From Cryobacterium aureum (GTDB lineage: Bacteria > Actinomycetota > Actinomycetes > Actinomycetales > Microbacteriaceae), in the NCBI RefSeq assembly GCF_002954245.1, contig NZ_PPTG01000035.1, positions 1,542 to 65,541 of the forward strand: a stretch of DNA of 64,000 bases, read 5' to 3'. The position numbers were made by a program, and so were the translations under genes. Every line of letters begins with the position of its first letter. Positions within the stretch are counted from its first letter, which is position 1. Shown one piece after another: positions 1 to 64,000 of the stretch. The notes beneath the pieces were generated by a model. That model had not been told where the DNA came from and made no database searches. It worked only from the letters and a program-made list of their open reading frames with translations.

Positions 1-1
1 G

Positions 2-409
2 GTGCCGGCGAGTCTGAAGAAGTACCTGCGGCTGCGGGATGGCACCTGCCGCTTCCCCGGCTGTAACCGCTCCGCCGGCCACAGCGACCTCGACCACACC
101 ATCGACAAACAATTCGGCGGTCCCACCACCGCCACCAACCTGCACTTCCTCTCCCCGGCGCACCACAACCTGAAGCACTTCAGCGACTGGACGGCCGTCG
201 CTGACCCCGACGGCACCCTGCACTGGACCAGCCCCGCCGGCAAGCACTACGCCACCGACCCCGCCACCCGAATCAGCCCCCACCTACAACAAGCACCACC
301 ACCAGCAGCAGCACCACCGGCCGCACCACCGCCACCCCTGCCCGACCCCTGGAACACCAGCACGAATACCAACTGGGATGACACCGGCACCAACCCCCAA
401 CCGTTCTAG
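2..409 (+). CDS. HNH endonuclease domain protein (DUF222/13E12-like), C-terminal fragment
   Basis: The frame is open at the left edge, so only the last ~135 residues are present and the true start lies outside. It shows a complete HNH nuclease motif: a zinc-knuckle CRFPGC, then DLDHTIDKQFGG, then the HHNLKHF ending. This arrangement is typical of the C-terminus of the very abundant actinobacterial DUF222/HNH proteins (REP13E12-like). The tail is proline, alanine and threonine rich. Such proteins occur in many copies per genome; their role is not settled, and mobile or recombination-linked nuclease activity is only presumed. No partner gene is visible. Confidence 0.85.
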   Translation: MPASLKKYLRLRDGTCRFPGCNRSAGHSDLDHTIDKQFGGPTTATNLHFLSPAHHNLKHFSDWTAVADPDGTLHWTSPAGKHYATDPATRISPHLQQAPPPAAAPPAAPPPPLPDPWNTSTNTNWDDTGTNPQPF

Positions 410-482
410 GTGCAGCGAACGGCGTGTCCCGTCGCCGTCTGATCAGGAGCCTGACTAAACATCCGTTATTAGTATCGAATGC

Positions 483-1013
483 ATGAAGACGCAACCTGTT
501 ATCCGATCGGCGGTACCAGCGGATACGGCGGCTATGGCACGCCTGCACGTAGCGACGTGGCAGGAAGCCTATCGGGGCATCATGAGCGGCGAGATGTTGG
601 ACGACCCAGCGTTCGTGTCGACGAGAGAGCGCTTCTGGACGATCGGGCTCACGGATGAGCGATTCGCTCACGATCGAATCGCGGTCGTGGAACACTGCGG
701 CGACCTGATCGGGATCGCCCAGAGCGCGGCCCCCACGGAAACCGATGCGACCTGGAGCCAGCAGCTCAACGTCCTCTACGTGCTTGCCTCCGCGCACGGC
801 ACGGGCGCCGGAAAGGCTCTCCTCGACGCAGTCATCTGTCGCGACACCGCGGCGGGACTCTGGGTAGCCGACCCCAATCCGCGAGCCCAGGCGTTCTACC
901 GTAAACATGGTTTCGTTCCGGACGGGTCGTCCAAGGAAGAATATGGAACCAGGGAGATTCGGATGGTTCGGCGTGCGCCAGGCGAGCGTGGCCGCAATGC
1001 AACTTTGACATGA
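483..1013 (+). CDS. GNAT family N-acetyltransferase
   Basis: A 176-residue protein with the GNAT fold. It has an N-terminal strand-helix (IRSAVPADTAAMARLH), the V/L-rich strand LNVLYVLASAHGTGAGKALL carrying an acetyl-CoA pyrophosphate-binding loop of the form xxGxGxG/A, and the late motif NPRAQAFYRKHGF that closes the acetyl-CoA pocket. It would transfer an acetyl group from acetyl-CoA to an amine. The substrate cannot be read from the sequence. The N-terminal WQEAYRGIM stretch is common in small actinobacterial GNATs of unknown target. It stands alone, with no operon partner on its strand. Confidence 0.85.
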   Translation: MKTQPVIRSAVPADTAAMARLHVATWQEAYRGIMSGEMLDDPAFVSTRERFWTIGLTDERFAHDRIAVVEHCGDLIGIAQSAAPTETDATWSQQLNVLYVLASAHGTGAGKALLDAVICRDTAAGLWVADPNPRAQAFYRKHGFVPDGSSKEEYGTREIRMVRRAPGERGRNATLT

Positions 1014-1040
1014 GGGGTGGTAGAAGCTGCCGATTCAGCC

Positions 1041-1547
1041 CTATTCCCAACGATTTTCGCCATCCTTCTTCGACGACGTCACGTGCATTCCTTGATTTCG
1101 CGCCACGCGCATCGAAGCATGATTGGCCGGATGGATGTGTGCCGTGAAATGGTTCACTCCCTGCGAACGCAGCCATTCAAGCATTGCCCGAGCAGCTTCC
1201 GAGGCGAAACCCAGTCCTTGCCAGATCGGTGAGATCACCCAGGCTATGTCGGCTACGAGTCCGGGCCCATCGTTCTCGACGGTTGCCTGCACGAACCCGA
1301 TCGGCTGCGCTCCGTCACGCTGAGTGACCACCCAGTTCAACCACCACTGCGAACCATCCGCCGAGCGCCCGACGGCTTGAGCCGCATAGCGCCCGTTCAA
1401 CCGCTCGAGCGACGGTGCTTCCCCGCCGGTGAAGTCATAGAGAGAGGGGTCGGCCAGAACGGCGAACATCGGAGGGGCATGAAGCACCGACAGCGGTTCC
1501 AGCACAAGGCGCGCAGAAGTAATGGGCGCAGATCTTGGCCATTCCAT
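1041..1547 (-). CDS. GNAT family N-acetyltransferase, RimJ/RimL type
   Basis: A 168-residue GNAT acetyltransferase of the RimJ/RimL type. It starts with the ITSARLVLEPL strand and continues with a WLNWVV strand, IGFVQATV and a GLGFASEAARAMLEW acetyl-CoA-binding helix. It ends with HPANHASMRVARNQGM, the usual N-acetyltransferase closing motif. The protein looks complete from its ATG. However, a TGA codon directly precedes that ATG in frame, no convincing Shine-Dalgarno sequence is present, and only about 13 bp separate it from the divergent truncated gene on the other strand. It may therefore have lost its promoter in a rearrangement. Substrate unknown. Confidence 0.8.
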   Translation of the reverse strand: MEWPRSAPITSARLVLEPLSVLHAPPMFAVLADPSLYDFTGGEAPSLERLNGRYAAQAVGRSADGSQWWLNWVVTQRDGAQPIGFVQATVENDGPGLVADIAWVISPIWQGLGFASEAARAMLEWLRSQGVNHFTAHIHPANHASMRVARNQGMHVTSSKKDGENRWE

Positions 1548-1560
1548 TCATTGAGACTGG

Positions 1561-2322
1561 CACAGTCATCTGATCGGCGCACGGCACTACCTCACCTGGG
1601 TGCGCGTCCTCAGGATCCTTCTGGCGACAATTCCGCTCATCACCTTCGGCGGTGTCGCCCTCACTCACTCTTTCTCAAACGATTCCATCGGCGAGATCAT
1701 CGCCTCCGGAATCACCGCAGGCCTTTCCGCCGCGGTTTATGTAGCGTTTTGGGTGACGCTCATCTTCGCCCTCCTGGAGCGCACCGGTACCAGCATCAGA
1801 ACGCGCTGGAATGTGGACCGACTTCCGGAACAGAAAGTCAATCAGGTCAACGTCGGAAACGTCATTTCCTCGCTCACTATCCTCGCCGCCCTGGCGGTAG
1901 CGCTGCTCTGGGATCGACTTCAGGGTTTTGTGCGCCTCGACGGCGAGCCATTCATGATCCTCAACCCGAACCTCTGGCCGTTGTCGATCAGTGGACTGTT
2001 CATCTTGATGGCAGGGCGGGCGGCTCCATCCGTCAGGATCTTTATTGTCGGGCGCTGGATCACCGCCACGGCGATCGTCAACACAACGCTGGCCATCCTC
2101 TTTATGAGCCTGGCGGCCACCCTCCTCGGGAGAGGCTCGCTGATGAATCCGGAACTGATTTCAGCCGCCACCGAGTACGGTGCGAGCGCGGACCTGCCGC
2201 GAATCCTGGCGCTGATCACCGGTCTCGCGATTGTCGGGTTCGCAAGCTGGAGCATCGGGGTCGACTGGCGTCGGACGGCCGACACAACCAGCCGCTCCGT
2301 CGATCACAGTGATGCGAGTTGA
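1561..2322 (+). pseudogene. 5'-truncated HAAS/permease-prefix type membrane protein
   Basis: The readable frame begins just after an in-frame TGA at about 1552. It immediately shows HLIGARHYLTWVRVLR, which in related actinobacterial membrane proteins lies in the middle of the protein, directly after an N-terminal HAAS-type cytoplasmic domain of roughly 80 residues. The C-terminal membrane part is intact: about five hydrophobic segments and the family-like FWVTLIFALLERTGT stretch. A GTG at 1600 could give a 240-residue product, but it would lack the N-terminal domain. The family match is from memory of its pattern. Truncation is inferred from the missing domain and the abrupt junction with the divergent acetyltransferase gene. 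The 3' end overlaps the convergent gene by 19 bp. Confidence 0.6.
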
Positions 2323-2852
2323 GCCTTCCAGTATGCCTTGCACACTGCCGCAGCCTCGGGCGAGCCAAGCTGGCTATGCTGCACGGCCACCCGACACTTT
2401 CCGGACCCCGACTCGTTGACCGTGACATTGACCCGGGAGTCATCCTCTAATCCACAACGCCAATAGCGCCACTTTGCGGTCGCTGAAGTCGTCGGCGCAA
2501 CCGTCACCTCGAGCCCGTTGAACGACGTACGGCCGTCGACTAGAGCGGTCCAGGCGGCGATTGCCGCATCCATAGAGCCGGGTATTGTCTTGCTGGCGCT
2601 GGCGGCAAAAGTGCCATCTCCTTGCTGTCCAGGGATGCGGCGGCCGATGTGCTGTTCGTAAGCGATCGTGATGCCCTGCGCCCACCACCCGTGATTTTTC
2701 AATTCCAGATGCGCGAGCTCATGCTGCACCAGCGGCACGATGTCGGGATGAGAGAGTTCTCTGCCGCCCATCGCGTCGATCACCGCAACCCATTCCGGCC
2801 ATCCGCGCTTCGTTACTTTTACGTACGGGCCAACGCTTTGTGGTTTGGTCAT
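2304..2852 (-). CDS. Conserved hypothetical protein
   Basis: A 182-residue soluble protein starting at an ATG. I do not recognise a named family with certainty. The N-terminal half has GWPEWVAVIDAMGGRELSH and an HELAHLELKNHGWWAQGI stretch. The HELAH string resembles a zinc-peptidase HExxH motif, but no second metal-binding motif is evident, and the WW-rich context argues against a peptidase. The C-terminal half has the pattern KWRYWRCGLEDDSRVNVTV, reminiscent of the SRPBCC/START-like strands of small actinobacterial proteins that act on solutes or DNA-free substrates. It has no signal peptide or membrane segment. It is convergent with the truncated membrane gene and shares 19 bp with it. Confidence 0.6.
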   Translation of the reverse strand: MTKPQSVGPYVKVTKRGWPEWVAVIDAMGGRELSHPDIVPLVQHELAHLELKNHGWWAQGITIAYEQHIGRRIPGQQGDGTFAASASKTIPGSMDAAIAAWTALVDGRTSFNGLEVTVAPTTSATAKWRYWRCGLEDDSRVNVTVNESGSGKCRVAVQHSQLGSPEAAAVCKAYWKAQLASL

Positions 2853-3119
2853 GGGCCGAATCTAGCGGATAGTGCTCACGTCGATCCGATACGGAGTACC
2901 AATGCACGGTCACTCAGATTGATTCCCTCGGAGTTCGAGGTTTACGATCGGCCACAGCAGGCCATTCCTGCAGGCATGACTTACGCCAGATCGAATAGCG
3001 GTCGGCCGGGTCGCAGTGCAATCTTCCGGTACTGAAGAGAAGGGCCTCAGAGCGCAAATCGGAGCCCCCAACGTCGACGGCGAACTGCCAGGACCCAACA
3101 CCGCAACAGTGTCAGAGAT

Positions 3120-3638
3120 CTATTGATCCAGAATTGTCAGAAATGTTCTGATAGATAACATTTTTCTGCGTTTGCTCGTCAATACGAGGGCTGCGGCTGG
3201 CGTCGAACCTTCCCTAAAGGGTTGCTGCTGACGAAGAACGATGAAGCATTTCACACCACTTAAAAATAGGTGTTGCGCGGGCGTCAAGACAAGGGGAAGA
3301 AACCAACCGTGGGCGTTCGGGTGCACAAGCCGTTTGTCGGCCTCACGGATGATGGCGCGATGGGGATCTGTCGTGCAGAAGTACGCGACCCGGTCGACGT
3401 GCTCGTGCACGAGACGGTAGGCGTGGTTGGTCACGATCTTCTGGTACCGCTGCCACGTCTTGGGCGTCAGCTCCACCTCGACGAGTTCGATGATGCCGTC
3501 CCGAGTGGCGACACCATCGGCTTGATGCTCACGGTGTCCCGCCGGTTGTCGATCCCGCTGACATCGTCGCGACATCGACCTCGTGCCGAGTGGTTTGCCG
3601 AAACCCACGACCTCAGGCACACCGCGGCTGGCCCTCAA
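3120..3638 (-). pseudogene. Remnant of a mobile-element-type (replication-relaxation-like?) protein
   Basis: Only the middle of this open frame looks like protein. The stretch GIIELVEVELTPKTWQRYQKI, followed by VDRVAYFCTTDPHRAI, resembles the C-terminal core of replication-relaxation-like proteins of plasmids and integrative elements (a VEVELT strand, then a tyrosine-rich helix and a VxYFC/V strand). Upstream the frame turns into basic low-quality sequence. A neighbouring frame carries a better-looking HEVDVATMSAGS stretch, which suggests an old frameshift. It lies just beyond the 3' end of the tRNA at 3739-3815, a usual integration site. The family assignment is tentative. The flanking bases 2853-3119 and 3639-3738 show nothing else I can support. 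Confidence 0.35.
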
Positions 3639-3738
3639 TCAGGGCCGAATGATTTCTAGTGTGGGCAAAATCTGGGGAAACGGGCCACCTGAGGTACCTA
3701 TCACGAAGGTAAAACCCAGATCAGACCAGAAATATTTG

Positions 3739-3815
3739 TGGTGCCCCCACTGGGACTTGAACCCAGACTGTGACGATTTTAAGTCGTCTGCCTCTGCCAA
3801 TTGGGCTATGGGGGC
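3739..3815 (-). tRNA. tRNA with anticodon UAA (Leu by anticodon), short variable arm
   Basis: Read on the minus strand, a 7-bp acceptor stem GCCCCCA/TGGGGGC is followed by a D arm GCCC-AATTGGCAGA-GGC. The anticodon stem is GACGA/TCGTC with loop CTTAAAA, giving anticodon TAA. A 5-nt variable region ACAGT follows, then a T arm CTGGG-TTCAAGT-CCCAG, discriminator A and an encoded CCA. The anticodon and A73 fit leucine. Leucine tRNAs normally have a long variable arm, which is absent here, so the isotype deserves care. It lies downstream of the NDH-2 gene on the same strand, separated by about 75 bp. Confidence 0.85.
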
Positions 3816-3890
3816 ATGCCCAATGACGGGCAGTTACAGCGTAGGTGCTGCCGGGCGAAAATATCGCGCCCAGCAGCACCTACCGAAAAG

Positions 3891-5384
3891 CTACTTCGAA
3901 GCGGATGCCTCAGCGGCCGCTTTCTGCGCAACCGGCGCCTGAGCTGTGGGTGCCTGGGTGGCGCCAGCAGCGGCATCCGCTGCAGCACCCTTGACCGCGG
4001 GCTTGCGCGGCGCACGGGGCGCGCGCGGAGCCGTCGGCGCCTTGGCGGCGGGAGCTTCGGCCGGCGGCTTCGGACGCGAAGCGAACTCTTCAAAGACAGC
4101 GCGCGGGTTCTCGGTGGCGGTGAGCGACACGACGTCGCGACCGAGGAACACGTTGTTGACCCAGCCCCAGACGACGCGCAGCTTGCGCTCCCAGCTCGGC
4201 ATAGCCAGGCCGTGGTAGCCGCGGTGAGCGAACCAGGCCGGCATGCCGGTGATGGCGAGGTTGCCGCTCTGGAACACGCCGATACCGATGCCGAGACCGG
4301 CGACGGCACCGAGGTTCTTGTGCAGGTACTGCACAGGCTCTTCGCCGCGCAGCACAGCGACCAGGTTCTTGGCGAGCAGCTTGCCCTGGCGCACAGCGTG
4401 CTGGGCGTTAGGCACGCAGTTGCCACCGACGCCGCCGCCACTCAGGTCGGGGACGCAACTCACGTCCCCAGCACCCCAGGCGTCAGCGATGATGTCGTCT
4501 TCGGTACCAACACGCAGGTCAGCTCGAACCTGGAGACGACCGCGCTCTTCGATCGGCAGGTCGGTGTGACGCACGATCGTGGGGTTGGCCATGACGCCGG
4601 CAGTCCAGACGATGAGGTCGGTCTCAAAGGTCTCTCCGGTGGAGAGCTCAATCTTGCCGTCGACCGCGCTGGTCAGCTGGGTGTCGAGGTGAATCTCGGC
4701 ACCGCGACCGGCCAGGTTGTCGATGACCCACAGGCTCGTCTTGAGCGAAACCTCGGGCATGATACGACCCATGGCTTCAATGAGGTGAAAGTTGGTCTCC
4801 TCGAAGCTGATCTCCGGGTAGAGGGTGAGCAGCGAGGTGGCGAAGGAGCGCAGCTCGGCAAACACCTCGATGCCGGCGAAACCGCCACCGACCACGACGA
4901 AGGTGAGCAGGCGTTCGCGCTCGGGGCCGGCTGGCAGAGCGGCGGCACGGTCGAAGTTGGTGAGCACGCGGTCGCGAATGGCGACGGCCTCTTCGATGGT
5001 CTTCAGGCCAATGGCCTGGTCGGCAACACCCGGGATCGGAAAGGTGCGCGACACGGCACCGGCAGTGACAACGACGATGTCGTACTTGAACTCGTACGGC
5101 TCACCGATCGGCGGAGTGATCGTGGCCGTCTTGTCGGCGTGGTTTACGTGCGTGACCTTGGCGGAGACAACGTTGGTCTTCTTGAGGTGACGACGGTGCG
5201 ACACAACCGCGTGACGCGGCTCGATGGATCCGGCAGCAACCTCCGGCAGGAAGGGCTGGTACGTCATGTACGGCAGCGGGTCAACAATTGTGACCTCGGC
5301 TTCGCCGGATCGCAGCCACTTCTCGAGCTTCCACGCCGTGTAAAAACCGGCGTAGCCGCCACCAACAATGAGAATTTTGGGCAC
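3891..5384 (-). CDS. ndh: Type II NADH dehydrogenase (NAD(P)/FAD-dependent oxidoreductase)
   Basis: This single-subunit flavoprotein would oxidise NADH and pass electrons to menaquinone without pumping protons, at the inner face of the membrane. The N-terminus has the FAD-binding KILIVGGGYAGFYTAW dinucleotide fold. A second GxGxxG (VVVGGGFAGIEVF) binds NADH, and a C-terminal FAD motif DAWGAGDVSCVP follows, in NDH-2 order. The GTG start at 5384 is chosen because AGGAGG sits about 10 bases upstream and the FAD motif begins directly after it. The product is about 497 residues. The last ~60 residues are an alanine/proline-rich low-complexity tail not needed for the fold. The gene follows the S8 peptidase gene by 22 bp. 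Confidence 0.9.
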   Translation of the reverse strand: MPKILIVGGGYAGFYTAWKLEKWLRSGEAEVTIVDPLPYMTYQPFLPEVAAGSIEPRHAVVSHRRHLKKTNVVSAKVTHVNHADKTATITPPIGEPYEFKYDIVVVTAGAVSRTFPIPGVADQAIGLKTIEEAVAIRDRVLTNFDRAAALPAGPERERLLTFVVVGGGFAGIEVFAELRSFATSLLTLYPEISFEETNFHLIEAMGRIMPEVSLKTSLWVIDNLAGRGAEIHLDTQLTSAVDGKIELSTGETFETDLIVWTAGVMANPTIVRHTDLPIEERGRLQVRADLRVGTEDDIIADAWGAGDVSCVPDLSGGGVGGNCVPNAQHAVRQGKLLAKNLVAVLRGEEPVQYLHKNLGAVAGLGIGIGVFQSGNLAITGMPAWFAHRGYHGLAMPSWERKLRVVWGWVNNVFLGRDVVSLTATENPRAVFEEFASRPKPPAEAPAAKAPTAPRAPRAPRKPAVKGAAADAAAGATQAPTAQAPVAQKAAAEASASK

Positions 5385-5406
5385 GATGAGAAGGCCTCCT
5401 ACATGA

Positions 5407-6723
5407 TTATGATTGTGCGAAATCTTTGGGGTTGCGCCGAATTCGCCTGATATGCCGAGTGGCCCCAATGCCCAACAGCGTTACTAGGATACCAAACACC
5501 ACGAGTACAGCGAGCGGCAGACTGATATAGGTCAATGTCAGTTGGTTGGGAAGCCAGGCCGTGAGCAGGTTTTGGGCCGGTAACGCCGGGTCGTCATCCG
5601 CGGCGACGGGCGCCTCGGCGGTGGGTTCCTCGGTGGGAACGACCTCGATCTCGGCACGACGGTGCAGGGTGATCCACTCCGTGAGCAACTCGCTCGGAGT
5701 CGCCCCCGTCGCCGGAGCGACATAGCGAGTCACTGCGGCCGCGGCATCGATCAGACCGTTGCCGTAGATCGGGCTAGGCACTGACTGCCCGTTCGCGTTC
5801 GCGGTGGCGATCACCCGATTCATAACACCCGCCGCATCGAGGTCGGGGTACGCGGCTCGAACGAGGGCGACGAGTCCGGACACGATCGGCGCCGCAGCAC
5901 TGGTCCCGTCCCACTGCACGTACGACGAGTCGGGCATGACACCGACCAACTTCTCGCTCGGGGCGGCGATCGCGATGGTGATTCCCTGCGAGGACGCGTC
6001 GAAGCTCGCCGTCTTGTTACGGTCGACGCCGGCGACCGTGAGCACACCGGGGATCGTCGCGGGAGCACCGACCTCGGTGGTGCCGCTCCCCCGGTTTCCG
6101 GCCGCGGCCACGACAACGACATCGTTGTCAAACGCGTAGAGAAAAGCGTCGTCCCAGCTTTCCGGCCAGTACAGCGTGTTGCGGGTGAGCGACATGTTGA
6201 TCACGTCAGCGCCGTTGTCCACCGCCCAGCGGATGCCCTGCGCGATCTGGTCATCATTGCTCACGGCGGAACGGGTGCTTCCGAACCCGACCGACACCGC
6301 TAAAATGGATGCTTCCGGTGCCACCCCGATGAGGCCCGCACCATCACCGGTTCCGCGACCGGCCAGCAGAGAGGCCACGAGGGTGCCGTGCTCGCCGTCA
6401 TCGTCGTCGCCGGCGACCGGCGTTTGACCATTTGCGGAACCGAGGCCGGAAACATCCGTTCCCCCGGTCACGACGCCGTTCAGCTCGGGGACGCTGCCAT
6501 CGACCCCGGAGTCGATGACGGCGACGGTAACGCCGGCGCCCCGCGTGGTGTTCCAGGCTTCGGTGAACCCGTAGTCGTTCAGCCAGTACTGCAGGTCACG
6601 AATCTGGTCGGCGTGAGCTGCGGGCGCATCGAGCACGACGGAGCCGGCGATGGTGCCGCCGAACAGAGCCGTGGCAATGGTGAGCGCGACGCCCGCACTA
6701 ACCCTACGGGTAACCACGGTCAC
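5407..6723 (-). CDS. S8 family serine peptidase, mycosin-like, membrane anchored
   Basis: A 438-residue secreted subtilisin-type protease. The GTG start at 6723 overlaps the previous stop as GTGA and gives a good signal peptide ending near AHA-DQ (residue ~38). The catalytic triad is complete: Asp71 in VAVIDSGVDG, His112 in GEHGTLVAS, Ser275 in DGTSAAAPIV, with the oxyanion Asn210 in AAAGNRGSG. A hydrophobic segment near the C-terminus (LPLAVLVVFGILVTLLGIG) followed by arginines should anchor it, leaving the protease outside the cell. This layout is that of actinobacterial mycosins, but no type VII secretion genes are nearby, so its substrate is unknown. It is probably co-transcribed with the DUF501 and divIC genes. 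Confidence 0.9.
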   Translation of the reverse strand: MTVVTRRVSAGVALTIATALFGGTIAGSVVLDAPAAHADQIRDLQYWLNDYGFTEAWNTTRGAGVTVAVIDSGVDGSVPELNGVVTGGTDVSGLGSANGQTPVAGDDDDGEHGTLVASLLAGRGTGDGAGLIGVAPEASILAVSVGFGSTRSAVSNDDQIAQGIRWAVDNGADVINMSLTRNTLYWPESWDDAFLYAFDNDVVVVAAAGNRGSGTTEVGAPATIPGVLTVAGVDRNKTASFDASSQGITIAIAAPSEKLVGVMPDSSYVQWDGTSAAAPIVSGLVALVRAAYPDLDAAGVMNRVIATANANGQSVPSPIYGNGLIDAAAAVTRYVAPATGATPSELLTEWITLHRRAEIEVVPTEEPTAEAPVAADDDPALPAQNLLTAWLPNQLTLTYISLPLAVLVVFGILVTLLGIGATRHIRRIRRNPKDFAQS

Positions 6724-7259
6724 GCCGGAACCGTCCCGGCGGTGGCCTCCGCGGAGTAGTCCAGGCAGACGCAGACCGTGGGCGACCAGGCCGCTCGCGC
6801 CAGCGCGAGGTCGCCGATCGGGTTCACGCCGGGCCCGGCGGCCAGGGAGTGCGCGGCCAGTGCGTGCAGGCACTTGACTCGGTTCGGCATGCCGCCGGAG
6901 GAGATTCCGGCGATTTCCGGCACGGTACCGAGCTGGTCGCGGTCGAACAGAAAGCTTTCGTGGGCGCGCTCGTAGGCAGCGCGCACTTCGTCATCGTCGG
7001 CGAGCAGGTCGTTGTATTCGTTCATGACCTGGGTGGCCTCGAGTGAGGAGATCGCTGCGGTCGCGGCCGGGTGGCAGAGGTAGTACAAAGTGGGAAACGG
7101 GGTACCGTCGGCCAGCCGGGGAGCCGTGGCGACCACGGTCGGCGCACCGCAGACACAGCGAGCGGCGATGCCGACGACGTTGCGGGCCGGGCGACCGAGC
7201 TGCGCCGAAACGAGATCGATATCGGCGGCAGTAAATGGATCGAACGGAGGCCGGGTCAC
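6720..7259 (-). CDS. DUF501 domain-containing protein
   Basis: A 179-residue protein of the DUF501 family, a small actinobacterial family of unknown biochemical role. Diagnostic features are the early QLGRPARNVVGIAARC segment, the cysteine pair RCVCGAPTVV, the TPFPTLYYLCHP strand, and the late GMPNRVKCLHALAAHSL and NPIGD motifs. The GTG start at 7259 is chosen because it overlaps the divIC stop (GTGA) and is followed directly by FDPFTAADID, the expected N-terminus. Conserved Cys and His residues suggest a possible metal or redox site, but that is inference. The gene overlaps its neighbours by 4 bp at both ends, so the three are presumably translated together. Confidence 0.88.
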   Translation of the reverse strand: MTRPPFDPFTAADIDLVSAQLGRPARNVVGIAARCVCGAPTVVATAPRLADGTPFPTLYYLCHPAATAAISSLEATQVMNEYNDLLADDDEVRAAYERAHESFLFDRDQLGTVPEIAGISSGGMPNRVKCLHALAAHSLAAGPGVNPIGDLALARAAWSPTVCVCLDYSAEATAGTVPA

Positions 7260-7744
7260 GGCACCACCGGTGCCGGTGCTTGCGGAGCGAGGCCGGCCGT
7301 CATGGTGGAGGCGAACAAGGAACCCAGCCAATCAATTGTGGTGCTTTGAATATTGGTGCTGACCGGGCTCGTCTCCGTTTCAAGCGGAGCGACAACGGGC
7401 AGGTCATTGATGACGAGAAAGCTGATATCACCCGGCAGCACGTACGACAGCCGCTCGCGGGCCTGCGTAGTGACATAGGTACGGTCGTTCCAACGTTCCC
7501 GCTGGCTGGTCAGCTGGTCGACCTCGGCCTTCTGGTCGGCGACAGCAGCACTGAGCTCGCTGATCTGCTGCCGTTGCTCCGCGTAGGTGCGCAGGCTCGG
7601 CGCGAGCACCACGACGGCGAGAATCAGCACCACCATCATCACGAGTGAAAATCCGGAGAAGCGGATGCTTCGCAGCCAGCCGCCGGCGGGCGTCTCGACC
7701 TCTGGAACGGCGGGTTGCCGTAAGGCCGGTCGCTTCTGATCCAT
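7256..7744 (-). CDS. Septum formation initiator family protein (DivIC/FtsB-like)
   Basis: A 162-residue bitopic membrane protein of the DivIC/FtsB family, a component of the divisome that links FtsQ and FtsL to septal wall synthesis. It has a proline-rich cytoplasmic N-terminus and one membrane segment (FSLVMMVVLILAVVVLAPSL). An extracellular coiled coil follows (QRQQISELSAAVADQKAEVD) and then the family motif RERLSYVLPGDISF. It sits between eno and the DUF501 gene, the usual actinobacterial order. A hairpin lies between it and eno. Gene identity is confident at family level. Confidence 0.9.
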   Translation of the reverse strand: MDQKRPALRQPAVPEVETPAGGWLRSIRFSGFSLVMMVVLILAVVVLAPSLRTYAEQRQQISELSAAVADQKAEVDQLTSQRERWNDRTYVTTQARERLSYVLPGDISFLVINDLPVVAPLETETSPVSTNIQSTTIDWLGSLFASTMTAGLAPQAPAPVVP

Positions 7745-7802
7745 GGCAACTCCTTTCGCTGGCGATGAACGTGCTGGTGAAAACGGTAGCGAGTGTAACT
7801 GT

Positions 7803-7839
7803 GGGCTCCCGACCAGCCGAAATCGGTGGTCGGGAGCCC
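7803..7839. terminator. Hairpin between eno and divIC
   Basis: A 13-bp perfect inverted repeat, GGGCTCCCGACCA and its complement, with an 11-nt loop lies in the 122-bp gap after eno. It lacks a clear T-run on the minus strand, so it could be a weak terminator or a processing/stability hairpin that separates high enolase expression from divIC. Confidence 0.55.
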
Positions 7840-7866
7840 GCTCCCGCGCCGTACGGTGAGGCGCGC

Positions 7867-9246
<1,380 letters not shown>

Positions 9247-9282
9247 CTAACCAAACGTGTCGGCCGATCCGTTGAACCGGCT

Positions 9283-10536
9283 TCAGGCGCCGAGCGGTTT
9301 GAAATCGAGGTCGCCGGCGGTCTGGGTGTCGGGTGTCACGAACGCGAAGCGTCCGTAACCGGCCTCTCCGGCCCGGTCGAGCAGGGCCTTGAGGTTCTTA
9401 GTGCGGCGCTCGAGCCGCACGCGCAGGCCACCGGCGACGAGGTCACGCTTGAGGGCGACCAGACGGGCCGGATCGGCGTCTTTCTCGTAGACGAGGACGA
9501 CGGCGTGCTCAGCGGATGCGGCATCCGCTTGCAGCAGGTCGACGATGCGTTCAAAGCCGATCGAGAATCCGCAGGCGGGTACGTCGGTGCCGAGGAATCG
9601 GCCGATCATGCCGTCGTACCGGCCGCCGCCACCGAGGGAATAAGCCAGGTCAGGATGGGAAATCTCGAAGATGGTTCCCGTGTAGTAGCCCATGCCGCGC
9701 ACCAGGGTGGGGTCGAACGCGAGGTCGACGCCGGGCAGGGCTGCGCGCAGGGCGGTCAGATCGGCGAACGCCTCCGGGTTGAGCCACTCAGGCGCGCTGT
9801 CGCCGAGGGACCAACCCCCGGTACCGAGCTCGGTGAGCAGGGCGGCCAGGTCGGGGGCGTCAATGCCGAGGGCGCCGAGTTCGGTGGCAACACCGTCAAC
9901 ACCGATCTTGTCGAGCTTGTCGATTACGATCAACGCCCGCTCGGTCAGGTCTGACCGGACGCCCCAGTGCGCGAGCAGGGCGCTGAGGATGCGGCGGTCG
10001 TTAATGCGAATGGAGCAGCCCGTGAGGCCGAGCTTTTCCAGCGTCGCGGCCGTTGCGGTGATCAGTTCGATCTCGGCGAGCGGGCCGGCCTCGCCGATGA
10101 TGTCGATGTCGCACTGCATGAACTGGCGGTAGCGGCCCTTCTGCGGGCGTTCGGCTCGCCAGACCGGGGCGATCTGAATCGACCGGAACACAGCGGGCAG
10201 TGCGGCGCGGTGGGTGGCATAGAACCGGGCGAGCGGCACCGTGAGGTCGAACCGTAGTCCGAGGTCGGCCAGGGACGCGAGGTCGTCCTGCTCGGCTGCG
10301 GCCGCGACATCCGCTGGGCTGAGGCCGCGCTTGAGTACCGCGAAGGCAAGCTTCTCGTTGTCGCCGCCGAGCCCTGAGTGCAGGCGAATGGAGTCTTCCA
10401 TGACCGGGGTTTCGATCTCGTCGAAACCGTGCGCCCGAAAACTGTCCCGGATGATGCCGAGGGAACGCTCACGCACGGCTTTGTCGGCGGGGAGAAAATC
10501 GCGCATGCCGCGCGGCGGGGTCACTGCAATAGCCAT
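9283..10536 (-). CDS. hisS: Histidyl-tRNA synthetase
   Basis: A class II aminoacyl-tRNA synthetase that charges tRNA-His; 417 residues, the usual length. Motif 1 lies in the early PPRGMRDFLPADKAVRE region. Motif 2 is APVWRAERPQKGRYRQF, containing the ATP-binding arginine. The histidine-specific signature LVRGMGYYTGTIFE and motif 3 GFSIGFERIVDLL follow. The C-terminal anticodon-binding domain is present (RLVALKRDLVAGGLRVRLE onward). The 135-bp gap to eno holds no gene. It is transcribed toward eno but probably has its own promoter. Confidence 0.96.
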   Translation of the reverse strand: MAIAVTPPRGMRDFLPADKAVRERSLGIIRDSFRAHGFDEIETPVMEDSIRLHSGLGGDNEKLAFAVLKRGLSPADVAAAAEQDDLASLADLGLRFDLTVPLARFYATHRAALPAVFRSIQIAPVWRAERPQKGRYRQFMQCDIDIIGEAGPLAEIELITATAATLEKLGLTGCSIRINDRRILSALLAHWGVRSDLTERALIVIDKLDKIGVDGVATELGALGIDAPDLAALLTELGTGGWSLGDSAPEWLNPEAFADLTALRAALPGVDLAFDPTLVRGMGYYTGTIFEISHPDLAYSLGGGGRYDGMIGRFLGTDVPACGFSIGFERIVDLLQADAASAEHAVVLVYEKDADPARLVALKRDLVAGGLRVRLERRTKNLKALLDRAGEAGYGRFAFVTPDTQTAGDLDFKPLGA

Positions 10537-10625
10537 GAAGTAATTCTCTCAGTTGCCGTCGGTACGTTTCACCGCCCGCCCCCGAAAGGGAGTGCACCCT
10601 AGACTCGGGGGAAACAAGTGGGGGT

Positions 10626-11639
10626 GTGTCGATGTCGGTGACGACAGTTTTCGGGTCGGGCGGGATCGTGCCGAGCGGCATCGCGGTGACCGGGGTCAGC
10701 CGGGCATTCGGCAGCGTGTTCGCGCTGCTCGACGCGACCCTCACCGTTCCTTCCGGGTCGGTCACGGCCCTGATCGGGCCGAACGGCTCGGGTAAGACCA
10801 CGCTGCTGCTCATGCTCGCCACACTGCTCACACCCGATGCGGGCACAATTCGCATCAACGGTCACGACCCGGTCACCGAACCGGAACGCGTGCGCGCCCT
10901 GATGGGCTGGATGCCGGACACCCTCGGCTCCTGGCCGAGCCTGAGCGCCCGCGCGGCCCTGCAAACCACCGGACGCATGTACCGTATGACCCGCGAGCAG
11001 GCCGCCGTGCGCGCCGACGAACTGATCCTTCTGACCGACCTCACAGACTTCGCCGACCGCCCGTCGCGGGTGTTGTCGCGGGGCCAGAAGCAACGTCTGA
11101 GCCTGGCCAGGGCGCTCGTGCACTCCCCCGAAGTGCTGCTGCTCGACGAGCCGGCCTCCGGCCTCGACCCCGCAGCCCGCGCTTCGCTGCGCCAGTTGCT
11201 GCGCCGCCTGGCCGGTGAGGGCGCCGCCATCCTCGTATCCAGTCACGTTCTCGCCGAGCTCGACGAGATGGCGGATGCCGCGGTGTACCTCGCCGATGGC
11301 CGCACGGCGAGCCCGGAGCAGGTGGCCGCGGCCGGCGCGAGCGCCAGGGCCTGGCGCATCCGCTCACTGGATGACGCAGCGCTGGAACGTGCACTCGCGG
11401 CACCCGGCGTGGTCGGCGCGCTCGTGCAGGTGCTCGGCGTCGACCAGCTCGGCACCCTGGTGCAGGTCGAGAACGAAGCCTCTGCGGCAGGCCTGCTGCA
11501 CAACCTCGTGCTGAGCGGGGTTCCGGTCTGCGACTTCGGCCCGGCCGTCGGCAACCTCGAACATACTTTTCTCGACCTCACCCGGGAGCGACCGGCACGA
11601 CACAGTTCGATCGTCGTCAACCCGGAGGTAAAGCCATGA
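10626..11639 (+). CDS. ABC transporter ATP-binding protein (ABC-2 export type)
   Basis: The 337-residue ATPase subunit of an export-type ABC transporter. It has Walker A GPNGSGKTT, an unusual signature LSRGQKQRLSLARAL (LSRGQ in place of LSGGQ), Walker B VLLLDEP followed by ASGLDP, and the H-loop SSHVLAE. A C-terminal ~110-residue regulatory extension resembles that of antibiotic or lipid exporters. The stop overlaps the start of the permease gene as ATGA, so the two subunits are made together. The exported substrate is not identifiable. A nearer ATG at 10632 is an alternative start. Confidence 0.9.
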   Translation: MSMSVTTVFGSGGIVPSGIAVTGVSRAFGSVFALLDATLTVPSGSVTALIGPNGSGKTTLLLMLATLLTPDAGTIRINGHDPVTEPERVRALMGWMPDTLGSWPSLSARAALQTTGRMYRMTREQAAVRADELILLTDLTDFADRPSRVLSRGQKQRLSLARALVHSPEVLLLDEPASGLDPAARASLRQLLRRLAGEGAAILVSSHVLAELDEMADAAVYLADGRTASPEQVAAAGASARAWRIRSLDDAALERALAAPGVVGALVQVLGVDQLGTLVQVENEASAAGLLHNLVLSGVPVCDFGPAVGNLEHTFLDLTRERPARHSSIVVNPEVKP

Positions 11640-12727
11640 ACGACCATAGGCGCGTGTTCCTGACCGGACTCTGGCTGATCGTCACCCTCGAGCTGCGCCA
11701 ACGGGTGCGCGGCGTCTCGTGGTACGTGCTGCTGGGCATTTTCATGCTGCTCGTAGGAATCGTGACCTTTCTGCTCTGGCTGGCCACCTCGGCCTGGCTG
11801 TCGGGGGGCGGCGGCGTATTCTCGACCATTATCTACTTCGTGCTGCTGCTCGGCACGCTGGTCTCGCCGGCGCTGTCCGGCAATGCGATCAACGGCGATC
11901 GGGATGCCGGCACCCTCGCCACGACGCAGGTCACGCTGATCAGCACCGGGCAGCTCGTGGTCGGCAAATTTCTCGCCGCATGGATCACGGCGCTCGCCTT
12001 TCTCGCGGCGGCGCTGCCGTTTCTCATCTTCGCGGTCGTTCTCGGCGAGGTCTCACTCGGCACAATCAGCGTCTCGGTGCTCGTGCTCGCTGCCGAACTG
12101 GGCGTCATCGCCGCGGTCGGTGTCGGGCTGTCCGGCATCCTGACCCGGCCGCTGTTTTCAATCGTGCTGACCTACCTCATGGTTGCGGCACTCAGCCTCG
12201 GCACCCTCATCGCGTTCGCACTGCTCGGTACCGCCACCCAGCAGGAGGCGACCAGCGTGAACTACCAGGTCGTATCGTCGACCTACGACGAAAAAACCGG
12301 CAAGCAGTCCGACATTATCTGCTCCACCGCGCAGACCTCGACCTACCCGGTTCCGCGGTTCGACTACTACTGGTGGATCCTCGCAGCCAACCCCTACGTT
12401 GTCGTTGCGGATGCCGCGCCCGGCAGCTTCGATGAGAACGGCTCCCCGACCGACCTGTTCGGTCAGCTCGCCGTCGGTGTGCGCGGCGCCCAGACACCGC
12501 CGGAGCTGTACTCGGAGTACAACGGCTGCGAGGAAGCCGCCAACGGCTATTTCGACCAGGGAATCTCCACCCGGCCAACCGCGCAGGAGACCTACGACGG
12601 CGCGGTGCCGAGCTGGTTCATCGGCCTCACCATACATCTGCTGCTCGGCGCTGGCGCCCTGACCTGGGCCTGGCGCCGCACCCGCACCCCCGCGACGCAT
12701 CTCCCTACCGGGAGCCGTATCGCCTAG
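11636..12727 (+). CDS. ABC transporter permease (ABC-2 type)
   Basis: A 363-residue integral membrane partner of the preceding ATPase. It has about six membrane segments: one near residues 20-45, a block of five between ~60 and 200, and a last one near the C-terminus (FIGLTIHLLLGAGALTWAW). A large extracytoplasmic loop of about 130 residues between the last two segments contains paired cysteines. Segment spacing and the NAINGDRDAGTLATTQVTLIS amphipathic stretch are typical of ABC-2 permeases that extrude lipids, polymers or drugs. It is translationally coupled to the ATPase and ends at a strong bidirectional hairpin. Confidence 0.85.
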   Translation: MNDHRRVFLTGLWLIVTLELRQRVRGVSWYVLLGIFMLLVGIVTFLLWLATSAWLSGGGGVFSTIIYFVLLLGTLVSPALSGNAINGDRDAGTLATTQVTLISTGQLVVGKFLAAWITALAFLAAALPFLIFAVVLGEVSLGTISVSVLVLAAELGVIAAVGVGLSGILTRPLFSIVLTYLMVAALSLGTLIAFALLGTATQQEATSVNYQVVSSTYDEKTGKQSDIICSTAQTSTYPVPRFDYYWWILAANPYVVVADAAPGSFDENGSPTDLFGQLAVGVRGAQTPPELYSEYNGCEEAANGYFDQGISTRPTAQETYDGAVPSWFIGLTIHLLLGAGALTWAWRRTRTPATHLPTGSRIA

Positions 12728-12736
12728 CTGCAGGCT

Positions 12737-12797
12737 CGCGAAAGCGGGAAAATTGCTGCTTCACGGATGCTGAAGCAGCAATTTTTCCGCTCTCGCG
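12737..12797. terminator. Bidirectional rho-independent terminator
   Basis: A very long inverted repeat has arms of about 27 bases starting with CGCGAAAGCGGGAAAATTGC, mostly complementary to the far arm, with a 4-7 nt loop. A- and T-rich tracts lie inside the stem on both sides. It sits between the converging ABC permease and mazG genes and would terminate both. Confidence 0.8.
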
Positions 12798-12803
12798 TGA
12801 TGG

Positions 12804-13616
12804 TCAGGAAGGGAAGGCGATGATTCCGGCGTCGAAGGCGTCGTCATTGGGCGCTGCTGGGATTTCCGCTCCGCGGATCTCCGCCTGCAGGTCGCGCACG
12901 GCGCCGCGCAGGGCGCGCTCCGCGTCGAGACCTTGGGAACGAGCCGACGCCACGATGGCCAACAACAGGGGGCCGAGGTCGGCCTCGGACTCAATCGGAA
13001 GCGGGAAACCCGCATCCGCTTCGAGCAGGCCGATCTTCTCGGCCCGACCCAGCACCTTGTCGGCGAGGGCCAGCGCCGGCATGCCGGCCGGAATGCCGTC
13101 GAGCACGCTCGTGCGCCCCGGCTTCTCCTCGGCTTTGAAACCGTCCCAGGCGGCCGAGACTTCCTCCGCCGTCTCCAGCGTGACGTCACCGAACACGTGC
13201 GGGTGCCGCCCGACCATCTTCTCGGTCAGGCGAGCAGCGACATCCTGAATGTCGAAGTCCTCCTCCGGCGTGTGGGCAGCCAGGTCGGCGTGAAAGAGCA
13301 CCTGGTAAAGCACATCACCGAGTTCTTCGAGCAGGTCGTCGCGACTGCCGTCTTCGATCGCTTCGATCAGCTCGTGCGTCTCCTCGACCAGGTGGCGCAC
13401 GAGCGAGGCGTGGGTTTGGTCGGCGTCCCACGGGCATCCGCCCGGCGCGCGGAGCCGCGCGACGGTGGCGATAAGGGTCTCGAGGGGTGTTGCGGCCGGT
13501 GAAAGAGGGGATGCCGGATCCGCGACGGTGTCTGCGGCTCGCGACACTGCGGGGGCCGGATTCATCTCCGGCAGCGTTGCGTCGGTACGGGCCGATGAAA
13601 ACAACGGATTCGTCAT
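12804..13616 (-). CDS. mazG: Nucleoside triphosphate pyrophosphohydrolase MazG
   Basis: MazG hydrolyses (d)NTPs to monophosphates and pyrophosphate, cleaning the nucleotide pool. The core motif is present: LRAPGGCPWDADQTHASLV, then EETHELIEAIEDG, LLEELGDVLYQVLFHA and the helix KMVGRHPHVFGDV; the ExxE12KxxD-like metal-binding acids are all visible. The 270-residue length fits a long MazG with a second degenerate half. The ATG start at 13616 is chosen because CTGAGGAG precedes it; a farther upstream frame is open but lacks a ribosome site. In this family the gene often lies near mfd and eno, as here. Confidence 0.92.
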   Translation of the reverse strand: MTNPLFSSARTDATLPEMNPAPAVSRAADTVADPASPLSPAATPLETLIATVARLRAPGGCPWDADQTHASLVRHLVEETHELIEAIEDGSRDDLLEELGDVLYQVLFHADLAAHTPEEDFDIQDVAARLTEKMVGRHPHVFGDVTLETAEEVSAAWDGFKAEEKPGRTSVLDGIPAGMPALALADKVLGRAEKIGLLEADAGFPLPIESEADLGPLLLAIVASARSQGLDAERALRGAVRDLQAEIRGAEIPAAPNDDAFDAGIIAFPS

Positions 13617-13753
13617 GGTTGTGGACTCCTCAGATCGATTCCATCGTAAACGGCCTCTGAGGCAGTCAGGTGCCTCGTGTATTCTGGACAACGGTGAGCC
13701 GGGAAGTCTGGTCGGCACATTATGAGTGCACCCGAAAAACCAGAGGACTTCTT

Positions 13754-15118
13754 ATGACCGACCCTTCCCGCGTGCCCACACCGCAAACTCCCCCATCGAC
13801 CGCCACCATCTTGCGCCGTGGCAGCCACCAGGAATTTGTGCGCATCTCCGCCATTCTGCGCAAAGAAACCGTCGGCGGTGCGATTCTGTTGGCCGCGACC
13901 GTGGCTGCCCTGATCATGGCCAACTCTGGCTTTTCCGATTCCTACTACGCACTGCGTGACTTGAAGATCGGTTATGAACCGTGGCATCTCGAACTGAGCC
14001 TCGGCGCGTGGGCAGCCGACGGCCTGCTGGCTATCTTCTTCTTCCTGGCCGGCCTCGAGTTGAAGCGTGAGTTCGTTGCTGGCGACCTTCGCAGTCTGAA
14101 CCGTGCCATCGTACCCGTCGCGGCCGCGGTGGGTGGCGTCATCGTCCCCGCCGTCATCTACGTCCTCATCAACCTCGATTCCGGTGCCGAAACACTCCGC
14201 GGCTGGGCGATTCCCACCGCGACTGACATCGCGTTTGCCGTTGCCGTTCTCGCCGTCATTGGGTCGAAGCTTCCGTCCGCGCTGCGCATCTTTCTGCTAA
14301 CCCTGGCCGTGGTCGACGATTTGCTCGCCATCACCATCATCGCCTTCTTCTACACGACAGACATCGCCGTGCTGCCCCTGGTGCTGGCTCTGGTCGTACT
14401 CGCGCTGTTCTGGCTGTTGACCCACAAATTCTCCTACTTCTTCGGAACGAGAGCCTGGGCGGCGTGGACCGTGCTGCTGCCTCTCGGGTTTATCGTTTGG
14501 GCGCTCGTGCACTCCTCTGGCGTGCACGCGACCGTTGCCGGCGTGCTTCTCGGCTTTGCCGTGCCCGTGCTGAGAAGCAAGCGCGGCGGTGGGCCCGACG
14601 CGGGGCCAGGTCTGGCCGAAACCTTGGAACATCGCATTCGCCCGCTTTCCAGCGGATTCGCAATTCCGGTGTTCGCCTTCTTCTCGGCCGGTGTCACCAT
14701 CGGCGGCGCTGACGGCCTGTACCGGGCCCTGACCGACCCGGTCGCGATCGGCATCGTCGTCGCGCTCGTCGTCGGTAAGCCGATCGGGGTATTGCTGGCG
14801 ACCTTCATCGTGACAAAGACCACCAAGGCGTCTCTCGATCCCGATCTGGCCTGGATCGACGTGTTCGGCGTCGCCGTGCTGGCCGGAGTCGGTTTCACCG
14901 TGTCGCTGCTGATCAGCGAACTCGCCTTCGGCCAGGGCAGCGCTCACGACGACCATGCCAAGGTAGCGATCCTGGTCGGTTCGCTCCTCGCCGCCCTTCT
15001 GGCCACGGTGATTCTGCGGGCGCGCAATCGCCATTATGGGCGCATTGCCGAGCGGGAAGCCATCGACAGCGACAACGACGGCATCCCGGATGTCTACCAG
15101 CCGGAACAGGCACGGTAG
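13754..15118 (+). CDS. nhaA: Na+/H+ antiporter NhaA
   Basis: An inner-membrane antiporter that exports Na+ (or Li+) in exchange for protons. The 454-residue protein has about twelve membrane segments. Diagnostic are [17 protein letters not shown], the [15 protein letters not shown] segment, the catalytic aspartate pair in [10 protein letters not shown], and the [15 protein letters not shown]-terminal helix. The ATG at 13754 follows AGAGGA. The cytoplasmic tail ends with [11 protein letters not shown], an acidic string resembling one thrombospondin-type calcium-binding repeat. It is a single gene, diverging from mazG. The 171 bp after it up to mfd show no gene. Confidence 0.94.
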
Positions 15119-15289
15119 CGACCGACGCCTGACCTGCACAACCGGGCACCCCTGGAGCCGGATGCGAGGTAGCTCTGGTCTGGCCAGAACTCCAGCGCTA
15201 CGCGAGGCGCTGGATCTGCGCCGGTGCGTGGAAGGTGCGCCTCGCGCGCAGCGGCGCAATACCCGCGCACCGCGAAGAGGCCTCTGAAG

Positions 15290-18200
15290 TTACGCCTCTG
15301 CCGTGACACTCGGCACGGCGGGCGGGAAGATCGCGGCGAGCAGCGTCTTGGTCCACTCGATCAGCGCGTTGTCATCGAGTGGTTCGCCGTTCGGACGCGG
15401 CATCGGAACACTCAGCGCACCGGTAGCCGACACGTAACGCGAGCCGGGATACATCCGCTGCAGGCGTACCTGAATCGAATCAGCCAGGTCGGCGGGCGCC
15501 ACCCGCAGGTTCGAGCCCATGGCGACGACCTCGCTGAGGTTCGCCTGCTGGGCCTGCCAGCGCAGCCGCGACACGGCCACGAGGTTCTGCACCGGCACCG
15601 GTGGTTCGCCGTACCGGTCGGTGAGCTCGTCGAGCACAAGGTCGATCTGGTCGTCGGTCGCGGTCGGCGAGCTCGCACTGGAGAGCTTTTGGTAGGCCTC
15701 GAGCCGCAGCCGCTCGCTGTCGACGAAGTCGTGCGGAATGTGGGCGTCGACCGGCAGCTCGAGCCGCAGCTCGGTCTGCCCTTCGGCGACATCGCCGCGG
15801 AAGGTGCTCACGGCCTCACCGATCATACGCAGGTACAGGTCGAAGCCAACCCCGGCGATGTGCCCGGCCTGCTCACCGCCGAGCAGGTTGCCGGCACCGC
15901 GAATCTCGAGGTCTTTCAGGGCAACCTGCATGCCGGCGCCGAGCTCGTTGTTGGCCGCAATGGTGGCGAGCCGGTCGTGCGCGGTCTCCGACAGCGGCTT
16001 GTTCTCGTCGTAGAGGAAATAGGCGTAGGCGCGTTCGCGCCCGCGACCGACGCGTCCGCGCAGCTGGTGCAGCTGACTGAGACCGAACTTGTCGGCGCGG
16101 TCGATGATGATGGTGTTCGCGTTGTTGATGTCGAGGCCGGTCTCGATGATCGTCGTGCACACCAGGATGTCGAACTTGCGCTCCCAGAAATCGCCCACCA
16201 CCTGTTCGAGTTGCGCCTCGGGCAGCTGCCCGTGCGCGATCGCGATGCGCGCCTCCGGAACGAGTTCGGCGAGCTGCGTGGCGATGCGGTTGATGCTGGT
16301 GACCCGGTTGTGCACGAAGAAGATCTGGCCCTCCCTCAGCAGCTCCCGACGGATGGCCGCGGCCACCTGCCGTTGCGAGTACGGGCCGACAAAGGTCAAA
16401 ATGGGGTGTCGGTCTTCGGGCGGGGTGGCCAAGGTCGACATTTCGCGGATGCCGGTGACCGCCATCTCGAGGGACCGCGGGATGGGCGTCGCGCTCATCG
16501 CGAGAATGTCGACGTTGGTCTTGAGCTTCTTCAGGGCGTCTTTGTGCTCGACGCCAAAGCGCTGTTCCTCATCGATGATGACCAGGCCAAGGTCCTTGAA
16601 GATGATCGACGGCGACAGCAGCCGGTGCGTGCCGATGACGACATCGACCGTGCCGTCGAGCATTCCGGCGATGGTCTCCCGCGACTCCTTGTCGGTTTGA
16701 AACCGAGAGAGGGCGCGCAGGTGAATGGGGAACCCGGCGAAACGTTCCTTGAAGGTCTCCATGTGCTGGCTGACCAGCAGGGTGGTCGGCACCAGCATGG
16801 CCACCTGCTTGCCGTCCTGCACCGCCTTGAACGCGGCACGGATGGCCACCTCGGTCTTGCCGAAGCCGACGTCGCCGCTGAGCAGCCGGTCCATCGGAAT
16901 GGGCCGTTCCATGTCGGCCTTGACCTCGTCAATGGTGGTGAGCTGGTCGGGGGTCTCCACGAACGGAAAGGCCTCCTCGAGTTCGCGCTGCCAGGGGGTA
17001 TCCGGCCCGAACGCGTGCCCCTTGCTGGCCATGCGTGCCGAATACAGTTTGACCAGCTCGACGGCAATGTCGCGTACCGCTTTGCGCGCCTTGGTCTTGG
17101 CGCTGGACCAGTCACTGCCGCCCATTTTGCTGAGCGTCGGCGCTTCACCGCCGACATACCGGGTGACGAGGTCGAGCTGGTCGGTGGGCACATACAGCCG
17201 GTCGCCGGCGTGCCCGCGCTTCGACGGTGCGTATTCGAGCACGAGGTATTCGCGGGTGGTCTTGACCGGGTTGCGTCCGCCGCTGGACACCTCGCGCTGG
17301 GTGAGTTCGAGAAAACGGCCGATGCCGTGGGTCTGATGCACGACGTGGTCGCCGGCCACGAGCTGCAGCGGGTCGACGACATTCTTGCGTCGGCTGGCGA
17401 GCTTTTTAATCTGCCGCGCGTCATAACCGACCGTGCGACCGTAGAACTCGCTCTCGCTGATCAGCGCCAATTTGCTCTGCGGCAGCTCGAAACCATGATC
17501 GACGGATGCCTTCAGCAGGTAGGCGATACCCGGTTCCGGTTCCAGCGGCCAGATGTCCACGACGCGCGCCGGCAGTTCCCGCTCGGCCAGCACCTGCGCC
17601 GCTCGTTCCACGAGCCCGGCCCCCTGGGCGACGATGCCGACGACCCAGCCGTCGTGCAGCCGGGAGGCGACGTGACCGACTGCGCCGTCGACGCTGCCGG
17701 CGAAGGTGGGAACGGCATCCGCTTCGATGCGGATGGTGAGCAGTTCGTCCATTTCGAGGTGCTCAGGCAGCACCGGCGCATCGGTCGGCGCAGCCTGGAA
17801 CGTGCTCAGGGTCCACCAGCTGTGGCCGGAGGCCGGGGCCCCGGGCGCTGAGTATTTGACGCTGTCGCGCAGGCGCCCGAGGGTGAGAAAATCGCCGGAT
17901 TCTAAGTCGATCGGCGCATCGGCGCCGGCCGTGGCGGCGCTCCAGGCGGCACCGAGGAATTCGCGGTTGGTCTCGGCGAGGCTGATGGCCCGGCTCGCGA
18001 CCCGCTCCGGCGAGATCACGGCGACGGCGGCGTTGCTCGGCAGATAGTGGGTGACCGGCACCAAGCGGTCGACCAGGGCGGGAGCGAGGCTCTCCATGCC
18101 CTCGACCGGGATTCCCTCGGCGATCTTGGCCAGCAGCCCGGCCAGGCTCGGAAATTCATGCTGCATCTCCCGGGCGCGTTGCCGCACGGCGGGGCTCAGC

Positions 18201-18919
18201 AGCAGTTCGCGGCTCGGCGGCAGGCTGACGGATTCGACCGGTTCGGGCAAGGAGCGCTGGTCGGCGACGCTGAACAGGCGAATCTGCTCGACCTCGTCGC
18301 CGAAGAATTCGACCCGGTAAGGGTGCGAAGCGACCGGCGGAAAGACGTCGAGGATGCCGCCGCGCACGGCGAATTCGCCGCGCCGGGTGACCATGTCGAC
18401 CCGGGCGTAGGCCACGTTGACCAGTTGCAGCACGATCGCCGCGAGGTCGTGGCCGCGCGCGCCGACGGTGAGCTCGATCGGTTCATAGTCGGTGAGGTTG
18501 TCGGCTACCGGTTGCAGGGCGGCCCGCACGGAGGCGACGACGATGAGCGGATGCCGCTCGTTCGCGTCTTGCTCCTGCCACTCGCGCATGCGGCGGAGTG
18601 CGTGCAGGCGCTTGCCGACGATCTCGGCGCTCGGGCTCAGGCGTTCGTGCGGCAGGGTTTCCCAGGCGGGAAAGTCGATGATTTCGGCGCTGGTGGCGAA
18701 GCAGCCGAGGTTTTCGCGGATCGCCTCCGACTCGCGGCCGGTCGCGGTGATGACCAACAGGGCCTGCGCATCATCGCGCCGCAGGTTGAGCAGCGCGGCC
18801 AGCAGCGGGGCCCGCAGGCCCTCGGTCAGACTGAAATCAGCGTCCCGGCTGGCATAGGCGAGGGCGTTATCGAACGTGGAGGCGCGCGCGAGCGCTGCGA
18901 TTAAGCCCTGAAGGATCAC
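15290..18919 (-). CDS. mfd: Transcription-repair coupling factor Mfd
   Basis: Mfd releases RNA polymerase stalled at DNA lesions and recruits UvrA. The 1209-residue length is normal. Order of parts: an N-terminal UvrB-like domain (LLVITATGRESEAIRENL), the RNA-polymerase-interacting domain around residues 500-580 (GDHVVHQTHGIGRFLELTQ), and the RecG-like translocase. The translocase shows Walker A DVGFGKTEVAIRA, DEEQ box IIDEEQRFGVEHK, motif III SATPIPRSL, IETGLDINNANT, and motif VI QLRGRVGRGRERAYAY. The TRCF C-terminal domain follows. A second open frame of nearly 900 codons on the opposite strand is a compositional shadow. The gene is followed by nothing on its strand until nhaA's antisense side. 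Confidence 0.97.
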   Translation of the reverse strand: MILQGLIAALARASTFDNALAYASRDADFSLTEGLRAPLLAALLNLRRDDAQALLVITATGRESEAIRENLGCFATSAEIIDFPAWETLPHERLSPSAEIVGKRLHALRRMREWQEQDANERHPLIVVASVRAALQPVADNLTDYEPIELTVGARGHDLAAIVLQLVNVAYARVDMVTRRGEFAVRGGILDVFPPVASHPYRVEFFGDEVEQIRLFSVADQRSLPEPVESVSLPPSRELLLSPAVRQRAREMQHEFPSLAGLLAKIAEGIPVEGMESLAPALVDRLVPVTHYLPSNAAVAVISPERVASRAISLAETNREFLGAAWSAATAGADAPIDLESGDFLTLGRLRDSVKYSAPGAPASGHSWWTLSTFQAAPTDAPVLPEHLEMDELLTIRIEADAVPTFAGSVDGAVGHVASRLHDGWVVGIVAQGAGLVERAAQVLAERELPARVVDIWPLEPEPGIAYLLKASVDHGFELPQSKLALISESEFYGRTVGYDARQIKKLASRRKNVVDPLQLVAGDHVVHQTHGIGRFLELTQREVSSGGRNPVKTTREYLVLEYAPSKRGHAGDRLYVPTDQLDLVTRYVGGEAPTLSKMGGSDWSSAKTKARKAVRDIAVELVKLYSARMASKGHAFGPDTPWQRELEEAFPFVETPDQLTTIDEVKADMERPIPMDRLLSGDVGFGKTEVAIRAAFKAVQDGKQVAMLVPTTLLVSQHMETFKERFAGFPIHLRALSRFQTDKESRETIAGMLDGTVDVVIGTHRLLSPSIIFKDLGLVIIDEEQRFGVEHKDALKKLKTNVDILAMSATPIPRSLEMAVTGIREMSTLATPPEDRHPILTFVGPYSQRQVAAAIRRELLREGQIFFVHNRVTSINRIATQLAELVPEARIAIAHGQLPEAQLEQVVGDFWERKFDILVCTTIIETGLDINNANTIIIDRADKFGLSQLHQLRGRVGRGRERAYAYFLYDENKPLSETAHDRLATIAANNELGAGMQVALKDLEIRGAGNLLGGEQAGHIAGVGFDLYLRMIGEAVSTFRGDVAEGQTELRLELPVDAHIPHDFVDSERLRLEAYQKLSSASSPTATDDQIDLVLDELTDRYGEPPVPVQNLVAVSRLRWQAQQANLSEVVAMGSNLRVAPADLADSIQVRLQRMYPGSRYVSATGALSVPMPRPNGEPLDDNALIEWTKTLLAAIFPPAVPSVTAEA

Positions 18920-18969
18920 TGAACGAGTCTACGCACTGGTACCGACACTCGTCGCAACGGTCGACACAG

Positions 18970-19554
18970 TCAGCTCGGTGAGTGAAACTTCTGCTGCGCG
19001 GCTACGACGCCGTCGGAGGCGATCAGTTCGATCGCGTCGGAGGCATCCGCCAGCAGGTTGGGCAGCACAGTGCGCTCGGCGGAAGTGAAATCGTGCAGCA
19101 CGAAATCGGCCGGGTTTTGGCGACCGGGCGGGCGCCCGATGCCCAGACGAATGCGAATGAATTCGTTGGTTCCGGTGGCCGCGATAATGTCGCGCAGGCC
19201 GTTGTGACCGCCGTGACCGCCGCCGACCTTGATCTTAAGCGTGTCAAAGGACAGGTCCAGGTCGTCATGCACGACGATGAGCCGGGAGACGGGCAGCGAG
19301 TAGAAGCGCAGCAGCGCGGCGACCGGGCTGCCGGAGACGTTCATGAACGTGGTGGGCTTGGCCAGCACCAGTTTGGGTCCATTGGGTAAGAGGCGTCCCT
19401 CGGCGACCAGGGAAGCCGTTTTGTGACGCTTGAAGTTTGACGTGAGACGGTCGGCGAGTTGCGCCGCCACCATCTGCCCAACGTTGTGCCGATTGCCGGC
19501 GTAGTCGGGCCCGGGGTTGCCGAGCCCGACTACGAGCCACAGGTTCGTATCCAG
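18970..19554 (-). CDS. pth: Peptidyl-tRNA hydrolase (probable CTG start)
   Basis: Pth cleaves peptidyl-tRNA released from stalled ribosomes. The essential N-terminal motif LWLVVGLGNPGPDYAGNRHN with the catalytic His is present, as are KPTTFMNVSG, VVHDDLDL and GGGHGGHNGLRDI. The motif starts only a few codons after a CTG at 19554, preceded by GGAGGAATCCC, a well-placed ribosome site. No ATG, GTG or TTG lies in frame between that site and the motif, and the first later start (near 19473) would remove the active site. I therefore place the start at CTG, giving 194 residues. It lies just downstream of rplY. Confidence 0.9.
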   Translation of the reverse strand: MDTNLWLVVGLGNPGPDYAGNRHNVGQMVAAQLADRLTSNFKRHKTASLVAEGRLLPNGPKLVLAKPTTFMNVSGSPVAALLRFYSLPVSRLIVVHDDLDLSFDTLKIKVGGGHGGHNGLRDIIAATGTNEFIRIRLGIGRPPGRQNPADFVLHDFTSAERTVLPNLLADASDAIELIASDGVVAAQQKFHSPS

Positions 19555-19610
19555 GGGATTCCTCCGTGTCAGCGGGCGAAAGCCCAGACGGAACCAGTTG
19601 ACGATGGGTG

Positions 19611-20228
19611 TTACGCGGCGGGAGGCGTAGCGGCCGGGGTGCCGGCCGTGATGACCTCGGTCTCGGCCTCTTCTTCGTCTTCGCCGCGCGGGGTGTGGAC
19701 GTAGACGACGAGAGCGTCTTCATCGGAGATGAGCACGGCGCCGGTGGGCAGCGGAACGTCCTTGGCGTGAACCTGGGCGCCGTCTTCGAGGCCTTCGATC
19801 GACACGGTGACGTTCTCGGGGATGTCGGTGGCTTCAACCTCGAGCAGCAGGGTCTTGGTGTCGAAGTCGGCGATCGTGCCGGCGAAGGACTCGCCGGACA
19901 TGTGCACCTGAACTTCAACCTGAACCTTTTCACCCTTGCGCACGACGACGAGGTCGATGTGCTCAATGATGGCCTTCACCGGGTCCTTCTGCACGTCCTT
20001 GACCAGAACGAGCTGCTTGGCGCCTTCGATGTCGAGCTCGAGGAGCATGTTGGCGCGGCGCAGCAGCAGGGCGATGCGGTGAGCGGGCAGCGACACGTGC
20101 ACTGGCTCGGTGCCGTGACCGTAGATGACGGCCGGAATCTTGCCGAGCACGCGCAGCTTGCGGGCCGCACCCTTGCCGAAGTTCGTGCGAAGCTCTGCCT
20201 CGACGGCGGTAACTTCTTTTTTAGCCAT
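19611..20228 (-). CDS. rplY: 50S ribosomal protein L25/general stress protein Ctc
   Basis: A 5S rRNA-binding protein of the long, two-domain Ctc type. The N-terminal L25 domain is seen in AELRTNFGKGAARKLRVLG and IPAVIYGHGTEPVHVSL. The C-terminal TL5-like beta domain follows (HMSGESFAGTIADFDT onward) and ends in an acidic/alanine-rich tail. The 205-residue length fits. The ATG at 20228 follows AAGGAGAAACACC. rplY and pth are neighbours in most Actinobacteria, with prs and glmU normally just upstream; here about 15.8 kb separates them. Confidence 0.95.
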   Translation of the reverse strand: MAKKEVTAVEAELRTNFGKGAARKLRVLGKIPAVIYGHGTEPVHVSLPAHRIALLLRRANMLLELDIEGAKQLVLVKDVQKDPVKAIIEHIDLVVVRKGEKVQVEVQVHMSGESFAGTIADFDTKTLLLEVEATDIPENVTVSIEGLEDGAQVHAKDVPLPTGAVLISDEDALVVYVHTPRGEDEEEAETEVITAGTPAATPPAA

Positions 20229-20418
20229 GGTGTTTCTCCTTGCCGGGCCCGATGCCCGAGTTCTGGTGTGGGCCGAAGCCCGAGAAAGAGGGGTATTGAT
20301 TCAACTCGAACGCATGTCAGCGTGAGGAAAAGCCCAAGGCCTCGTCCGCCGCGTCGATAACGGATGCCGCCGGTCCCAAATTCTGGCCCGGCACTATCCC
20401 TCGCCGAAGTTCAGTTAC

Positions 20419-20994
20419 TTAATCTATCAGACGAGCGGGCGCAGCCAGGCCACGGTCAGGTCGCGATGTGACCTGCCGGATCCAGTTCAGGACTTCTGCG
20501 ATGACATTTTCCACGCTCGCTTCGATATTCACGACGACTCCCGGTTCGCCGGCTCCTAGTGGCTCGAGGGCAGCCAGCTGTGAGTCGAGAAGAGCGCTTG
20601 GCATGAAATGCCCGCTGCGGCCTGCCAAGCGCGAAACCAGCGTCTCCTTACTGCCGTTGAGATGGACAATCAGTACGAGTGGTGCCTCTGCCAGAATCGC
20701 GTCACGGTAGCTCCGTTTGAGCGCCGAACACGCAACGACCATTCCTGTCGCTTGAGCACCTGCCAACGCGACCCCAACCCGGGCAAGCCATGACCACCGA
20801 TCGTCGTCGGTCAGGGGATTGCCCGACTGCATTTTCTTGATGTTCCTCGATGGGTGCAACGAGTCAGCATCGATGAAAGGAATAGCGAGCCGGTCAGCGA
20901 TTGCAGCGCCGATGGTGGACTTTCCAGAACCGGAGGCGCCGATCACGACGATGAGGGGCGGTGCAGAACGTGGGTCTGTCATGAGTGTAGGCAA
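20419..20994 (-). CDS. gntK: Gluconokinase (first copy)
   Basis: Phosphorylates D-gluconate to 6-phosphogluconate with ATP. It has the P-loop VIGASGSGKSTIGAA, the substrate segment FIDADSLHPSRNIKKM, SGNPLTDDDRWSWL, the family motif VVACSALKRSYRD, and the lid RSGHFMPSALLDSQ. The 191-residue length is slightly long because of a C-terminal extension rich in arginine and alanine. The first codons offer two ATGs (MPTLM); either may be used. It is the last gene of the minus-strand sugar operon, 9 bp after the mannonate dehydratase gene. The product feeds the Gnd enzyme encoded at 33.9 kb. The 190 bp between it and rplY shows no gene. Confidence 0.92.
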   Translation of the reverse strand: MPTLMTDPRSAPPLIVVIGASGSGKSTIGAAIADRLAIPFIDADSLHPSRNIKKMQSGNPLTDDDRWSWLARVGVALAGAQATGMVVACSALKRSYRDAILAEAPLVLIVHLNGSKETLVSRLAGRSGHFMPSALLDSQLAALEPLGAGEPGVVVNIEASVENVIAEVLNWIRQVTSRPDRGLAAPARLID

Positions 20995-21003
20995 CCTGTC
21001 AGA

Positions 21004-22242
21004 TTACCAGTCGTGCACGGTGCCATCGGAGAGGCGATTGTAGGGCAGGTAGGCCTTCTCATACGGGTACTTTCCCGCCTCATCCTGGTTGAGCTCTACC
21101 CCCAGGCCGGGTTGGTCACCCGGGTGCAGCATGCCGTTGTCCCAGGTGTACGACTGCTCGAACACTCGGTTCGTCTTCTCACCGTGCTGCATGTATTCCT
21201 GAATACCGAAGTTGTGGATGGCCAACCCGAGGTGCATCGCCGCAGCCATTCCGACCGGCGAGATGTCTGTGGGCCCGTGCATGCCAGATTTGATCTGGTA
21301 CTGCGAGGCGTACTCGAGAACCTTCTTGAGGTGCGTAATTCCACCGGTGTGAGTGACGGCGCTGCGCACGTAGTCAATCAGTTGCTCACGAATGATCTGC
21401 TGGTAGTCCCAGATCGAATTAAAGACTTCTCCGATCGCCAGCGGTGTTGTCGTGTGCTGGCGCACGAGGCGTAATGCCTCGGGGTTCTCGGCCGGGGTAC
21501 AGTCTTCCAGCCAGAATAGATCGAATGGTTCCAACGACTTGCCGAGCTGCGCAGCCTGGATCGGCGTCATTCGATGATGCCCGTCATGCAACAATGGAAG
21601 TTCGGAGCCAAACTCGTTCCGTACAGCCTCAAACACGGTCGGAACGTGACGGAGATAGCTACGAGTATCCCAGTCTTCCTCCGCTGGGTAGGCACCCCGC
21701 TGCGCCGGTTCGTGATCGTAACGGACGCCGTCATTACCTTTAAATGTGGCGTTCGATGCGATGCCGTAGATCGATTTCAGGCCCGGAACACCGGCCTGAA
21801 TCCGTATCGCCTGAAAGCCTTTTTCTTGGTGCTCACGAACGCTGTCGAACAATTCGTTGTTGCTCTTGCCAGAGGCATGACCGTAGGCCAACAGACCCGT
21901 GCGGGATGCGCCGCCGAGAAGCTGGTACAGCGGCATCCCAGCGGCCTTCGCTTTGATATCCCAGAGTGCGACGTCGACGGCTGCGATCGCCGCCATGGTC
22001 ACGGGGCCGCGACGCCAGTACGCGCTGCGGTAAAGAAACTGCCAAGTGTCTTCGATCCTGTGCGCATCCAAGCCAATGAGGAGCGGGACGACGTGCTCGG
22101 TTAGGTAGGCCACGACGGCAAGCTCGCGACCGTTCAGGGTGGCATCTCCGAGACCGGTAAGACCATCATCCGTCGTGAGTTTGAGGGTGACGAAGTTGCG
22201 GTCCGGACTGGTGACGATGACTTCAGCCTTATCGATTTTCAT
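21004..22242 (-). CDS. manD: D-mannonate dehydratase family protein (enolase superfamily, ManD/RspA type)
   Basis: It would dehydrate D-mannonate to 2-keto-3-deoxygluconate; some members prefer D-gluconate. The 412-residue protein shows the ManD hallmarks: [37 protein letters not shown], the catalytic region [19 protein letters not shown] with the metal-binding Asp and a His, [33 protein letters not shown], and [13 protein letters not shown]. The tyrosine-containing loop after the first repeat is long, as in ManD. It follows the SDR gene by 45 bp, with an ATTGAGTG-containing candidate operator in the gap. SD AAAGG precedes the ATG. ManD proteins with weak activity on mannonate and gluconate are known, so the true substrate could be either. 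Confidence 0.9.
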
Positions 22243-22263
22243 GATTGCTTTTCTTACCTTTGA

Positions 22264-22277
22264 TCAATGATTGAGTG
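22264..22277. promoter_or_regulatory. Candidate operator: TCAATGATTGA palindrome with ATTGAGTG
   Basis: The gap between the SDR and mannonate dehydratase genes contains the 11-bp palindrome TCAAT-G-ATTGA overlapping ATTGAGTG. The same octamer (as CACTCAAT on the other strand) occurs upstream of the second gluconokinase gene and in the leader of the sugar ABC operon. This suggests binding by the FadR-type regulator encoded in the cluster. No experimental support is available here. Confidence 0.3.
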
Positions 22278-22287
22278 TGGGTGCCGG

Positions 22288-23073
22288 TTAGATTGTCATG
22301 GCGGAGAACCCGCCGTCGACATGGACGAGAGAACCGGTCACGAAGCCGGAAGCCCGGGACGATGCGAGCCAGAGCAGGGCACCGTCAAGTTCTTCCGGTT
22401 GCCCAAGTCGGGCGAGTGGTGTGTGGCCCGTAATAGCGCCGACCCGCTCCGGCGTCAGCAGGACACGGTTCTGTTCGGCGGGGAAGAATCCCGGCAAGAT
22501 TGCGTTGACACGGATGCCATCCTCGGCTAATTCGCGGGCAAGGTACTGGGTCAGGTTGTTCACGCCGGCCTTCGCAACCCCATAGCCCCCGACTCGGCTA
22601 AGCGGAGGACCAGACGATGCGGAAGAGATATTGATGATTGACGCGCTGTTGGAGCGGTCATGCATCAACGGAGCGAATAACTGGCAGGTGCGAAATACCG
22701 AAGTGAGATTGACATCGAGGAGCCGATTCCAGGCTTCGTCGGTGACCTCAGCAAATGGCGTCGTGTTGTTCACTCCCGGCGCATTCACCAGAATGTCAAG
22801 TCCGCCCCCGGCCTCCAGCGATTCCGCCGCCCGTTCAATCGTGCTGCGATCCGACACGTCGACGGAGAGAAACTCAGCGTGACCGCCGGAGCTCTGGATG
22901 CTGTCCCGTACCGCGCCGCCGCGTTCGATCGAGCGCCCCAGGACAATGACTTCTGCACCGGCGGCCGCTAGGCACCTCGCGAAGCGGCCGCCCAGGACGC
23001 CGGTCCCGCCGACCACCGCTGCCCGGGTACCGCTCAGATCGAACAACTCCCAAGGGGAAGGAACCGCGATCAT
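22288..23073 (-). CDS. SDR family oxidoreductase, probable D-mannonate (fructuronate) oxidoreductase
   Basis: A 261-residue short-chain dehydrogenase. The cofactor site is TRAAVVGGTGVLGGRF and the aspartate site SVDVSDRST. The usual NNAG motif reads NAPG. The catalytic Ser-Tyr-Lys is seen in NISSASSGPPLSRVGGYGVAKAG. Its neighbours make it a likely fructuronate reductase: it would reduce D-fructuronate to D-mannonate, the substrate of the next enzyme. SDR-type mannonate oxidoreductases replace UxuB in some Gram-positive uronate clusters. Its start overlaps the stop of the epimerase gene as ATGA. The exact substrate is inferred from context only. Confidence 0.82.
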   Translation of the reverse strand: MIAVPSPWELFDLSGTRAAVVGGTGVLGGRFARCLAAAGAEVIVLGRSIERGGAVRDSIQSSGGHAEFLSVDVSDRSTIERAAESLEAGGGLDILVNAPGVNNTTPFAEVTDEAWNRLLDVNLTSVFRTCQLFAPLMHDRSNSASIINISSASSGPPLSRVGGYGVAKAGVNNLTQYLARELAEDGIRVNAILPGFFPAEQNRVLLTPERVGAITGHTPLARLGQPEELDGALLWLASSRASGFVTGSLVHVDGGFSAMTI

Positions 23074-24506
23074 CTGCTCAGCTCGGCAAACGGTCGTAGG
23101 TGCCGACCCAGGTGCGATTCGAGCACCGACTCATACTCCTCGGCATGCGTGGATAGCAATGACCGCAGCGCGTCGGACATCCAGCGCGCTCCTCCTTCGT
23201 CGTGCTGTGTCAGTACGGCACCGTAGCCGACGTGCAGCACCTGGCGGCTGTCGGAATTCGTTACCAGGGCCGGCAGTTGCTCATCGGTGAGATTTTCGGC
23301 GGCGGGCGTCCTGTCCAGTTGCGCCGAGACCTGGTAGCTGGCTCGAGCACCCCGATACGCATCGCGGCTCACGTCGTAAATTGCACGGAACAGAGCAGGA
23401 TCATGAATCGCTGCCACGCCCAGGGCTTGCAGATAGCTCGTACCCGAGGTTTTCAGGTGTACTAGCCGGCCCGTGGCGGCCACGGCCTGATCATAGATGC
23501 TGAATTTGTCCGACCCGGAATGCAAACTAATTTTGTACGGTCCCATTGCCCTGGCTATGTTCGCGTGGGCGACGAGACTGTCGAAGAACACGGTTGTGTC
23601 ACCGATGTATTCGATGCCCTTTTCGAATCCTCCGACATAGCGGGGCGCGAAACTGACCCAGGTCATGCCCAGGCGTTTCATCTCCGTGGCCAGGTAAACG
23701 TGCTCGGCCAGGGTGGTTGGCTCATCCGTTTCATCGACCGAAACCTCGACATCGACCGGATACCGGGCGCACGCCATGAGGTGACGGTACATGGACACCG
23801 TATAGACGACAGCATCCGCGTACTTCGCGGCCGCCCGCCGCAGGTCATCCTCCGCAACGCGGATGACCGTCCCTTCGGCCTCGACGACCAGGCCGGCGTA
23901 GCGTCGGGACATAGAATCCGCATCGTCTTCCAGCGCAGCCCATTGAAGACCGGCTAGAAGGTCCGTCGACACGACGGCTGGAACCGCCCTGACGTGTTCG
24001 CCTGGGTCCAGGGTGAAAGACGTGAATCCCGCAGCCAGGCAGCGGTCGATCTCCTCGGTCGACTTCAGGTGGTCGGCATCTGCTCCGACTGGGCCGTCCC
24101 AGCCGCCCTGCAGACATCCGAATGTAGCGTCATCCAGCACCTGCTGCGGAGTCCGATCCAAACGGTCCATTTCTCGGATCGACTGCTGCGCGAAAACGGG
24201 AAGAATTCCGGCACCGTATCGGCGGAATGCCCGCACGTGGCCGGGTGTCGCTAGCCCCAGCCGGTCGCCCAACCCCGCCGAGGTAGCCAGTCCAAGCGGC
24301 TGCGGCTGCAATGAGGGGATGTTCGCCCGGAGCGCACGGGCGTTCACCGCCGAAAGTGGTCCCTCCAGAACCATTCCCTCAGCGACCGATCCCGGCACTC
24401 CTTCGAAATCGCCAAGGCCCGATGCGTCGGGAGCCAGCACCCGCAGCCTTCTATTGTCTCCGCGTCCGAGGATGGTCAGTTCGAGGACTCCGGATTCGGA
24501 TCTCAT
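23070..24506 (-). CDS. uxaE: Tagaturonate 3-epimerase-like protein (UxaE family)
   Basis: A 478-residue protein matching the UxaE type of D-tagaturonate epimerase, which converts tagaturonate to fructuronate and so joins the galacturonate and glucuronate branches. Recognisable blocks are LGLGDRLGLATPGHVRAFR-like GDRLGLATPGHVRA, AQQSIREMDRL, GFTSFTLDPGEHV, VEVSVDETDEPTT, WVSFAPRYVGGFEKGI, YKISLHSGSDKFSIY and KTSGTSYLQAL. Acidic and histidine residues in the SVDET and SLHSGSDKF blocks likely bind the metal. It overlaps the NagB gene upstream and the SDR gene downstream by 4 bp each, so all three are translationally coupled. UxaE is best known from Thermotoga-type pathways. Confidence 0.85.
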   Translation of the reverse strand: MRSESGVLELTILGRGDNRRLRVLAPDASGLGDFEGVPGSVAEGMVLEGPLSAVNARALRANIPSLQPQPLGLATSAGLGDRLGLATPGHVRAFRRYGAGILPVFAQQSIREMDRLDRTPQQVLDDATFGCLQGGWDGPVGADADHLKSTEEIDRCLAAGFTSFTLDPGEHVRAVPAVVSTDLLAGLQWAALEDDADSMSRRYAGLVVEAEGTVIRVAEDDLRRAAAKYADAVVYTVSMYRHLMACARYPVDVEVSVDETDEPTTLAEHVYLATEMKRLGMTWVSFAPRYVGGFEKGIEYIGDTTVFFDSLVAHANIARAMGPYKISLHSGSDKFSIYDQAVAATGRLVHLKTSGTSYLQALGVAAIHDPALFRAIYDVSRDAYRGARASYQVSAQLDRTPAAENLTDEQLPALVTNSDSRQVLHVGYGAVLTQHDEGGARWMSDALRSLLSTHAEEYESVLESHLGRHLRPFAELSR

Positions 24507-25279
24507 GCGATGTCGCTAGCGAGGTCGAGCAATGCGGCTGAGTCTGTGTCCAGGTACAAGTGCGCCTGCGGCTGCGTCTGCAGAATGGAACCAGGGCACA
24601 TGGACGTGACCGGTCCTTCTAACGCTGCCTTGACCGCGGCCGCCTTCCGGGCCTCCGGCGTCAAGACGAGAACAACAGCAGGGCGAAGCAGCGCGTGCAC
24701 CGTCAAGGAGAGTGCCTGGCGCGGGGTCGCCGCGAGCGATTCGAAATGGCCCTCGCCCACCTGCTGGTTGCGGCAGACGTCGTCGAGGTCAAGCACGAGC
24801 ATCATTTCGTGGGTGTCGAAGTCCGCGGGCGGGTCATTGAAGGCGAGGTGGCCGTTCTCGCCAATCCCCATCACGCAGATCGCCGGTTCTAGGTCGCGCA
24901 CAAGAGCCGAATAGCGCTCGACCTCATCTGCGACGGGCAGGCGGTCGCCCTCGACGCCGTAAAAGGCTTTGGGATGCACATGCCGGACCAAATTCTCCTG
25001 CATCCACCGGCGAAAACTCGCCGGGTGATCCTCAGCCATGCCCAGGTACTCGTCCATGTGCAGGATGCTGATCCGCGACCAGTCGATATCGTCGCGCTCC
25101 CGCACGGCGCGAGCGAAACTCAACTGTGAGTTGCCCGTCGCCAAGATTACGGCGATCTCGTCCTTGGCCGCCAGTGCTGAGCGCACGGCAGACGCAAATT
25201 CCTCGGCGGCGGCAGCACCGAGTTCCGCGTTGGACGGAGCAATCGATACCTTCAACTGGTTGTACTTCAGGTTCTGCAA
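24503..25279 (-). CDS. nagB: Glucosamine-6-phosphate deaminase
   Basis: Converts glucosamine-6-phosphate to fructose-6-phosphate and ammonia. The 258-residue enzyme shows the NagB blocks: IAVILATGNSQLSFARAV (phosphate loop), SILHMDEYLGM with the catalytic Asp, ASFRRWMQENL, ICVMGIGENGHLAFNDPPADF, and QALSLTVHALL. The TTG start at 25279 is chosen because AAAGGAAA lies at proper spacing and the N-terminal length then matches the family; the frame stays open much farther upstream. The reading frame ends in a 4-bp overlap with uxaE. It follows nagA by 50 bp. Confidence 0.93.
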   Translation of the reverse strand: MQNLKYNQLKVSIAPSNAELGAAAAEEFASAVRSALAAKDEIAVILATGNSQLSFARAVRERDDIDWSRISILHMDEYLGMAEDHPASFRRWMQENLVRHVHPKAFYGVEGDRLPVADEVERYSALVRDLEPAICVMGIGENGHLAFNDPPADFDTHEMMLVLDLDDVCRNQQVGEGHFESLAATPRQALSLTVHALLRPAVVLVLTPEARKAAAVKAALEGPVTSMCPGSILQTQPQAHLYLDTDSAALLDLASDIA

Positions 25280-25329
25280 GAGTATTTCCTTTCGTAGTGC
25301 AAAGTGGAAGTGGAAAGTTTGTGAGCCGG

Positions 25330-26499
25330 TCACGCCGTTTCTTGCCATTGGCCGGCTAGAGCGACTGATCGGAGGCGCAAGTCCGGGTCGAACAGCGCAA
25401 AATCGGCGTGGAATCCCGGCGCGATGCGGCCTACGTTCGACACCCGGGCAGCGGCAGCTGGGATGGAGGTGACCATGGCGATTGCTTCGGCTAGGCCTAG
25501 TCCCAGGGTTTCGATTGCGATGGGCAGCATCTGGGAGACCAATGTTGTACTCCCCCCGAACGATGTGCGGTCCAGCGTCATTCCGACACCGTCTTCGACG
25601 ATGTACTCCATCGCCCCCATTCGGTAAATGCTCCCATCGGGCATCCCCGCTCCCGGGGTGGAATCCGACACAATGCACAAGCGGCCGGCGAGGCAGCGGT
25701 GCGCCATCTTCATCAGCGCTGGTGGCAGGTGTTTGCCGTCGGCGATCATCTCCACGGTGAGCCCCTCCGAGGAGAGCGTCGCCTCAAGCATCCCCGGGTA
25801 GCGCCACGGGCCTCGGCGAACCGTCGTGGACTGCCCGCTGAAAATGTGGATGACGTGGCTCAATCCGGCCTTCTGGCAGGCGAGGAGGTCTGCCTCGCGC
25901 CCGTCGCTGTGGCCAGCCGCCGCGACGATGCCCTGGTCGACCAGCTTTTCGGTGAGCGCGACGGCGCCAGTCAATTCGGGCGCAAAACTAACCATTCGGA
26001 TGATGTCCGCGTGGTCGAGCAACTGGTCGATGGAACCGTCTGCGGGCGCGCGCAATGCGGTCGAATCCTGGGCGCCACGCTGCGCTTGTGAAAAATAGGG
26101 GCCTTCAAGGTGGGCTCCGGGAATGCGCGGAAGCCCAAAACCGTTTCGCACCGTTGTCAACGCGGCCAGGCCCTGTGTCAAGCTCTCAATTGGTGCCGTC
26201 GCGAGGGTCGGAAGGACTGTCGTTATTCCGGCATTGAGCATGGCCCCGAGGGCCTGCTTGTTCGCCTCGACATTGCCCGCATTGAAACTATGTCCGGCCG
26301 CGCCGTGCGTGTGGACATCGACGAGGCCCGCGGTGAGTATCCCTGAACCGAGCTCGCGCCGGGCAACCTCTGTCGGAATCCGACCGATCGGAACCACGCC
26401 CTGGATCCGGCCGTCCCTCACCAGGACGGAATGATCCACGAGCACCGAACCGTCAACGACGATATCGGGGCCGATGAGGGCTTCCCAAAACGCTTTCAT
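25330..26499 (-). CDS. nagA: N-acetylglucosamine-6-phosphate deacetylase
   Basis: Removes acetate from GlcNAc-6-P, giving the substrate of the next enzyme NagB. It is a 389-residue amidohydrolase. Metal and catalytic motifs are GLVDVHTHGAAGHSFN (HxH present), HLEGPYFS with the metal Glu, IVAAAGHSDGREAD, SHVIHIFSG with the second His pair, MIADGKHLPP and the catalytic Asp in IVSDSTPGAGMPDG. The ATG at 26499 follows AAGGA. It is separated by 22 bp from the second NagA-like gene and probably co-transcribed with it and with the transporter genes upstream. Confidence 0.93.
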   Translation of the reverse strand: MKAFWEALIGPDIVVDGSVLVDHSVLVRDGRIQGVVPIGRIPTEVARRELGSGILTAGLVDVHTHGAAGHSFNAGNVEANKQALGAMLNAGITTVLPTLATAPIESLTQGLAALTTVRNGFGLPRIPGAHLEGPYFSQAQRGAQDSTALRAPADGSIDQLLDHADIIRMVSFAPELTGAVALTEKLVDQGIVAAAGHSDGREADLLACQKAGLSHVIHIFSGQSTTVRRGPWRYPGMLEATLSSEGLTVEMIADGKHLPPALMKMAHRCLAGRLCIVSDSTPGAGMPDGSIYRMGAMEYIVEDGVGMTLDRTSFGGSTTLVSQMLPIAIETLGLGLAEAIAMVTSIPAAAARVSNVGRIAPGFHADFALFDPDLRLRSVALAGQWQETA

Positions 26500-26521
26500 G
26501 GATTTTGTCCTTGAGATCGGG

Positions 26522-27685
26522 TTAGCGGGTGAAGACAGATTCACCGCGGGAGACAGTGGAGGTTATGACCAGCTCGCTCTGGCAAGCGGTCTCGTCCCAG
26601 CGATAGGTGAACAGGTCGGCCGGTCCCCCGACACGCAACGTGCCCACACCGGAATCAGCCAGGCCGAATAGTTCAGCCGGGTGCAAGGAAGCCATGTCAA
26701 TTGCTTGACGGAGCGGCGCGATCCTGAAGTTCGCAATGTTCTCAACGCCGCCGCGCAACGTCCCAGCGGAGCCCGCCAGAATGTCCGGGGTAGACGCCAA
26801 GTGCAAGCGCCCGTCCGGCTCTAGGACGACCTCGGTCGCATGGTGCGTGGTGTACCGGCCGGGGGTCATCCGAGCGAGATACGAGGCGTCACTGGTGAGG
26901 ATCGCCTTTCGGCCCTTGCTTCGGATCATGACCTTCAGGGTGGTCGGCGGGAGGTGGAAGCCGTCGGCGATCAACCCGGCCCACAACTCGTCCTCAGCCA
27001 GCTGGGCCCAGATGTAATTGGGATGGCGTTTGATGTAGGCGTGGGCGCCATTGCCGAGGTGTGTCGACATCGTTGCACCGGCGTGGACCGCAGCCTGAAT
27101 GTCTTCGACACTGGCCGCACTGTGGCCAATCGCCGCCACGACTCCGTGCTCGCAGAGCCTCTCGATGAATTCAATCGCGCCCACCTTTTCTGGCGCCACG
27201 GTGACCGTCCTGATCCGGCCTTCGGCAGCGGCTTGCCATTCCAAGAACTCGTCCCAGTCGGGGTCCCTGATCCAGGCGGCGTTATGTGCACCGCGCGGGC
27301 CATCTTCGTAGGAGATGAACGGTCCCTCGATATGGATTCCCAGGACCGAATAATCGATCAGTGAATCGGAAGTACAGGCATCGGTCACCGCCCGAATACT
27401 GGTCACCATCGCTGCCTGGGTTCCCGTGACAATGGTCGGGCAGAATCGGGTTACGCCTTCTCGGTGCAGAGCCTGCAGGGTGCCACGAACGTTTTCAGGA
27501 GAGGCACTACCACCGTTGAGGTTGAAGCCGCCCATTCCGTTGACCTGAATGTCAATCAGGCCCGGAGCGATCCACTCTTCGCAAGTTTCCCTCCTCGGCT
27601 TGATCGCGCTGATCAAGCCGTCGACGGCCGAGACCGTGACGCATTCGCCGGTCAACCAATTCTTGCCTGCCCATTCACGGACCAT
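26522..27685 (-). CDS. Divergent NagA-like amidohydrolase (paralogue)
   Basis: A 387-residue member of the NagA-type amidohydrolases that differs from its neighbour. The first metal motif is IQVNGMGG (no HxH, as in E. coli NagA), with HIEGPFISYEDGPRGAHN, AAIGHSAASVEDI, MSTHLGNGAHAYIKRHPNYI, IADGFHLPPTTLK and LTSDASYLARMTPGRY. The THLGNGAH...RHPNYIW block and the altered catalytic-Asp loop mark a sub-family usually annotated as NagA but not shown to act on GlcNAc-6-P. The ATG at 27685 follows GAAGGGAA. It may deacetylate another N-acyl sugar phosphate supplied by the adjacent transporter; this is inference. Confidence 0.82.
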   Translation of the reverse strand: MVREWAGKNWLTGECVTVSAVDGLISAIKPRRETCEEWIAPGLIDIQVNGMGGFNLNGGSASPENVRGTLQALHREGVTRFCPTIVTGTQAAMVTSIRAVTDACTSDSLIDYSVLGIHIEGPFISYEDGPRGAHNAAWIRDPDWDEFLEWQAAAEGRIRTVTVAPEKVGAIEFIERLCEHGVVAAIGHSAASVEDIQAAVHAGATMSTHLGNGAHAYIKRHPNYIWAQLAEDELWAGLIADGFHLPPTTLKVMIRSKGRKAILTSDASYLARMTPGRYTTHHATEVVLEPDGRLHLASTPDILAGSAGTLRGGVENIANFRIAPLRQAIDMASLHPAELFGLADSGVGTLRVGGPADLFTYRWDETACQSELVITSTVSRGESVFTR

Positions 27686-27730
27686 GCAGTTCCCTTCTTC
27701 TGCTGCCGAACCGAGTGCTGACTTCGGGCA

Positions 27731-27790
27731 GGACACCGCCTGGTTACATGCCCCCGTCGCACCCGGTTCAGCATGCCCGAGGCGGTGTCC
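27731..27790. other. Intercistronic hairpin in the sugar operon
   Basis: The 141-bp gap between the binding-protein gene and the second NagA-like gene contains a perfect 10-bp inverted repeat GGACACCGCC/GGCGGTGTCC (11 bp with the flanking T-A) around a ~40-nt loop that itself can fold. No T-run follows on the minus strand. It may act as a processing or partial termination site that keeps binding-protein transcript above enzyme transcript. Confidence 0.45.
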
Positions 27791-27826
27791 CGCTTCTGTA
27801 CGGTCAGCCGCCGACGCGGCCGTCCC

Positions 27827-29128
27827 CTACTCGGAGTCCTTGTTTGCGTCCTCGATCAATTTCTCAAGATCGGCCAGAAATGTGTCGAGGTCGATAGCGT
27901 CGGTCAGATATTCCTGGAGCAGCTGCTTGCCGGTCACCTGAATTTCAGGGAGATCGCGATACATGGGAGCCGGCTCAGAAATTTTCACGAGGTCGTACAT
28001 CGATGTTTTCCAGGGAGCGTCGATCTTGTCGAAGTGCTCCTCTATGACGGGCAGCTTGCCCCATTCTTCGCCCACGGCAACCTGGATGTCGGACATCATG
28101 GCTTCCTGGATGAACTGCAGGGCGAGTTCCTGATTTTCGGAGGCGCTCGGAACGAGGATTCCGGCCGTGAAACCATAGGATCCGTTTTCGGCAGAGCCGG
28201 GCATTGCCAGTACCACCGAGTTCTCCGCACCGATCGTGGGGATTGCTTCGGGAACGTGTGCGGCGGTTTCCAGTACCATCGGGATGTTGCCGGCGTTGAA
28301 GTTGCTCCGGCCGGCGTCTTTGTTGGAGAAGGTGTCGATGGAAAACACTCCCTCCTCGACGCCCTTCTTCCAGATCTCCAAGACATCGCGCATTTCAGGC
28401 GTGTCGAAAGTGAGAACGTCATCCTCATAGAAGCTTCCCCTGACCGCCTGCTCCACAGCAATCATGGTATTCACGGCGTTTGGACCCCATTGAATCGTCA
28501 TTCCCGGCCGAGTGACCGTACTGCCGTCCCTAAGAGTCATTGCTGCGGCCATGTCGTATAGGTCGTCCCAGGTCTGAGGCGCGGGGATTTCGCCGTCGAC
28601 GCCGACGAGGCCCGCTTCTTCGAAGTAGGACTTGTTGGCGCTGATGTTATAGGTTTCGAGGCCAATCGGGATGGCGAACTGCACGTCGCCCAGTTGGTCG
28701 AAGGACAGCGATTCACCGACAAATTTCTCCTTAGCCGTTGCTCCTTCGAAGAAGTCTGTCTCGTTGAAGTCGATGATCAGGTCCTTGGCCAGAAACTGCA
28801 CGGCTACGGAAGCGCCATCGACGACGACGACGTCCTGGCTGGATTTGCCTTGACTCCATTGGAGGGCGAAGTTCGACAGCGACTGGTTGTCCGGATATTC
28901 AACAACGTTGACCGTGACACCTTCGTTGGCGGCTTCGAAATTGTCCACCATGTCATTCATGTGGAATTTCTCGATCATCCACGCCTGAGCCGCAACGTTG
29001 ATCGAGGTCGACTTCGGCCCAGACTTGGACTCGCCTTTCGAGCCGCCACCTGCGGCACAGCCCGTGGCGACCAGCGCCACCGCCGAGCCGAACGCGATCA
29101 GCATTGCGACTTTGCTTTGCCTTTTCAT
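27827..29128 (-). CDS. Sugar ABC transporter substrate-binding lipoprotein
   Basis: A 433-residue extracellular solute-binding protein of family 1. The N-terminal lipobox LVATGC fixes it to the outer face of the membrane through Cys24. A Gly/Ser/Lys-rich spacer follows, then a typical bilobal domain with VTVNVVEYPDN, DVVVVDGASVA, VQFAIPIGLETYNI, PAPQTWDDLYDMAAAM and FNAGNIPMVLE. SD AAAGG precedes the ATG. It is transcribed after the two permease genes, an uncommon order. No ATPase gene is in the cluster, so an MsiK-type shared ATPase elsewhere is expected. Likely cargo is an oligosaccharide containing amino sugar and/or uronic acid, inferred only from neighbours. Confidence 0.9.
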   Translation of the reverse strand: MKRQSKVAMLIAFGSAVALVATGCAAGGGSKGESKSGPKSTSINVAAQAWMIEKFHMNDMVDNFEAANEGVTVNVVEYPDNQSLSNFALQWSQGKSSQDVVVVDGASVAVQFLAKDLIIDFNETDFFEGATAKEKFVGESLSFDQLGDVQFAIPIGLETYNISANKSYFEEAGLVGVDGEIPAPQTWDDLYDMAAAMTLRDGSTVTRPGMTIQWGPNAVNTMIAVEQAVRGSFYEDDVLTFDTPEMRDVLEIWKKGVEEGVFSIDTFSNKDAGRSNFNAGNIPMVLETAAHVPEAIPTIGAENSVVLAMPGSAENGSYGFTAGILVPSASENQELALQFIQEAMMSDIQVAVGEEWGKLPVIEEHFDKIDAPWKTSMYDLVKISEPAPMYRDLPEIQVTGKQLLQEYLTDAIDLDTFLADLEKLIEDANKDSE

Positions 29129-29195
29129 TGATTCTTACCTTTCGTTTGGGAAACTCATAAAACGGTCCATCGACGGCCAGAGCGGCACAGGTGCA

Positions 29196-30023
29196 TTACC
29201 CCTTGACCGCACCCTGTGCGATTCCAGCCACAATGTGGCGCTGGAAGGCGATGAAGACGATGATGGGCGGAAGCGTGGCCAGCACGATGACGGCCGCGAG
29301 TACTCCGTACTGCCAGACCTCACCCTTTAATAGGGTGAGACCGACCGAGAGCGGCATCGCCGGGGGATCAATGGCAAGCGTTTTGGCCAAGGTGTATTCA
29401 CCCCAGACGTTGTAGCTGGTGATGATCGTGACCAGGACTATGCCATTCCTAGCCATGGGCAGCATGATCCGCCACCATCTGGCGAACACCCCAGCCCCGT
29501 CCATGGTCGCGGATTCTTCGATCTCGTGCGGAATGGCCATGAAGGTCGCCCGCATGATGAGAATGGCGAAAGGCAGGGCAACAGCGACGTTCGGCAGGAT
29601 CAGTCCCAGGTTTGTATTCAGCAAGCCAAGCTCGTTCTCCAGCAGGAACATTGGAACCAGGAGAATGACGAGCGGGACAGTCAGCGTGCCGACAATGGCT
29701 AATAGGAGAATGTTCGCGCCGCGGAATGGAAGCTTGGCGAAGCCATAACCGGCGAGGGAACTGAGTACGACGACTAGGGTGACGGAGACGATAGTGATGA
29801 TAAAGGTGTTTGCGAAATATTCCGCGAAACGACTTTCTGCCACTGCCGCATAGTTTTCCAGCGTCCACTCCTTGGGTAAGAAGCTCTGTGGCACCTGGAA
29901 GATTTCATCTGCTGACTTGAAGGAATTGAGCAGAATGTAAACCAGCGGAGCCAGGAATACGATCGCGAGCAGAAGAAGAACCCCGTGAATCCACAGCCTG
30001 GAAAAAATAGAACCCCTTACCAC
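29196..30023 (-). CDS. Carbohydrate ABC transporter permease (MalG type)
   Basis: A 275-residue inner-membrane permease with six membrane segments. It has the EAA loop EIEESATMDGAGVFARWW ending in MLPMARNG, which docks the ATPase, and the MalG-type start with PLVYILLNSFKSADEIFQ. The GTG at 30023 is the likely start. It pairs with the larger permease gene upstream (15-bp gap) and the binding protein downstream (67-bp gap). The short C-terminus QRHIVAGIAQGAVKG is typical of MalG-type subunits. Confidence 0.92.
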   Translation of the reverse strand: MVRGSIFSRLWIHGVLLLLAIVFLAPLVYILLNSFKSADEIFQVPQSFLPKEWTLENYAAVAESRFAEYFANTFIITIVSVTLVVVLSSLAGYGFAKLPFRGANILLLAIVGTLTVPLVILLVPMFLLENELGLLNTNLGLILPNVAVALPFAILIMRATFMAIPHEIEESATMDGAGVFARWWRIMLPMARNGIVLVTIITSYNVWGEYTLAKTLAIDPPAMPLSVGLTLLKGEVWQYGVLAAVIVLATLPPIIVFIAFQRHIVAGIAQGAVKG

Positions 30024-30038
30024 GACAAGCCTCGCATT

Positions 30039-31058
30039 CTAAGCATTCTTATCTCCGGCCTTGCGAAGGAACAGAAAGTTGAGCACGATCAGTACCAGGA
30101 TGATCAGCCCCAGAATGTAGCCCATAGCCGATGCGTACCCCATATCGAAATACGTGAAGGCCGTGAGATACACCTGCTGATATAACACCAGGGTGCTGGT
30201 TCCTGGGCCGCCATCGGTCATTACCATAGGCTCGACAAAGACCTTGAGGGCATGAAGGATGCCCCAAGTCGCGGTCAAAATGTAGGTCTCTCTCAAGTTC
30301 GGCAGGAGGATATAGAAGATCTTCTTGAAGCCTCGCGCCCCGTCCAACTCGGCGGCTTCCAGGGTGTCCGGATCGATGGACTGCAAGCCGGCGAGAAAGA
30401 GTATGGTCTCAAAACCGATCGTGGCCCATAGGGACAGCGCGATGATTGAGCCCATTGCGGTGTCGCTCTGGCTCAACCATGGTTGGACCAGGAATGGCAG
30501 GTTGAAGACGTCGCCCAACAGGTAGTTGAGAAGGCCATAGTTCGGCTGGAGGATCCATAGAAACACCAGCCCAGCAAGCGAGAGAGGAACAACCAATGGG
30601 ACGAACACGGCGCTTCGGTAGAACGAATTGAAGCGAATTTTCTGGAACAGAAACAAGGCGATGCTGAGCGATGCCACGATCAAGATAATGAAGAAGAAGA
30701 AGCCAAAGACAAACGTGTTTGTCAGGCTCGTGACGAACTGTGGATCCTCGAACGCCGAGACGTAGTTGTCCAGGCCGACGAACGTGGGGTCATCGTCATA
30801 GACGAAGTTGTATTCGGTCAGGCTCATATACCCAGACGACACCAGCGGGTAGAGCATGAAGACGAAGATGAAGAGCAGTGCCGGCAGGATGAACAGAAAG
30901 CCGACCGACCGACCGGTGCGTCGACTCCTGATTTTCTTGCGTCTGACTGCGCCTTGGCCAGCGAGCGGCGGCCGCCTTAGTCTGGGAGGAGACGTTTCTG
31001 TCGCGACGAGGCCCATCGGTCGCTCAGCGCCGAAGCGAGCATAGGGCCCGACTGCCAT
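30039..31058 (-). CDS. Sugar ABC transporter permease (MalF type)
   Basis: A 339-residue inner-membrane permease; after a basic ~50-residue cytoplasmic N-terminus it has six membrane segments beginning VGFLFILPALLFIFVFML. The EAA loop is TLEAAELDGARGFKKIFY ending in LLPNL. SLTEYNFV and FVGLDNYVSAF are typical MalF-family stretches. No strong ribosome site precedes the ATG at 31058; an internal ATG 15 codons later is another possible start. It is the first gene of the long minus-strand transport and catabolic run; the 151-bp leader upstream holds the probable promoter. Confidence 0.9.
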   Translation of the reverse strand: MAVGPYARFGAERPMGLVATETSPPRLRRPPLAGQGAVRRKKIRSRRTGRSVGFLFILPALLFIFVFMLYPLVSSGYMSLTEYNFVYDDDPTFVGLDNYVSAFEDPQFVTSLTNTFVFGFFFFIILIVASLSIALFLFQKIRFNSFYRSAVFVPLVVPLSLAGLVFLWILQPNYGLLNYLLGDVFNLPFLVQPWLSQSDTAMGSIIALSLWATIGFETILFLAGLQSIDPDTLEAAELDGARGFKKIFYILLPNLRETYILTATWGILHALKVFVEPMVMTDGGPGTSTLVLYQQVYLTAFTYFDMGYASAMGYILGLIILVLIVLNFLFLRKAGDKNA

Positions 31059-31159
31059 GGACGGTGTCAGCGTTTAGCTTGACTGCATAGTGCACGAAAT
31101 TCCCCCTGCATATCTGTGGCGAAGTGTGGCGCGTCCGATGATGCGCTTACCTCCGACTG

Positions 31160-31205
31160 TAAGGCAAAAAAGCATACTTATCTAGTGATTGCCAGCCATT
31201 GAGTG
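31160..31205 (-). promoter_or_regulatory. Candidate promoter/operator of the sugar ABC operon
   Basis: On the minus strand this leader reads CACTCAAT, then 13 bases, then TAGATAAGTATGCTTTTTT, an AT-rich block suited to a -10 region about 110 bp upstream of the first permease gene. The CACTCAAT and TAGATA...TATGCTTT elements recur in the same order in front of the second gluconokinase gene. The direct repeat AGTGAT also flanks the site. Confidence 0.35.
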
Positions 31206-31209
31206 ATAC

Positions 31210-32013
31210 TTATTGGTGACCGGGTGACTTTTGGATGAAATCGCCACTCCCGTGCGGAGCAGCCCAGATAGTGCTCATTTCGTCCATGGTCCGTTGCATG
31301 ATGCCCAACATCGAGCGCTGCGCAATATCAGGCGCACCCCGTTGAATGGCGGAGGCGACATCCACGTGCAATTGAAGCGCTTCCTCGTGGGGATGCGTGG
31401 GCATGAGGCCATAGTGCGTACGACCAGCCAACACTTCGGAGATCAGGCTCTCCAGTTTCGCGAACATTTCGTTTCCGGAGCTTGCAAGGACTAGGCGGTG
31501 GAATTGGATATCCAGAGTGAGAAATAACTCTTGGTCACCGGACTCGCCAGCCGCCCACAACCGGCCAGCAAGTCCCATCAGGTCGCTCGCGCTGGAGAGG
31601 GGCGAGCGGAGGGCCGCAAGTCTGGCCGCTTCCGGCTCAATGGCCGTCCGCAGCTCTGTGAGTGATCGCAATTGGGTAATCTGCGCACGTGAAGCCAAAC
31701 GCCACCGAATGACTTGAGGGTCAAAGAGATTCCATTCGCTGGGTGGACGGACCAACACACCAACGCGACGCTTGGATGAAACCAGACCCATCGACTCCAG
31801 CACACGCAGGGTTTCTCGAATAACCGATCGAGAAACCCCGTATTGCCGTTCGATATCTTCAATCTTCATTACCGATCCGGTGGCCAGTGCCTGATCGCAC
31901 AGTGCCAGGCCGAGTTGCTCCAGGACGCGGGCATGGAGGCCTGAGCCGACCGCCGCCGGCACGGCCACCTCGGGGGGGCCGTGCAATTTCTTCGTAGTAT
32001 CTCCCACGTTCAA
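31210..32013 (-). CDS. FadR/GntR family transcriptional regulator
   Basis: A 267-residue regulator. The winged-helix domain (residues ~25-95) has MKIEDIERQYGVSRSVIRE and LRVLESMGLVSSKRRVGVLV. The C-terminal FCD domain follows, with LRTAIEPEAARLAA, TLDIQFHRLVLASSGNEMF and the metal-binding Asp/His pattern. FCD regulators commonly sense uronates, gluconate or other acids, which suits the cluster. The annotated TTG at 32013 has no clear ribosome site; a GTG at 32007 or a leaderless transcript is possible. It is divergent to gntK-galM and upstream of the ABC operon, so it could control both. Confidence 0.88.
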   Translation of the reverse strand: MNVGDTTKKLHGPPEVAVPAAVGSGLHARVLEQLGLALCDQALATGSVMKIEDIERQYGVSRSVIRETLRVLESMGLVSSKRRVGVLVRPPSEWNLFDPQVIRWRLASRAQITQLRSLTELRTAIEPEAARLAALRSPLSSASDLMGLAGRLWAAGESGDQELFLTLDIQFHRLVLASSGNEMFAKLESLISEVLAGRTHYGLMPTHPHEEALQLHVDVASAIQRGAPDIAQRSMLGIMQRTMDEMSTIWAAPHGSGDFIQKSPGHQ

Positions 32014-32019
32014 ATCATA

Positions 32020-32047
32020 TTGGAACCAGCACTCAATTGTTTAGATA
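32020..32047 (+). promoter_or_regulatory. Candidate promoter with embedded operator for gntK2-galM
   Basis: TTGGAA, 16 bases, TAGATA form a plausible sigma-70-type promoter about 60 bp upstream of the gluconokinase ATG. The -35 overlaps the small palindrome TGGAACCA, and CACTCAAT, shared with two other control regions of the cluster, lies inside the spacer, a good position for a repressor. The regulator gene diverges from here. Confidence 0.4.
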
Positions 32048-32108
32048 TGCTTTATTCGTCTTTCCTCACCTGAGGCGGGCGGGAGCCGCAAGAATTGCAG
32101 AGGCGGGC

Positions 32109-32675
32109 ATGAAGCAGACCGAAGAAATTCAATCGATTGTCGTAATGGGAGTCTCTGGCTCTGGCAAGAGCACGGTTGGCGTACTCTTGGCCAGGTCATT
32201 GAACTTCGAGTTCTTCGACGCGGATCGACTACATCCAGCCGACAACATTGCGAAGATGGCGACGGGTCGTGCGCTCACGGATGCCGAGCGGGAGCCATGG
32301 CTGCACGCTGTGGGTGGCTACCTCGCCCACGCACGCAAGTCCGATGGCGGCCTCGTTGTCGCCTGCTCCGCCTTGAGACGGGCGTACCGCGACATTCTCC
32401 GTAAGCATGTTGCCGACGCGTACTTTGTTTTTCTGGATGGAGAACAGGAGATCGTTCAAGATCGAATTGTTCGTCGAGTTCACGATTTCATGCCGCCGTC
32501 TCTGCTCGCATCCCAATTTGAGATCCTTGAGCCGCTTGAAGCCGACGAGTACGGAATCTGCGCCGACATATTGCTGGCCCCACTCGACGTCGTCGACGTG
32601 ATTACAGCCCAGCTCCATCCGACATCGAAGAGACCTGTGGTGATCGCAAAGGGACTCGGTCGGGCTCTCCCATGA
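32109..32675 (+). CDS. gntK: Gluconokinase (second copy)
   Basis: A 188-residue gluconate kinase: P-loop VVMGVSGSGKSTVGVL, FFDADRLHPADNIAKM, GRALTDAEREPWL, VVACSALRRAYRDIL, and the lid VHDFMPPSLLASQFE. It parallels the copy at 20.4 kb but is clearly divergent, so this is not a recent duplication. The ATG at 32109 follows AGGCGGG; the frame remains open upstream to 32037. The stop overlaps the galM start (ATGA). 6-phosphogluconate made here is the substrate of Gnd, encoded two genes downstream on the same strand. Confidence 0.92.
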   Translation: MKQTEEIQSIVVMGVSGSGKSTVGVLLARSLNFEFFDADRLHPADNIAKMATGRALTDAEREPWLHAVGGYLAHARKSDGGLVVACSALRRAYRDILRKHVADAYFVFLDGEQEIVQDRIVRRVHDFMPPSLLASQFEILEPLEADEYGICADILLAPLDVVDVITAQLHPTSKRPVVIAKGLGRALP

Positions 32676-33778
32676 TCAACCTGGCGACGATTGGTACTTT
32701 CACTTTCGGCCATCTGCCCGACGGCCGACCAGTTAAGGCCTTTCGATTGACAAACCAAACCGGTGCACGGGCTGTGATTCTCGCGTATGGCGGAATCCTG
32801 CAGTCATTCGGAACCCTCGACGTCGCGGAAAAATTCGACAATCTTGCCCTCGGATTCCATTCATTGCCAGCCTATCTCAATCAGACCAGATATTTCGGGG
32901 CGGTCATAGGCCGACATGCGGGACGTATCCCGAATGGAATTTTTTACTTAGACGACAAGGAATACCGGGTGCCGTTGAACAGCCCACCGCATAGCAAACA
33001 TGGTGGGTTCTCGGGCTTCGACAAGAAGCTGTGGTCAGCCGAGAGCTTTCGAACATCCAACAGTTCTTGTGTCCGGCTCGAATACACCAGTGCAGACGGT
33101 GAGGAGGGGTACCCGGGAGAACTACGCACAGCAGTCACGTACCGTCTCCTTGACCACGAGGACACCCTGCGTGTGGAGTATGAGGCAACCACTGACCAGC
33201 CAACGATCGTCAGCCTCACGAATCATTCCTATTTCAACTTGGCCGGCGAAGGAAACGGGTCGATCCTCGATCACGAGTTGCGTCTGAACGCAGACCATTA
33301 CCTCCCCATCGGAAAAGATCTCAATCCCCTGGCTGGCCTCGCACCGGTGGCAGGAACATCACTCGACTTCACCTCACCCCATCGCATCGGTGAGAGAATC
33401 AGGGACGATTCGGACCAGATGCGCTGGGGCCGCGGCTACGATCACAACTTTGCTGTCAATGGCGAGCCGAGTGCAATAAACTTTGCTGCCCGGGTCGTTG
33501 AACCAACGTCCCGGCGCACCCTGGAGCTATGGACTACGGAGCCGGACCTCGTCTTCTACACAGCAAATCTCTTGGACGGAAGCATTGTCGGCACTTCAGG
33601 GCGTGCGTACCGGTCGGCAGACGGGTTTGCGCTAGAACCCAAGCGATTCTCTGATCCAAAACATCGCCCGAATTTTCCCGGAAATGTGCTGCGTCCCGGC
33701 GATACCTATCTCTCTACGACCGAATACCGCTTCGCCAGAGTACCCATTGATCTGGATCTCTGGAACGAATCTCGATAG
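32672..33778 (+). CDS. galM: Aldose 1-epimerase (mutarotase)
   Basis: Interconverts the alpha and beta anomers of free aldoses. The 368-residue protein has the family's beta-sandwich motifs: ILAYGGILQSF, VIGRHAGRI, HSKHGGFSGFDKKLW with the substrate His, VSLTNHSYFNLAGEG with the catalytic His, the DHNFAV strand, and FALEPKRFSDPKHRPNFP carrying the catalytic Glu region. It is coupled to the gluconokinase gene by an ATGA overlap. A mutarotase in a sugar-acid cluster suggests that neutral or amino sugars also come in through the transporter. Confidence 0.92.
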   Translation: MINLATIGTFTFGHLPDGRPVKAFRLTNQTGARAVILAYGGILQSFGTLDVAEKFDNLALGFHSLPAYLNQTRYFGAVIGRHAGRIPNGIFYLDDKEYRVPLNSPPHSKHGGFSGFDKKLWSAESFRTSNSSCVRLEYTSADGEEGYPGELRTAVTYRLLDHEDTLRVEYEATTDQPTIVSLTNHSYFNLAGEGNGSILDHELRLNADHYLPIGKDLNPLAGLAPVAGTSLDFTSPHRIGERIRDDSDQMRWGRGYDHNFAVNGEPSAINFAARVVEPTSRRTLELWTTEPDLVFYTANLLDGSIVGTSGRAYRSADGFALEPKRFSDPKHRPNFPGNVLRPGDTYLSTTEYRFARVPIDLDLWNESR

Positions 33779-33876
33779 CGGCATGCCGGTAACCCTCCCG
33801 ACACCGTGATGTATCAAGACACGATCGGCGGGTAGCCTTGTAAGCGGTTGGAAAAATATCAATGCAAGGAGAAAAC

Positions 33877-35334
33877 GTGTCAGAGTCCGTTTCAGCACAG
33901 GCAAATATTGGTGTCGTCGGTCTGGCGGTGATGGGCTCGAACCTCGCACGCAACCTCGCCGGCCGCGAGGGAAACACCGTGGCGGTCTACAACCGCTCCC
34001 CCGAACGAACCCGCCTGCTCACGACCGAGCACCCCGAGGCGAACTTTGTCGCCTCAGAGGACATCGCCGGCTTCGTCGCCTCCCTGACGAAGCCGCGAAC
34101 CGCCATCATTATGGTGCAGGCTGGCCGCGGAACCGACGCCGTCATCTCGCAGCTCTCCGAGCTGTTCGAGCCCGGCGACATTATCGTCGACGGCGGCAAC
34201 GCCGAATTCACCGACACCATCCGTCGCGAAAAGGAACAGAGCGCCAAGGGCCTCAACTTCGTCGGTGCCGGCATCTCCGGTGGCGAAGAGGGTGCCCTCA
34301 ACGGCCCGAGCATCATGCCCGGCGGTTCGGTGGAGGCCTACAAGACCCTCGGCCCCATCCTTGAGTCCATCGCCGCCGTCGTCGACGGTGTGCCCTGCGT
34401 CACCCACATCGGCACCGACGGCGCCGGCCACTTCGTCAAGATGATCCACAATGGCATCGAATACGCTGACATGCAGCTCATCGCCGAAGCCTACGACCTG
34501 CTGCGCAGGGTTGGCGGGCACTCCCCCGAGGCCATCGCCGACGTCTTTACTGACTGGAACAGTGGGGAGCTTAACAGCTACCTGATCGAGATCACCGCGG
34601 AGATTCTGCGCCAGGTTGACGCGAAGACCGGCAAGCCGTTCATCGACGTGGTGCTCGACGAGGCCGGCTCCAAGGGAACGGGCGTCTGGACCGTTCAGAA
34701 CGCGCTCGACCTCGGCGTTCCCGTCGGCGGTATCGCCGAGGCCGTCTTCGCCCGCGCCGTTTCCAGCCACCCGGAGCAGCGCGGTCCCGTGCGCGCGACG
34801 CTCTTGGCCCGGCCCGAAATTGCCATTGTGGGAGACACCTTCCAGGAAGATGTGCGCCAGGCGCTCTACGCCTCGAAGATCGTCGCCTACGCGCAGGGTT
34901 TCGACGCGATCATCGCCGGCGCGAAGAAGTACGGCTGGAGCATCGACAAGGGCGCAATCGCCACTATCTGGCGCGGTGGCTGCATCATTCGCGCTCAGTT
35001 CCTCAACCGCATCGTGGATGCCTACAACAACGACCCGTCCATCCCGAGTCTGCTCGTCGACCCGTACTTCGCCGAGGCCGTTGCCTCCGGTGAGGCAGCC
35101 TGGCGCCGCGTGGTTTCGACCGCAGCGCTGTCGGGCATCCCGGTTCCCGGCTTTGGCTCAAGCCTGAGCTACTTCGACTCGCTCGCAAGTGAACGCCTGC
35201 CGGCCGCCCTGGTGCAGGGTCAACGCGACTTCTTCGGAGCGCACACCTACCACCGCGTGGACATGCCCGGCACCTTCCACACCCTGTGGTCCGGCGACCG
35301 CACCGAGATCGCCACCGAGGCGTCGACGCACTGA
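33877..35334 (+). CDS. gnd: 6-phosphogluconate dehydrogenase (decarboxylating)
   Basis: Oxidises 6-phosphogluconate to ribulose-5-phosphate and CO2 with NADP+. The 485-residue homodimer type shows IGVVGLAVMGSNLARNLA, MVQAGRGTDAVI, VDGGNAEFTDTI, GAGISGGEEGALNGPSIM, FVKMIHNGIEYADMQLI with the catalytic Lys, and the C-terminal HTYHRVDMPGTFHTLW. The GTG at 33877 is chosen for the AAGGAG five bases upstream; an ATG at 33862 is less well placed. Its codon use is strongly GC-biased, like core genes, whereas the sugar genes just before it look more AT-rich, so gnd may be resident and mark the island border. Confidence 0.95.
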   Translation: MSESVSAQANIGVVGLAVMGSNLARNLAGREGNTVAVYNRSPERTRLLTTEHPEANFVASEDIAGFVASLTKPRTAIIMVQAGRGTDAVISQLSELFEPGDIIVDGGNAEFTDTIRREKEQSAKGLNFVGAGISGGEEGALNGPSIMPGGSVEAYKTLGPILESIAAVVDGVPCVTHIGTDGAGHFVKMIHNGIEYADMQLIAEAYDLLRRVGGHSPEAIADVFTDWNSGELNSYLIEITAEILRQVDAKTGKPFIDVVLDEAGSKGTGVWTVQNALDLGVPVGGIAEAVFARAVSSHPEQRGPVRATLLARPEIAIVGDTFQEDVRQALYASKIVAYAQGFDAIIAGAKKYGWSIDKGAIATIWRGGCIIRAQFLNRIVDAYNNDPSIPSLLVDPYFAEAVASGEAAWRRVVSTAALSGIPVPGFGSSLSYFDSLASERLPAALVQGQRDFFGAHTYHRVDMPGTFHTLWSGDRTEIATEASTH

Positions 35335-35348
35335 CAACAGCAGCGTTG

Positions 35349-35407
35349 CCGGCCGGCAGCATCCGTCCCTCCCCCGGGCTGAACGGATGCTGTCGGCCGG
35401 TTTGTTT
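35349..35407 (+). terminator. Rho-independent terminator of gnd
   Basis: An 18-bp stem CCGGCCGGCAGCATCCGT pairs with ACGGATGCTGTCGGCCGG (one G-T wobble), with a 16-nt loop and then TTTGTTT. It lies 15 bp after the gnd stop. Confidence 0.85.
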
Positions 35408-35451
35408 ACACGGGTCGCTTCACACCCACGTCTGGAATACTGGGACTCCCC

Positions 35452-35817
35452 ATGACTGACAAACACCCCGAGCTCTCGGGCTACGAGCCGAACGACAACT
35501 ACCGTCCTCTGCGCGGCAAACACTTCACCGCTATCTTGCGGGTCGCTGTCGTGCTCGGGCTCATCGCCCTGGTGGTGCCGGGTGTGCTCACGACCATGCG
35601 GGTCGCCTCGGACACCGCCGCCAACGCCTGCCTGAGCGCCGTGGCGCAGTACTACCCGTTCGCCGTCGACTACGACGCCCGCTTCGACCTCTCCGGCCCA
35701 GGTGGGTTCGGCTGGCAATGCTACGCGATCGACCAGAACGAGCGGGAAACTTTCGTCACCCCGCTCGGCATCATTCCCGCCGCGCCCCGCCAGATCGTCC
35801 CCGCCACACGCACCTAG
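35452..35817 (+). CDS. Hypothetical protein with one membrane segment
   Basis: A 121-residue protein with a charged N-terminus (YEPNDNYRPLRGKHFTA), one membrane segment (ILRVAVVLGLIALVVPGVL) and an external domain of about 65 residues containing two cysteines (AANACLSAV and FGWQCYAID) that could form a disulfide. I recognise no family. The ATG at 35452 is preceded by GGGACTCCCC, a weak ribosome site. It stands between the gnd terminator and a converging prs gene. GC-rich codon use supports it as a real gene. Confidence 0.65.
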   Translation: MTDKHPELSGYEPNDNYRPLRGKHFTAILRVAVVLGLIALVVPGVLTTMRVASDTAANACLSAVAQYYPFAVDYDARFDLSGPGGFGWQCYAIDQNERETFVTPLGIIPAAPRQIVPATRT

Positions 35818-35946
35818 CGGAACTCTCCCCTGCCGGTCCCGCCGACCCGTGAGTTTCGATGAGTTCGCCCCGCCGAGCAGTGAGTTGCGGCCCGAAAATC
35901 GCCTGGAACGGGCGGGAAGCATCCATTTTTGGCGCAGTTAATGAAC

Positions 35947-35976
35947 GGGAGGCGGCTGCCGCAGCCACCGCCTCCC
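35947..35976. terminator. Hairpin between the hypothetical gene and prs
   Basis: GGGAGGCGG and CCGCCTCCC form a 9-bp stem around a 12-nt loop that can pair internally. It lies in the 196-bp gap between the convergent hypothetical gene and prs, which is otherwise without genes. Confidence 0.6.
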
Positions 35977-36013
35977 GAAACCAGCCACTCGCGGGGCTGG
36001 ATGGTTCTCAGCC

Positions 36014-36991
36014 CTACGCGGCGCCGTCGAACATCGAGGTGACCGAACCCTCGTCGAAGACCTCGTGAATCGCGCGGGCCAGCAGCGGCGCGATCGGCAG
36101 TACCGTGAGGGTCGGAAAGCGCTTCTCCGGCGGGATCGGCAGCGTGTCGGTGACGACGACGGCGCTAATGGCCGGGTTCTGCAACATGTCAACGGCCGGG
36201 TCGCTGAACACGGCGTGGGTGGCGGCGACGACGACACCGATGGCGCCGGCCTCACGCAGGGCCTCGGCGGCCAGGGCAATGGTACGTCCGGTGTCGATCA
36301 TGTCATCGACGAGGAGGCAGACGCGACCCTCAACCTGGCCGACGATCTCGTGCACGGAGACGCGGTTGGGTACGAGCGGGTCGCGACGCTTGTGGATGAT
36401 GGCGAGCGGTACGCCGAGGCGGTCGCTCCAGATGTCGGCGACGCGCACTCGGCCCATGTCGGGCGAGACGATGGTGAGGGTGGCCGGGTCGAGCTTCTCG
36501 CGGAAGTGCTCGAGCAGCACCGGCATCGCGAACAGGTGGTCGACCGGGCCGTCGAAGAAGCCCTGGATCTGAGCGGCGTGCAGGTCGATCGACATAATGC
36601 GATCGGCGCCGGCCACCTTGAACAGGTCGGCGACGAGGCGCGCCGAGATCGGCTCGCGGCCGCGACCCTTCTTGTCCTGCCGGGCGTAGGGGTAGAACGG
36701 AGCGACCACGGTGATGCGCTTGGCGGAGGCCCGCTTGAGCGCGTCGACCATGATGAGCTGTTCCATCAGCCATTCATTGATCGGCGCGGTGTGCGACTGG
36801 ATGACGAAGGCATCCGAGCCGCGCACACTCTCGTCGAACCGGGCATACAGCTCGCCGTTGGCGAAGGTGCGCGCATCGGTGTGGAGCAGCTCAGAACCAA
36901 GCTCCGTGGCGATATCGAGTGCGAGCTGCGGGTGCGCTCGCCCCGAAACCAGTACTAATCGTTTGTCGCCGCTGGTCTTGATTTCCGACAT
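36014..36991 (-). CDS. prs: Ribose-phosphate pyrophosphokinase
   Basis: Makes PRPP from ribose-5-phosphate and ATP for nucleotide, His and Trp synthesis. The 325-residue class I enzyme shows LVSGRAHPQLALDIA, FANGELYARFDESVRG, the ATP-binding PYARQDKKGRGREPISA, SIDLHAAQIQGFFDGPVDH, and the PRPP-binding CLLVDDMIDTGRTIALAAE. Its ATG directly abuts the TAG stop of glmU (TAGATG), with GGAGAA inside the end of glmU as its ribosome site, so the two are translationally linked. The pair glmU-prs is conserved widely. Confidence 0.96.
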   Translation of the reverse strand: MSEIKTSGDKRLVLVSGRAHPQLALDIATELGSELLHTDARTFANGELYARFDESVRGSDAFVIQSHTAPINEWLMEQLIMVDALKRASAKRITVVAPFYPYARQDKKGRGREPISARLVADLFKVAGADRIMSIDLHAAQIQGFFDGPVDHLFAMPVLLEHFREKLDPATLTIVSPDMGRVRVADIWSDRLGVPLAIIHKRRDPLVPNRVSVHEIVGQVEGRVCLLVDDMIDTGRTIALAAEALREAGAIGVVVAATHAVFSDPAVDMLQNPAISAVVVTDTLPIPPEKRFPTLTVLPIAPLLARAIHEVFDEGSVTSMFDGAA

Positions 36992-38425
36992 CTATTCTCC
37001 AGTCTTTTCGCTGCTTGCCGCCGCCGTATCCGCGGCTGTACCGGGACGGTTGACGTGAACCCAGCCGTCCATGTTGCGTTGCGGGGCCACGTTGATGGCC
37101 AGTGCACCGGCCGGTACGCTCTTGCGAACGACTGTGCCAGCCCCCGTGTACGCCCCGTCACCAATTGTAATCGGCGCGACGAAGACGTTGTGCGACCCGG
37201 TGCGCACGTGCGACCCGATCGCCGAGTGGTGCTTTGCCACGCCGTCATAGTTGGCGAAGATTGTTCCGGCGCCGATGTTCGACCCCACGCCGACCGTGGC
37301 GTCACCCACGTAGCTCAGGTGCGGCACTTTGCTGCCGGCGCCGATCTGGGCGTTCTTGGTCTCGACGAAGGCGCCGATCTTGCCGTCTGCGCCGAGCACG
37401 GTATTCGGGCGCAGGTACGAGAACGGGCCGACGGATGCCCCCGCCTCGATGACGGCGAGGGTCGCGTCGGTGCGATTCACCCGGGCATTCTCGCCGATCT
37501 CGCAGTCGCGCAGGGTAGTGTCCGGGCCGATGATCGCGCCAGTAGCCACAACCGTGGCACCGACGATCTGAGTTCCGGGCAGCAGTGTGACGTCGGGCGC
37601 GAGTACGGCTTTCAGGTCGATCCAGGTCGTGGCCGGGTCCTGCACTGTCACACCGGCAAGCTGCCAGCCGCGCACGATTAGGGCGTTGAGCTTCTGCGCG
37701 GTGTCGCCCAACTGGGCGCGATCGTTGATGCCGGCGACGATCCAGGCATCGGCGACGGGAACGGCGCTCACTTCGGAGCCGGCTCCGCGCAGCAGCTCAA
37801 TCACATCGGTGAGGTATTTCTCGCCCTGCGCGTTGGCGGTGGTGAGTTCGGCCAGCTGCTCGCGCAGCGCGGCCAGACCGAACAGGTAGACACCAGCGTT
37901 GATCTCGTTGACGGCCAGTTCGGCATCCGTCGCATCCTTCTGCTCGACGATGCGGTCGAACACGCCCTCGGCCGAGCGGATGATGCGGCCGTAGCCGGTC
38001 GCGTCGTCGGGGTAGGCGGACAGTACGGTTCCTGCCGCGTTGCCCTGTCGATGGGAGGCGATGAACGAGGCGAGCGTGGCGGCGTTCAGCAACGGCACGT
38101 CACCATTGATGACAAGCACGTCGCCGTCAAAATCGGCGGGAAGCGCGGCGACAGCCTGCTCGACGGCGCGGCCGGTGCCTGGGATCTCGTCCTGGTCGAC
38201 GATGGTGCTCTCCGGCAGGTCTTCGGCCACGACGGCGGCGAGCAGGTCGCGTTCGTGCCGCACGACGGTAATGACGTGCGCGGCATCGAGGGCGCGTGCG
38301 GTCGCGAGCACGTGACTGACGATCGGCACCCCGGCGAGCGGATGCAGCAGCTTGGGCAGGCTGGACTTCATGCGGGTACCCTGGCCGGCGGCCAGAACAA
38401 CAATGGCGAGGCGGGCGTCTGTCAC
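36992..38425 (-). CDS. glmU: Bifunctional UDP-GlcNAc pyrophosphorylase/GlcN-1-P acetyltransferase
   Basis: Catalyses the last two steps to UDP-GlcNAc for peptidoglycan. N-terminal uridylyltransferase: VVLAAGQGTRMKSSLPKLLH, IPGTGRAVEQAV, VLVINGDVPLL and NEINAGVYLF. The C-terminal left-handed beta-helix acetyltransferase has many hexapeptide repeats and NYDGVAKHHSAIGSHVR with the catalytic His. The GTG start at 38425 is chosen because AGGA precedes it and the nucleotide-binding loop follows within ten residues; the open frame extends 13 codons further. The product is 477 residues. It runs from just downstream of tRNA-Gln. Confidence 0.95.
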   Translation of the reverse strand: MTDARLAIVVLAAGQGTRMKSSLPKLLHPLAGVPIVSHVLATARALDAAHVITVVRHERDLLAAVVAEDLPESTIVDQDEIPGTGRAVEQAVAALPADFDGDVLVINGDVPLLNAATLASFIASHRQGNAAGTVLSAYPDDATGYGRIIRSAEGVFDRIVEQKDATDAELAVNEINAGVYLFGLAALREQLAELTTANAQGEKYLTDVIELLRGAGSEVSAVPVADAWIVAGINDRAQLGDTAQKLNALIVRGWQLAGVTVQDPATTWIDLKAVLAPDVTLLPGTQIVGATVVATGAIIGPDTTLRDCEIGENARVNRTDATLAVIEAGASVGPFSYLRPNTVLGADGKIGAFVETKNAQIGAGSKVPHLSYVGDATVGVGSNIGAGTIFANYDGVAKHHSAIGSHVRTGSHNVFVAPITIGDGAYTGAGTVVRKSVPAGALAINVAPQRNMDGWVHVNRPGTAADTAAASSEKTGE

Positions 38426-38455
38426 AGGATTCCTAACGCATAGAGAAATTGAGGG

Positions 38456-38527
38456 CTCCGCCACCAGGATTCGAACCTGGACCGAACAACTCCAAAGGTT
38501 GCCGTGCTGCCGTTACACTATGGCGGA
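38456..38527 (-). tRNA. tRNA-Gln (anticodon UUG)
   Basis: On the minus strand: acceptor TCCGCCA/TGGCGGA, D arm with TGTAACGGCAGCAC, anticodon stem GCAAC/GTTGT (one G-T) around loop CTTTGGA giving TTG, and T arm CCAGG-TTCGAAT-CCTGG. Discriminator G; CCA is not encoded. It lies 30 bp upstream of glmU on the same strand. Confidence 0.93.
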
Positions 38528-38650
38528 CCATGCCGGCCGAGGCCAGCAACCAGTCAAGTCTGCCAGATTCTTAGCGTCGTGCAGCACCGCTGATGGCGGT
38601 CAGGCGGCCTCTGGGCGAAGAAACCCCCGGGTAAGCGGGATAATGGAGCA

Positions 38651-39142
38651 ATGCCTAGCCATGATGAAGTCGACCGAATCGTCGATTCGTGGCTGCGCGA
38701 ACGCCCCGATCTGGATTTTGCGCCGCTGCAGGTGCTCAGCCGGGTGGCCCGATTGTCGAAGCACCTCGACCGGGCCCGCCGCACCGCCTTCTCTCGTTCG
38801 GAGCTCGCATCGTGGGAGTTCGACGTGCTCTCCGCCCTGCGCCGCGCCGGCACCCCCTACGAGCTCAGCCCGAAAGCCTTGCTGCAACAGACCCTCGTCT
38901 CCAGCGGCACCATGACGAACCGCATCGACGGACTCGTCGAACGTGGCCTGGTGAAACGCCGCTCAGCACCCAACGATGGCCGCGGCATCCTGGTGGGCAT
39001 GACTCCCCCCGGCCTCACGCGAGTGGATGCCGCCATCACTCGGCTGGTCGACGCCGAGGCCGAGCTGCTCGACACCCTGTCAGTGACGGATCAGGAGCGG
39101 CTGGCCGGTTTGCTGCGCAAGCTCAGCCTGGACTTCGACTGA
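38651..39142 (+). CDS. MarR family transcriptional regulator
   Basis: A 163-residue winged-helix regulator. The dimer helices are at both ends. The DNA-binding core is FSRSELASWEFDVLSALRR, then LSPKALLQQTLVSSGTMTNR (recognition helix) and the wing LVKRRSAPNDGRGILVGM. The wing and the GTMTNRIDGLVERGLV pattern are diagnostic. The ligand is unknown. It faces the convergent metI gene (19 bp apart) and stands alone on its strand, so its target cannot be deduced; autoregulation is usual for the family. Confidence 0.9.
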   Translation: MPSHDEVDRIVDSWLRERPDLDFAPLQVLSRVARLSKHLDRARRTAFSRSELASWEFDVLSALRRAGTPYELSPKALLQQTLVSSGTMTNRIDGLVERGLVKRRSAPNDGRGILVGMTPPGLTRVDAAITRLVDAEAELLDTLSVTDQERLAGLLRKLSLDFD

Positions 39143-39160
39143 GAATTAGCGGGGCCTGGT

Positions 39161-39820
39161 CTACCGACGCAGCGCCCTACGGGCGAGGTAGTTGCCGAAG
39201 AACTGCACGAACTGCACCAGCACGATGATGATCAGCACGGCCGCCCAGGTGACGACGGGTTCGTACTGCCGGTAGCCGTACAACAGGGCGAAGTTTCCGA
39301 GGCCGCCGCCGCCGACGTAGCCGGCGACCGCCGACATGTCCACGAGCGCGACGAAAATGAACGTGTAGCCGAGAATCAGCGGTCCGAGCGCTTCGGGCAG
39401 CAGCACCGTGAAGATGATGCGAATCGGGCCAGCGCCGACACTGCGGGCCGCGTCAATCACGCCGGGAGTCACGGTGAGCAGGTTCTGCTCCACGATGCGG
39501 GCCATGGCAAAGGACGCCGCGAGGGCGATCGTGAAGATGATGGCGTTATTGCCGATGCCGCTGCCGGTGACCGCTCGGGCGAGCGGTTGCGCCGCCGCGA
39601 GAAAGATGATGAACGGAATCGGGCGAATGAAGTTCACCAGCAGATTGAGCACAAAAAACAGCGGCTTGTTCTCGAGAATGCTGCCGGCCCGGGTGAGGTA
39701 GAGCCCGAGACCCACCAGCAGACCGCCGAGGCCGCCGAAAAACAGGGTAAGGGCAACGATGTAGAGCGTTTCGTAGGTGGCCGTCCAGAGTTCGGGCAGC
39801 AGGTCGATCAGGGCATCCAT
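39161..39820 (-). CDS. metI: Methionine ABC transporter permease
   Basis: A 219-residue MetI-type permease with five membrane segments. It has NFIRPIPFIIFLAAAQPLAR, the TGSGIGNNAIIF region, the EAA loop IDAARSVGAGPIRIIFTVL, and GYVGGGGLGNFALLYGYRQY, the well-known MetI C-terminal block. It imports D/L-methionine with MetN and MetQ. The start overlaps the metN stop by one base (TGATG). It is the last gene of metQ-metN-metI on the minus strand. Confidence 0.94.
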   Translation of the reverse strand: MDALIDLLPELWTATYETLYIVALTLFFGGLGGLLVGLGLYLTRAGSILENKPLFFVLNLLVNFIRPIPFIIFLAAAQPLARAVTGSGIGNNAIIFTIALAASFAMARIVEQNLLTVTPGVIDAARSVGAGPIRIIFTVLLPEALGPLILGYTFIFVALVDMSAVAGYVGGGGLGNFALLYGYRQYEPVVTWAAVLIIIVLVQFVQFFGNYLARRALRR

Positions 39821-40848
39821 CAGCGCACCTCGGTAACAGTCGTGAGCGTTCGAATGTGGGCGAGCACCGTATCGATCACCGGGTCAGCGCCGGTGAGGGC
39901 GAGGGTCAGGTGCCCGAATGGGCGTCCCTGAATCTCGTTGATTCCGCCGTAGACGACCTCGAACGCCACGCCGGCCCCCGACAGCTCGCCGAAGACGGCC
40001 TTCTGGTCGACCGCGCTGTCGCGAAATGCCAGCGTCACGATGCGTCCAGCGTGCCGCGCGCGCAGCACGGCGAGTTCGTCTGGCGATGGTACCCCCTTAA
40101 CCACCGTCGAGACGAATCGAGCGGATGCCGCTGCCTGCGGGTTCGAAAAAACGTCAAAAACAGGTCCACGCTCGATGACCCGACCCTGATCCATCACGGC
40201 GACCTTGGTGGCGAGGGTCTGGATGACATCCATTTCGTGGGTGATGACGATGATGGTGACCCCGAATTCCGCGTTCACCCGCTTCAGCAGCGCGAGCACC
40301 TCGTGGGTGGTTTCCGGGTCGAGGGCGCTCGTGGCCTCATCGGCGAGCAGAATGCTCGGCTGAGTGGCGAGGGCACGGGCGATGCCCACGCGCTGTTTCT
40401 GCCCGCCGGAGAGCTGGTCGGGAAAAGCCCCGGCCTTGTCGGCGAGGCCGACGAAGTCGAGCAGCTCGGCCACCCGGGCGGTGCGCTGTTCCTTGGGATA
40501 CCCGGCCACTTCGAGCGGATAGGCCACGTTGCGGGCAACCGTGCGGGAGCCGAGCAGGTTGAACTGTTGAAAGATCATGCCGATGCCGAGGCGCACCTGG
40601 CGCAGCTCGCGCTCGCGCAGGGCTGCGATATTCTGCCCGTTCACCCAGATCTCGCCGGAGGTGGAACGCTCCAGGGCGTTGACCAGCCGCACCAGGGTGC
40701 TCTTTCCGGCGCCGGAATAGCCGATGATGCCGTAGATATCGCCGGCCTCAACGTCGAGGCTGACATCGTCAATCGCCGTGACGCTCGCGCCGTCTTTGGT
40801 CTGAGGCGGGTATACCTTGCCCACATTTCGCAGACTGACTACAGCCAT
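39820..40848 (-). CDS. metN: Methionine ABC transporter ATP-binding protein
   Basis: A 342-residue ATPase. It has Walker A GYSGAGKSTLVRL, the Q-loop FQQFNLLGSRTVARNV, signature LSGGQKQRVGIARAL, Walker B ILLADEATSALDP and the H-loop VITHEMDVI. The C-terminal ~80 residues form a NIL/ACT-like domain that in MetN binds methionine and shuts down transport when the cell is replete. The gene sits 101 bp downstream of metQ and is coupled to metI. Confidence 0.95.
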   Translation of the reverse strand: MAVVSLRNVGKVYPPQTKDGASVTAIDDVSLDVEAGDIYGIIGYSGAGKSTLVRLVNALERSTSGEIWVNGQNIAALRERELRQVRLGIGMIFQQFNLLGSRTVARNVAYPLEVAGYPKEQRTARVAELLDFVGLADKAGAFPDQLSGGQKQRVGIARALATQPSILLADEATSALDPETTHEVLALLKRVNAEFGVTIIVITHEMDVIQTLATKVAVMDQGRVIERGPVFDVFSNPQAAASARFVSTVVKGVPSPDELAVLRARHAGRIVTLAFRDSAVDQKAVFGELSGAGVAFEVVYGGINEIQGRPFGHLTLALTGADPVIDTVLAHIRTLTTVTEVR

Positions 40849-40949
40849 CCGTTTGCCTCGCTCATTTCATTTGTAAACCGCTGAACACAATAACGCAGTC
40901 CGGGGCGCGTGCTCCCCCGGACTGCGTTATTACTACTTACAGTGGATGC

Positions 40950-41858
40950 TTACTCGGCGTCCTTGATCTCGGCCTGAATGTCGGCCAGAGATTCAATCAG
41001 GTCGGCTACCGGGGTGGTCAGCATGACAGCGGTGTCGCCGGACACAGCGAACACGCCGTCCTGCACGTCCTGGGTGTTCTGGTAGATCTCGACGAGCTTG
41101 AGGAAGGTCTCGTTGTTCTTGTCTTCGTCGCGCGCGGCGAAGATGTTCGCGTAGGGCAGCGCCTTCGAGTCGGCCGCGTCGTCGGTGGCGATGGCATCGG
41201 AAAACTTGAGCCCGCCCTTCTCGGCGAAGTCATTGTTAATGACTGCGGCAGCAACGTCGGGCAGCGAGGCCAACGTGAGCGACGCCTCGAGGGCCTTGAC
41301 CTTGACCTTTGAGGCCTCTTCATCGATGTCATCGAGGCCGGAGTAGATCGTGCCGCCGTCGGTCAGCTCGATGAGCCCCTCGGACTGCAGAAGCACGAGC
41401 GCACGGGCCTGGTTGCTGTCGTCGTCGGGCACTGCAACGGTGTCACCCGCCACGATGTCATCGACATCGCTGTACTCGGTGGAGTACAGGGCGATCGGGT
41501 AGATGGCCGTTGCACCGATCGGGGCCAGGTTCTCGTTGCTGGCTTCGTTGTACTCGGCCAGGTAGACGATGTGCTGGAACTGATTGAGGTCGACCTCACC
41601 GGCGGCGAGCGCCGGGTTGACCTGCGGGTACTGTGCGAAGTTGACGATCTCGATCTCAATACCTGCGGCCGCGGCGGCCTCGGTGTAGACGTCCCAGTAG
41701 GGGTCGCTGGCTCCGACGACGCCGATCTTGATGACGTCACCGTCAGTACCGGTGGCGGGGCCGTCGGTTGAGGCTCCGGCGCAGCCGGCCAACAGGGCGA
41801 CGAGGGGTGCAACGGCGAGCGCGGCGAGCAGGCTCTTCTTCTTCACGATTTTCTTCAC
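40950..41858 (-). CDS. metQ: Methionine-binding lipoprotein (NlpA/MetQ family)
   Basis: A 302-residue surface lipoprotein that delivers methionine to MetNI. The GTG start at 41858 has AAGGA at good distance and gives a lysine-rich n-region and lipobox LLAGC. The NlpA fold is seen in IKIGVVGASDPYWDV, IEIVNFAQYPQVNPALAAGEVDLNQFQH split across the family core (EVDLNQFQHIVYL), VAVPDDDSNQARALVLLQS, and DVAAAVINNDFAEK. It is the first gene of the methionine uptake operon, behind a structured leader. Confidence 0.93.
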   Translation of the reverse strand: MKKIVKKKSLLAALAVAPLVALLAGCAGASTDGPATGTDGDVIKIGVVGASDPYWDVYTEAAAAAGIEIEIVNFAQYPQVNPALAAGEVDLNQFQHIVYLAEYNEASNENLAPIGATAIYPIALYSTEYSDVDDIVAGDTVAVPDDDSNQARALVLLQSEGLIELTDGGTIYSGLDDIDEEASKVKVKALEASLTLASLPDVAAAVINNDFAEKGGLKFSDAIATDDAADSKALPYANIFAARDEDKNNETFLKLVEIYQNTQDVQDGVFAVSGDTAVMLTTPVADLIESLADIQAEIKDAE

Positions 41859-41861
41859 AAT

Positions 41862-41965
41862 GATTCCTTCAGACGATCTGGGGTCGGGCTCCCGGGCACA
41901 CGGCCATGACCGGTCAAACCAGAAGGCTGTGCCCGCGCGGGGCTTGGTACCGCAGCTGCGCAGGT
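41862..41965 (-). promoter_or_regulatory. Structured 5' leader of metQNI
   Basis: Between the ABC-F gene and metQ lie 180 bp. On the minus strand this part can fold into a hairpin around GGTACC...GGTACC and then a long stem, CGCGGGCACAGCC against GGCCGTGTGCCCGG, capped by CTGGT/ACCGG. The position in front of a methionine importer suggests an attenuator or SAM-type riboswitch. I could not match it to the SAM-I, SAM-II or SAM-IV consensus by eye. Confidence 0.3.
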
Positions 41966-42038
41966 ACCCCTTAACGATACGTGCCGAAGCTGCGACGCGT
42001 GGCCGGCAACGACACACTACGTCACAGCTTCTTTCGAA

Positions 42039-43832
<1,794 letters not shown>

Positions 43833-43861
43833 AGCCTCCGAGTTTACGGCACGCCGATGAG

Positions 43862-44791
43862 TTAGATGAGGCGGGCCCCGTGCACCGGGCCGGTGGCCCG
43901 CACGACCTTGAGCCGACTGGCGGAGAGCGCGACCTGCAATTCGAGCGCGCTGTCGGCATCCGCTACCAGAAACGCCACGGTCGGGCCTGAGCCAGAGAGG
44001 ATGCCGGCCAGAGCACCATTCTCTTCGCCGAGCTGCAGTACCTTGCCGAGGCCGGGCGCGAGGTGCAGCGCTGGAGCCTGCAAGTCGTTGTGCAGCACGT
44101 CGGCGAGCATGTGCGCGTCGCCCGCCCGCAACGCCTGCAGCACGTTCGCGTCGACACTGGGCTGATGCTCGGCCGGAAAAATGTCCTGCGCGTGGCGATC
44201 ACGGTGCCGGTCGAGTTCCTGGTACACCCCGGGCGTCGACATGCCGAAGTCGGCCAGGGCGAGTACCCATTGGAATTTACCCTTGGCCAGTGCCGGGCTC
44301 AGCTGGTCGCCGCGACCGGTGCCGATGGCGGTGCCGCCGGTGAAGGAGAACGGTACATCAGCGCCGAGGGTGGCGGCGATGGCGAGAAGTTCGTCTTTGG
44401 TGGCGCTGGTCCCCCAGAGGGCGTCGCAGGCGAGCAGGGTAGCTGCGGCGTCGGCCGAGCCGCCGCCCATTCCACCGGCGATCGGCACGTTCTTCTCGAT
44501 CTCGAGGTGAACGCCGGCGCGATAGCCGGTTTTGCGGGCGAGTGCCCTGGCTGCTTTGATGGCGAGGTTGCTGCCGCCGGTAGCCAGACCGGAGGTGTCG
44601 ATGGTGCCACTGAACTCCACCGAGAAGTCGCTGGCCGGCGTGGCGCGCACCTCTTCGAACAGAGAGACGGCCTGGTAGGCGGTCGCGAGGTCGTGGTAGC
44701 CGTCTTCCATGACGGCGCCAACCTTGAGGAAGACGTTGATTTTGCCCGGTGCCCGCACGTGCACAGCGGCGGTGCTGGCGGTCGTCATCAT
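43862..44791 (-). CDS. ispE: 4-diphosphocytidyl-2-C-methyl-D-erythritol kinase
   Basis: A GHMP kinase of the MEP isoprenoid pathway; it phosphorylates CDP-ME. The 309-residue protein begins [14 protein letters not shown] and has the ATP loop [36 protein letters not shown] and the C-terminal [15 protein letters not shown]. Two successive ATG codons open the gene. It lies downstream of rsmA with a 48-bp gap, the typical actinobacterial order metG-tatD-rsmA-ispE-ABC-F. Confidence 0.95.
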
Positions 44792-44839
44792 GCTTTTAAC
44801 TTAGCCCAGCCTTCGTGCCCACACCGACAGCCGCCGAGC

Positions 44840-45712
44840 CTACGCGGGCGACCAGACGCGCGCGATGGCGAGAAAATCGTGCACGGTGAGCTGCTCGCCC
44901 CGCGCCTGCGGGTCGATGCCCGCCGCGGTCATCACAGCGGATGCCGCGGCCGAGTCTCCGAGTACGACCGACAGCGACTGGCGCAACATCTTGCGGCGCT
45001 GCTGGAAGGCAGCGTCGACGAGCGCGAACGTTTTGAGTCGCAGCTCCTCGGATTCCAGCGGCGCACTTCGACGTTCGAACGCGATCAAAATCGAGTCGAC
45101 GTTCGGAACCGGCCAGAACACCTGACGGCTCACCTTGCCCGCGGTACGGAAATCGCCGTACCAGGCCGCTTTGACACTCGGGCTGCCGTAGATCTTGTTG
45201 CCAGGGGGTGCGGCAAGGCGTTCGCCGACCTCGGCCTGCACCATGACGACCCCCGCGCGAATCGACGCGAAGTGCTCGAGCAGGTAGAGCAGCACCGGCA
45301 CAGAGACGTTGTACGGCAGGTTGGCGACCAGTCGGGTGGGGTCGCCGGGCAGTTCGGTGATCTTCAGGGCGTCGGCGCGGATGACCGTGAGCTGGGCACC
45401 GGGCTGCATCAGTTCGACGGTGAGCGGCAGCTGTTCGGCCAGGCGGTCGTCGATTTCGACGGCGACGACGGCCGCGCCAATTTCGAGCATGCCGAGGGTC
45501 AGCGAGCCGAGGCCAGGGCCGACCTCGACGACGGTGTCGCCGGGCGCGACCCGGGCGACCTTGACGATACGTCGCACGGTATTGCCGTCGATCACGAAGT
45601 TCTGGCCAAGTTTTTTGGTGGGGTTGACGCCGAGCATCTCGGCCAGGTCGCGGATCTCGGCCGGACCGAGGAGGGTTTTCACGGGCTTCGGGTGCTCAGG
45701 AGCGTCGGTCAT
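44840..45712 (-). CDS. rsmA: 16S rRNA (A1518/A1519) dimethyltransferase RsmA
   Basis: Dimethylates two adjacent adenosines at the 3' end of 16S rRNA during 30S maturation. The 290-residue enzyme shows KKLGQNFVIDGNTVRRI, the SAM-binding VVEVGPGLGSLTLGML, the acidic AVEIDDRLAEQL, and the catalytic LVANLPYNVSVPVLLYLL. The C-terminal helical domain has VPNVDSILIAFERR. Its ATG overlaps the tatD stop (ATGA), so it is translated with tatD and metG. Confidence 0.96.
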   Translation of the reverse strand: MTDAPEHPKPVKTLLGPAEIRDLAEMLGVNPTKKLGQNFVIDGNTVRRIVKVARVAPGDTVVEVGPGLGSLTLGMLEIGAAVVAVEIDDRLAEQLPLTVELMQPGAQLTVIRADALKITELPGDPTRLVANLPYNVSVPVLLYLLEHFASIRAGVVMVQAEVGERLAAPPGNKIYGSPSVKAAWYGDFRTAGKVSRQVFWPVPNVDSILIAFERRSAPLESEELRLKTFALVDAAFQQRRKMLRQSLSVVLGDSAAASAVMTAAGIDPQARGEQLTVHDFLAIARVWSPA

Positions 45713-46692
45713 GCGATGCCGCCGCGCGGCGTCAGGTCCGGGCCCGGATCATCGTGAGCGGCCGTGACCGGCTCGGCGTCCCAGCGGCCGTAAACCAGCT
45801 CGGTGTTCGCGGTGATTTGAGCGGAGAGCAGGGAAACATCCGTTTCGAGGTGGGCGGCCATGCCGCGCAGCGTGTTCGGCAGCAGGTAGGGCGCGTTGGG
45901 CCGGCCGCGGTAGGGCAGCGGGGTGAGAAAGGGGGCATCCGTTTCGACCAGCAGCAGGTTGCGCGGAGCGGCGAACAGGGCGTCGCGCAGCATAGAGGCG
46001 TTTTTGAACGTGACGTTGCCCGCGAACGACATATACCAGCCGTGATCGGCACAGAGCCGGGCCATGTCGGCGTCGCCGGAGAAGCAGTGAAAGACGGTCC
46101 GTTCGGGGGCACCGACCTTGAGCAACGTGTCGATAACGGCTTCGTGAGCGTTGCGGTCGTGAATCTGTAGCGCCAGGTTATGCTCCTTGGCGATACGGAT
46201 GTGTGCTTCGAAGGAGCGAAACTGAGCGGCGCGGCCTTCTTCGGGGGTGCGAAAGAAGTCGAGACCGGTCTCGCCGACCGCGACCACGCGCGGCTGCCCG
46301 GCGAGTTCGTTGATCACCGCGAGGGCGTCGTCGAGGGTGCCGGCCTCTTCGAGCGCTGGCGCCTCGTTGGGGTGGATCGCGACGGCGGCGAGCATGCGTG
46401 GCTCGATCAGCGCGGCGGCGGCCGACCAGCGTGACGTTTCCACGTCGCCGCCGACCTGGATCACCCCACGAACGCCGACGCTCGAGGCGCGGTCGAGCTG
46501 TTCCCGATAGCTGAGCGGATGCTCCCCGTCGGCGATTTCGAGATGGGTGTGGTTGTCGTAGACGGGCACTGTGAGCGGCTCCGGCAGCGGCGGGTAGCTC
46601 AGATCGCGGCCCGCGGTGTTGTCGCGCTTGCGAATGGCACTGCCGTAACCGTCGACGCCTCCGTCGAGGCCGGTGAGGGAATCACTAGGCAT
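45709..46692 (-). CDS. tatD: TatD family metal-dependent hydrolase
   Basis: A TIM-barrel nuclease-type hydrolase; TatD proteins are 3'-5' DNA exonucleases or deacylases. The metal ligands are visible in VYDNHTHLEI, AVGETGLDFF, LALQIHDRNAHEAVI, VFHCFSGDADMA and VETDAPFLTPLPYRG. The ATG at 46692 overlaps the end of metG by 8 bp, which fits operon coupling; the frame is open further upstream inside metG. The product is 327 residues, with ~50 extra N-terminal residues ahead of the barrel. Confidence 0.93.
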   Translation of the reverse strand: MPSDSLTGLDGGVDGYGSAIRKRDNTAGRDLSYPPLPEPLTVPVYDNHTHLEIADGEHPLSYREQLDRASSVGVRGVIQVGGDVETSRWSAAAALIEPRMLAAVAIHPNEAPALEEAGTLDDALAVINELAGQPRVVAVGETGLDFFRTPEEGRAAQFRSFEAHIRIAKEHNLALQIHDRNAHEAVIDTLLKVGAPERTVFHCFSGDADMARLCADHGWYMSFAGNVTFKNASMLRDALFAAPRNLLLVETDAPFLTPLPYRGRPNAPYLLPNTLRGMAAHLETDVSLLSAQITANTELVYGRWDAEPVTAAHDDPGPDLTPRGGIA

Positions 46693-48256
46693 CAGCTGGC
46701 TCCACGATCGATTCAATGCGCGGAAAGAGCGGTTCGAGCGCGCTGACCCGGGCACCGCCGGTCCATTCCCAGGCCCGGTCGACGCGCTGGTCGGTGAGGG
46801 CACCGTCGCCGCCGAGCGAGGTCCAGAGCTTCGCGGTCGCGATGGGAATCACCGGCGAGAGCAGCACCGTAAGGGTGCCGAGGCCGCGAACGGCGGTGTG
46901 CAGCACGGTCTCGAGTCGCGCCCGGGTGTCCGGGTTCTTGGCCAGAGCCCACGGCTCCTGAATGGTGATATATCCGTTGAGCTCGTCGACCAGTTCCCAC
47001 ACGCTGGCGAGGGCGTCGTGGATCGCCAGGGTCTCAATGAAGGCGCCGGCGGCATCCGTCACCCGCCTTTCGGTCGCCGCAATCGCGAGGTCGTCGGCCG
47101 AAAGCTCACCGGCGGCGGGCACGACGCCGTCGCAATACCGCACGACCATGGCGATCACGCGCGAGGCGAGGTTGCCGAAGCCGTTGGCGAGCTCGGACTG
47201 GTAGCGGGCCGAAAGGTCCTCCCAGCTGAACGAACCGTCCTGGCCGAAGCTGATGGCACGCATGAAGTAGTAGCGAAAGGCGTCGGACCCGAACGTGTCG
47301 GTGATCTGGCTCGGGGCGATGCCGGTGAGCTTGGATTTGCTCATCTTCTCGCCGCCGACCAGCAGCCAGCCGTGGCCGAAGACCTGCTTGGGCACCTCGA
47401 TGCCGGCGGCCATGAGCATGGCCGGCCAGATGACGGCGTGAAAACGCAGAATGTCCTTGCCGACGATGTGGGTGGCCGGCCAGCGGCTGGCGAACTCCTC
47501 ATCGTTCTGGCCGTAGCCGGCCGCGGTGATGTAGTTGAGCAGCGCGTCGAACCAGACGTAGACGACGTGCGATTCATCCCAGGGCACCTTGATGCCCCAG
47601 TCGAAGCTCGACCGGGAGATCGACAGGTCAGAGAGGCCGCGCTTGACGAAGGACATGACCTCGTTGCGGGCCGCTTCCGGCTGCACGAAGTTGGGGTTCT
47701 CCTCGTAGAGAGCCAGCAGACGATCGGCGAAGGCGCTCATCTTGAAGAAGTAATTCTTCTCGTGCAGCAGCTCGACCGGCTTGGAGTGGATCGCGCAGAC
47801 CGGCTGGCCGGCATAGTCACCGGTACCGTCGACGAGGTCGCTGGTCTGCTTGTATTCCTCGCAGCCCACGCAGTAGTAGCCCTCGTACTCGCCGGTGTAG
47901 ATGTGGCCTTGCGTCTGCAGGTGCTGCAGAAACTTCTGCGCGTTCACCTCGTGGCGTTCATCGGTGGTGCGAATGAAGTCGTCATTGGCGATGTTGACGG
48001 TTTCCAGCAGAGGCTTCCACGCGGTCTCGACCAGACGGTCGGCCCATTCCTTGGGCGTCACGCCGTTGGCGATGGCGGTGCGCAGAATTTTCTGGCCGTG
48101 TTCGTCGGTGCCGGTGAGCAACCAGGCGTCGTCACCCGACTGTCGGTGCCAGCGCGCGAGCACGTCGGCGGCCACCTCGGTATAGGCGTGCCCGATGTGC
48201 GGCACATCATTCACGTAGAAAATGGGCGTGGTGATGTAAAAAGAGCCAGCGGACAT
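46685..48256 (-). CDS. metG: Methionyl-tRNA synthetase
   Basis: Class I synthetase charging tRNA-Met and initiator tRNA. The 523-residue protein has FYVNDVPHIGHAYTEVAAD with the HIGH motif, GTDEHGQKI, a zinc-binding insert with YYCVGCEEY, and the KMSKS loop GEKMSKSKLTG. The DALLNYITAAGYG and WPATHIVGKDILRFHAV blocks are typical. The C-terminal anticodon-binding helical domain is present; no dimerisation EMAP domain. It starts the operon metG-tatD-rsmA-ispE-ABC-F. Confidence 0.97.
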   Translation of the reverse strand: MSAGSFYITTPIFYVNDVPHIGHAYTEVAADVLARWHRQSGDDAWLLTGTDEHGQKILRTAIANGVTPKEWADRLVETAWKPLLETVNIANDDFIRTTDERHEVNAQKFLQHLQTQGHIYTGEYEGYYCVGCEEYKQTSDLVDGTGDYAGQPVCAIHSKPVELLHEKNYFFKMSAFADRLLALYEENPNFVQPEAARNEVMSFVKRGLSDLSISRSSFDWGIKVPWDESHVVYVWFDALLNYITAAGYGQNDEEFASRWPATHIVGKDILRFHAVIWPAMLMAAGIEVPKQVFGHGWLLVGGEKMSKSKLTGIAPSQITDTFGSDAFRYYFMRAISFGQDGSFSWEDLSARYQSELANGFGNLASRVIAMVVRYCDGVVPAAGELSADDLAIAATERRVTDAAGAFIETLAIHDALASVWELVDELNGYITIQEPWALAKNPDTRARLETVLHTAVRGLGTLTVLLSPVIPIATAKLWTSLGGDGALTDQRVDRAWEWTGGARVSALEPLFPRIESIVEPADA

Positions 48257-48294
48257 GCGTTCATCTTATGCGCAGCGATCGCCCCCACGGTTCG

Positions 48295-49302
48295 CTACTC
48301 GGTGCGGGAGAGGTCTGCCGCTGGGCCGACGACCGGAAGGCGGTGTCGGTGACCGAACACCGGCGGGAGCGCCTCGTGGTTGGGCGGCACCGGCGGGCGA
48401 TTCGGGGCATCCTTAGTGGCCTCAGTCTGGCGCAGGTCGATGCCGTGCACTTTTTGGTGCGCATACTCCACCGGCATCATGCACAGCACGATCTTTCCGT
48501 GGGCGTGTCCGGCTTCCAGCTCCCGATACGCTTCGCGTACCCGTTCAAATTCGTAAATCGCGGCCACCGGGATTACGATCTGGCGGTCGGCGATCAGGCT
48601 CGCGATCTTCTCAAGCACGACGGTGTCGGTCGAGTCGACATTCAGCAGAACGTTGTCACCGAGACGGTTCAGCTCGGCATCGATGCCCTCGGGTGCAATG
48701 CGCCGCAATCTCTCCTCGAATCCTGGGCCGTATTCCACCGGAATCACGCCGATCTGGCGCAGGTAATCGAAACTGTCCGGGCTGGCAGTGCCGATTACTC
48801 GAGATCCGCGTCGTTTGGCCAGCTGCGCTGCGATCACGCCGACGCCGCCGTGCGCTGCGTGGACAAGTACCGTGCGGCCCGGGCCCGGGTTTGCGCCTTG
48901 GACTGCCTGCCAGGCGGTCGCGGCAGCGACATAGAGGCTGCCGGCGATCTCCCAGGACAAACGCTCGGGCTTGGCGATCACGTTGCCGACCGGAACGGTG
49001 ACGAAATTCGCCTGCGAACCGCGCACCGTGTGGCCGAGCACCGCGTCGCCAATTTTCCACCCGGTGACGTCCACCCCGATGCGTGCGATGAAGCCCGCGA
49101 AGTCGCTACCCTGCCCAGCGGGGAAGCGGGCAGGCCACTCGTTATCCAGATGGCCTTCCCGAATGCTGGACTCGCCCGGGTTCAGGCCTGCGGCCATGAC
49201 TTCGACGACCACCTCACCAATACCCGGAACGGGGGTCGTCATCTCGACGAAATCGAGAACTTCCGGACCCCCATAGCGAGAGAATTGCACCGCATGCCAC
49301 AT
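48295..49302 (-). CDS. NADP-dependent oxidoreductase (quinone-reductase-like MDR)
   Basis: A zinc-free medium-chain dehydrogenase. The GroES-like half begins WHAVQFSRYGGPEVLDFVE and has GLNPGESSIREG and FPAGQGSDFAG. The Rossmann half has VLVHAAHGGVGVIAAQLAKRRG. The ATG at 49302 follows GGGAGGTACCT, an ideal ribosome site. Two oddities: the segment after GIDAELNRLGDNV is about 25-30 residues shorter than in relatives, and about 50 extra residues follow the normal ending HAHGKIVL. Both may affect function. Substrate unknown; it stands between metG and rsmI on the same strand. Confidence 0.85.
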   Translation of the reverse strand: MWHAVQFSRYGGPEVLDFVEMTTPVPGIGEVVVEVMAAGLNPGESSIREGHLDNEWPARFPAGQGSDFAGFIARIGVDVTGWKIGDAVLGHTVRGSQANFVTVPVGNVIAKPERLSWEIAGSLYVAAATAWQAVQGANPGPGRTVLVHAAHGGVGVIAAQLAKRRGSRVIGTASPDSFDYLRQIGVIPVEYGPGFEERLRRIAPEGIDAELNRLGDNVLLNVDSTDTVVLEKIASLIADRQIVIPVAAIYEFERVREAYRELEAGHAHGKIVLCMMPVEYAHQKVHGIDLRQTEATKDAPNRPPVPPNHEALPPVFGHRHRLPVVGPAADLSRTE

Positions 49303-49358
49303 AGGTACCTCCCGACAGAACCTCGCTAGCGCGACTGCACGACTCGCGCTTAGTGACG

Positions 49359-50237
49359 TCAACGCTGAGGAAGACTCGGATATTCCGGTTTTTTCGCGGA
49401 AGAACCGCCCAAACCGGGGCCTGCCTTGGCCTGTAGCGCGTGCTCATACAGCTCACGCTTGCCGAGGCCGCTCGCCGCCGACACGTCGGCCGCGGCATCC
49501 TTCAAGCGGATGCCGCCAGCCACCAGGTCGAGCACCTCAGCCACACCCATGGCCAGGTCAATTACCCGCACCTCGGCACCGGCCACCACGATGCAGATCT
49601 CGCCGCGCACGCCGGCTGCCGCCCATTCGGCCAGCTCGGCCGCTGTGCCGCGCTTGACCTCTTCGAAGAATTTGGTCAGTTCCCGGCAGACCACGACGCG
49701 GCGGTCGTCGCCGAGTGTGGCGGCGAGGTCGAGGAGGGAGTCAGCGAGGCGGTTGGGCGATTCGAAGAAAACCATGGTGCGGCGTTCCGCAGCGAGGTCG
49801 CGCAGCTGCTTGACCCGCTCACCGTGCTTCCGCGGCAGGAACCCTTCGAAGGTGAACCGGTCGGTCGGAAGCCCCGAGACGGCGAGAGCGGTGAGCACGG
49901 CGGACGGGCCGGGCAGGGCGGTGACCTGCACGCCGGCAGCCACCGCGGCATCCACCAGGTGAAAACCCGGGTCAGACACGGTGGGCATGCCGGCGTCGCT
50001 CAACACCAGGATGTCGACCTCGCGGGCCAGCTCGACCAGCTCAGCGGCCTTGCCGCGTTCGTTGTGGTCGTGCAGGGCGATGAGCTTGGGCCGGTTTTCG
50101 ATTCCGAGGGCTTTGAGCAGGTGTACGGTGACGCGGGTGTCCTCGGCCGCCACGATGGTGATGGTACTCAGGGTCTCGATCAGGCGCCGGGAGGCGTCGC
50201 CGAGGTTTCCGATCGGGGTGGCAGCAAGGATGATCAT
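49359..50237 (-). CDS. rsmI: 16S rRNA (cytidine-1402-2'-O)-methyltransferase RsmI
   Basis: Methylates C1402 in the ribosomal P site. The tetrapyrrole-methylase fold begins IILAATPIGNLGDASRRLIE, followed by VAAEDTRVT, LHDHNERGKA, LVLSDAGMPTVSDPGF, the SAM loop VTALPGPSAVLTALAVSGL and FEGFLPRK. The ATG at 50237 is placed right before the fold; the open frame upstream adds only non-conserved residues. The 292-residue length is usual. It is divergent to the mannosyltransferase gene, 39 bp away, the common arrangement in Actinobacteria. Confidence 0.95.
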   Translation of the reverse strand: MIILAATPIGNLGDASRRLIETLSTITIVAAEDTRVTVHLLKALGIENRPKLIALHDHNERGKAAELVELAREVDILVLSDAGMPTVSDPGFHLVDAAVAAGVQVTALPGPSAVLTALAVSGLPTDRFTFEGFLPRKHGERVKQLRDLAAERRTMVFFESPNRLADSLLDLAATLGDDRRVVVCRELTKFFEEVKRGTAAELAEWAAAGVRGEICIVVAGAEVRVIDLAMGVAEVLDLVAGGIRLKDAAADVSAASGLGKRELYEHALQAKAGPGLGGSSAKKPEYPSLPQR

Positions 50238-50276
50238 GGGTCCAGTCTCGCAGTCGCCGCTCAGTACGATGGTCAG

Positions 50277-51851
50277 GTGCTGGCAACTAGTCGATGGGTT
50301 CACTGGATTCGCTGGATGCACTGGGGCGCGCCCCTCCTCGTGGTCCTGTTGGCCGCCGGCTTACGTCTATGGAACCTCGGCGTGCCGCACGCGCTCGTGT
50401 TCGACGAGACCTTCTATGTGAAGGATGCCTGGACTCTCTTCAACAACGGGTACGAGTCCACCTGGCCGGCCGACACCAATCCCCTGTTCGAGGCGGGGCA
50501 GACCGACATCTTCACGACGGATCCGTCGTTCGTGGTGCACCCGCCGCTCGGCAAATGGCTCATCGCCCTCGGCATGAACCTGCTCGGCCCCGGCAACCCG
50601 TGGGGCTGGCGCCTGGCCACCGTTGTGGTCGGGGTGCTCGCGGTCGTGCTCATCATGCTCATCGCTCGAAAGCTGTTTCAGTCCCGTCTGCTGGCCTTGA
50701 TCGCCGGTTTTCTGCTCGCCATCGACGGTCACGCCATCGTCATGAGTCGGGTTGCCCTGCTCGACAACTTCGTGATGTTCTTCGCGCTTCTCGGCTTCGG
50801 AGCGATCCTGATGGATCGGCAGTGGCACGCGACGCGCCTGGCCGCCCGGCTGGTCGGGCTGATCGACGTCGGCTGGGGCCCGACCCTGTGGTGGCGGCCC
50901 TGGTTGCTCGCCGCCGGTCTCGCGTTCGGGCTGACCAGTTCGGTGAAGTGGTCGGGGCTGTACTTTCTGGCCGCTTTCGGCGTCTACCTCGTCGTCGTCG
51001 ACGCGCTCGCCCGGCGCCGTAACGGCGTGACGTTCTGGGCCAGTGCCGCCATCCTGAAGCAGGCCCCGGTCACGTTCCTGCTCCTGGTCCCCGTGGCCGT
51101 CATTACCTTTCTGGTGTCCTGGACGGGATGGTTCGTTACCCGCGGCGGCTATTACCGAGAGTGGGCCGACGGGGTGGGAGCGGCCTGGACCGGACCGCTG
51201 GCCTGGGTTCCGCACACCCTGCAAAGTTTCTGGCACTACCAGGCGGCCGCGTACACCTACCATGTGGGCCTCGCCACGCCGCATCCGTACCAGGCCAATC
51301 CGCTGACCTGGCTGTTCATGATTCGCCCGACCAGCATGTACTACCGCGGTTCCAGTCAGGGCGAATTCGGATGCCAGTTTCAGAACTGCTCCGAGGCCAT
51401 CACGTCGGTCGGCAACCCGCTGATCTGGTGGGCGGCGACCGCCGCGCTGTTCTACCTGGTGTATCGACTGGCCCGTTACCGGGAATGGCGCGTCGGCCTC
51501 ATTCTCATGGGCATGGTCGCCGGCTACCTGCCCTGGCTGATGTACCTGAACCGCACGGTTTTTCAGTTTTACACCATCGCCTTCGAACCCTATCTGCTGC
51601 TCGGCCTCGTGTTCGTCATCGGCATGTCCCTCAAGCAAATTCCCGACCTGGCGGGGCCAGAACACCGGCATTCAGCACATTCGCAGGTGTACGAACATGA
51701 CCCCCACCCGCGGGCCGGAGCCCTTAGCGCCGTGATCGTCGGCCTCGGGGTGGCGCTGCTGCTGACCGCGTTCTTCTTCCCTGAATGGACCGGAATGCAG
51801 ACTTCGTTCACGTTTTGGCAGCTCCACATTTGGATGCCAAGTTGGCGATAG
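50277..51851 (+). CDS. Protein O-mannosyltransferase (dolichyl-phosphate-mannose type, PMT)
   Basis: A polytopic membrane glycosyltransferase that moves mannose from polyprenyl-phosphate-mannose to Ser/Thr of exported proteins. After the first membrane segment comes HALVFDETFYVKDAW with the catalytic Asp-Glu pair. FVVHPPLGKWLIALGM, DGHAIVMSRVALLDNFVMFF and the loop FMIRPTSMYYRG are PMT hallmarks. About ten further membrane segments follow. The GTG at 50277 is the best start that does not run into rsmI; its ribosome site is weak and the cytoplasmic N-terminus would be only ~12 residues, shorter than usual. The product is about 524 residues. Exported Pro/Thr-rich proteins nearby, such as the LysM lipoprotein, could be substrates. 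Confidence 0.9.
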   Translation: MLATSRWVHWIRWMHWGAPLLVVLLAAGLRLWNLGVPHALVFDETFYVKDAWTLFNNGYESTWPADTNPLFEAGQTDIFTTDPSFVVHPPLGKWLIALGMNLLGPGNPWGWRLATVVVGVLAVVLIMLIARKLFQSRLLALIAGFLLAIDGHAIVMSRVALLDNFVMFFALLGFGAILMDRQWHATRLAARLVGLIDVGWGPTLWWRPWLLAAGLAFGLTSSVKWSGLYFLAAFGVYLVVVDALARRRNGVTFWASAAILKQAPVTFLLLVPVAVITFLVSWTGWFVTRGGYYREWADGVGAAWTGPLAWVPHTLQSFWHYQAAAYTYHVGLATPHPYQANPLTWLFMIRPTSMYYRGSSQGEFGCQFQNCSEAITSVGNPLIWWAATAALFYLVYRLARYREWRVGLILMGMVAGYLPWLMYLNRTVFQFYTIAFEPYLLLGLVFVIGMSLKQIPDLAGPEHRHSAHSQVYEHDPHPRAGALSAVIVGLGVALLLTAFFFPEWTGMQTSFTFWQLHIWMPSWR

Positions 51852-52006
51852 ATCGGTCGAATACATTCCATTTTTGGCATATACTCACTGGGAAACGCGT
51901 GTGAATTAGCCACGATGGAGGGGTTCGCGAACGTAGACTGACGGCTATCTGCTCCACGAGTAATTACTCACGTCCCGGCTGAGAAGTCCCGATCCACTAA
52001 GGCCTC

Positions 52007-53107
52007 ATGTCGGAAGCACTAACCGCACCCTCGGTCCGTATTATCAGGACCCGGCCGGGTGGAGATACAAAGAATCCCACAACAGAATATTCGGCGCTCC
52101 TGCATACCGTGCGCAATCTCGGCCTTCTCGGCCGTCGCACCGGCTTCTACTGGATGGTCTTCTCCATTCTCGTCGTCGCTACGCTCGGCGCTGCTGCCGG
52201 GTTCGTTTTGCTCGGCGACACCTGGTACCAGCTGATCATCGCCGGCGCGCTCGGCCTCATCTTCACCCAGTTCGCCTTTCTGGCCCACGAAGCCTCACAC
52301 CGTGCCGTGTTCACCTCCGGTAAGGCAAATGACCGGGCCGGTCGTATCCTCGCCAATCTCTTCGTCGGCATCAGCTACGCCTGGTGGATGACCAAGCACA
52401 GCCGTCACCACGCCCAGCCGAACGTCATTGGCAAGGACCCGGACATCGAGCCCGACTTCATCGTCTTCACCGAAAACGATGCCAAGCAGGTCAGCTGGCT
52501 CAGCTCGTTCGTCACCCGCAAGCAGGGTTATCTGTTCTTCCCCCTGCTCATGTTCGAAGGCATCAACCTGCACATCCAGGGCTTCAAGACCGTGTTCGGC
52601 AAGAACAAGGTCAGCGAACGCTGGGTCGAGATCACGATGCTCGTCACACGCCTGGCGCTCTACCTCGCGGTGATCTTTTACTTTCTGCCGCTCGGCATGG
52701 CGTTTGCATTTGTGGGCGTGCAAATGGCCGTCTTCGGGGTCTATATGGGCGCAACCTTCGCGCCCAACCACAAGGGCATGCCGCAGCTTCCGGCCGAAAG
52801 CCGGGTCGATTTTCTTCGTCGCCAGGTGCTCACCAGTCGCAACATTCGCGGCGGCACCTTTATCGACCACTACATGGGCGGTCTCAACTACCAGATCGAG
52901 CACCACCTGTTTCCGAACATGGCCCGTCCGCACCTGCGTAAGGCCCAGGAGATCGCCAAGGAATACTGTCTCTCCCACGACGTGAAGTACACGGAAACCG
53001 GCGTCTTCGAGAGCTACGGCATCGTCATCGCCTACCTCAACAAGGTGGGCCTGGCTGCGCGTGATCCGTTCGACTGCCCGATGGTGCAGCGCTTCCGCAC
53101 GCACTAG
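52007..53107 (+). CDS. Membrane fatty acid desaturase (acyl-CoA/acyl-lipid type)
   Basis: A 366-residue di-iron membrane desaturase. The three histidine boxes are HEASH, TKHSRHHAQPN and YQIEHHLFP, the last with Q in the first position as in front-end (delta-5/6-like) desaturases. Two pairs of membrane segments flank them. It introduces double bases into fatty acyl chains with O2 and ferredoxin, raising membrane fluidity, a typical cold response. A 155-bp leader without a gene lies upstream; AAGGCCTC precedes the ATG. A strong terminator follows. Confidence 0.92.
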   Translation: MSEALTAPSVRIIRTRPGGDTKNPTTEYSALLHTVRNLGLLGRRTGFYWMVFSILVVATLGAAAGFVLLGDTWYQLIIAGALGLIFTQFAFLAHEASHRAVFTSGKANDRAGRILANLFVGISYAWWMTKHSRHHAQPNVIGKDPDIEPDFIVFTENDAKQVSWLSSFVTRKQGYLFFPLLMFEGINLHIQGFKTVFGKNKVSERWVEITMLVTRLALYLAVIFYFLPLGMAFAFVGVQMAVFGVYMGATFAPNHKGMPQLPAESRVDFLRRQVLTSRNIRGGTFIDHYMGGLNYQIEHHLFPNMARPHLRKAQEIAKEYCLSHDVKYTETGVFESYGIVIAYLNKVGLAARDPFDCPMVQRFRTH

Positions 53108-53122
53108 AACCACCCGATACGA

Positions 53123-53157
53123 GCAGGCCGTTTCCCGTGGGAGGCGGCCTGCTTTTT
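53123..53157 (+). terminator. Rho-independent terminator of the desaturase gene
   Basis: A perfect 8-bp stem GCAGGCCG/CGGCCTGC with a 14-nt loop is followed by TTTTT. It is located 15 bp after the stop. Confidence 0.9.
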
Positions 53158-53245
53158 GCACTCCAGACCGGCACGTTTGGGTATTAGGGTATTTGTACTA
53201 AAAGTGAGGGGTGAGCTTGTACAACAAACCTCCAACTCATGGGGG

Positions 53246-53857
53246 ATGTTCGTGGCAGGTGGCACCGAGCGAGGTCTGATTGGATTCACGAGTCTCGCCC
53301 TGGCCATTGGGTTGGTCGCCGTGCTCTCGCCGGCGGCGAGCGCCGACACCTCCACCGACACGGTCAATCTGGCGATTCTCGGCGGAGCGCTCTCCGCCGT
53401 GGTCTCCGCACCAACTCAGATGACCCCCGTCGTTCTCGACGGACGTACCAGCCACACGTCGGTCGGCAGCCCCACCGAGTGGACCATCACGAATGCTCGC
53501 GGTTCCAGTGCAGCGTGGAGTCTGTCGGTGAGCGCCACGGACTTCGTGAGCGCTGCCGGAACTCTCGACGCCCAGGAACGCACCGTCGCCGTGGAAAACC
53601 TGACCATCACGCCCGGAATCGTCACGGCCCGCACCAGCGCAGGTACCGATGCCGCCCCGACGACCAAGCCCGTTTCCGTCTCCGGCCAACCGCAGGCGCT
53701 GGTCTGGACCAACACACTGGGCAAAGGGACCTTCACGCTGACCCCCAAATTCAGTCTCAGCGTTCCCCCGAACGCCTACCGGTCGAATTTCTCGGGCGCG
53801 ATCGACGAATCCCCCGTGAACCCGTTCGTCTCTGTACTCACGTTCACGATCGTCTGA
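53246..53857 (+). CDS. WxL-like domain surface protein
   Basis: A 203-residue secreted protein. A signal peptide ends near PAASA-DT. The rest is one WxL-like domain: WTITNARGSSAAWSLSVSA (first W-x-L as WSL), a mid region VENLTITPGIVTA, and a C-terminal strand set FSLSVPPNAYRSNFSGAI to the FTIV end. The second W-x-L motif is not canonical. WxL domains bind peptidoglycan non-covalently at the cell surface. It closely resembles the small protein at 57.3 kb. The ATG at 53246 has G-rich sequence too close to serve as a good ribosome site; a GTG near 53204 is an alternative start. Confidence 0.8.
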   Translation: MFVAGGTERGLIGFTSLALAIGLVAVLSPAASADTSTDTVNLAILGGALSAVVSAPTQMTPVVLDGRTSHTSVGSPTEWTITNARGSSAAWSLSVSATDFVSAAGTLDAQERTVAVENLTITPGIVTARTSAGTDAAPTTKPVSVSGQPQALVWTNTLGKGTFTLTPKFSLSVPPNAYRSNFSGAIDESPVNPFVSVLTFTIV

Positions 53858-53984
53858 CGCGCATCTCGCGCGAACCTTGATCCAATACTGACTGGAACAC
53901 TGGCCCCGATCTGAGGCCCCCGTGTGAGAATAGCGTTATTGCCTCATTCGGGGGTCATACCGGATACCAAAAAAGATCCACCCC

Positions 53985-55081
53985 ATGTCACACCGTTCCA
54001 CCATCCGTCGCCTAATCTGCACGCCGCAGGCCACACCAGATTCGACCCGGAAACCGGTTCGGGCACGTCCGATCCGCAGGCTCGCCCTCCTGGTGGCTGT
54101 CGCCGTTCTGGGCCCGGTGTTCGCTACCCTCGCCGTCGTCTCACCGGCAGCCGCGATCGACGACGGAACCCTCAGCATCCGCCCCGAACTGGAATCTGAC
54201 TTTTTTCACATCAATCTTGCTCCCGGCGCCGCGATCGAAGCCAACGCCATCGTCAGTAACCACACGGATGCCCCGGTCACGCTTCTGAGTTACGCGGTCG
54301 ACGGACAGAGCACCCAGCAGGGCGCCTTCGCCCTTGCCGCCCAGAACGACGTGCAAACGAGTGTGGGCAGCTGGGTCACTCTCGGTGCAGAATCAATCAC
54401 CATTCCGGCCAACTCCGACCTCACCGTGCCGTTTCGACTGAGCGTTCCCCTCACGGCGACACCGGGCGACTATGCCGGCGGAATCATCATTCAGAGTCCG
54501 CCCATACAGGGTGAGACGACCACATCTGACGGTGATGCGGCGCTGCGCCTGGACGTCATCCAGCGGCAGGGCGTGCGCATCTACCTGAACGTTGCCGGCA
54601 CGGCGATAACTCGGCTGGGCCACGGCGACCTGAGCTGGGAACGCGTGGGTGACGAGGTCACGTTCACCCTGCCGATTCAGAACACGGGAAACACAATCCT
54701 GTATCCGACCGCCAGCCTGGACCTGAACAGTGTGATCGGGGCCACCACCGAGCTGCAATTCGCGACGCCGGAGAGCATCCTGCCGGGGGCCACTCTCAAC
54801 CTCGAGGCAACATTGCCGCAGGCTGCATTCATTTAGCTTGGCGACGCCGACGCCCAACTGGTCTCCGCTGCCGGAACTGAGCGGGTCAGCACGACGTTCA
54901 ACGACGTGCCGTGGTGGATCGTTCTGATCCTGCTGCTGGTGGTGGCCGTGATCGCCTTCGGTGCCTGGCGCGCCACGCTGTTCGTGCGGCGCGCCGCCTG
55001 GCCTTCGCGCAGGTCGCCCAGACGGAGCTTCCGGTGAGCGATTCGGAGACCGACGCTTCCCAGCGTCGACCAGTGCGATGA
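53985..55081 (+). pseudogene. DUF916-like WxL-interacting protein, interrupted by a stop and a frameshift
   Basis: The first 283 codons encode a secreted protein: a signal peptide ending near PAAA-ID, then LSIRPELESDFFHINLAPGA, a DUF916-like immunoglobulin domain (IVSNHTDAPVTLLSYAVDG), and a second domain with GDYAGGIIIQSPP and QRQGVRIYLNVAG. An in-frame TAG at 54834-54836 follows QAAFI. Directly after it the same frame continues with LGDADAQLVSAAG and a membrane anchor (WWIVLILLLVVAVIAFGAW). Near 54990-54997 the frame shifts: the better frame then reads RRLAFAQVAQTELPVSDSE and ends at a TGA overlapping the next ATG (ATGA). The intact ancestor would be ~365 residues. Either it is dead, or there are two sequence errors. 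Confidence 0.72.
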
Positions 55082-57093
55082 CGACGACGCACCTGCCCCG
55101 ACGCCGCGCACGGCGGTCGGGGGGCCGCCGAACACACCTCATTGCGTTGCCGGCATTGACGATTCTTCTGCTGCTGGCCGGCTTGTTCGTGCCGCAGCCG
55201 GCGGCCGAGGCAGCCACCGCCACGGTTGATCTCAAAACGGCCGGCAGCTACTCCGTGCTGGCCACGGACGCCATCGCGAGCACCGGCAACAGCGCCCTGA
55301 GCGGCAACGCCGGAACCAGCCCGGGAACGGCGATCACCGGATTCCCCCCTGGAATTCTCACCGGCAGCATCCACGGCGGCGACAGCCACGCCACGGTCGC
55401 TCAGGCCGACCTCGTCGCCGCCTACACCGATGCGGCCGGACGGGTGCCGACCGGTACCGTAGCCGGCGACCTGGCCGGGCGCACACTCACGGCCGGCGTC
55501 TACAAATCCACTGCGGCGCTCGCCGTGAGCACAACGCTGACCCTCGACGCGCAGAACGACCCCACCGCAGTGTTCATCTTTCAGATCGACGCGGCGTTCG
55601 ACACCGCAGCGGCCAGCAGTATAGTGCTTGCCAACGGCGCCCAGGCCTCGAACGTGTTCTGGCAGGTGGTCGGTGCGGTCTCCCTTGGCGCCAATTCGGC
55701 TTTCACCGGAACGATTCTCGGCCGTGCCGCGATCTCGATCGGGGCCGGTGCCAGCTTCACCGGCCGCGCGCTGACCTCCAGCGGTGCCATCGCCATGGCC
55801 AGCAACATTTTCATGACCGAGCCGCCGCTCAACCTGCGAACCGCCGGCAATTATTCGGTGCTGGCCGGGACATCCGTTGTGAATTCGGGCGGTACCATCC
55901 TGAGCGGCTTTCTCGGGGTGAGTCCGGGCACCGGCCTGACCGGTTTTCCGCCTGGTCTGGTCACCGGCAGCACTCACCTCGGCACGGCCGAGAGCGCCCA
56001 GGCTCAGCTCGACCTGCAGTCCGCCAGTAACGATGCGCTCGCGCGCCGGCCCACCCACTCGGTCGCCAACACCGGGAACTCGTCGTTCGACGGTGATATC
56101 GGAGTGAGCCCCGGAACGGCGGTCACCGGGTTTCCGCCCGGGGAGCTTACGGGCACCATTCGCGGCGGCGACGCGGCGGCGGCGACCGCACAGGTCGACC
56201 TCGCCGCAGCGTACAAGGATGCCGCGGCGCGGCCGGCCAGCGCCGCCATCTCCGGCGACCTGGCCGGCCGCACCCTCACCTCCGGGGTCTATAAGGCGGC
56301 TGCCGCCCTCGCCATCAGCACCACGCTCACCCTCGATGGACAGGGCAACCCGAACGCCATCTTCATCATCCAAGTGGATGCCGCCTTCAACACGGCCGCT
56401 GGCAGCAGCATCATCCTGACTAACGGAGCACAGGCGTCGCGGGTCTACTGGCAGATCGCCGGCGCGGTGTCACTGAGGGCGGCATCCGCTTTCACCGGAA
56501 CCATCATCGGCATGGCCGCGATCTCGATTGGGGCCGGCGTCAGCTACGTCGGGCGGGCGCTGACCGCCAACGGCGCCGTCAGCATGAGCACGGCGAGTTC
56601 CACCAGTCCGGTGCCGGCCGCCGGCGACCTCACCGCGACGACCGCGGGCGCAACACTGTCAGCGGTGACCCTGCTGGGCACCCAGCCGCAGTTCGCCACG
56701 GGCGTGTCGAGCCAGTGGTCGATCGTCGACGCGCGGGGAACCGGAGCGGCCTGGACCCTCTCGGTGAGCGCAACCGCGCCGACCAGCGCGGCCGGTACGG
56801 TCGAAACCAACGAGCGCGTGCTGCCGGTGGAGAACCTCGCCATCGCGCCGGGCGCCATCACGACCGGCCCCAATACCGATGCCGCGACCGGCATCAGCGC
56901 GCCGACGCTGGCGCTGTCGGCCGCACCGCAAACCCTGATCGCCACGTCGGGCCCGAACCGGGGCACCTACTTGCTGACGCCGACCTACAGCCTGATGATT
57001 CCGGCTAATGCGTACCGGTCGAATTACGCGGGCGCCATCGACGCCTCAACGATGAACCCCAACGTGACGGTGCTTACCTTCACCATTTCGTAG
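55078..57093 (+). CDS. Ice-binding (DUF3494) protein with C-terminal WxL-like domain
   Basis: A 671-residue secreted protein. A basic n-region and signal peptide run to residue ~45. Domain 1 (about 49-250) is a complete DUF3494 ice-binding beta-solenoid: LKTAGSYSVLATDAI, GTSPGTAITGFPPG, GDLAGRTLTAGVYK, AVFIFQIDAAF and GRAAISIGAGASFTGRAL. A partial repeat (251-327) has only the first third of such a domain. Domain 3 (328-505) lacks its first ~20 residues but is otherwise complete. Residues ~513-671 form a WxL-like domain (DARGTGAAWTLSVSA, IPANAYRSNYAGAI). It should be held on the cell wall and bind ice. It is coupled to the broken partner gene upstream. Confidence 0.88.
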   Translation: MTTTHLPRRRARRSGGRRTHLIALPALTILLLLAGLFVPQPAAEAATATVDLKTAGSYSVLATDAIASTGNSALSGNAGTSPGTAITGFPPGILTGSIHGGDSHATVAQADLVAAYTDAAGRVPTGTVAGDLAGRTLTAGVYKSTAALAVSTTLTLDAQNDPTAVFIFQIDAAFDTAAASSIVLANGAQASNVFWQVVGAVSLGANSAFTGTILGRAAISIGAGASFTGRALTSSGAIAMASNIFMTEPPLNLRTAGNYSVLAGTSVVNSGGTILSGFLGVSPGTGLTGFPPGLVTGSTHLGTAESAQAQLDLQSASNDALARRPTHSVANTGNSSFDGDIGVSPGTAVTGFPPGELTGTIRGGDAAAATAQVDLAAAYKDAAARPASAAISGDLAGRTLTSGVYKAAAALAISTTLTLDGQGNPNAIFIIQVDAAFNTAAGSSIILTNGAQASRVYWQIAGAVSLRAASAFTGTIIGMAAISIGAGVSYVGRALTANGAVSMSTASSTSPVPAAGDLTATTAGATLSAVTLLGTQPQFATGVSSQWSIVDARGTGAAWTLSVSATAPTSAAGTVETNERVLPVENLAIAPGAITTGPNTDAATGISAPTLALSAAPQTLIATSGPNRGTYLLTPTYSLMIPANAYRSNYAGAIDASTMNPNVTVLTFTIS

Positions 57094-57342
57094 CCGATCC
57101 GAGCGTGCGCCAACCCCCATTCTGGGCATTGCGCCAACCTTGAGCTAACGCTGATTCAACCCTGCGCGACGAACCCCCTATTTGCGCGCCCCCGTGTAAG
57201 GATTGATTTATCGCCACCGGAACTTAGTTTTCAACGGATAACGAGTTCGGTTCATAGCCTGCGACATCCGCTTCTCCCACACTTCGCGTGGACACGCTAT
57301 TTGGCGTGCCCGCACCACCAGCACCACCTCAGAGGACACACC

Positions 57343-57930
57343 ATGCACGCTTTCACCAAGACCGCGGGAATCATCGTCGCCACCGGCATCCTGTTCGGTG
57401 TGGCCCTCTCCCCCGCCCAGGCAGTCGTCAGTGCGGACACCATCCAAGCGACCATCACCGCCGGCAACCTCACCGCCAACCCCACCGCGCCCGACGCGAT
57501 GACCGCGGTGGTTCTCGACGGCGTGAACGCGCAGTCGCCCACCGGAACCGCGCCCACCTGGACCATCACCAACGCCCGCGGCACGAACGCCGCCTGGTCG
57601 CTCTCGGCCAGCGCCACCGACTTCGTCAGCGCGGCCGGCACGGTCGACACGACCGCCCGCACCCTGCCGGCGTCCAACCTGGTCATTACGCCGGGCACCA
57701 TTACCGCCGGCACCGGTTCCGACGCGGCTCCCACCGCCGAGGCCGTCACCATCAGCAACGTCGCCCAGTCGCTGGTGTACACCACCACCCTCGGCAAGGG
57801 CACCTTCACCCTCGCGCCGACCTTCAACCTGAGCGTTCCAGCCAACACCTACCGCTCCAATTTCTCGGCCGCGATCGGCAGCACCGCCGTCAACCCCTAC
57901 GTATCGACCATCACGTTCACCATCGCGTAG
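57343..57930 (+). CDS. WxL-like domain surface protein
   Basis: A 195-residue secreted protein. The ATG at 57343 follows AGAGGA; a signal peptide ends near PAQA-VV. The mature part is one WxL-like domain nearly parallel to the protein at 53.2 kb: WTITNARGTNAAWSLSASA, TDFVSAAGT, LVITPGTITAG, TTLGKGTFTLAPTFNL and NTYRSNFSAAI. Its shortness implies it is only an anchoring or capping unit, perhaps binding a partner. The 249-bp gap upstream shows no gene. Two hairpins end the locus. Confidence 0.82.
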   Translation: MHAFTKTAGIIVATGILFGVALSPAQAVVSADTIQATITAGNLTANPTAPDAMTAVVLDGVNAQSPTGTAPTWTITNARGTNAAWSLSASATDFVSAAGTVDTTARTLPASNLVITPGTITAGTGSDAAPTAEAVTISNVAQSLVYTTTLGKGTFTLAPTFNLSVPANTYRSNFSAAIGSTAVNPYVSTITFTIA

Positions 57931-57940
57931 CCACCATTCT

Positions 57941-57967
57941 CGGCAGGTCCTTCGGGTGGACCTGCCG
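57941..57967 (+). terminator. Hairpin 1 after the WxL locus
   Basis: A perfect 10-bp stem CGGCAGGTCC/GGACCTGCCG with a 7-nt loop lies 10 bp after the stop. It has no T-run of its own and stands directly in front of a second hairpin. Confidence 0.7.
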
Positions 57968-57970
57968 GGT

Positions 57971-58000
57971 AATGCCCCGCGCCTCACGGTGCGGGGCATT
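57971..58000 (+). terminator. Hairpin 2 after the WxL locus
   Basis: A perfect 10-bp stem AATGCCCCGC/GCGGGGCATT with a 10-nt loop is followed by GTTGGTT. Together with hairpin 1 it should stop transcription before the serine dehydratase gene. Confidence 0.75.
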
Positions 58001-58034
58001 GTTGGTTAAGCCCCCCGCGCGCGGGTGCCGTAGC

Positions 58035-59429
58035 ATGAAGTCCGTGACAGCGTACGTCTCAGCCCTGGACCTGTTTTCCATCGGAATCGGCCCGTCCAGT
58101 TCTCACACGGTGGGTCCGATGCGTGCTGCCCGCGTTTTCGCCGAAGACCTCGTGGCGACCGGTCGCCTGGCCGAGGTGGAGCGCATCCGCTGTTCCCTGT
58201 TTGGATCGCTCGGGTCAACCGGTCTCGGCCACGGCACACCCGATGCCGTCCTCGCCGGGCTGACCGGCCTGCGCCCGGAGACCTGCGACCCGGACCAGGT
58301 GCATTTCGCCTGGTCTGGCCTGCGCGATGGCGCCACCCTCACCCTGCTCGGTGGCCACAGCATTCCGATCAGCACCGAGGACGTCTGCTTCGAACCCCGC
58401 ACCCGCCTGCCCGGCCACCCGAACGCGCTCACGCTGTCCGCCTGGGCGGCCGACAGCGAAGCAGATGCCGTCCCTCTGCTCGAGGAGACCTTCTATTCGA
58501 TCGGTGGCGGGTTCATCCGCCGAGGCGCCGAACGCTCGAGTGCCCAGACCCGAGTGCCCCAGCCACTTCCCTACGATTCCAGCGCAGAGTTGCTCGCCCT
58601 GTGCGACGCCCACAATCTCACCATCTGCGAGGTTGCCCGCCGAAACGAGGAGGCGATTCACGGCGCCGCAGCGCTCGACGCGGGCCTCGACGCCATTTGG
58701 GACGCCATGCACACCTGCGTGGAAGCCGGGCTCAGCCATACCGGAATTCTGCCGGGCGGCCTCAAGGTCAAGCGTCGGGCCGCCGCTGTACGTATGCGCC
58801 TAGAGGAATATGATCGCCTGCCGCTGCACGACCGGGACACCTCCACCGAGTGGCTGCACGCCTTCGCGCTCGCGGTGAACGAGGAGAACGCGGCCGGCGG
58901 CCGGGTAGTCACCGCGCCGACCAATGGGGCGGCCGGCATCATCCCGGCCGTCGGCCACTACTACCTGCGCTTCGTTCCCGGAGCGGATGCCGCCGGCATC
59001 CGTCGGTATCTGCTCACCGCCGTGGCGATAGGGTCGCTCGTGAAGGCGAATGCTTCGATCTCCGGAGCCGAGGGCGGCTGCCAGGCCGAGGTGGGCGCGG
59101 CCTGTGCCATGGCCTCCGGCGCGCTCTGCGCTGTGCTCGGCGGCACTTCGCGACAGGTCGAGAATGCAGCCGAGATCGCTATGGAACACCACCTGGGGCT
59201 CACCTGCGATCCGGTTGGCGGCCTCGTGCAGGTGCCCTGCATCGAGCGCAACGCCATCGCCTCGTCGACCGCCGTGTCGGCGGCCCGGCTGGCACTGCAC
59301 GGCGACGGAACCCACCTGGTCTCGCTCGACACCGTGATTGAAACCATGCGGCAGACCGGACTCGACATGATGACGAAGTACAAGGAAACCAGCGAGGGCG
59401 GGCTCGCCGTGAACGTCATCGAGTGTTGA
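58035..59429 (+). CDS. sdaA: L-serine ammonia-lyase (iron-sulfur L-serine dehydratase)
   Basis: Deaminates L-serine to pyruvate and ammonia with a [4Fe-4S] cluster. This is the single-chain form, 464 residues: the beta-type domain starts VSALDLFSIGIGPSSSHTVG, and the alpha-type domain has GILPGGLKVKRRAA, VTAPTNGAAGIIPAV, and the cluster cysteines in GCQAEVGAACAM and LTCDPVGGLVQVPCIERN. The end MMTKYKETSEGGLAVNVIEC is characteristic. The ATG at 58035 or the GTG three codons later are both possible; no clear ribosome site is present, so a leaderless mRNA is likely. Confidence 0.95.
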   Translation: MKSVTAYVSALDLFSIGIGPSSSHTVGPMRAARVFAEDLVATGRLAEVERIRCSLFGSLGSTGLGHGTPDAVLAGLTGLRPETCDPDQVHFAWSGLRDGATLTLLGGHSIPISTEDVCFEPRTRLPGHPNALTLSAWAADSEADAVPLLEETFYSIGGGFIRRGAERSSAQTRVPQPLPYDSSAELLALCDAHNLTICEVARRNEEAIHGAAALDAGLDAIWDAMHTCVEAGLSHTGILPGGLKVKRRAAAVRMRLEEYDRLPLHDRDTSTEWLHAFALAVNEENAAGGRVVTAPTNGAAGIIPAVGHYYLRFVPGADAAGIRRYLLTAVAIGSLVKANASISGAEGGCQAEVGAACAMASGALCAVLGGTSRQVENAAEIAMEHHLGLTCDPVGGLVQVPCIERNAIASSTAVSAARLALHGDGTHLVSLDTVIETMRQTGLDMMTKYKETSEGGLAVNVIEC

Positions 59430-59544
59430 ACAGTCACCCCTGAACGGGGGTAGTACGCTTCTTCGTTGCGTCATGTCGGCAGCCTAAGCTGGCTGAACGC
59501 GTGCATCGACGATGTCGCAGCGCGCCTCTTGAAAGGGTCGAACC

Positions 59545-60027
59545 ATTCGCAGCACACTCGCACGCCGCCCGTTGGGCATCATTGTTGCCGCTCTCCTGCT
59601 CGTGACGGTGGCTGGCTGTGCCGGCGAACCGGCTCCGGCCGTCACCGTGACCATCACCCCGACCGTCACGCCAACGCCCACACCGAGCCCCACGCCGACA
59701 CCGACGCCCGTTCCCACCGAAGAGCCGGCGCTCATTCCCAATCCAACGGTGCCCGACCTCGTTCCCAATGCGGAGCCCGTGCCGCTGCCGCAGGGGCCGG
59801 CCACCGACCTCGGCAGCACACCAGGAGCCCGCGGCACCACGACCGCCGACGGTGCCGGGGCCCTGCTCACCTACACGGTCGTCGAGGGTGATGCCTTCTT
59901 CGACATCGCCCAACGATTCAATATTCCGGTGCAATTGCTGCTCACCATGAACCCCTCCGTGCCGGGGCTCGGCGAGAACATCTACATCAAGCAGATCATC
60001 AACCTGGACTGGACCACCACCCGGTAA
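59545..60027 (+). CDS. LysM domain lipoprotein (possible ATT start)
   Basis: A short exported lipoprotein. The lipobox is TVAGC, followed by a Thr/Pro-rich linker (PTVTPTPTPSPTPT) that spans the wall, and one LysM domain: YTVVEGDAFFDIAQRF, then QLLLTMNPSVPGL and NIYIKQIINL, binding peptidoglycan. With the only standard start, TTG at 59572, the signal peptide would have no positive n-region. An ATT at 59545 follows AAAGGG at good distance and adds the residues RSTLARRPLG, giving a normal signal sequence, so I place the start there. The Thr-rich linker is a plausible target of the protein mannosyltransferase encoded at 50.3 kb. Confidence 0.75.
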   Translation: MRSTLARRPLGIIVAALLLVTVAGCAGEPAPAVTVTITPTVTPTPTPSPTPTPTPVPTEEPALIPNPTVPDLVPNAEPVPLPQGPATDLGSTPGARGTTTADGAGALLTYTVVEGDAFFDIAQRFNIPVQLLLTMNPSVPGLGENIYIKQIINLDWTTTR

Positions 60028-60119
60028 TCCGCACGGGTGCCGCCGGCCACTGTGTCGCCGGATGACTCGAACCGGCACCGGTTCCGCCCGGTGTCGGTGG
60101 CCCCCGCTAGCCTTGCACC

Positions 60120-61046
60120 ATGAGTTCTCCCGTTCCGCCTTCGCGCGTTGTCTCCAGCCCCGTCGTGTCAACCCAGTGGCTCGCCGATCACCTCGGTTCC
60201 GAAAACCTGGTCATTCTCGACGCCACCGTCTTCGCGATGGCCCCGTCCACCACCGAGACCGGCGCACTGGGTCCGCGCTACCTCAGCGGGCGTGAGGACT
60301 ACCTCACCAAGGGGCACATCCCCGGGGCGGTGTTCGCCGACCTATTCGACGTCTTCTCCGACCCGGCCGGTGAATTCGATTTCTCCCGGCCGAACGCCGA
60401 CCTGTTCGAAATGGCTGCGGCATCCGTCGGTATCGACAACGGCACGACCGTTATCGTCTACGACGCCGTGGTCGGCCAGTGGGCGGCCCGCATCTGGTGG
60501 TTGTTTCGCGCCTTCGGCTACGACGATGTCGCTGTGCTCGACGGCGGCCTCTCTAAGTGGCACGCCGAAACGCGCCCCTTTTCGACCGGCGCGGTGCGCC
60601 CGCGGGTCGTCGGCGGGTTCACGGCACGGCCTCGTCCCGAGCTGTGGGTTGACAAGAGCTTCGTCGCGTCCATCGTGGCAGGCGTTGCGAATGCCGCCCT
60701 CGTCTGCTCCCTGCCGCCGGCGGAATTCGCCGGCACAGCCGGGGCACGAGCGCGGTCCGGGCACATTCCCGGCAGCATCAGTCTGCCGGCCGGCACACTC
60801 GTCGATCCCGCCACGAATGCATTCCTGCGCGGTGACCAGCTCAATGCAATACTTTCCCCGGCCGTCTCAGCCGCCGGATCGGTCGCTTCGGGTCACCTCG
60901 TGACTTACTGCGGCGGCGGTATCGCCGCGGCCGCCAGTGCCCTCGCGCTCATCCGCGCTGGCAATGAGCACGTGTCGATCTACGACGGCTCGCTCAACGA
61001 GTGGGCCGCCGACGCGGCTGCGCCGCTGACCGCGCCCGGCATGTAG
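60120..61046 (+). CDS. Sulfurtransferase (two rhodanese domains)
   Basis: Moves sulfane sulfur from thiosulfate or 3-mercaptopyruvate to an acceptor. The 308-residue protein has two rhodanese domains. The first is catalytically silent (residues ~15-150; LVILDATVF, GHIPGAVFADLFDVF, VIVYDAVVGQWAARIWW, AVLDGGLSKW). The second (~165-300; GHIPGSISLPAG) holds the active-site cysteine in VTYCGGGIAAAASAL. The GGGI loop differs from the CGSGVTA of 3-mercaptopyruvate transferases, so the donor is uncertain. It is convergent with the helicase gene, 30 bp apart. Confidence 0.9.
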   Translation: MSSPVPPSRVVSSPVVSTQWLADHLGSENLVILDATVFAMAPSTTETGALGPRYLSGREDYLTKGHIPGAVFADLFDVFSDPAGEFDFSRPNADLFEMAAASVGIDNGTTVIVYDAVVGQWAARIWWLFRAFGYDDVAVLDGGLSKWHAETRPFSTGAVRPRVVGGFTARPRPELWVDKSFVASIVAGVANAALVCSLPPAEFAGTAGARARSGHIPGSISLPAGTLVDPATNAFLRGDQLNAILSPAVSAAGSVASGHLVTYCGGGIAAAASALALIRAGNEHVSIYDGSLNEWAADAAAPLTAPGM

Positions 61047-61076
61047 AGCCGGGCATATGCCACCCGCACCGGCACG

Positions 61077-63575
61077 CTAGAGCCGATTCACCCCGGTGAC
61101 GCGCACGACCGCGGCGCCGAGCTCGTCGGAGTCGGCGAGGTTGACGCTCGCGCTGATCCCCCAGTCGTGGTCGCCGGCCGGGTCGTCGAGAATCTGGCGC
61201 ACGGTCCACTCCGCGGCGCCCTCCTCGATCATGAGCAGGTCGGAGCTCCTGGCGTCGCCGCCGGTGAGCAGCTCATCGTGCTCGGCGAAGTAGCCGTCCA
61301 TCGCGTCAGCCCAGACATCGGCCGAGTAGCCGTGCTCGCGGTCGAGTTCGCCGAGCTCGTCGTAGTGTTCCAGCGCGGCCAGCTGCACCCGACGGAACAG
61401 CTCATTGCGCACCAGAATGCGGAATGCTCGCACGTTGGTGGTGAGGCGGCGAGGCGGCGGCGGCAGAATCGTGTGTGCATCCGCTTCGTGCGCGGCGAGG
61501 TCGGGGTGCAGCAGCTCTTCCCATTCGTCGAGCAGGCTCGAGTCCACCTGGCGCACGAGCTCGCCAAGCCATTCGATAAGGTCGAGTAGATCCTCGTTCT
61601 TGGCCTCGTCGGGAATGGTCTGCCGCGCGGCCCGATAGGCGTCCGAAAGGTAGCGCAACACCACGCCTTCGCTGCGGGCAAGCTTGTAGAACGCGATGAA
61701 CTCGCCGAACGACATGGCCCGCTCGTACATATCGCGCACCACGGACTTGGGCTTCAGCTCGAAGTCGGCGATCCACGGCTGCGACGCTTTGTAGGTGTCG
61801 AAGGTGTAGTTCAACAGTTCTTCGAGCGGCTTGGGATGCGTGATCTCCTCGAGCAGCACCATCCGCTCGTCGTATTCGATGCCCTCACGCTTCATCGCGT
61901 TAACCGCTTCTCCCCGGGCGGCGAACTGTTGCCCCATCAGCACGGGCCGCGGGTTGTCGAGGGTCGACTCCAGAATCGAGATCATGTCGAGCGAGTAGGT
62001 CGGCGACTCAGGGTCGAGAAGTTCAAACGCGGCCAGAGCAAACGGTGACAGCGGCTGGTTGAGCGCAAAGTTCGCCTGCAGATCAACGGTCAAGCGGATG
62101 TTTCCGCTCGCGCTCTGCTCCACAATGCCGGCTTCGCGCAGGGTCTTGTAGATGCCCAGGGCGCGCCGGGCCAACACCAGCTGGCGGCGCCACGGTTCGT
62201 GGTTGTCGAACACGAGGGAGTGCACGTGGGCGAAGGCATCGCCACCGCGTCCGATCACGTTGATGAGCATCGCCGCGGTCATCTGCATGCTCGAGGACAG
62301 GGTCTCTGGCTCTGCATCGACCAGGCGGCGAAAGCTCGGTTCGCCCCAGGACACGAAGCCATCCGGTGCCTTCTTGCGCACGATCTTGCGCTTCTTTTTC
62401 GGATCGTCGCCGGCCTTCTCGATGGCCTTGAGGTTGTCGGTCTCGTGCTCCGGTGCCTGGATGACCACCGTGCCGGCCGTGTCGTAGCCGGCCCGGCCGG
62501 CCCGCCCGGCGATCTGGTGGAACTCCCGCACATTCACCTGACGCATTTTCACCCCGTCATATTTCGTGAGCGCGGTGAACAGCACGGTACGAATGGGCAC
62601 GTTGATGCCGACGCCAAGGGTGTCGGTGCCGCAGATCACCCGCAGGTAGCCGCGCTGCGCGAGCTGCTCGACCAGCCGCCGGTATTTCGGCAGCATGCCG
62701 GCGTGGTGCACCCCGATTCCCATGCGAATGAGCCGCGACAGGGTCTTGCCGAAACTCGTGGTGAACCGAAACTCGCCGATCAGCTCGGCGATGACGTCCC
62801 GCTGTTCGCGGGTGGCTACCTTAGCGCTCGCGAGCGCCTGAGCGCGTTCAAGGGCGGCCGCCTGGGAAAAGTGCACAATATAGACCGGCGCTTTATCAGT
62901 GTGCAGCAGCTCTTCGACCGTTTCGTGCACCGGCGTCTGTTCGTAGTAGTAGCTGAGCGGTACCGGGCGTTCCACCCCGGTGACGACAGCGGTGGGCCGA
63001 CCGGTGCGCCGGGTCAGGTCATCGCTGATGAATTTCACGTCGCCGAGCGTGGCCGACATAAGAATGAACTGCGCCCTTGGCAACAACAGCAAGGGCACCT
63101 GCCAGGCCCAGCCGCGCTCCGGATCGCCGTAGAAGTGGAACTCATCCATCACGACGAGGTCCACCTCGGTGTCTTCGCCGTTTCGCAGCGCGAGGTTGGC
63201 GAGAATCTCGGCGGTGCAGCAAATAATTGGGGCATCCGCGTTGACGCTCGAGTCGCCGGTCATCATGCCGACGTTCTCAGCACCGAAGGTCTCGACCAGG
63301 GAAAAGAACTTCTCGCTCACGAGCGCCTTGATCGGCGCGGTGTAGAAGCTGCGCTTGCCGGCCGAGAGCGCCGCGAAGTGCGCGCCGACGGCCACGAGCG
63401 ATTTGCCGGTTCCGGTCGGGGTGCTGAGGATGAGGTTGGCGCCGGAGACGATCTCGATGACCGCTTCCTCCTGCGCCGGGTACAAGGTGAGGCCCTGTTC
63501 GGTCGCCCAGGTTTCGAACGCCTCGAAGAGAACGTCGGGGTCGGTTTCATTTTCAAGGCGCGCAAGCAGAGACAT
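61077..63575 (-). CDS. DEAD/DEAH box helicase with DUF3516 (Ski2-like)
   Basis: An 832-residue superfamily 2 helicase of the actinobacterial Ski2-like type. Walker A is STPTGTGKSLVAVG, followed by VVMDEFHFYGDPERGW (DEFH box), LMSATLGDVKF, VHHAGMLPKYRRLVEQ, CGTDTLGVGINVPIRT and motif VI HQIAGRAGRAGYDTAG. Residues ~400-800 are the DUF3516 region that replaces the usual Ski2 C-terminus. It probably unwinds RNA, but no substrate is established. It starts at ATG with a 112-bp gap to the divergent gene at 63.7 kb. Confidence 0.93.
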   Translation of the reverse strand: MSLLARLENETDPDVLFEAFETWATEQGLTLYPAQEEAVIEIVSGANLILSTPTGTGKSLVAVGAHFAALSAGKRSFYTAPIKALVSEKFFSLVETFGAENVGMMTGDSSVNADAPIICCTAEILANLALRNGEDTEVDLVVMDEFHFYGDPERGWAWQVPLLLLPRAQFILMSATLGDVKFISDDLTRRTGRPTAVVTGVERPVPLSYYYEQTPVHETVEELLHTDKAPVYIVHFSQAAALERAQALASAKVATREQRDVIAELIGEFRFTTSFGKTLSRLIRMGIGVHHAGMLPKYRRLVEQLAQRGYLRVICGTDTLGVGINVPIRTVLFTALTKYDGVKMRQVNVREFHQIAGRAGRAGYDTAGTVVIQAPEHETDNLKAIEKAGDDPKKKRKIVRKKAPDGFVSWGEPSFRRLVDAEPETLSSSMQMTAAMLINVIGRGGDAFAHVHSLVFDNHEPWRRQLVLARRALGIYKTLREAGIVEQSASGNIRLTVDLQANFALNQPLSPFALAAFELLDPESPTYSLDMISILESTLDNPRPVLMGQQFAARGEAVNAMKREGIEYDERMVLLEEITHPKPLEELLNYTFDTYKASQPWIADFELKPKSVVRDMYERAMSFGEFIAFYKLARSEGVVLRYLSDAYRAARQTIPDEAKNEDLLDLIEWLGELVRQVDSSLLDEWEELLHPDLAAHEADAHTILPPPPRRLTTNVRAFRILVRNELFRRVQLAALEHYDELGELDREHGYSADVWADAMDGYFAEHDELLTGGDARSSDLLMIEEGAAEWTVRQILDDPAGDHDWGISASVNLADSDELGAAVVRVTGVNRL

Positions 63576-63687
63576 AGTCCCTTAACAGTGCACTACCGCG
63601 CGACCGAGATGTGACGGATGTCTGACGAAACCAAGCCGCTGCCCCTGGCGGGGTGGTAATCACAGCCGCTAGTTCTAGGCTGACGGC

Positions 63688-64000
63688 ATGGTCTACGTCA
63701 CCCCCGACACCGCTGCGGTTGCCGCGCCACGTCCGGCCCGGGCGCTGGGGCGCCCAGCCGCCGCCGGACTCGCCTCAGCCCTGGCCGGCCTCGGTCTGGC
63801 CGAGCTGACCGCTGCCTGGATCGCGCCCGGCGCCAGCCCGGTATTCACGGTCGGGGCCCTCGTCATCGACATCGTTCCGACCCGTGTCAAAGAACTCGTG
63901 ATCGGTCTGTTCGGCACGGCCGACAAGATCGTGCTCATCGTCACCATCGTGCTCGTTTTGGCCGTGCTCGCCGCGCTGGCCGGCATCCTCGAGTCGAGGC
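63688..64000 (+). CDS. Membrane molybdopterin-dependent oxidoreductase, N-terminal part (truncated by window)
   Basis: The first ~104 residues of a gene running off the right edge. After a short charged N-terminus come two membrane segments: RPAAAGLASALAGLGLAELT, and IVLIVTIVLVLAVLAALAGI after the loop IDIVPTRVKELVIGLFG. The string GLAELTAAWIAPGASPVFTVG, broken here as ELTAAWIAPGASPVF plus VGALVIDIVP, together with the loop around KELVIGLFGTADK, is typical of actinobacterial proteins that join a membrane region to a sulfite-oxidase-like molybdopterin domain. The catalytic domain itself would lie beyond the window, so the assignment rests on the N-terminus only. Confidence 0.65.
   Translation, partial: MVYVTPDTAAVAAPRPARALGRPAAAGLASALAGLGLAELTAAWIAPGASPVFTVGALVIDIVPTRVKELVIGLFGTADKIVLIVTIVLVLAVLAALAGILESR

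Follow-up and report, generated by a model that had tools for sequence, protein, structure and literature searches.

Positions 53246-57930 of the 64,000-nucleotide stretch of Cryobacterium aureum DNA analysed here (the window) hold a four-gene cluster that probably encodes a WxL-cluster complex, the intact form of which would display DUF3494 ice-binding domains at the cell surface and the window copy of which appears to be decaying. DUF3494 proteins bind ice, and their use to the cell, as secreted protectant or as tether, is debated. The locus joins two subjects, DUF3494 ice-binding proteins and WxL clusters, that share no paper in the literature searched. WxL domains bind peptidoglycan non-covalently, with Lactobacillales and Bacillales as their main holders (PMC5817068), and two further accounts place them almost entirely in these two orders (PMC10599100, PMC9772566). 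According to the latter, large WxL proteins have variable N-terminal domains and the WxL-interacting protein, WxLIP, ends in a membrane helix; the membrane-anchored WxLIP is proposed to hold WxL proteins, and strand pairing is reported for an enterococcal pair (PMC10599100).

The WxL cluster and its surroundings

The cluster genes, all on the forward strand, follow the order small WxL, WxLIP (PF06030), DUF3494-WxL fusion and small WxL. The first (53246-53857, start codon uncertain) encodes a small WxL-like protein that aligns with the other two WxL-like domains and scores 19.1 bits against PF13731, below the cut-off of 25. The WxLIP (53985-54836) matches PF06030 (WxLIP_PGBD) with 39.5 bits, above the cut-off of 27.3, and terminates at an in-frame stop ahead of its membrane helix. 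The stand-alone small WxL protein that closes the cluster (57343-57930) reaches 29.7 bits against PF13731, above the cut-off of 25. One WxLIP and three WxL-like genes make this locus a WxL cluster if WxL-like is counted as WxL. The PGBD (PF06030) was matched at E ≤ 1 by all 13 WxLIPs of alignment A3; the HBD (DUF3324) was matched by none of the 13 and is not among the 14 families matched at E ≤ 1.

Upstream of the cluster lie genes for a PMT-family mannosyltransferase and a fatty acid desaturase, and downstream lies the serine dehydratase gene sdaA. The PMT-family protein mannosyltransferase (window 50181-51848) is found near the cluster in 11 of 15 Cryobacterium stretches, some of which end earlier; as a speculation, the Thr/Ser-rich solenoids could be its substrates. 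The strain's own genome contains three PF13731 matches, all within the cluster, and five PF11999 matches at three places, three of them in the fusion gene and the others in frames of 327 residues and of at least 781 residues, the latter with Ig-like repeats. Elsewhere in the window, positions 21004-35331 have a lower GC content, down to 0.56 at 28-34 kb, and hold a set of genes for sugar-acid catabolism and ABC transport (enolase-type racemase, tagaturonate epimerase, amidohydrolase, solute-binding protein, two permeases, aldose epimerase and 6-phosphogluconate dehydrogenase).

Domain architecture of the DUF3494-WxL protein

The large WxL protein, delineated by Pfam, phmmer and translation, is encoded by a reading frame on the forward strand that is open from the ATG at 55078 to the stop at 57093 and yields 671 residues. 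It matches PF11999 (Ice_binding) with 368.8 bits over three stretches, above the cut-off of 28.7. DUF3494 domain 1 is complete (55198-55812; phmmer match, Pfam residues 60-243), domain 2 is reduced to an N-terminal remnant (55828-56058; phmmer and alignments with relatives) and domain 3 is devoid of its N-terminal edge (56059-56592; phmmer and alignment A5). The original prediction, which described one full DUF3494 domain, a fragment of a second and a third without its N-terminal edge, was therefore correct by Pfam, by phmmer and by alignment with relatives. It had also proposed a search with the Pfam DUF3494 and WxL profiles, in which only DUF3494 passed the cut-off: the C-terminal domain (56602-57090) scores 18.3 bits against PF13731 within the whole protein and 21.2 bits in isolation, below the cut-off of 25. 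Pfam by itself thus gives the WxL call only below threshold, and the WxL-like reading of the C-terminus is secured by gene context, through the adjacent small WxL and WxLIP genes.

The C-terminal domain is 47% identical to the downstream small WxL protein, and 29 of the 31 aligned WxL-like domains match PF13731 at E ≤ 1. The first Trp-x-Leu motif is present in the window domain; it is strict in 27 of the 31, all of which have the Trp. At the distal motif Trp occurs in 0/31, Phe, Tyr or Val standing there, and Leu is retained in 30/31. Given a distal motif without Trp and WxLIPs without DUF3324, the domain would best be named WxL-like and the cluster a variant, and peptidoglycan or partner binding may not carry over from the Firmicutes.

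Structural models

The isolated WxL-like domain was modelled as a beta protein with a pLDDT of 88.0 and a pTM of 0.81, for which Foldseek returned no PDB match at E ≤ 1e-3. The best VIA-align result was the pilus adhesin 6k73_C (Z of 7.5, rmsd of 3.5 over 125 residues), tied with many pilin-type sandwiches, and a Z below 8 may reflect merely a common arrangement. A donor-strand or fibre model for the domain was considered and not adopted. Searching PDB sequences with the first three-row WxL profile gave no match.

For the full chain, the model has a pLDDT of 72.8 and a pTM of 0.39, so that the arrangement of the domains is not fixed by it. Averaged over ten residues, pLDDT is 42-75 in the domain 2 remnant and 53-58 directly past the junction; domain 3 has a core with 84-94. 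Foldseek matched the model to 32 structures at E ≤ 1e-3, 31 of them ice-binding proteins and the remaining one a phage tailspike; the matches include 6eio (41% identity) and 7bwy_A (TM of 0.96, target). The anticipated beta-solenoids are thus predicted with the fold of known ice-binding proteins; the anticipated C-terminal beta-sandwich is predicted as beta, its likeness to known sandwiches going no further than the Z quoted above.

Recurrence in related genomes

DUF3494 was detected in 53 of 120 related genomes, 46 of these 53 being among the 57 of the genus. A WxL-like profile, built from 31 domains that all come from the window or same-genus loci and hence circular for those members, matched 21/57 Cryobacterium genomes and 13/299 genomes of the family sample. 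The other 36 of the 57 Cryobacterium genomes gave no match to the profile, so that the system is dispensable for cold life.

Thirteen same-genus loci were fetched because of three tandem DUF3494 matches. All 13 carry three DUF3494 domains and the WxL-like domain in one frame, with a WxLIP gene adjoining and a small WxL gene downstream; in L048 a stop splits the former and the latter is partial. In ten, the upstream side holds a small WxL gene that is closest to the first gene of the window cluster; upstream in L045 are a different WxL gene and a one-domain fusion, and no upstream small WxL was seen in the fetched loci L046 and L049. One-domain fusions occur in G035 and G015 and as a second copy in G038. 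Window included, the fusion is found in 16 of the 57 genus genomes, 13 of the others having the three-domain and two the one-domain form. Outside the genus, nine family-sample genomes have a WxL-like match, three with a three-domain fusion (G298, G381, G241) and six without. The search for the same architecture in other genomes that had been proposed with the original prediction was therefore positive in 13 further genus genomes and three beyond it, and a chance or artefactual origin of the fusion was rejected on this recurrence.

A scan of named genomes, whose loci largely repeat the genus and family sample genomes and are not independent of them, covered 21 loci. The fusion is present in 14 (13 from Cryobacterium, one from a Microbacteriaceae MAG; 12 three-domain, two one-domain) and absent from seven, which include Arthrobacter and Amnibacterium, both with a WxL-like gene and WxLIP, and one Firmicute, Gordonibacillus. 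The Gordonibacillus kamchatkensis locus (L122 6309-7929), found with the actinobacterial-type pattern, has WxL and WxLIP matches of 26.9 and 51.3 bits. In wider samples, WxL-like matches were obtained in 11/396 phylum and 13/297 order genomes, the strain's own genome being part of each count and two other genus members part of the second; DUF3494 was seen at none of the 18 such loci scanned, in stretches of about 2.2-3.5 kb that cut long proteins. A further locus (L051 3321-6889), set aside from the comparison, has a weak WxLIP-like gene (38 bits) next to a frame of 837 residues; this frame combines Ig-like repeats with two DUF3494 domains and has no WxL-like domain.

Lesions in the window copy

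Compared with its relatives, the window fusion lacks one 139-column block that is present in all 12 relatives of alignment A5. At the nucleotide level the gap is 417 bp, in frame, against two of the three relatives compared, and 167 + 250 against the third, with the junction at 56058/56059 on the forward strand, its place ambiguous by about 20 bases. The fragmentary domain 2 and the edgeless domain 3 flank this one deletion and are the scar of a three-domain protein, the ice-binding arm being short by about 0.7 of a domain's length. Assembly collapse is a less likely source of the gap: an in-register collapse would not be expected to join the two domains at different depths, as happens at this junction.

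The partner WxLIP is also broken. At its stop (54834-54836) the other 12 rows of A3, an alignment that left out L048, whose own WxLIP is broken, continue into a hydrophobic segment; membrane-helix and signal-like features, these segments included, were judged by eye. The window WxLIP has no C-terminal membrane helix, as the helix lies beyond the stop: the tail (54837-55077, forward strand), no longer translated, carries the sequence for the hydrophobic helix, still in frame, and after it a one-base frameshift (near 54994) that appears as a gap in all three comparisons with relatives. In 11 of 12 relatives the WxLIP stop overlaps the fusion start (seven ATGA, one GTGA, three TGATG), the exception being L115, where the WxLIP frame has only 287 residues. 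Such an overlap would couple translation of the two proteins; in the window, 241 bases separate the early stop from the fusion start, so that translational coupling to the fusion gene has probably been lost.

Private changes in the window fusion gene comprise 17 replacements and 23 silent changes (ratio 0.74; 0.65-1.71 in six relatives), those in its WxLIP 12 and 11 (relatives 0.20-1.30), and comparing the window fusion with six relatives gives pairwise omega values of 0.12-0.21. Neither private changes nor omega show relaxed selection in this copy, and the lesions thus look recent. The system in the window strain appears to have begun to break down, its copy decaying; with a WxLIP devoid of its helix and a shortened arm, its function would be reduced or lost. 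The original reading of the architecture stands, having overlooked the membership in a WxL cluster, the deletion scar of a three-domain protein and the broken partner.

Chromosomal site, decay and possible exchange of arms

All 15 Cryobacterium stretches compared contain sdaA (a broken or weak copy in L041 and L088), and 14, all but L044, contain the desaturase. A mobile locus within the genus was rejected, as the stretches share a single chromosomal site between desaturase and sdaA; phage carriage was likewise dismissed, one scan of viral contigs having yielded no relative. Neither sdaA nor desaturase was seen at the loci outside the genus (L093-L095), which makes transfer between genera possible.

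Eight desaturase sites were examined in genomes without the fusion. Four are empty (G014, G044, G042, G009), with 76-411 bases from desaturase to sdaA and no match between them; G020 and G049 retain only pieces of small WxL; in G016 some 3 kb gave no match; and the stretch from G002 contains no sdaA. Small WxL remnants between desaturase and sdaA were located at L197 2775-3050, where sdaA is only partly matched, and at L198 5179-5427. Decay recurs in L048, with its nonsense codon in the WxLIP and partial small WxL.

A tree was calculated for 40 DUF3494 domains, drawn from the window, nine of the 16 intact three-domain loci known, three one-domain fusions and eight unfused domains; it has a midpoint root, 13 open inner forks and one unfused row on a long branch. 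A branch with 98/99 support separates the one-domain fusions, together with four of the unfused domains, from all three-domain arms, together with the other four; both fusion types occupy the same chromosomal site beside sdaA. Unfused domains on both sides of the branch imply two fusions, or one fusion plus an exchange of arms, and hence at least two occasions on which the DUF3494 arm was gained or swapped. Four further genomes of this family (G122, G163, G181, G294; loci L098, L099, L101, L102) have the WxLIP next to large proteins whose C-terminal WxL-like match is weak (24-34 bits), and Pfam scans identified the heads in six of eight such frames as peptidase S15 with PepX_C (four) or peptidase M64 (two). 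Large WxL proteins with peptidases in place of DUF3494 are as expected of a display platform.

Proposed function

In intact relatives, the membrane-anchored WxLIP and the small WxL proteins would assemble into a platform on the peptidoglycan, which the large WxL protein would join through its C-terminal WxL-like domain. Its three DUF3494 beta-solenoids would be held outward from this platform, probably to expose their ice-binding faces on the cell, which might thereby stick to ice or restrain ice at its wall. In the window strain, what is left of domains 2 and 3 has been joined by the deletion, and the WxLIP has lost both its membrane helix and the stop-start overlap. The data show the anatomy, gene neighbourhood, recurrence, two fusion types and lesions; from them we infer ice binding, wall binding, complex formation, lowered expression and sticking to ice. 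A broader formulation, that Cryobacterium and its relatives turned the WxL platform into an ice tether at least twice, giving a complex anchored in both wall and membrane with a DUF3494 stack as its exchangeable arm, is plausible and held more tentatively, at somewhat less than even weight.

The strongest challenge concerns the window copy itself, which might be a pseudogene in progress without function, whatever its role in relatives; we place this only just short of an even chance. The nonsense codon and frameshift in the WxLIP and the 417-bp deletion in the fusion suggest as much, as do the similarly damaged L048, the remnants in G020 and G049 and the empty sites in four genomes, yet the fusion frame is open, its deletion is in frame, its private changes (17/23, ratio 0.74) give no sign of relaxed selection, and WxL proteins may attach without a WxLIP. 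The window WxLIP devoid of its helix would equally suit a mostly released protectant that inhibits ice recrystallisation in brine or biofilm, its WxL-like domain serving loose association or folding. There are reports of WxL proteins in culture medium as well as on the cell surface (PMC5817068), and an Arctic Ocean survey saw hardly any evidence that DUF3494 proteins serve mainly as tethers (PMC9957290). Most relatives nevertheless keep the WxL-like domain, a WxLIP with its helix and the stop-start overlap, and the fusion to WxL arose or was exchanged twice, so that release as the main role seems unlikely.

Lastly, the target of the solenoids might not be ice but, for example, polysaccharide or other cells. 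Firmicutes WxL clusters are described as host-attachment devices (PMC10599100), and the ice-binding face of the present solenoids is putative. The close structural and sequence match to solved ice-binding proteins argues against such a general adhesin, as does the origin of 13 of the 14 fusion loci of the named-genome scan from Cryobacterium, a genus described as cryospheric (PMC10067761), and we regard it as distinctly improbable. Display of ice-binding modules on the wall of a high-GC Gram-positive is still the most likely reading of these data. The broader formulation of a twice-made ice tether, if true, would represent an ice-adhesion system built into the Gram-positive cell wall, with the holding of a host replaced by the holding of ice. 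Apparently intact clusters in named Cryobacterium species, among them C. suzukii (L105) with an intact three-domain arm, permit a genetic test of whether the DUF3494 protein tethers cells to ice, and the occurrence of peptidase and ice-binding heads on the same kind of platform suggests a general display role for WxL clusters in Actinomycetota.

Comparison with known systems

The original prediction knew of no described case of a DUF3494-WxL architecture, and none was found in open-licence PMC full texts, where neither DUF3494 with WxL nor ice-binding with WxL co-occurs in the texts searched and where, for DUF3494 with peptidoglycan, the DUF3494 passage was unrelated. Among individual proteins, Subtercola vilae, from the same bacterial family, has DUF3494 proteins of 380-389 residues with a part for which no match is reported (PMC6518244); the available portions of that report mention neither WxL nor a cluster, and the likeness is drawn from their description. 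Tandem DUF3494 domains are shared with the two-domain protein of PDB 5uyt and with the triple-domain proteins of the Arctic survey, which includes Actinobacteria (PMC9957290) and in whose text the term WxL is absent. Unlike these multi-domain proteins, the one described here is joined to a WxL-like domain inside a WxL cluster. The peptidase-bearing clusters of G122, G163, G181 and G294 share the WxLIP and the weak C-terminal WxL-like match and differ in their heads (S15, M64).

The closest parallel is offered by the WxL clusters of Firmicutes, as far as they are set out in the available portions of PMC10599100 and PMC9772566. The likeness extends to adjacent genes for small WxL, large WxL with a C-terminal WxL domain and WxLIP, and to a WxLIP with a signal-like N-terminus and, in intact relatives, a C-terminal membrane helix. 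In contrast to those clusters, the present one has an Actinomycetota host, a DUF3494 arm, a distal motif without Trp and a WxLIP without a DUF3324 match. The locus is thus a variant of the WxL clusters, a type itself known mainly from gut bacteria, with an ice-binding outward arm.
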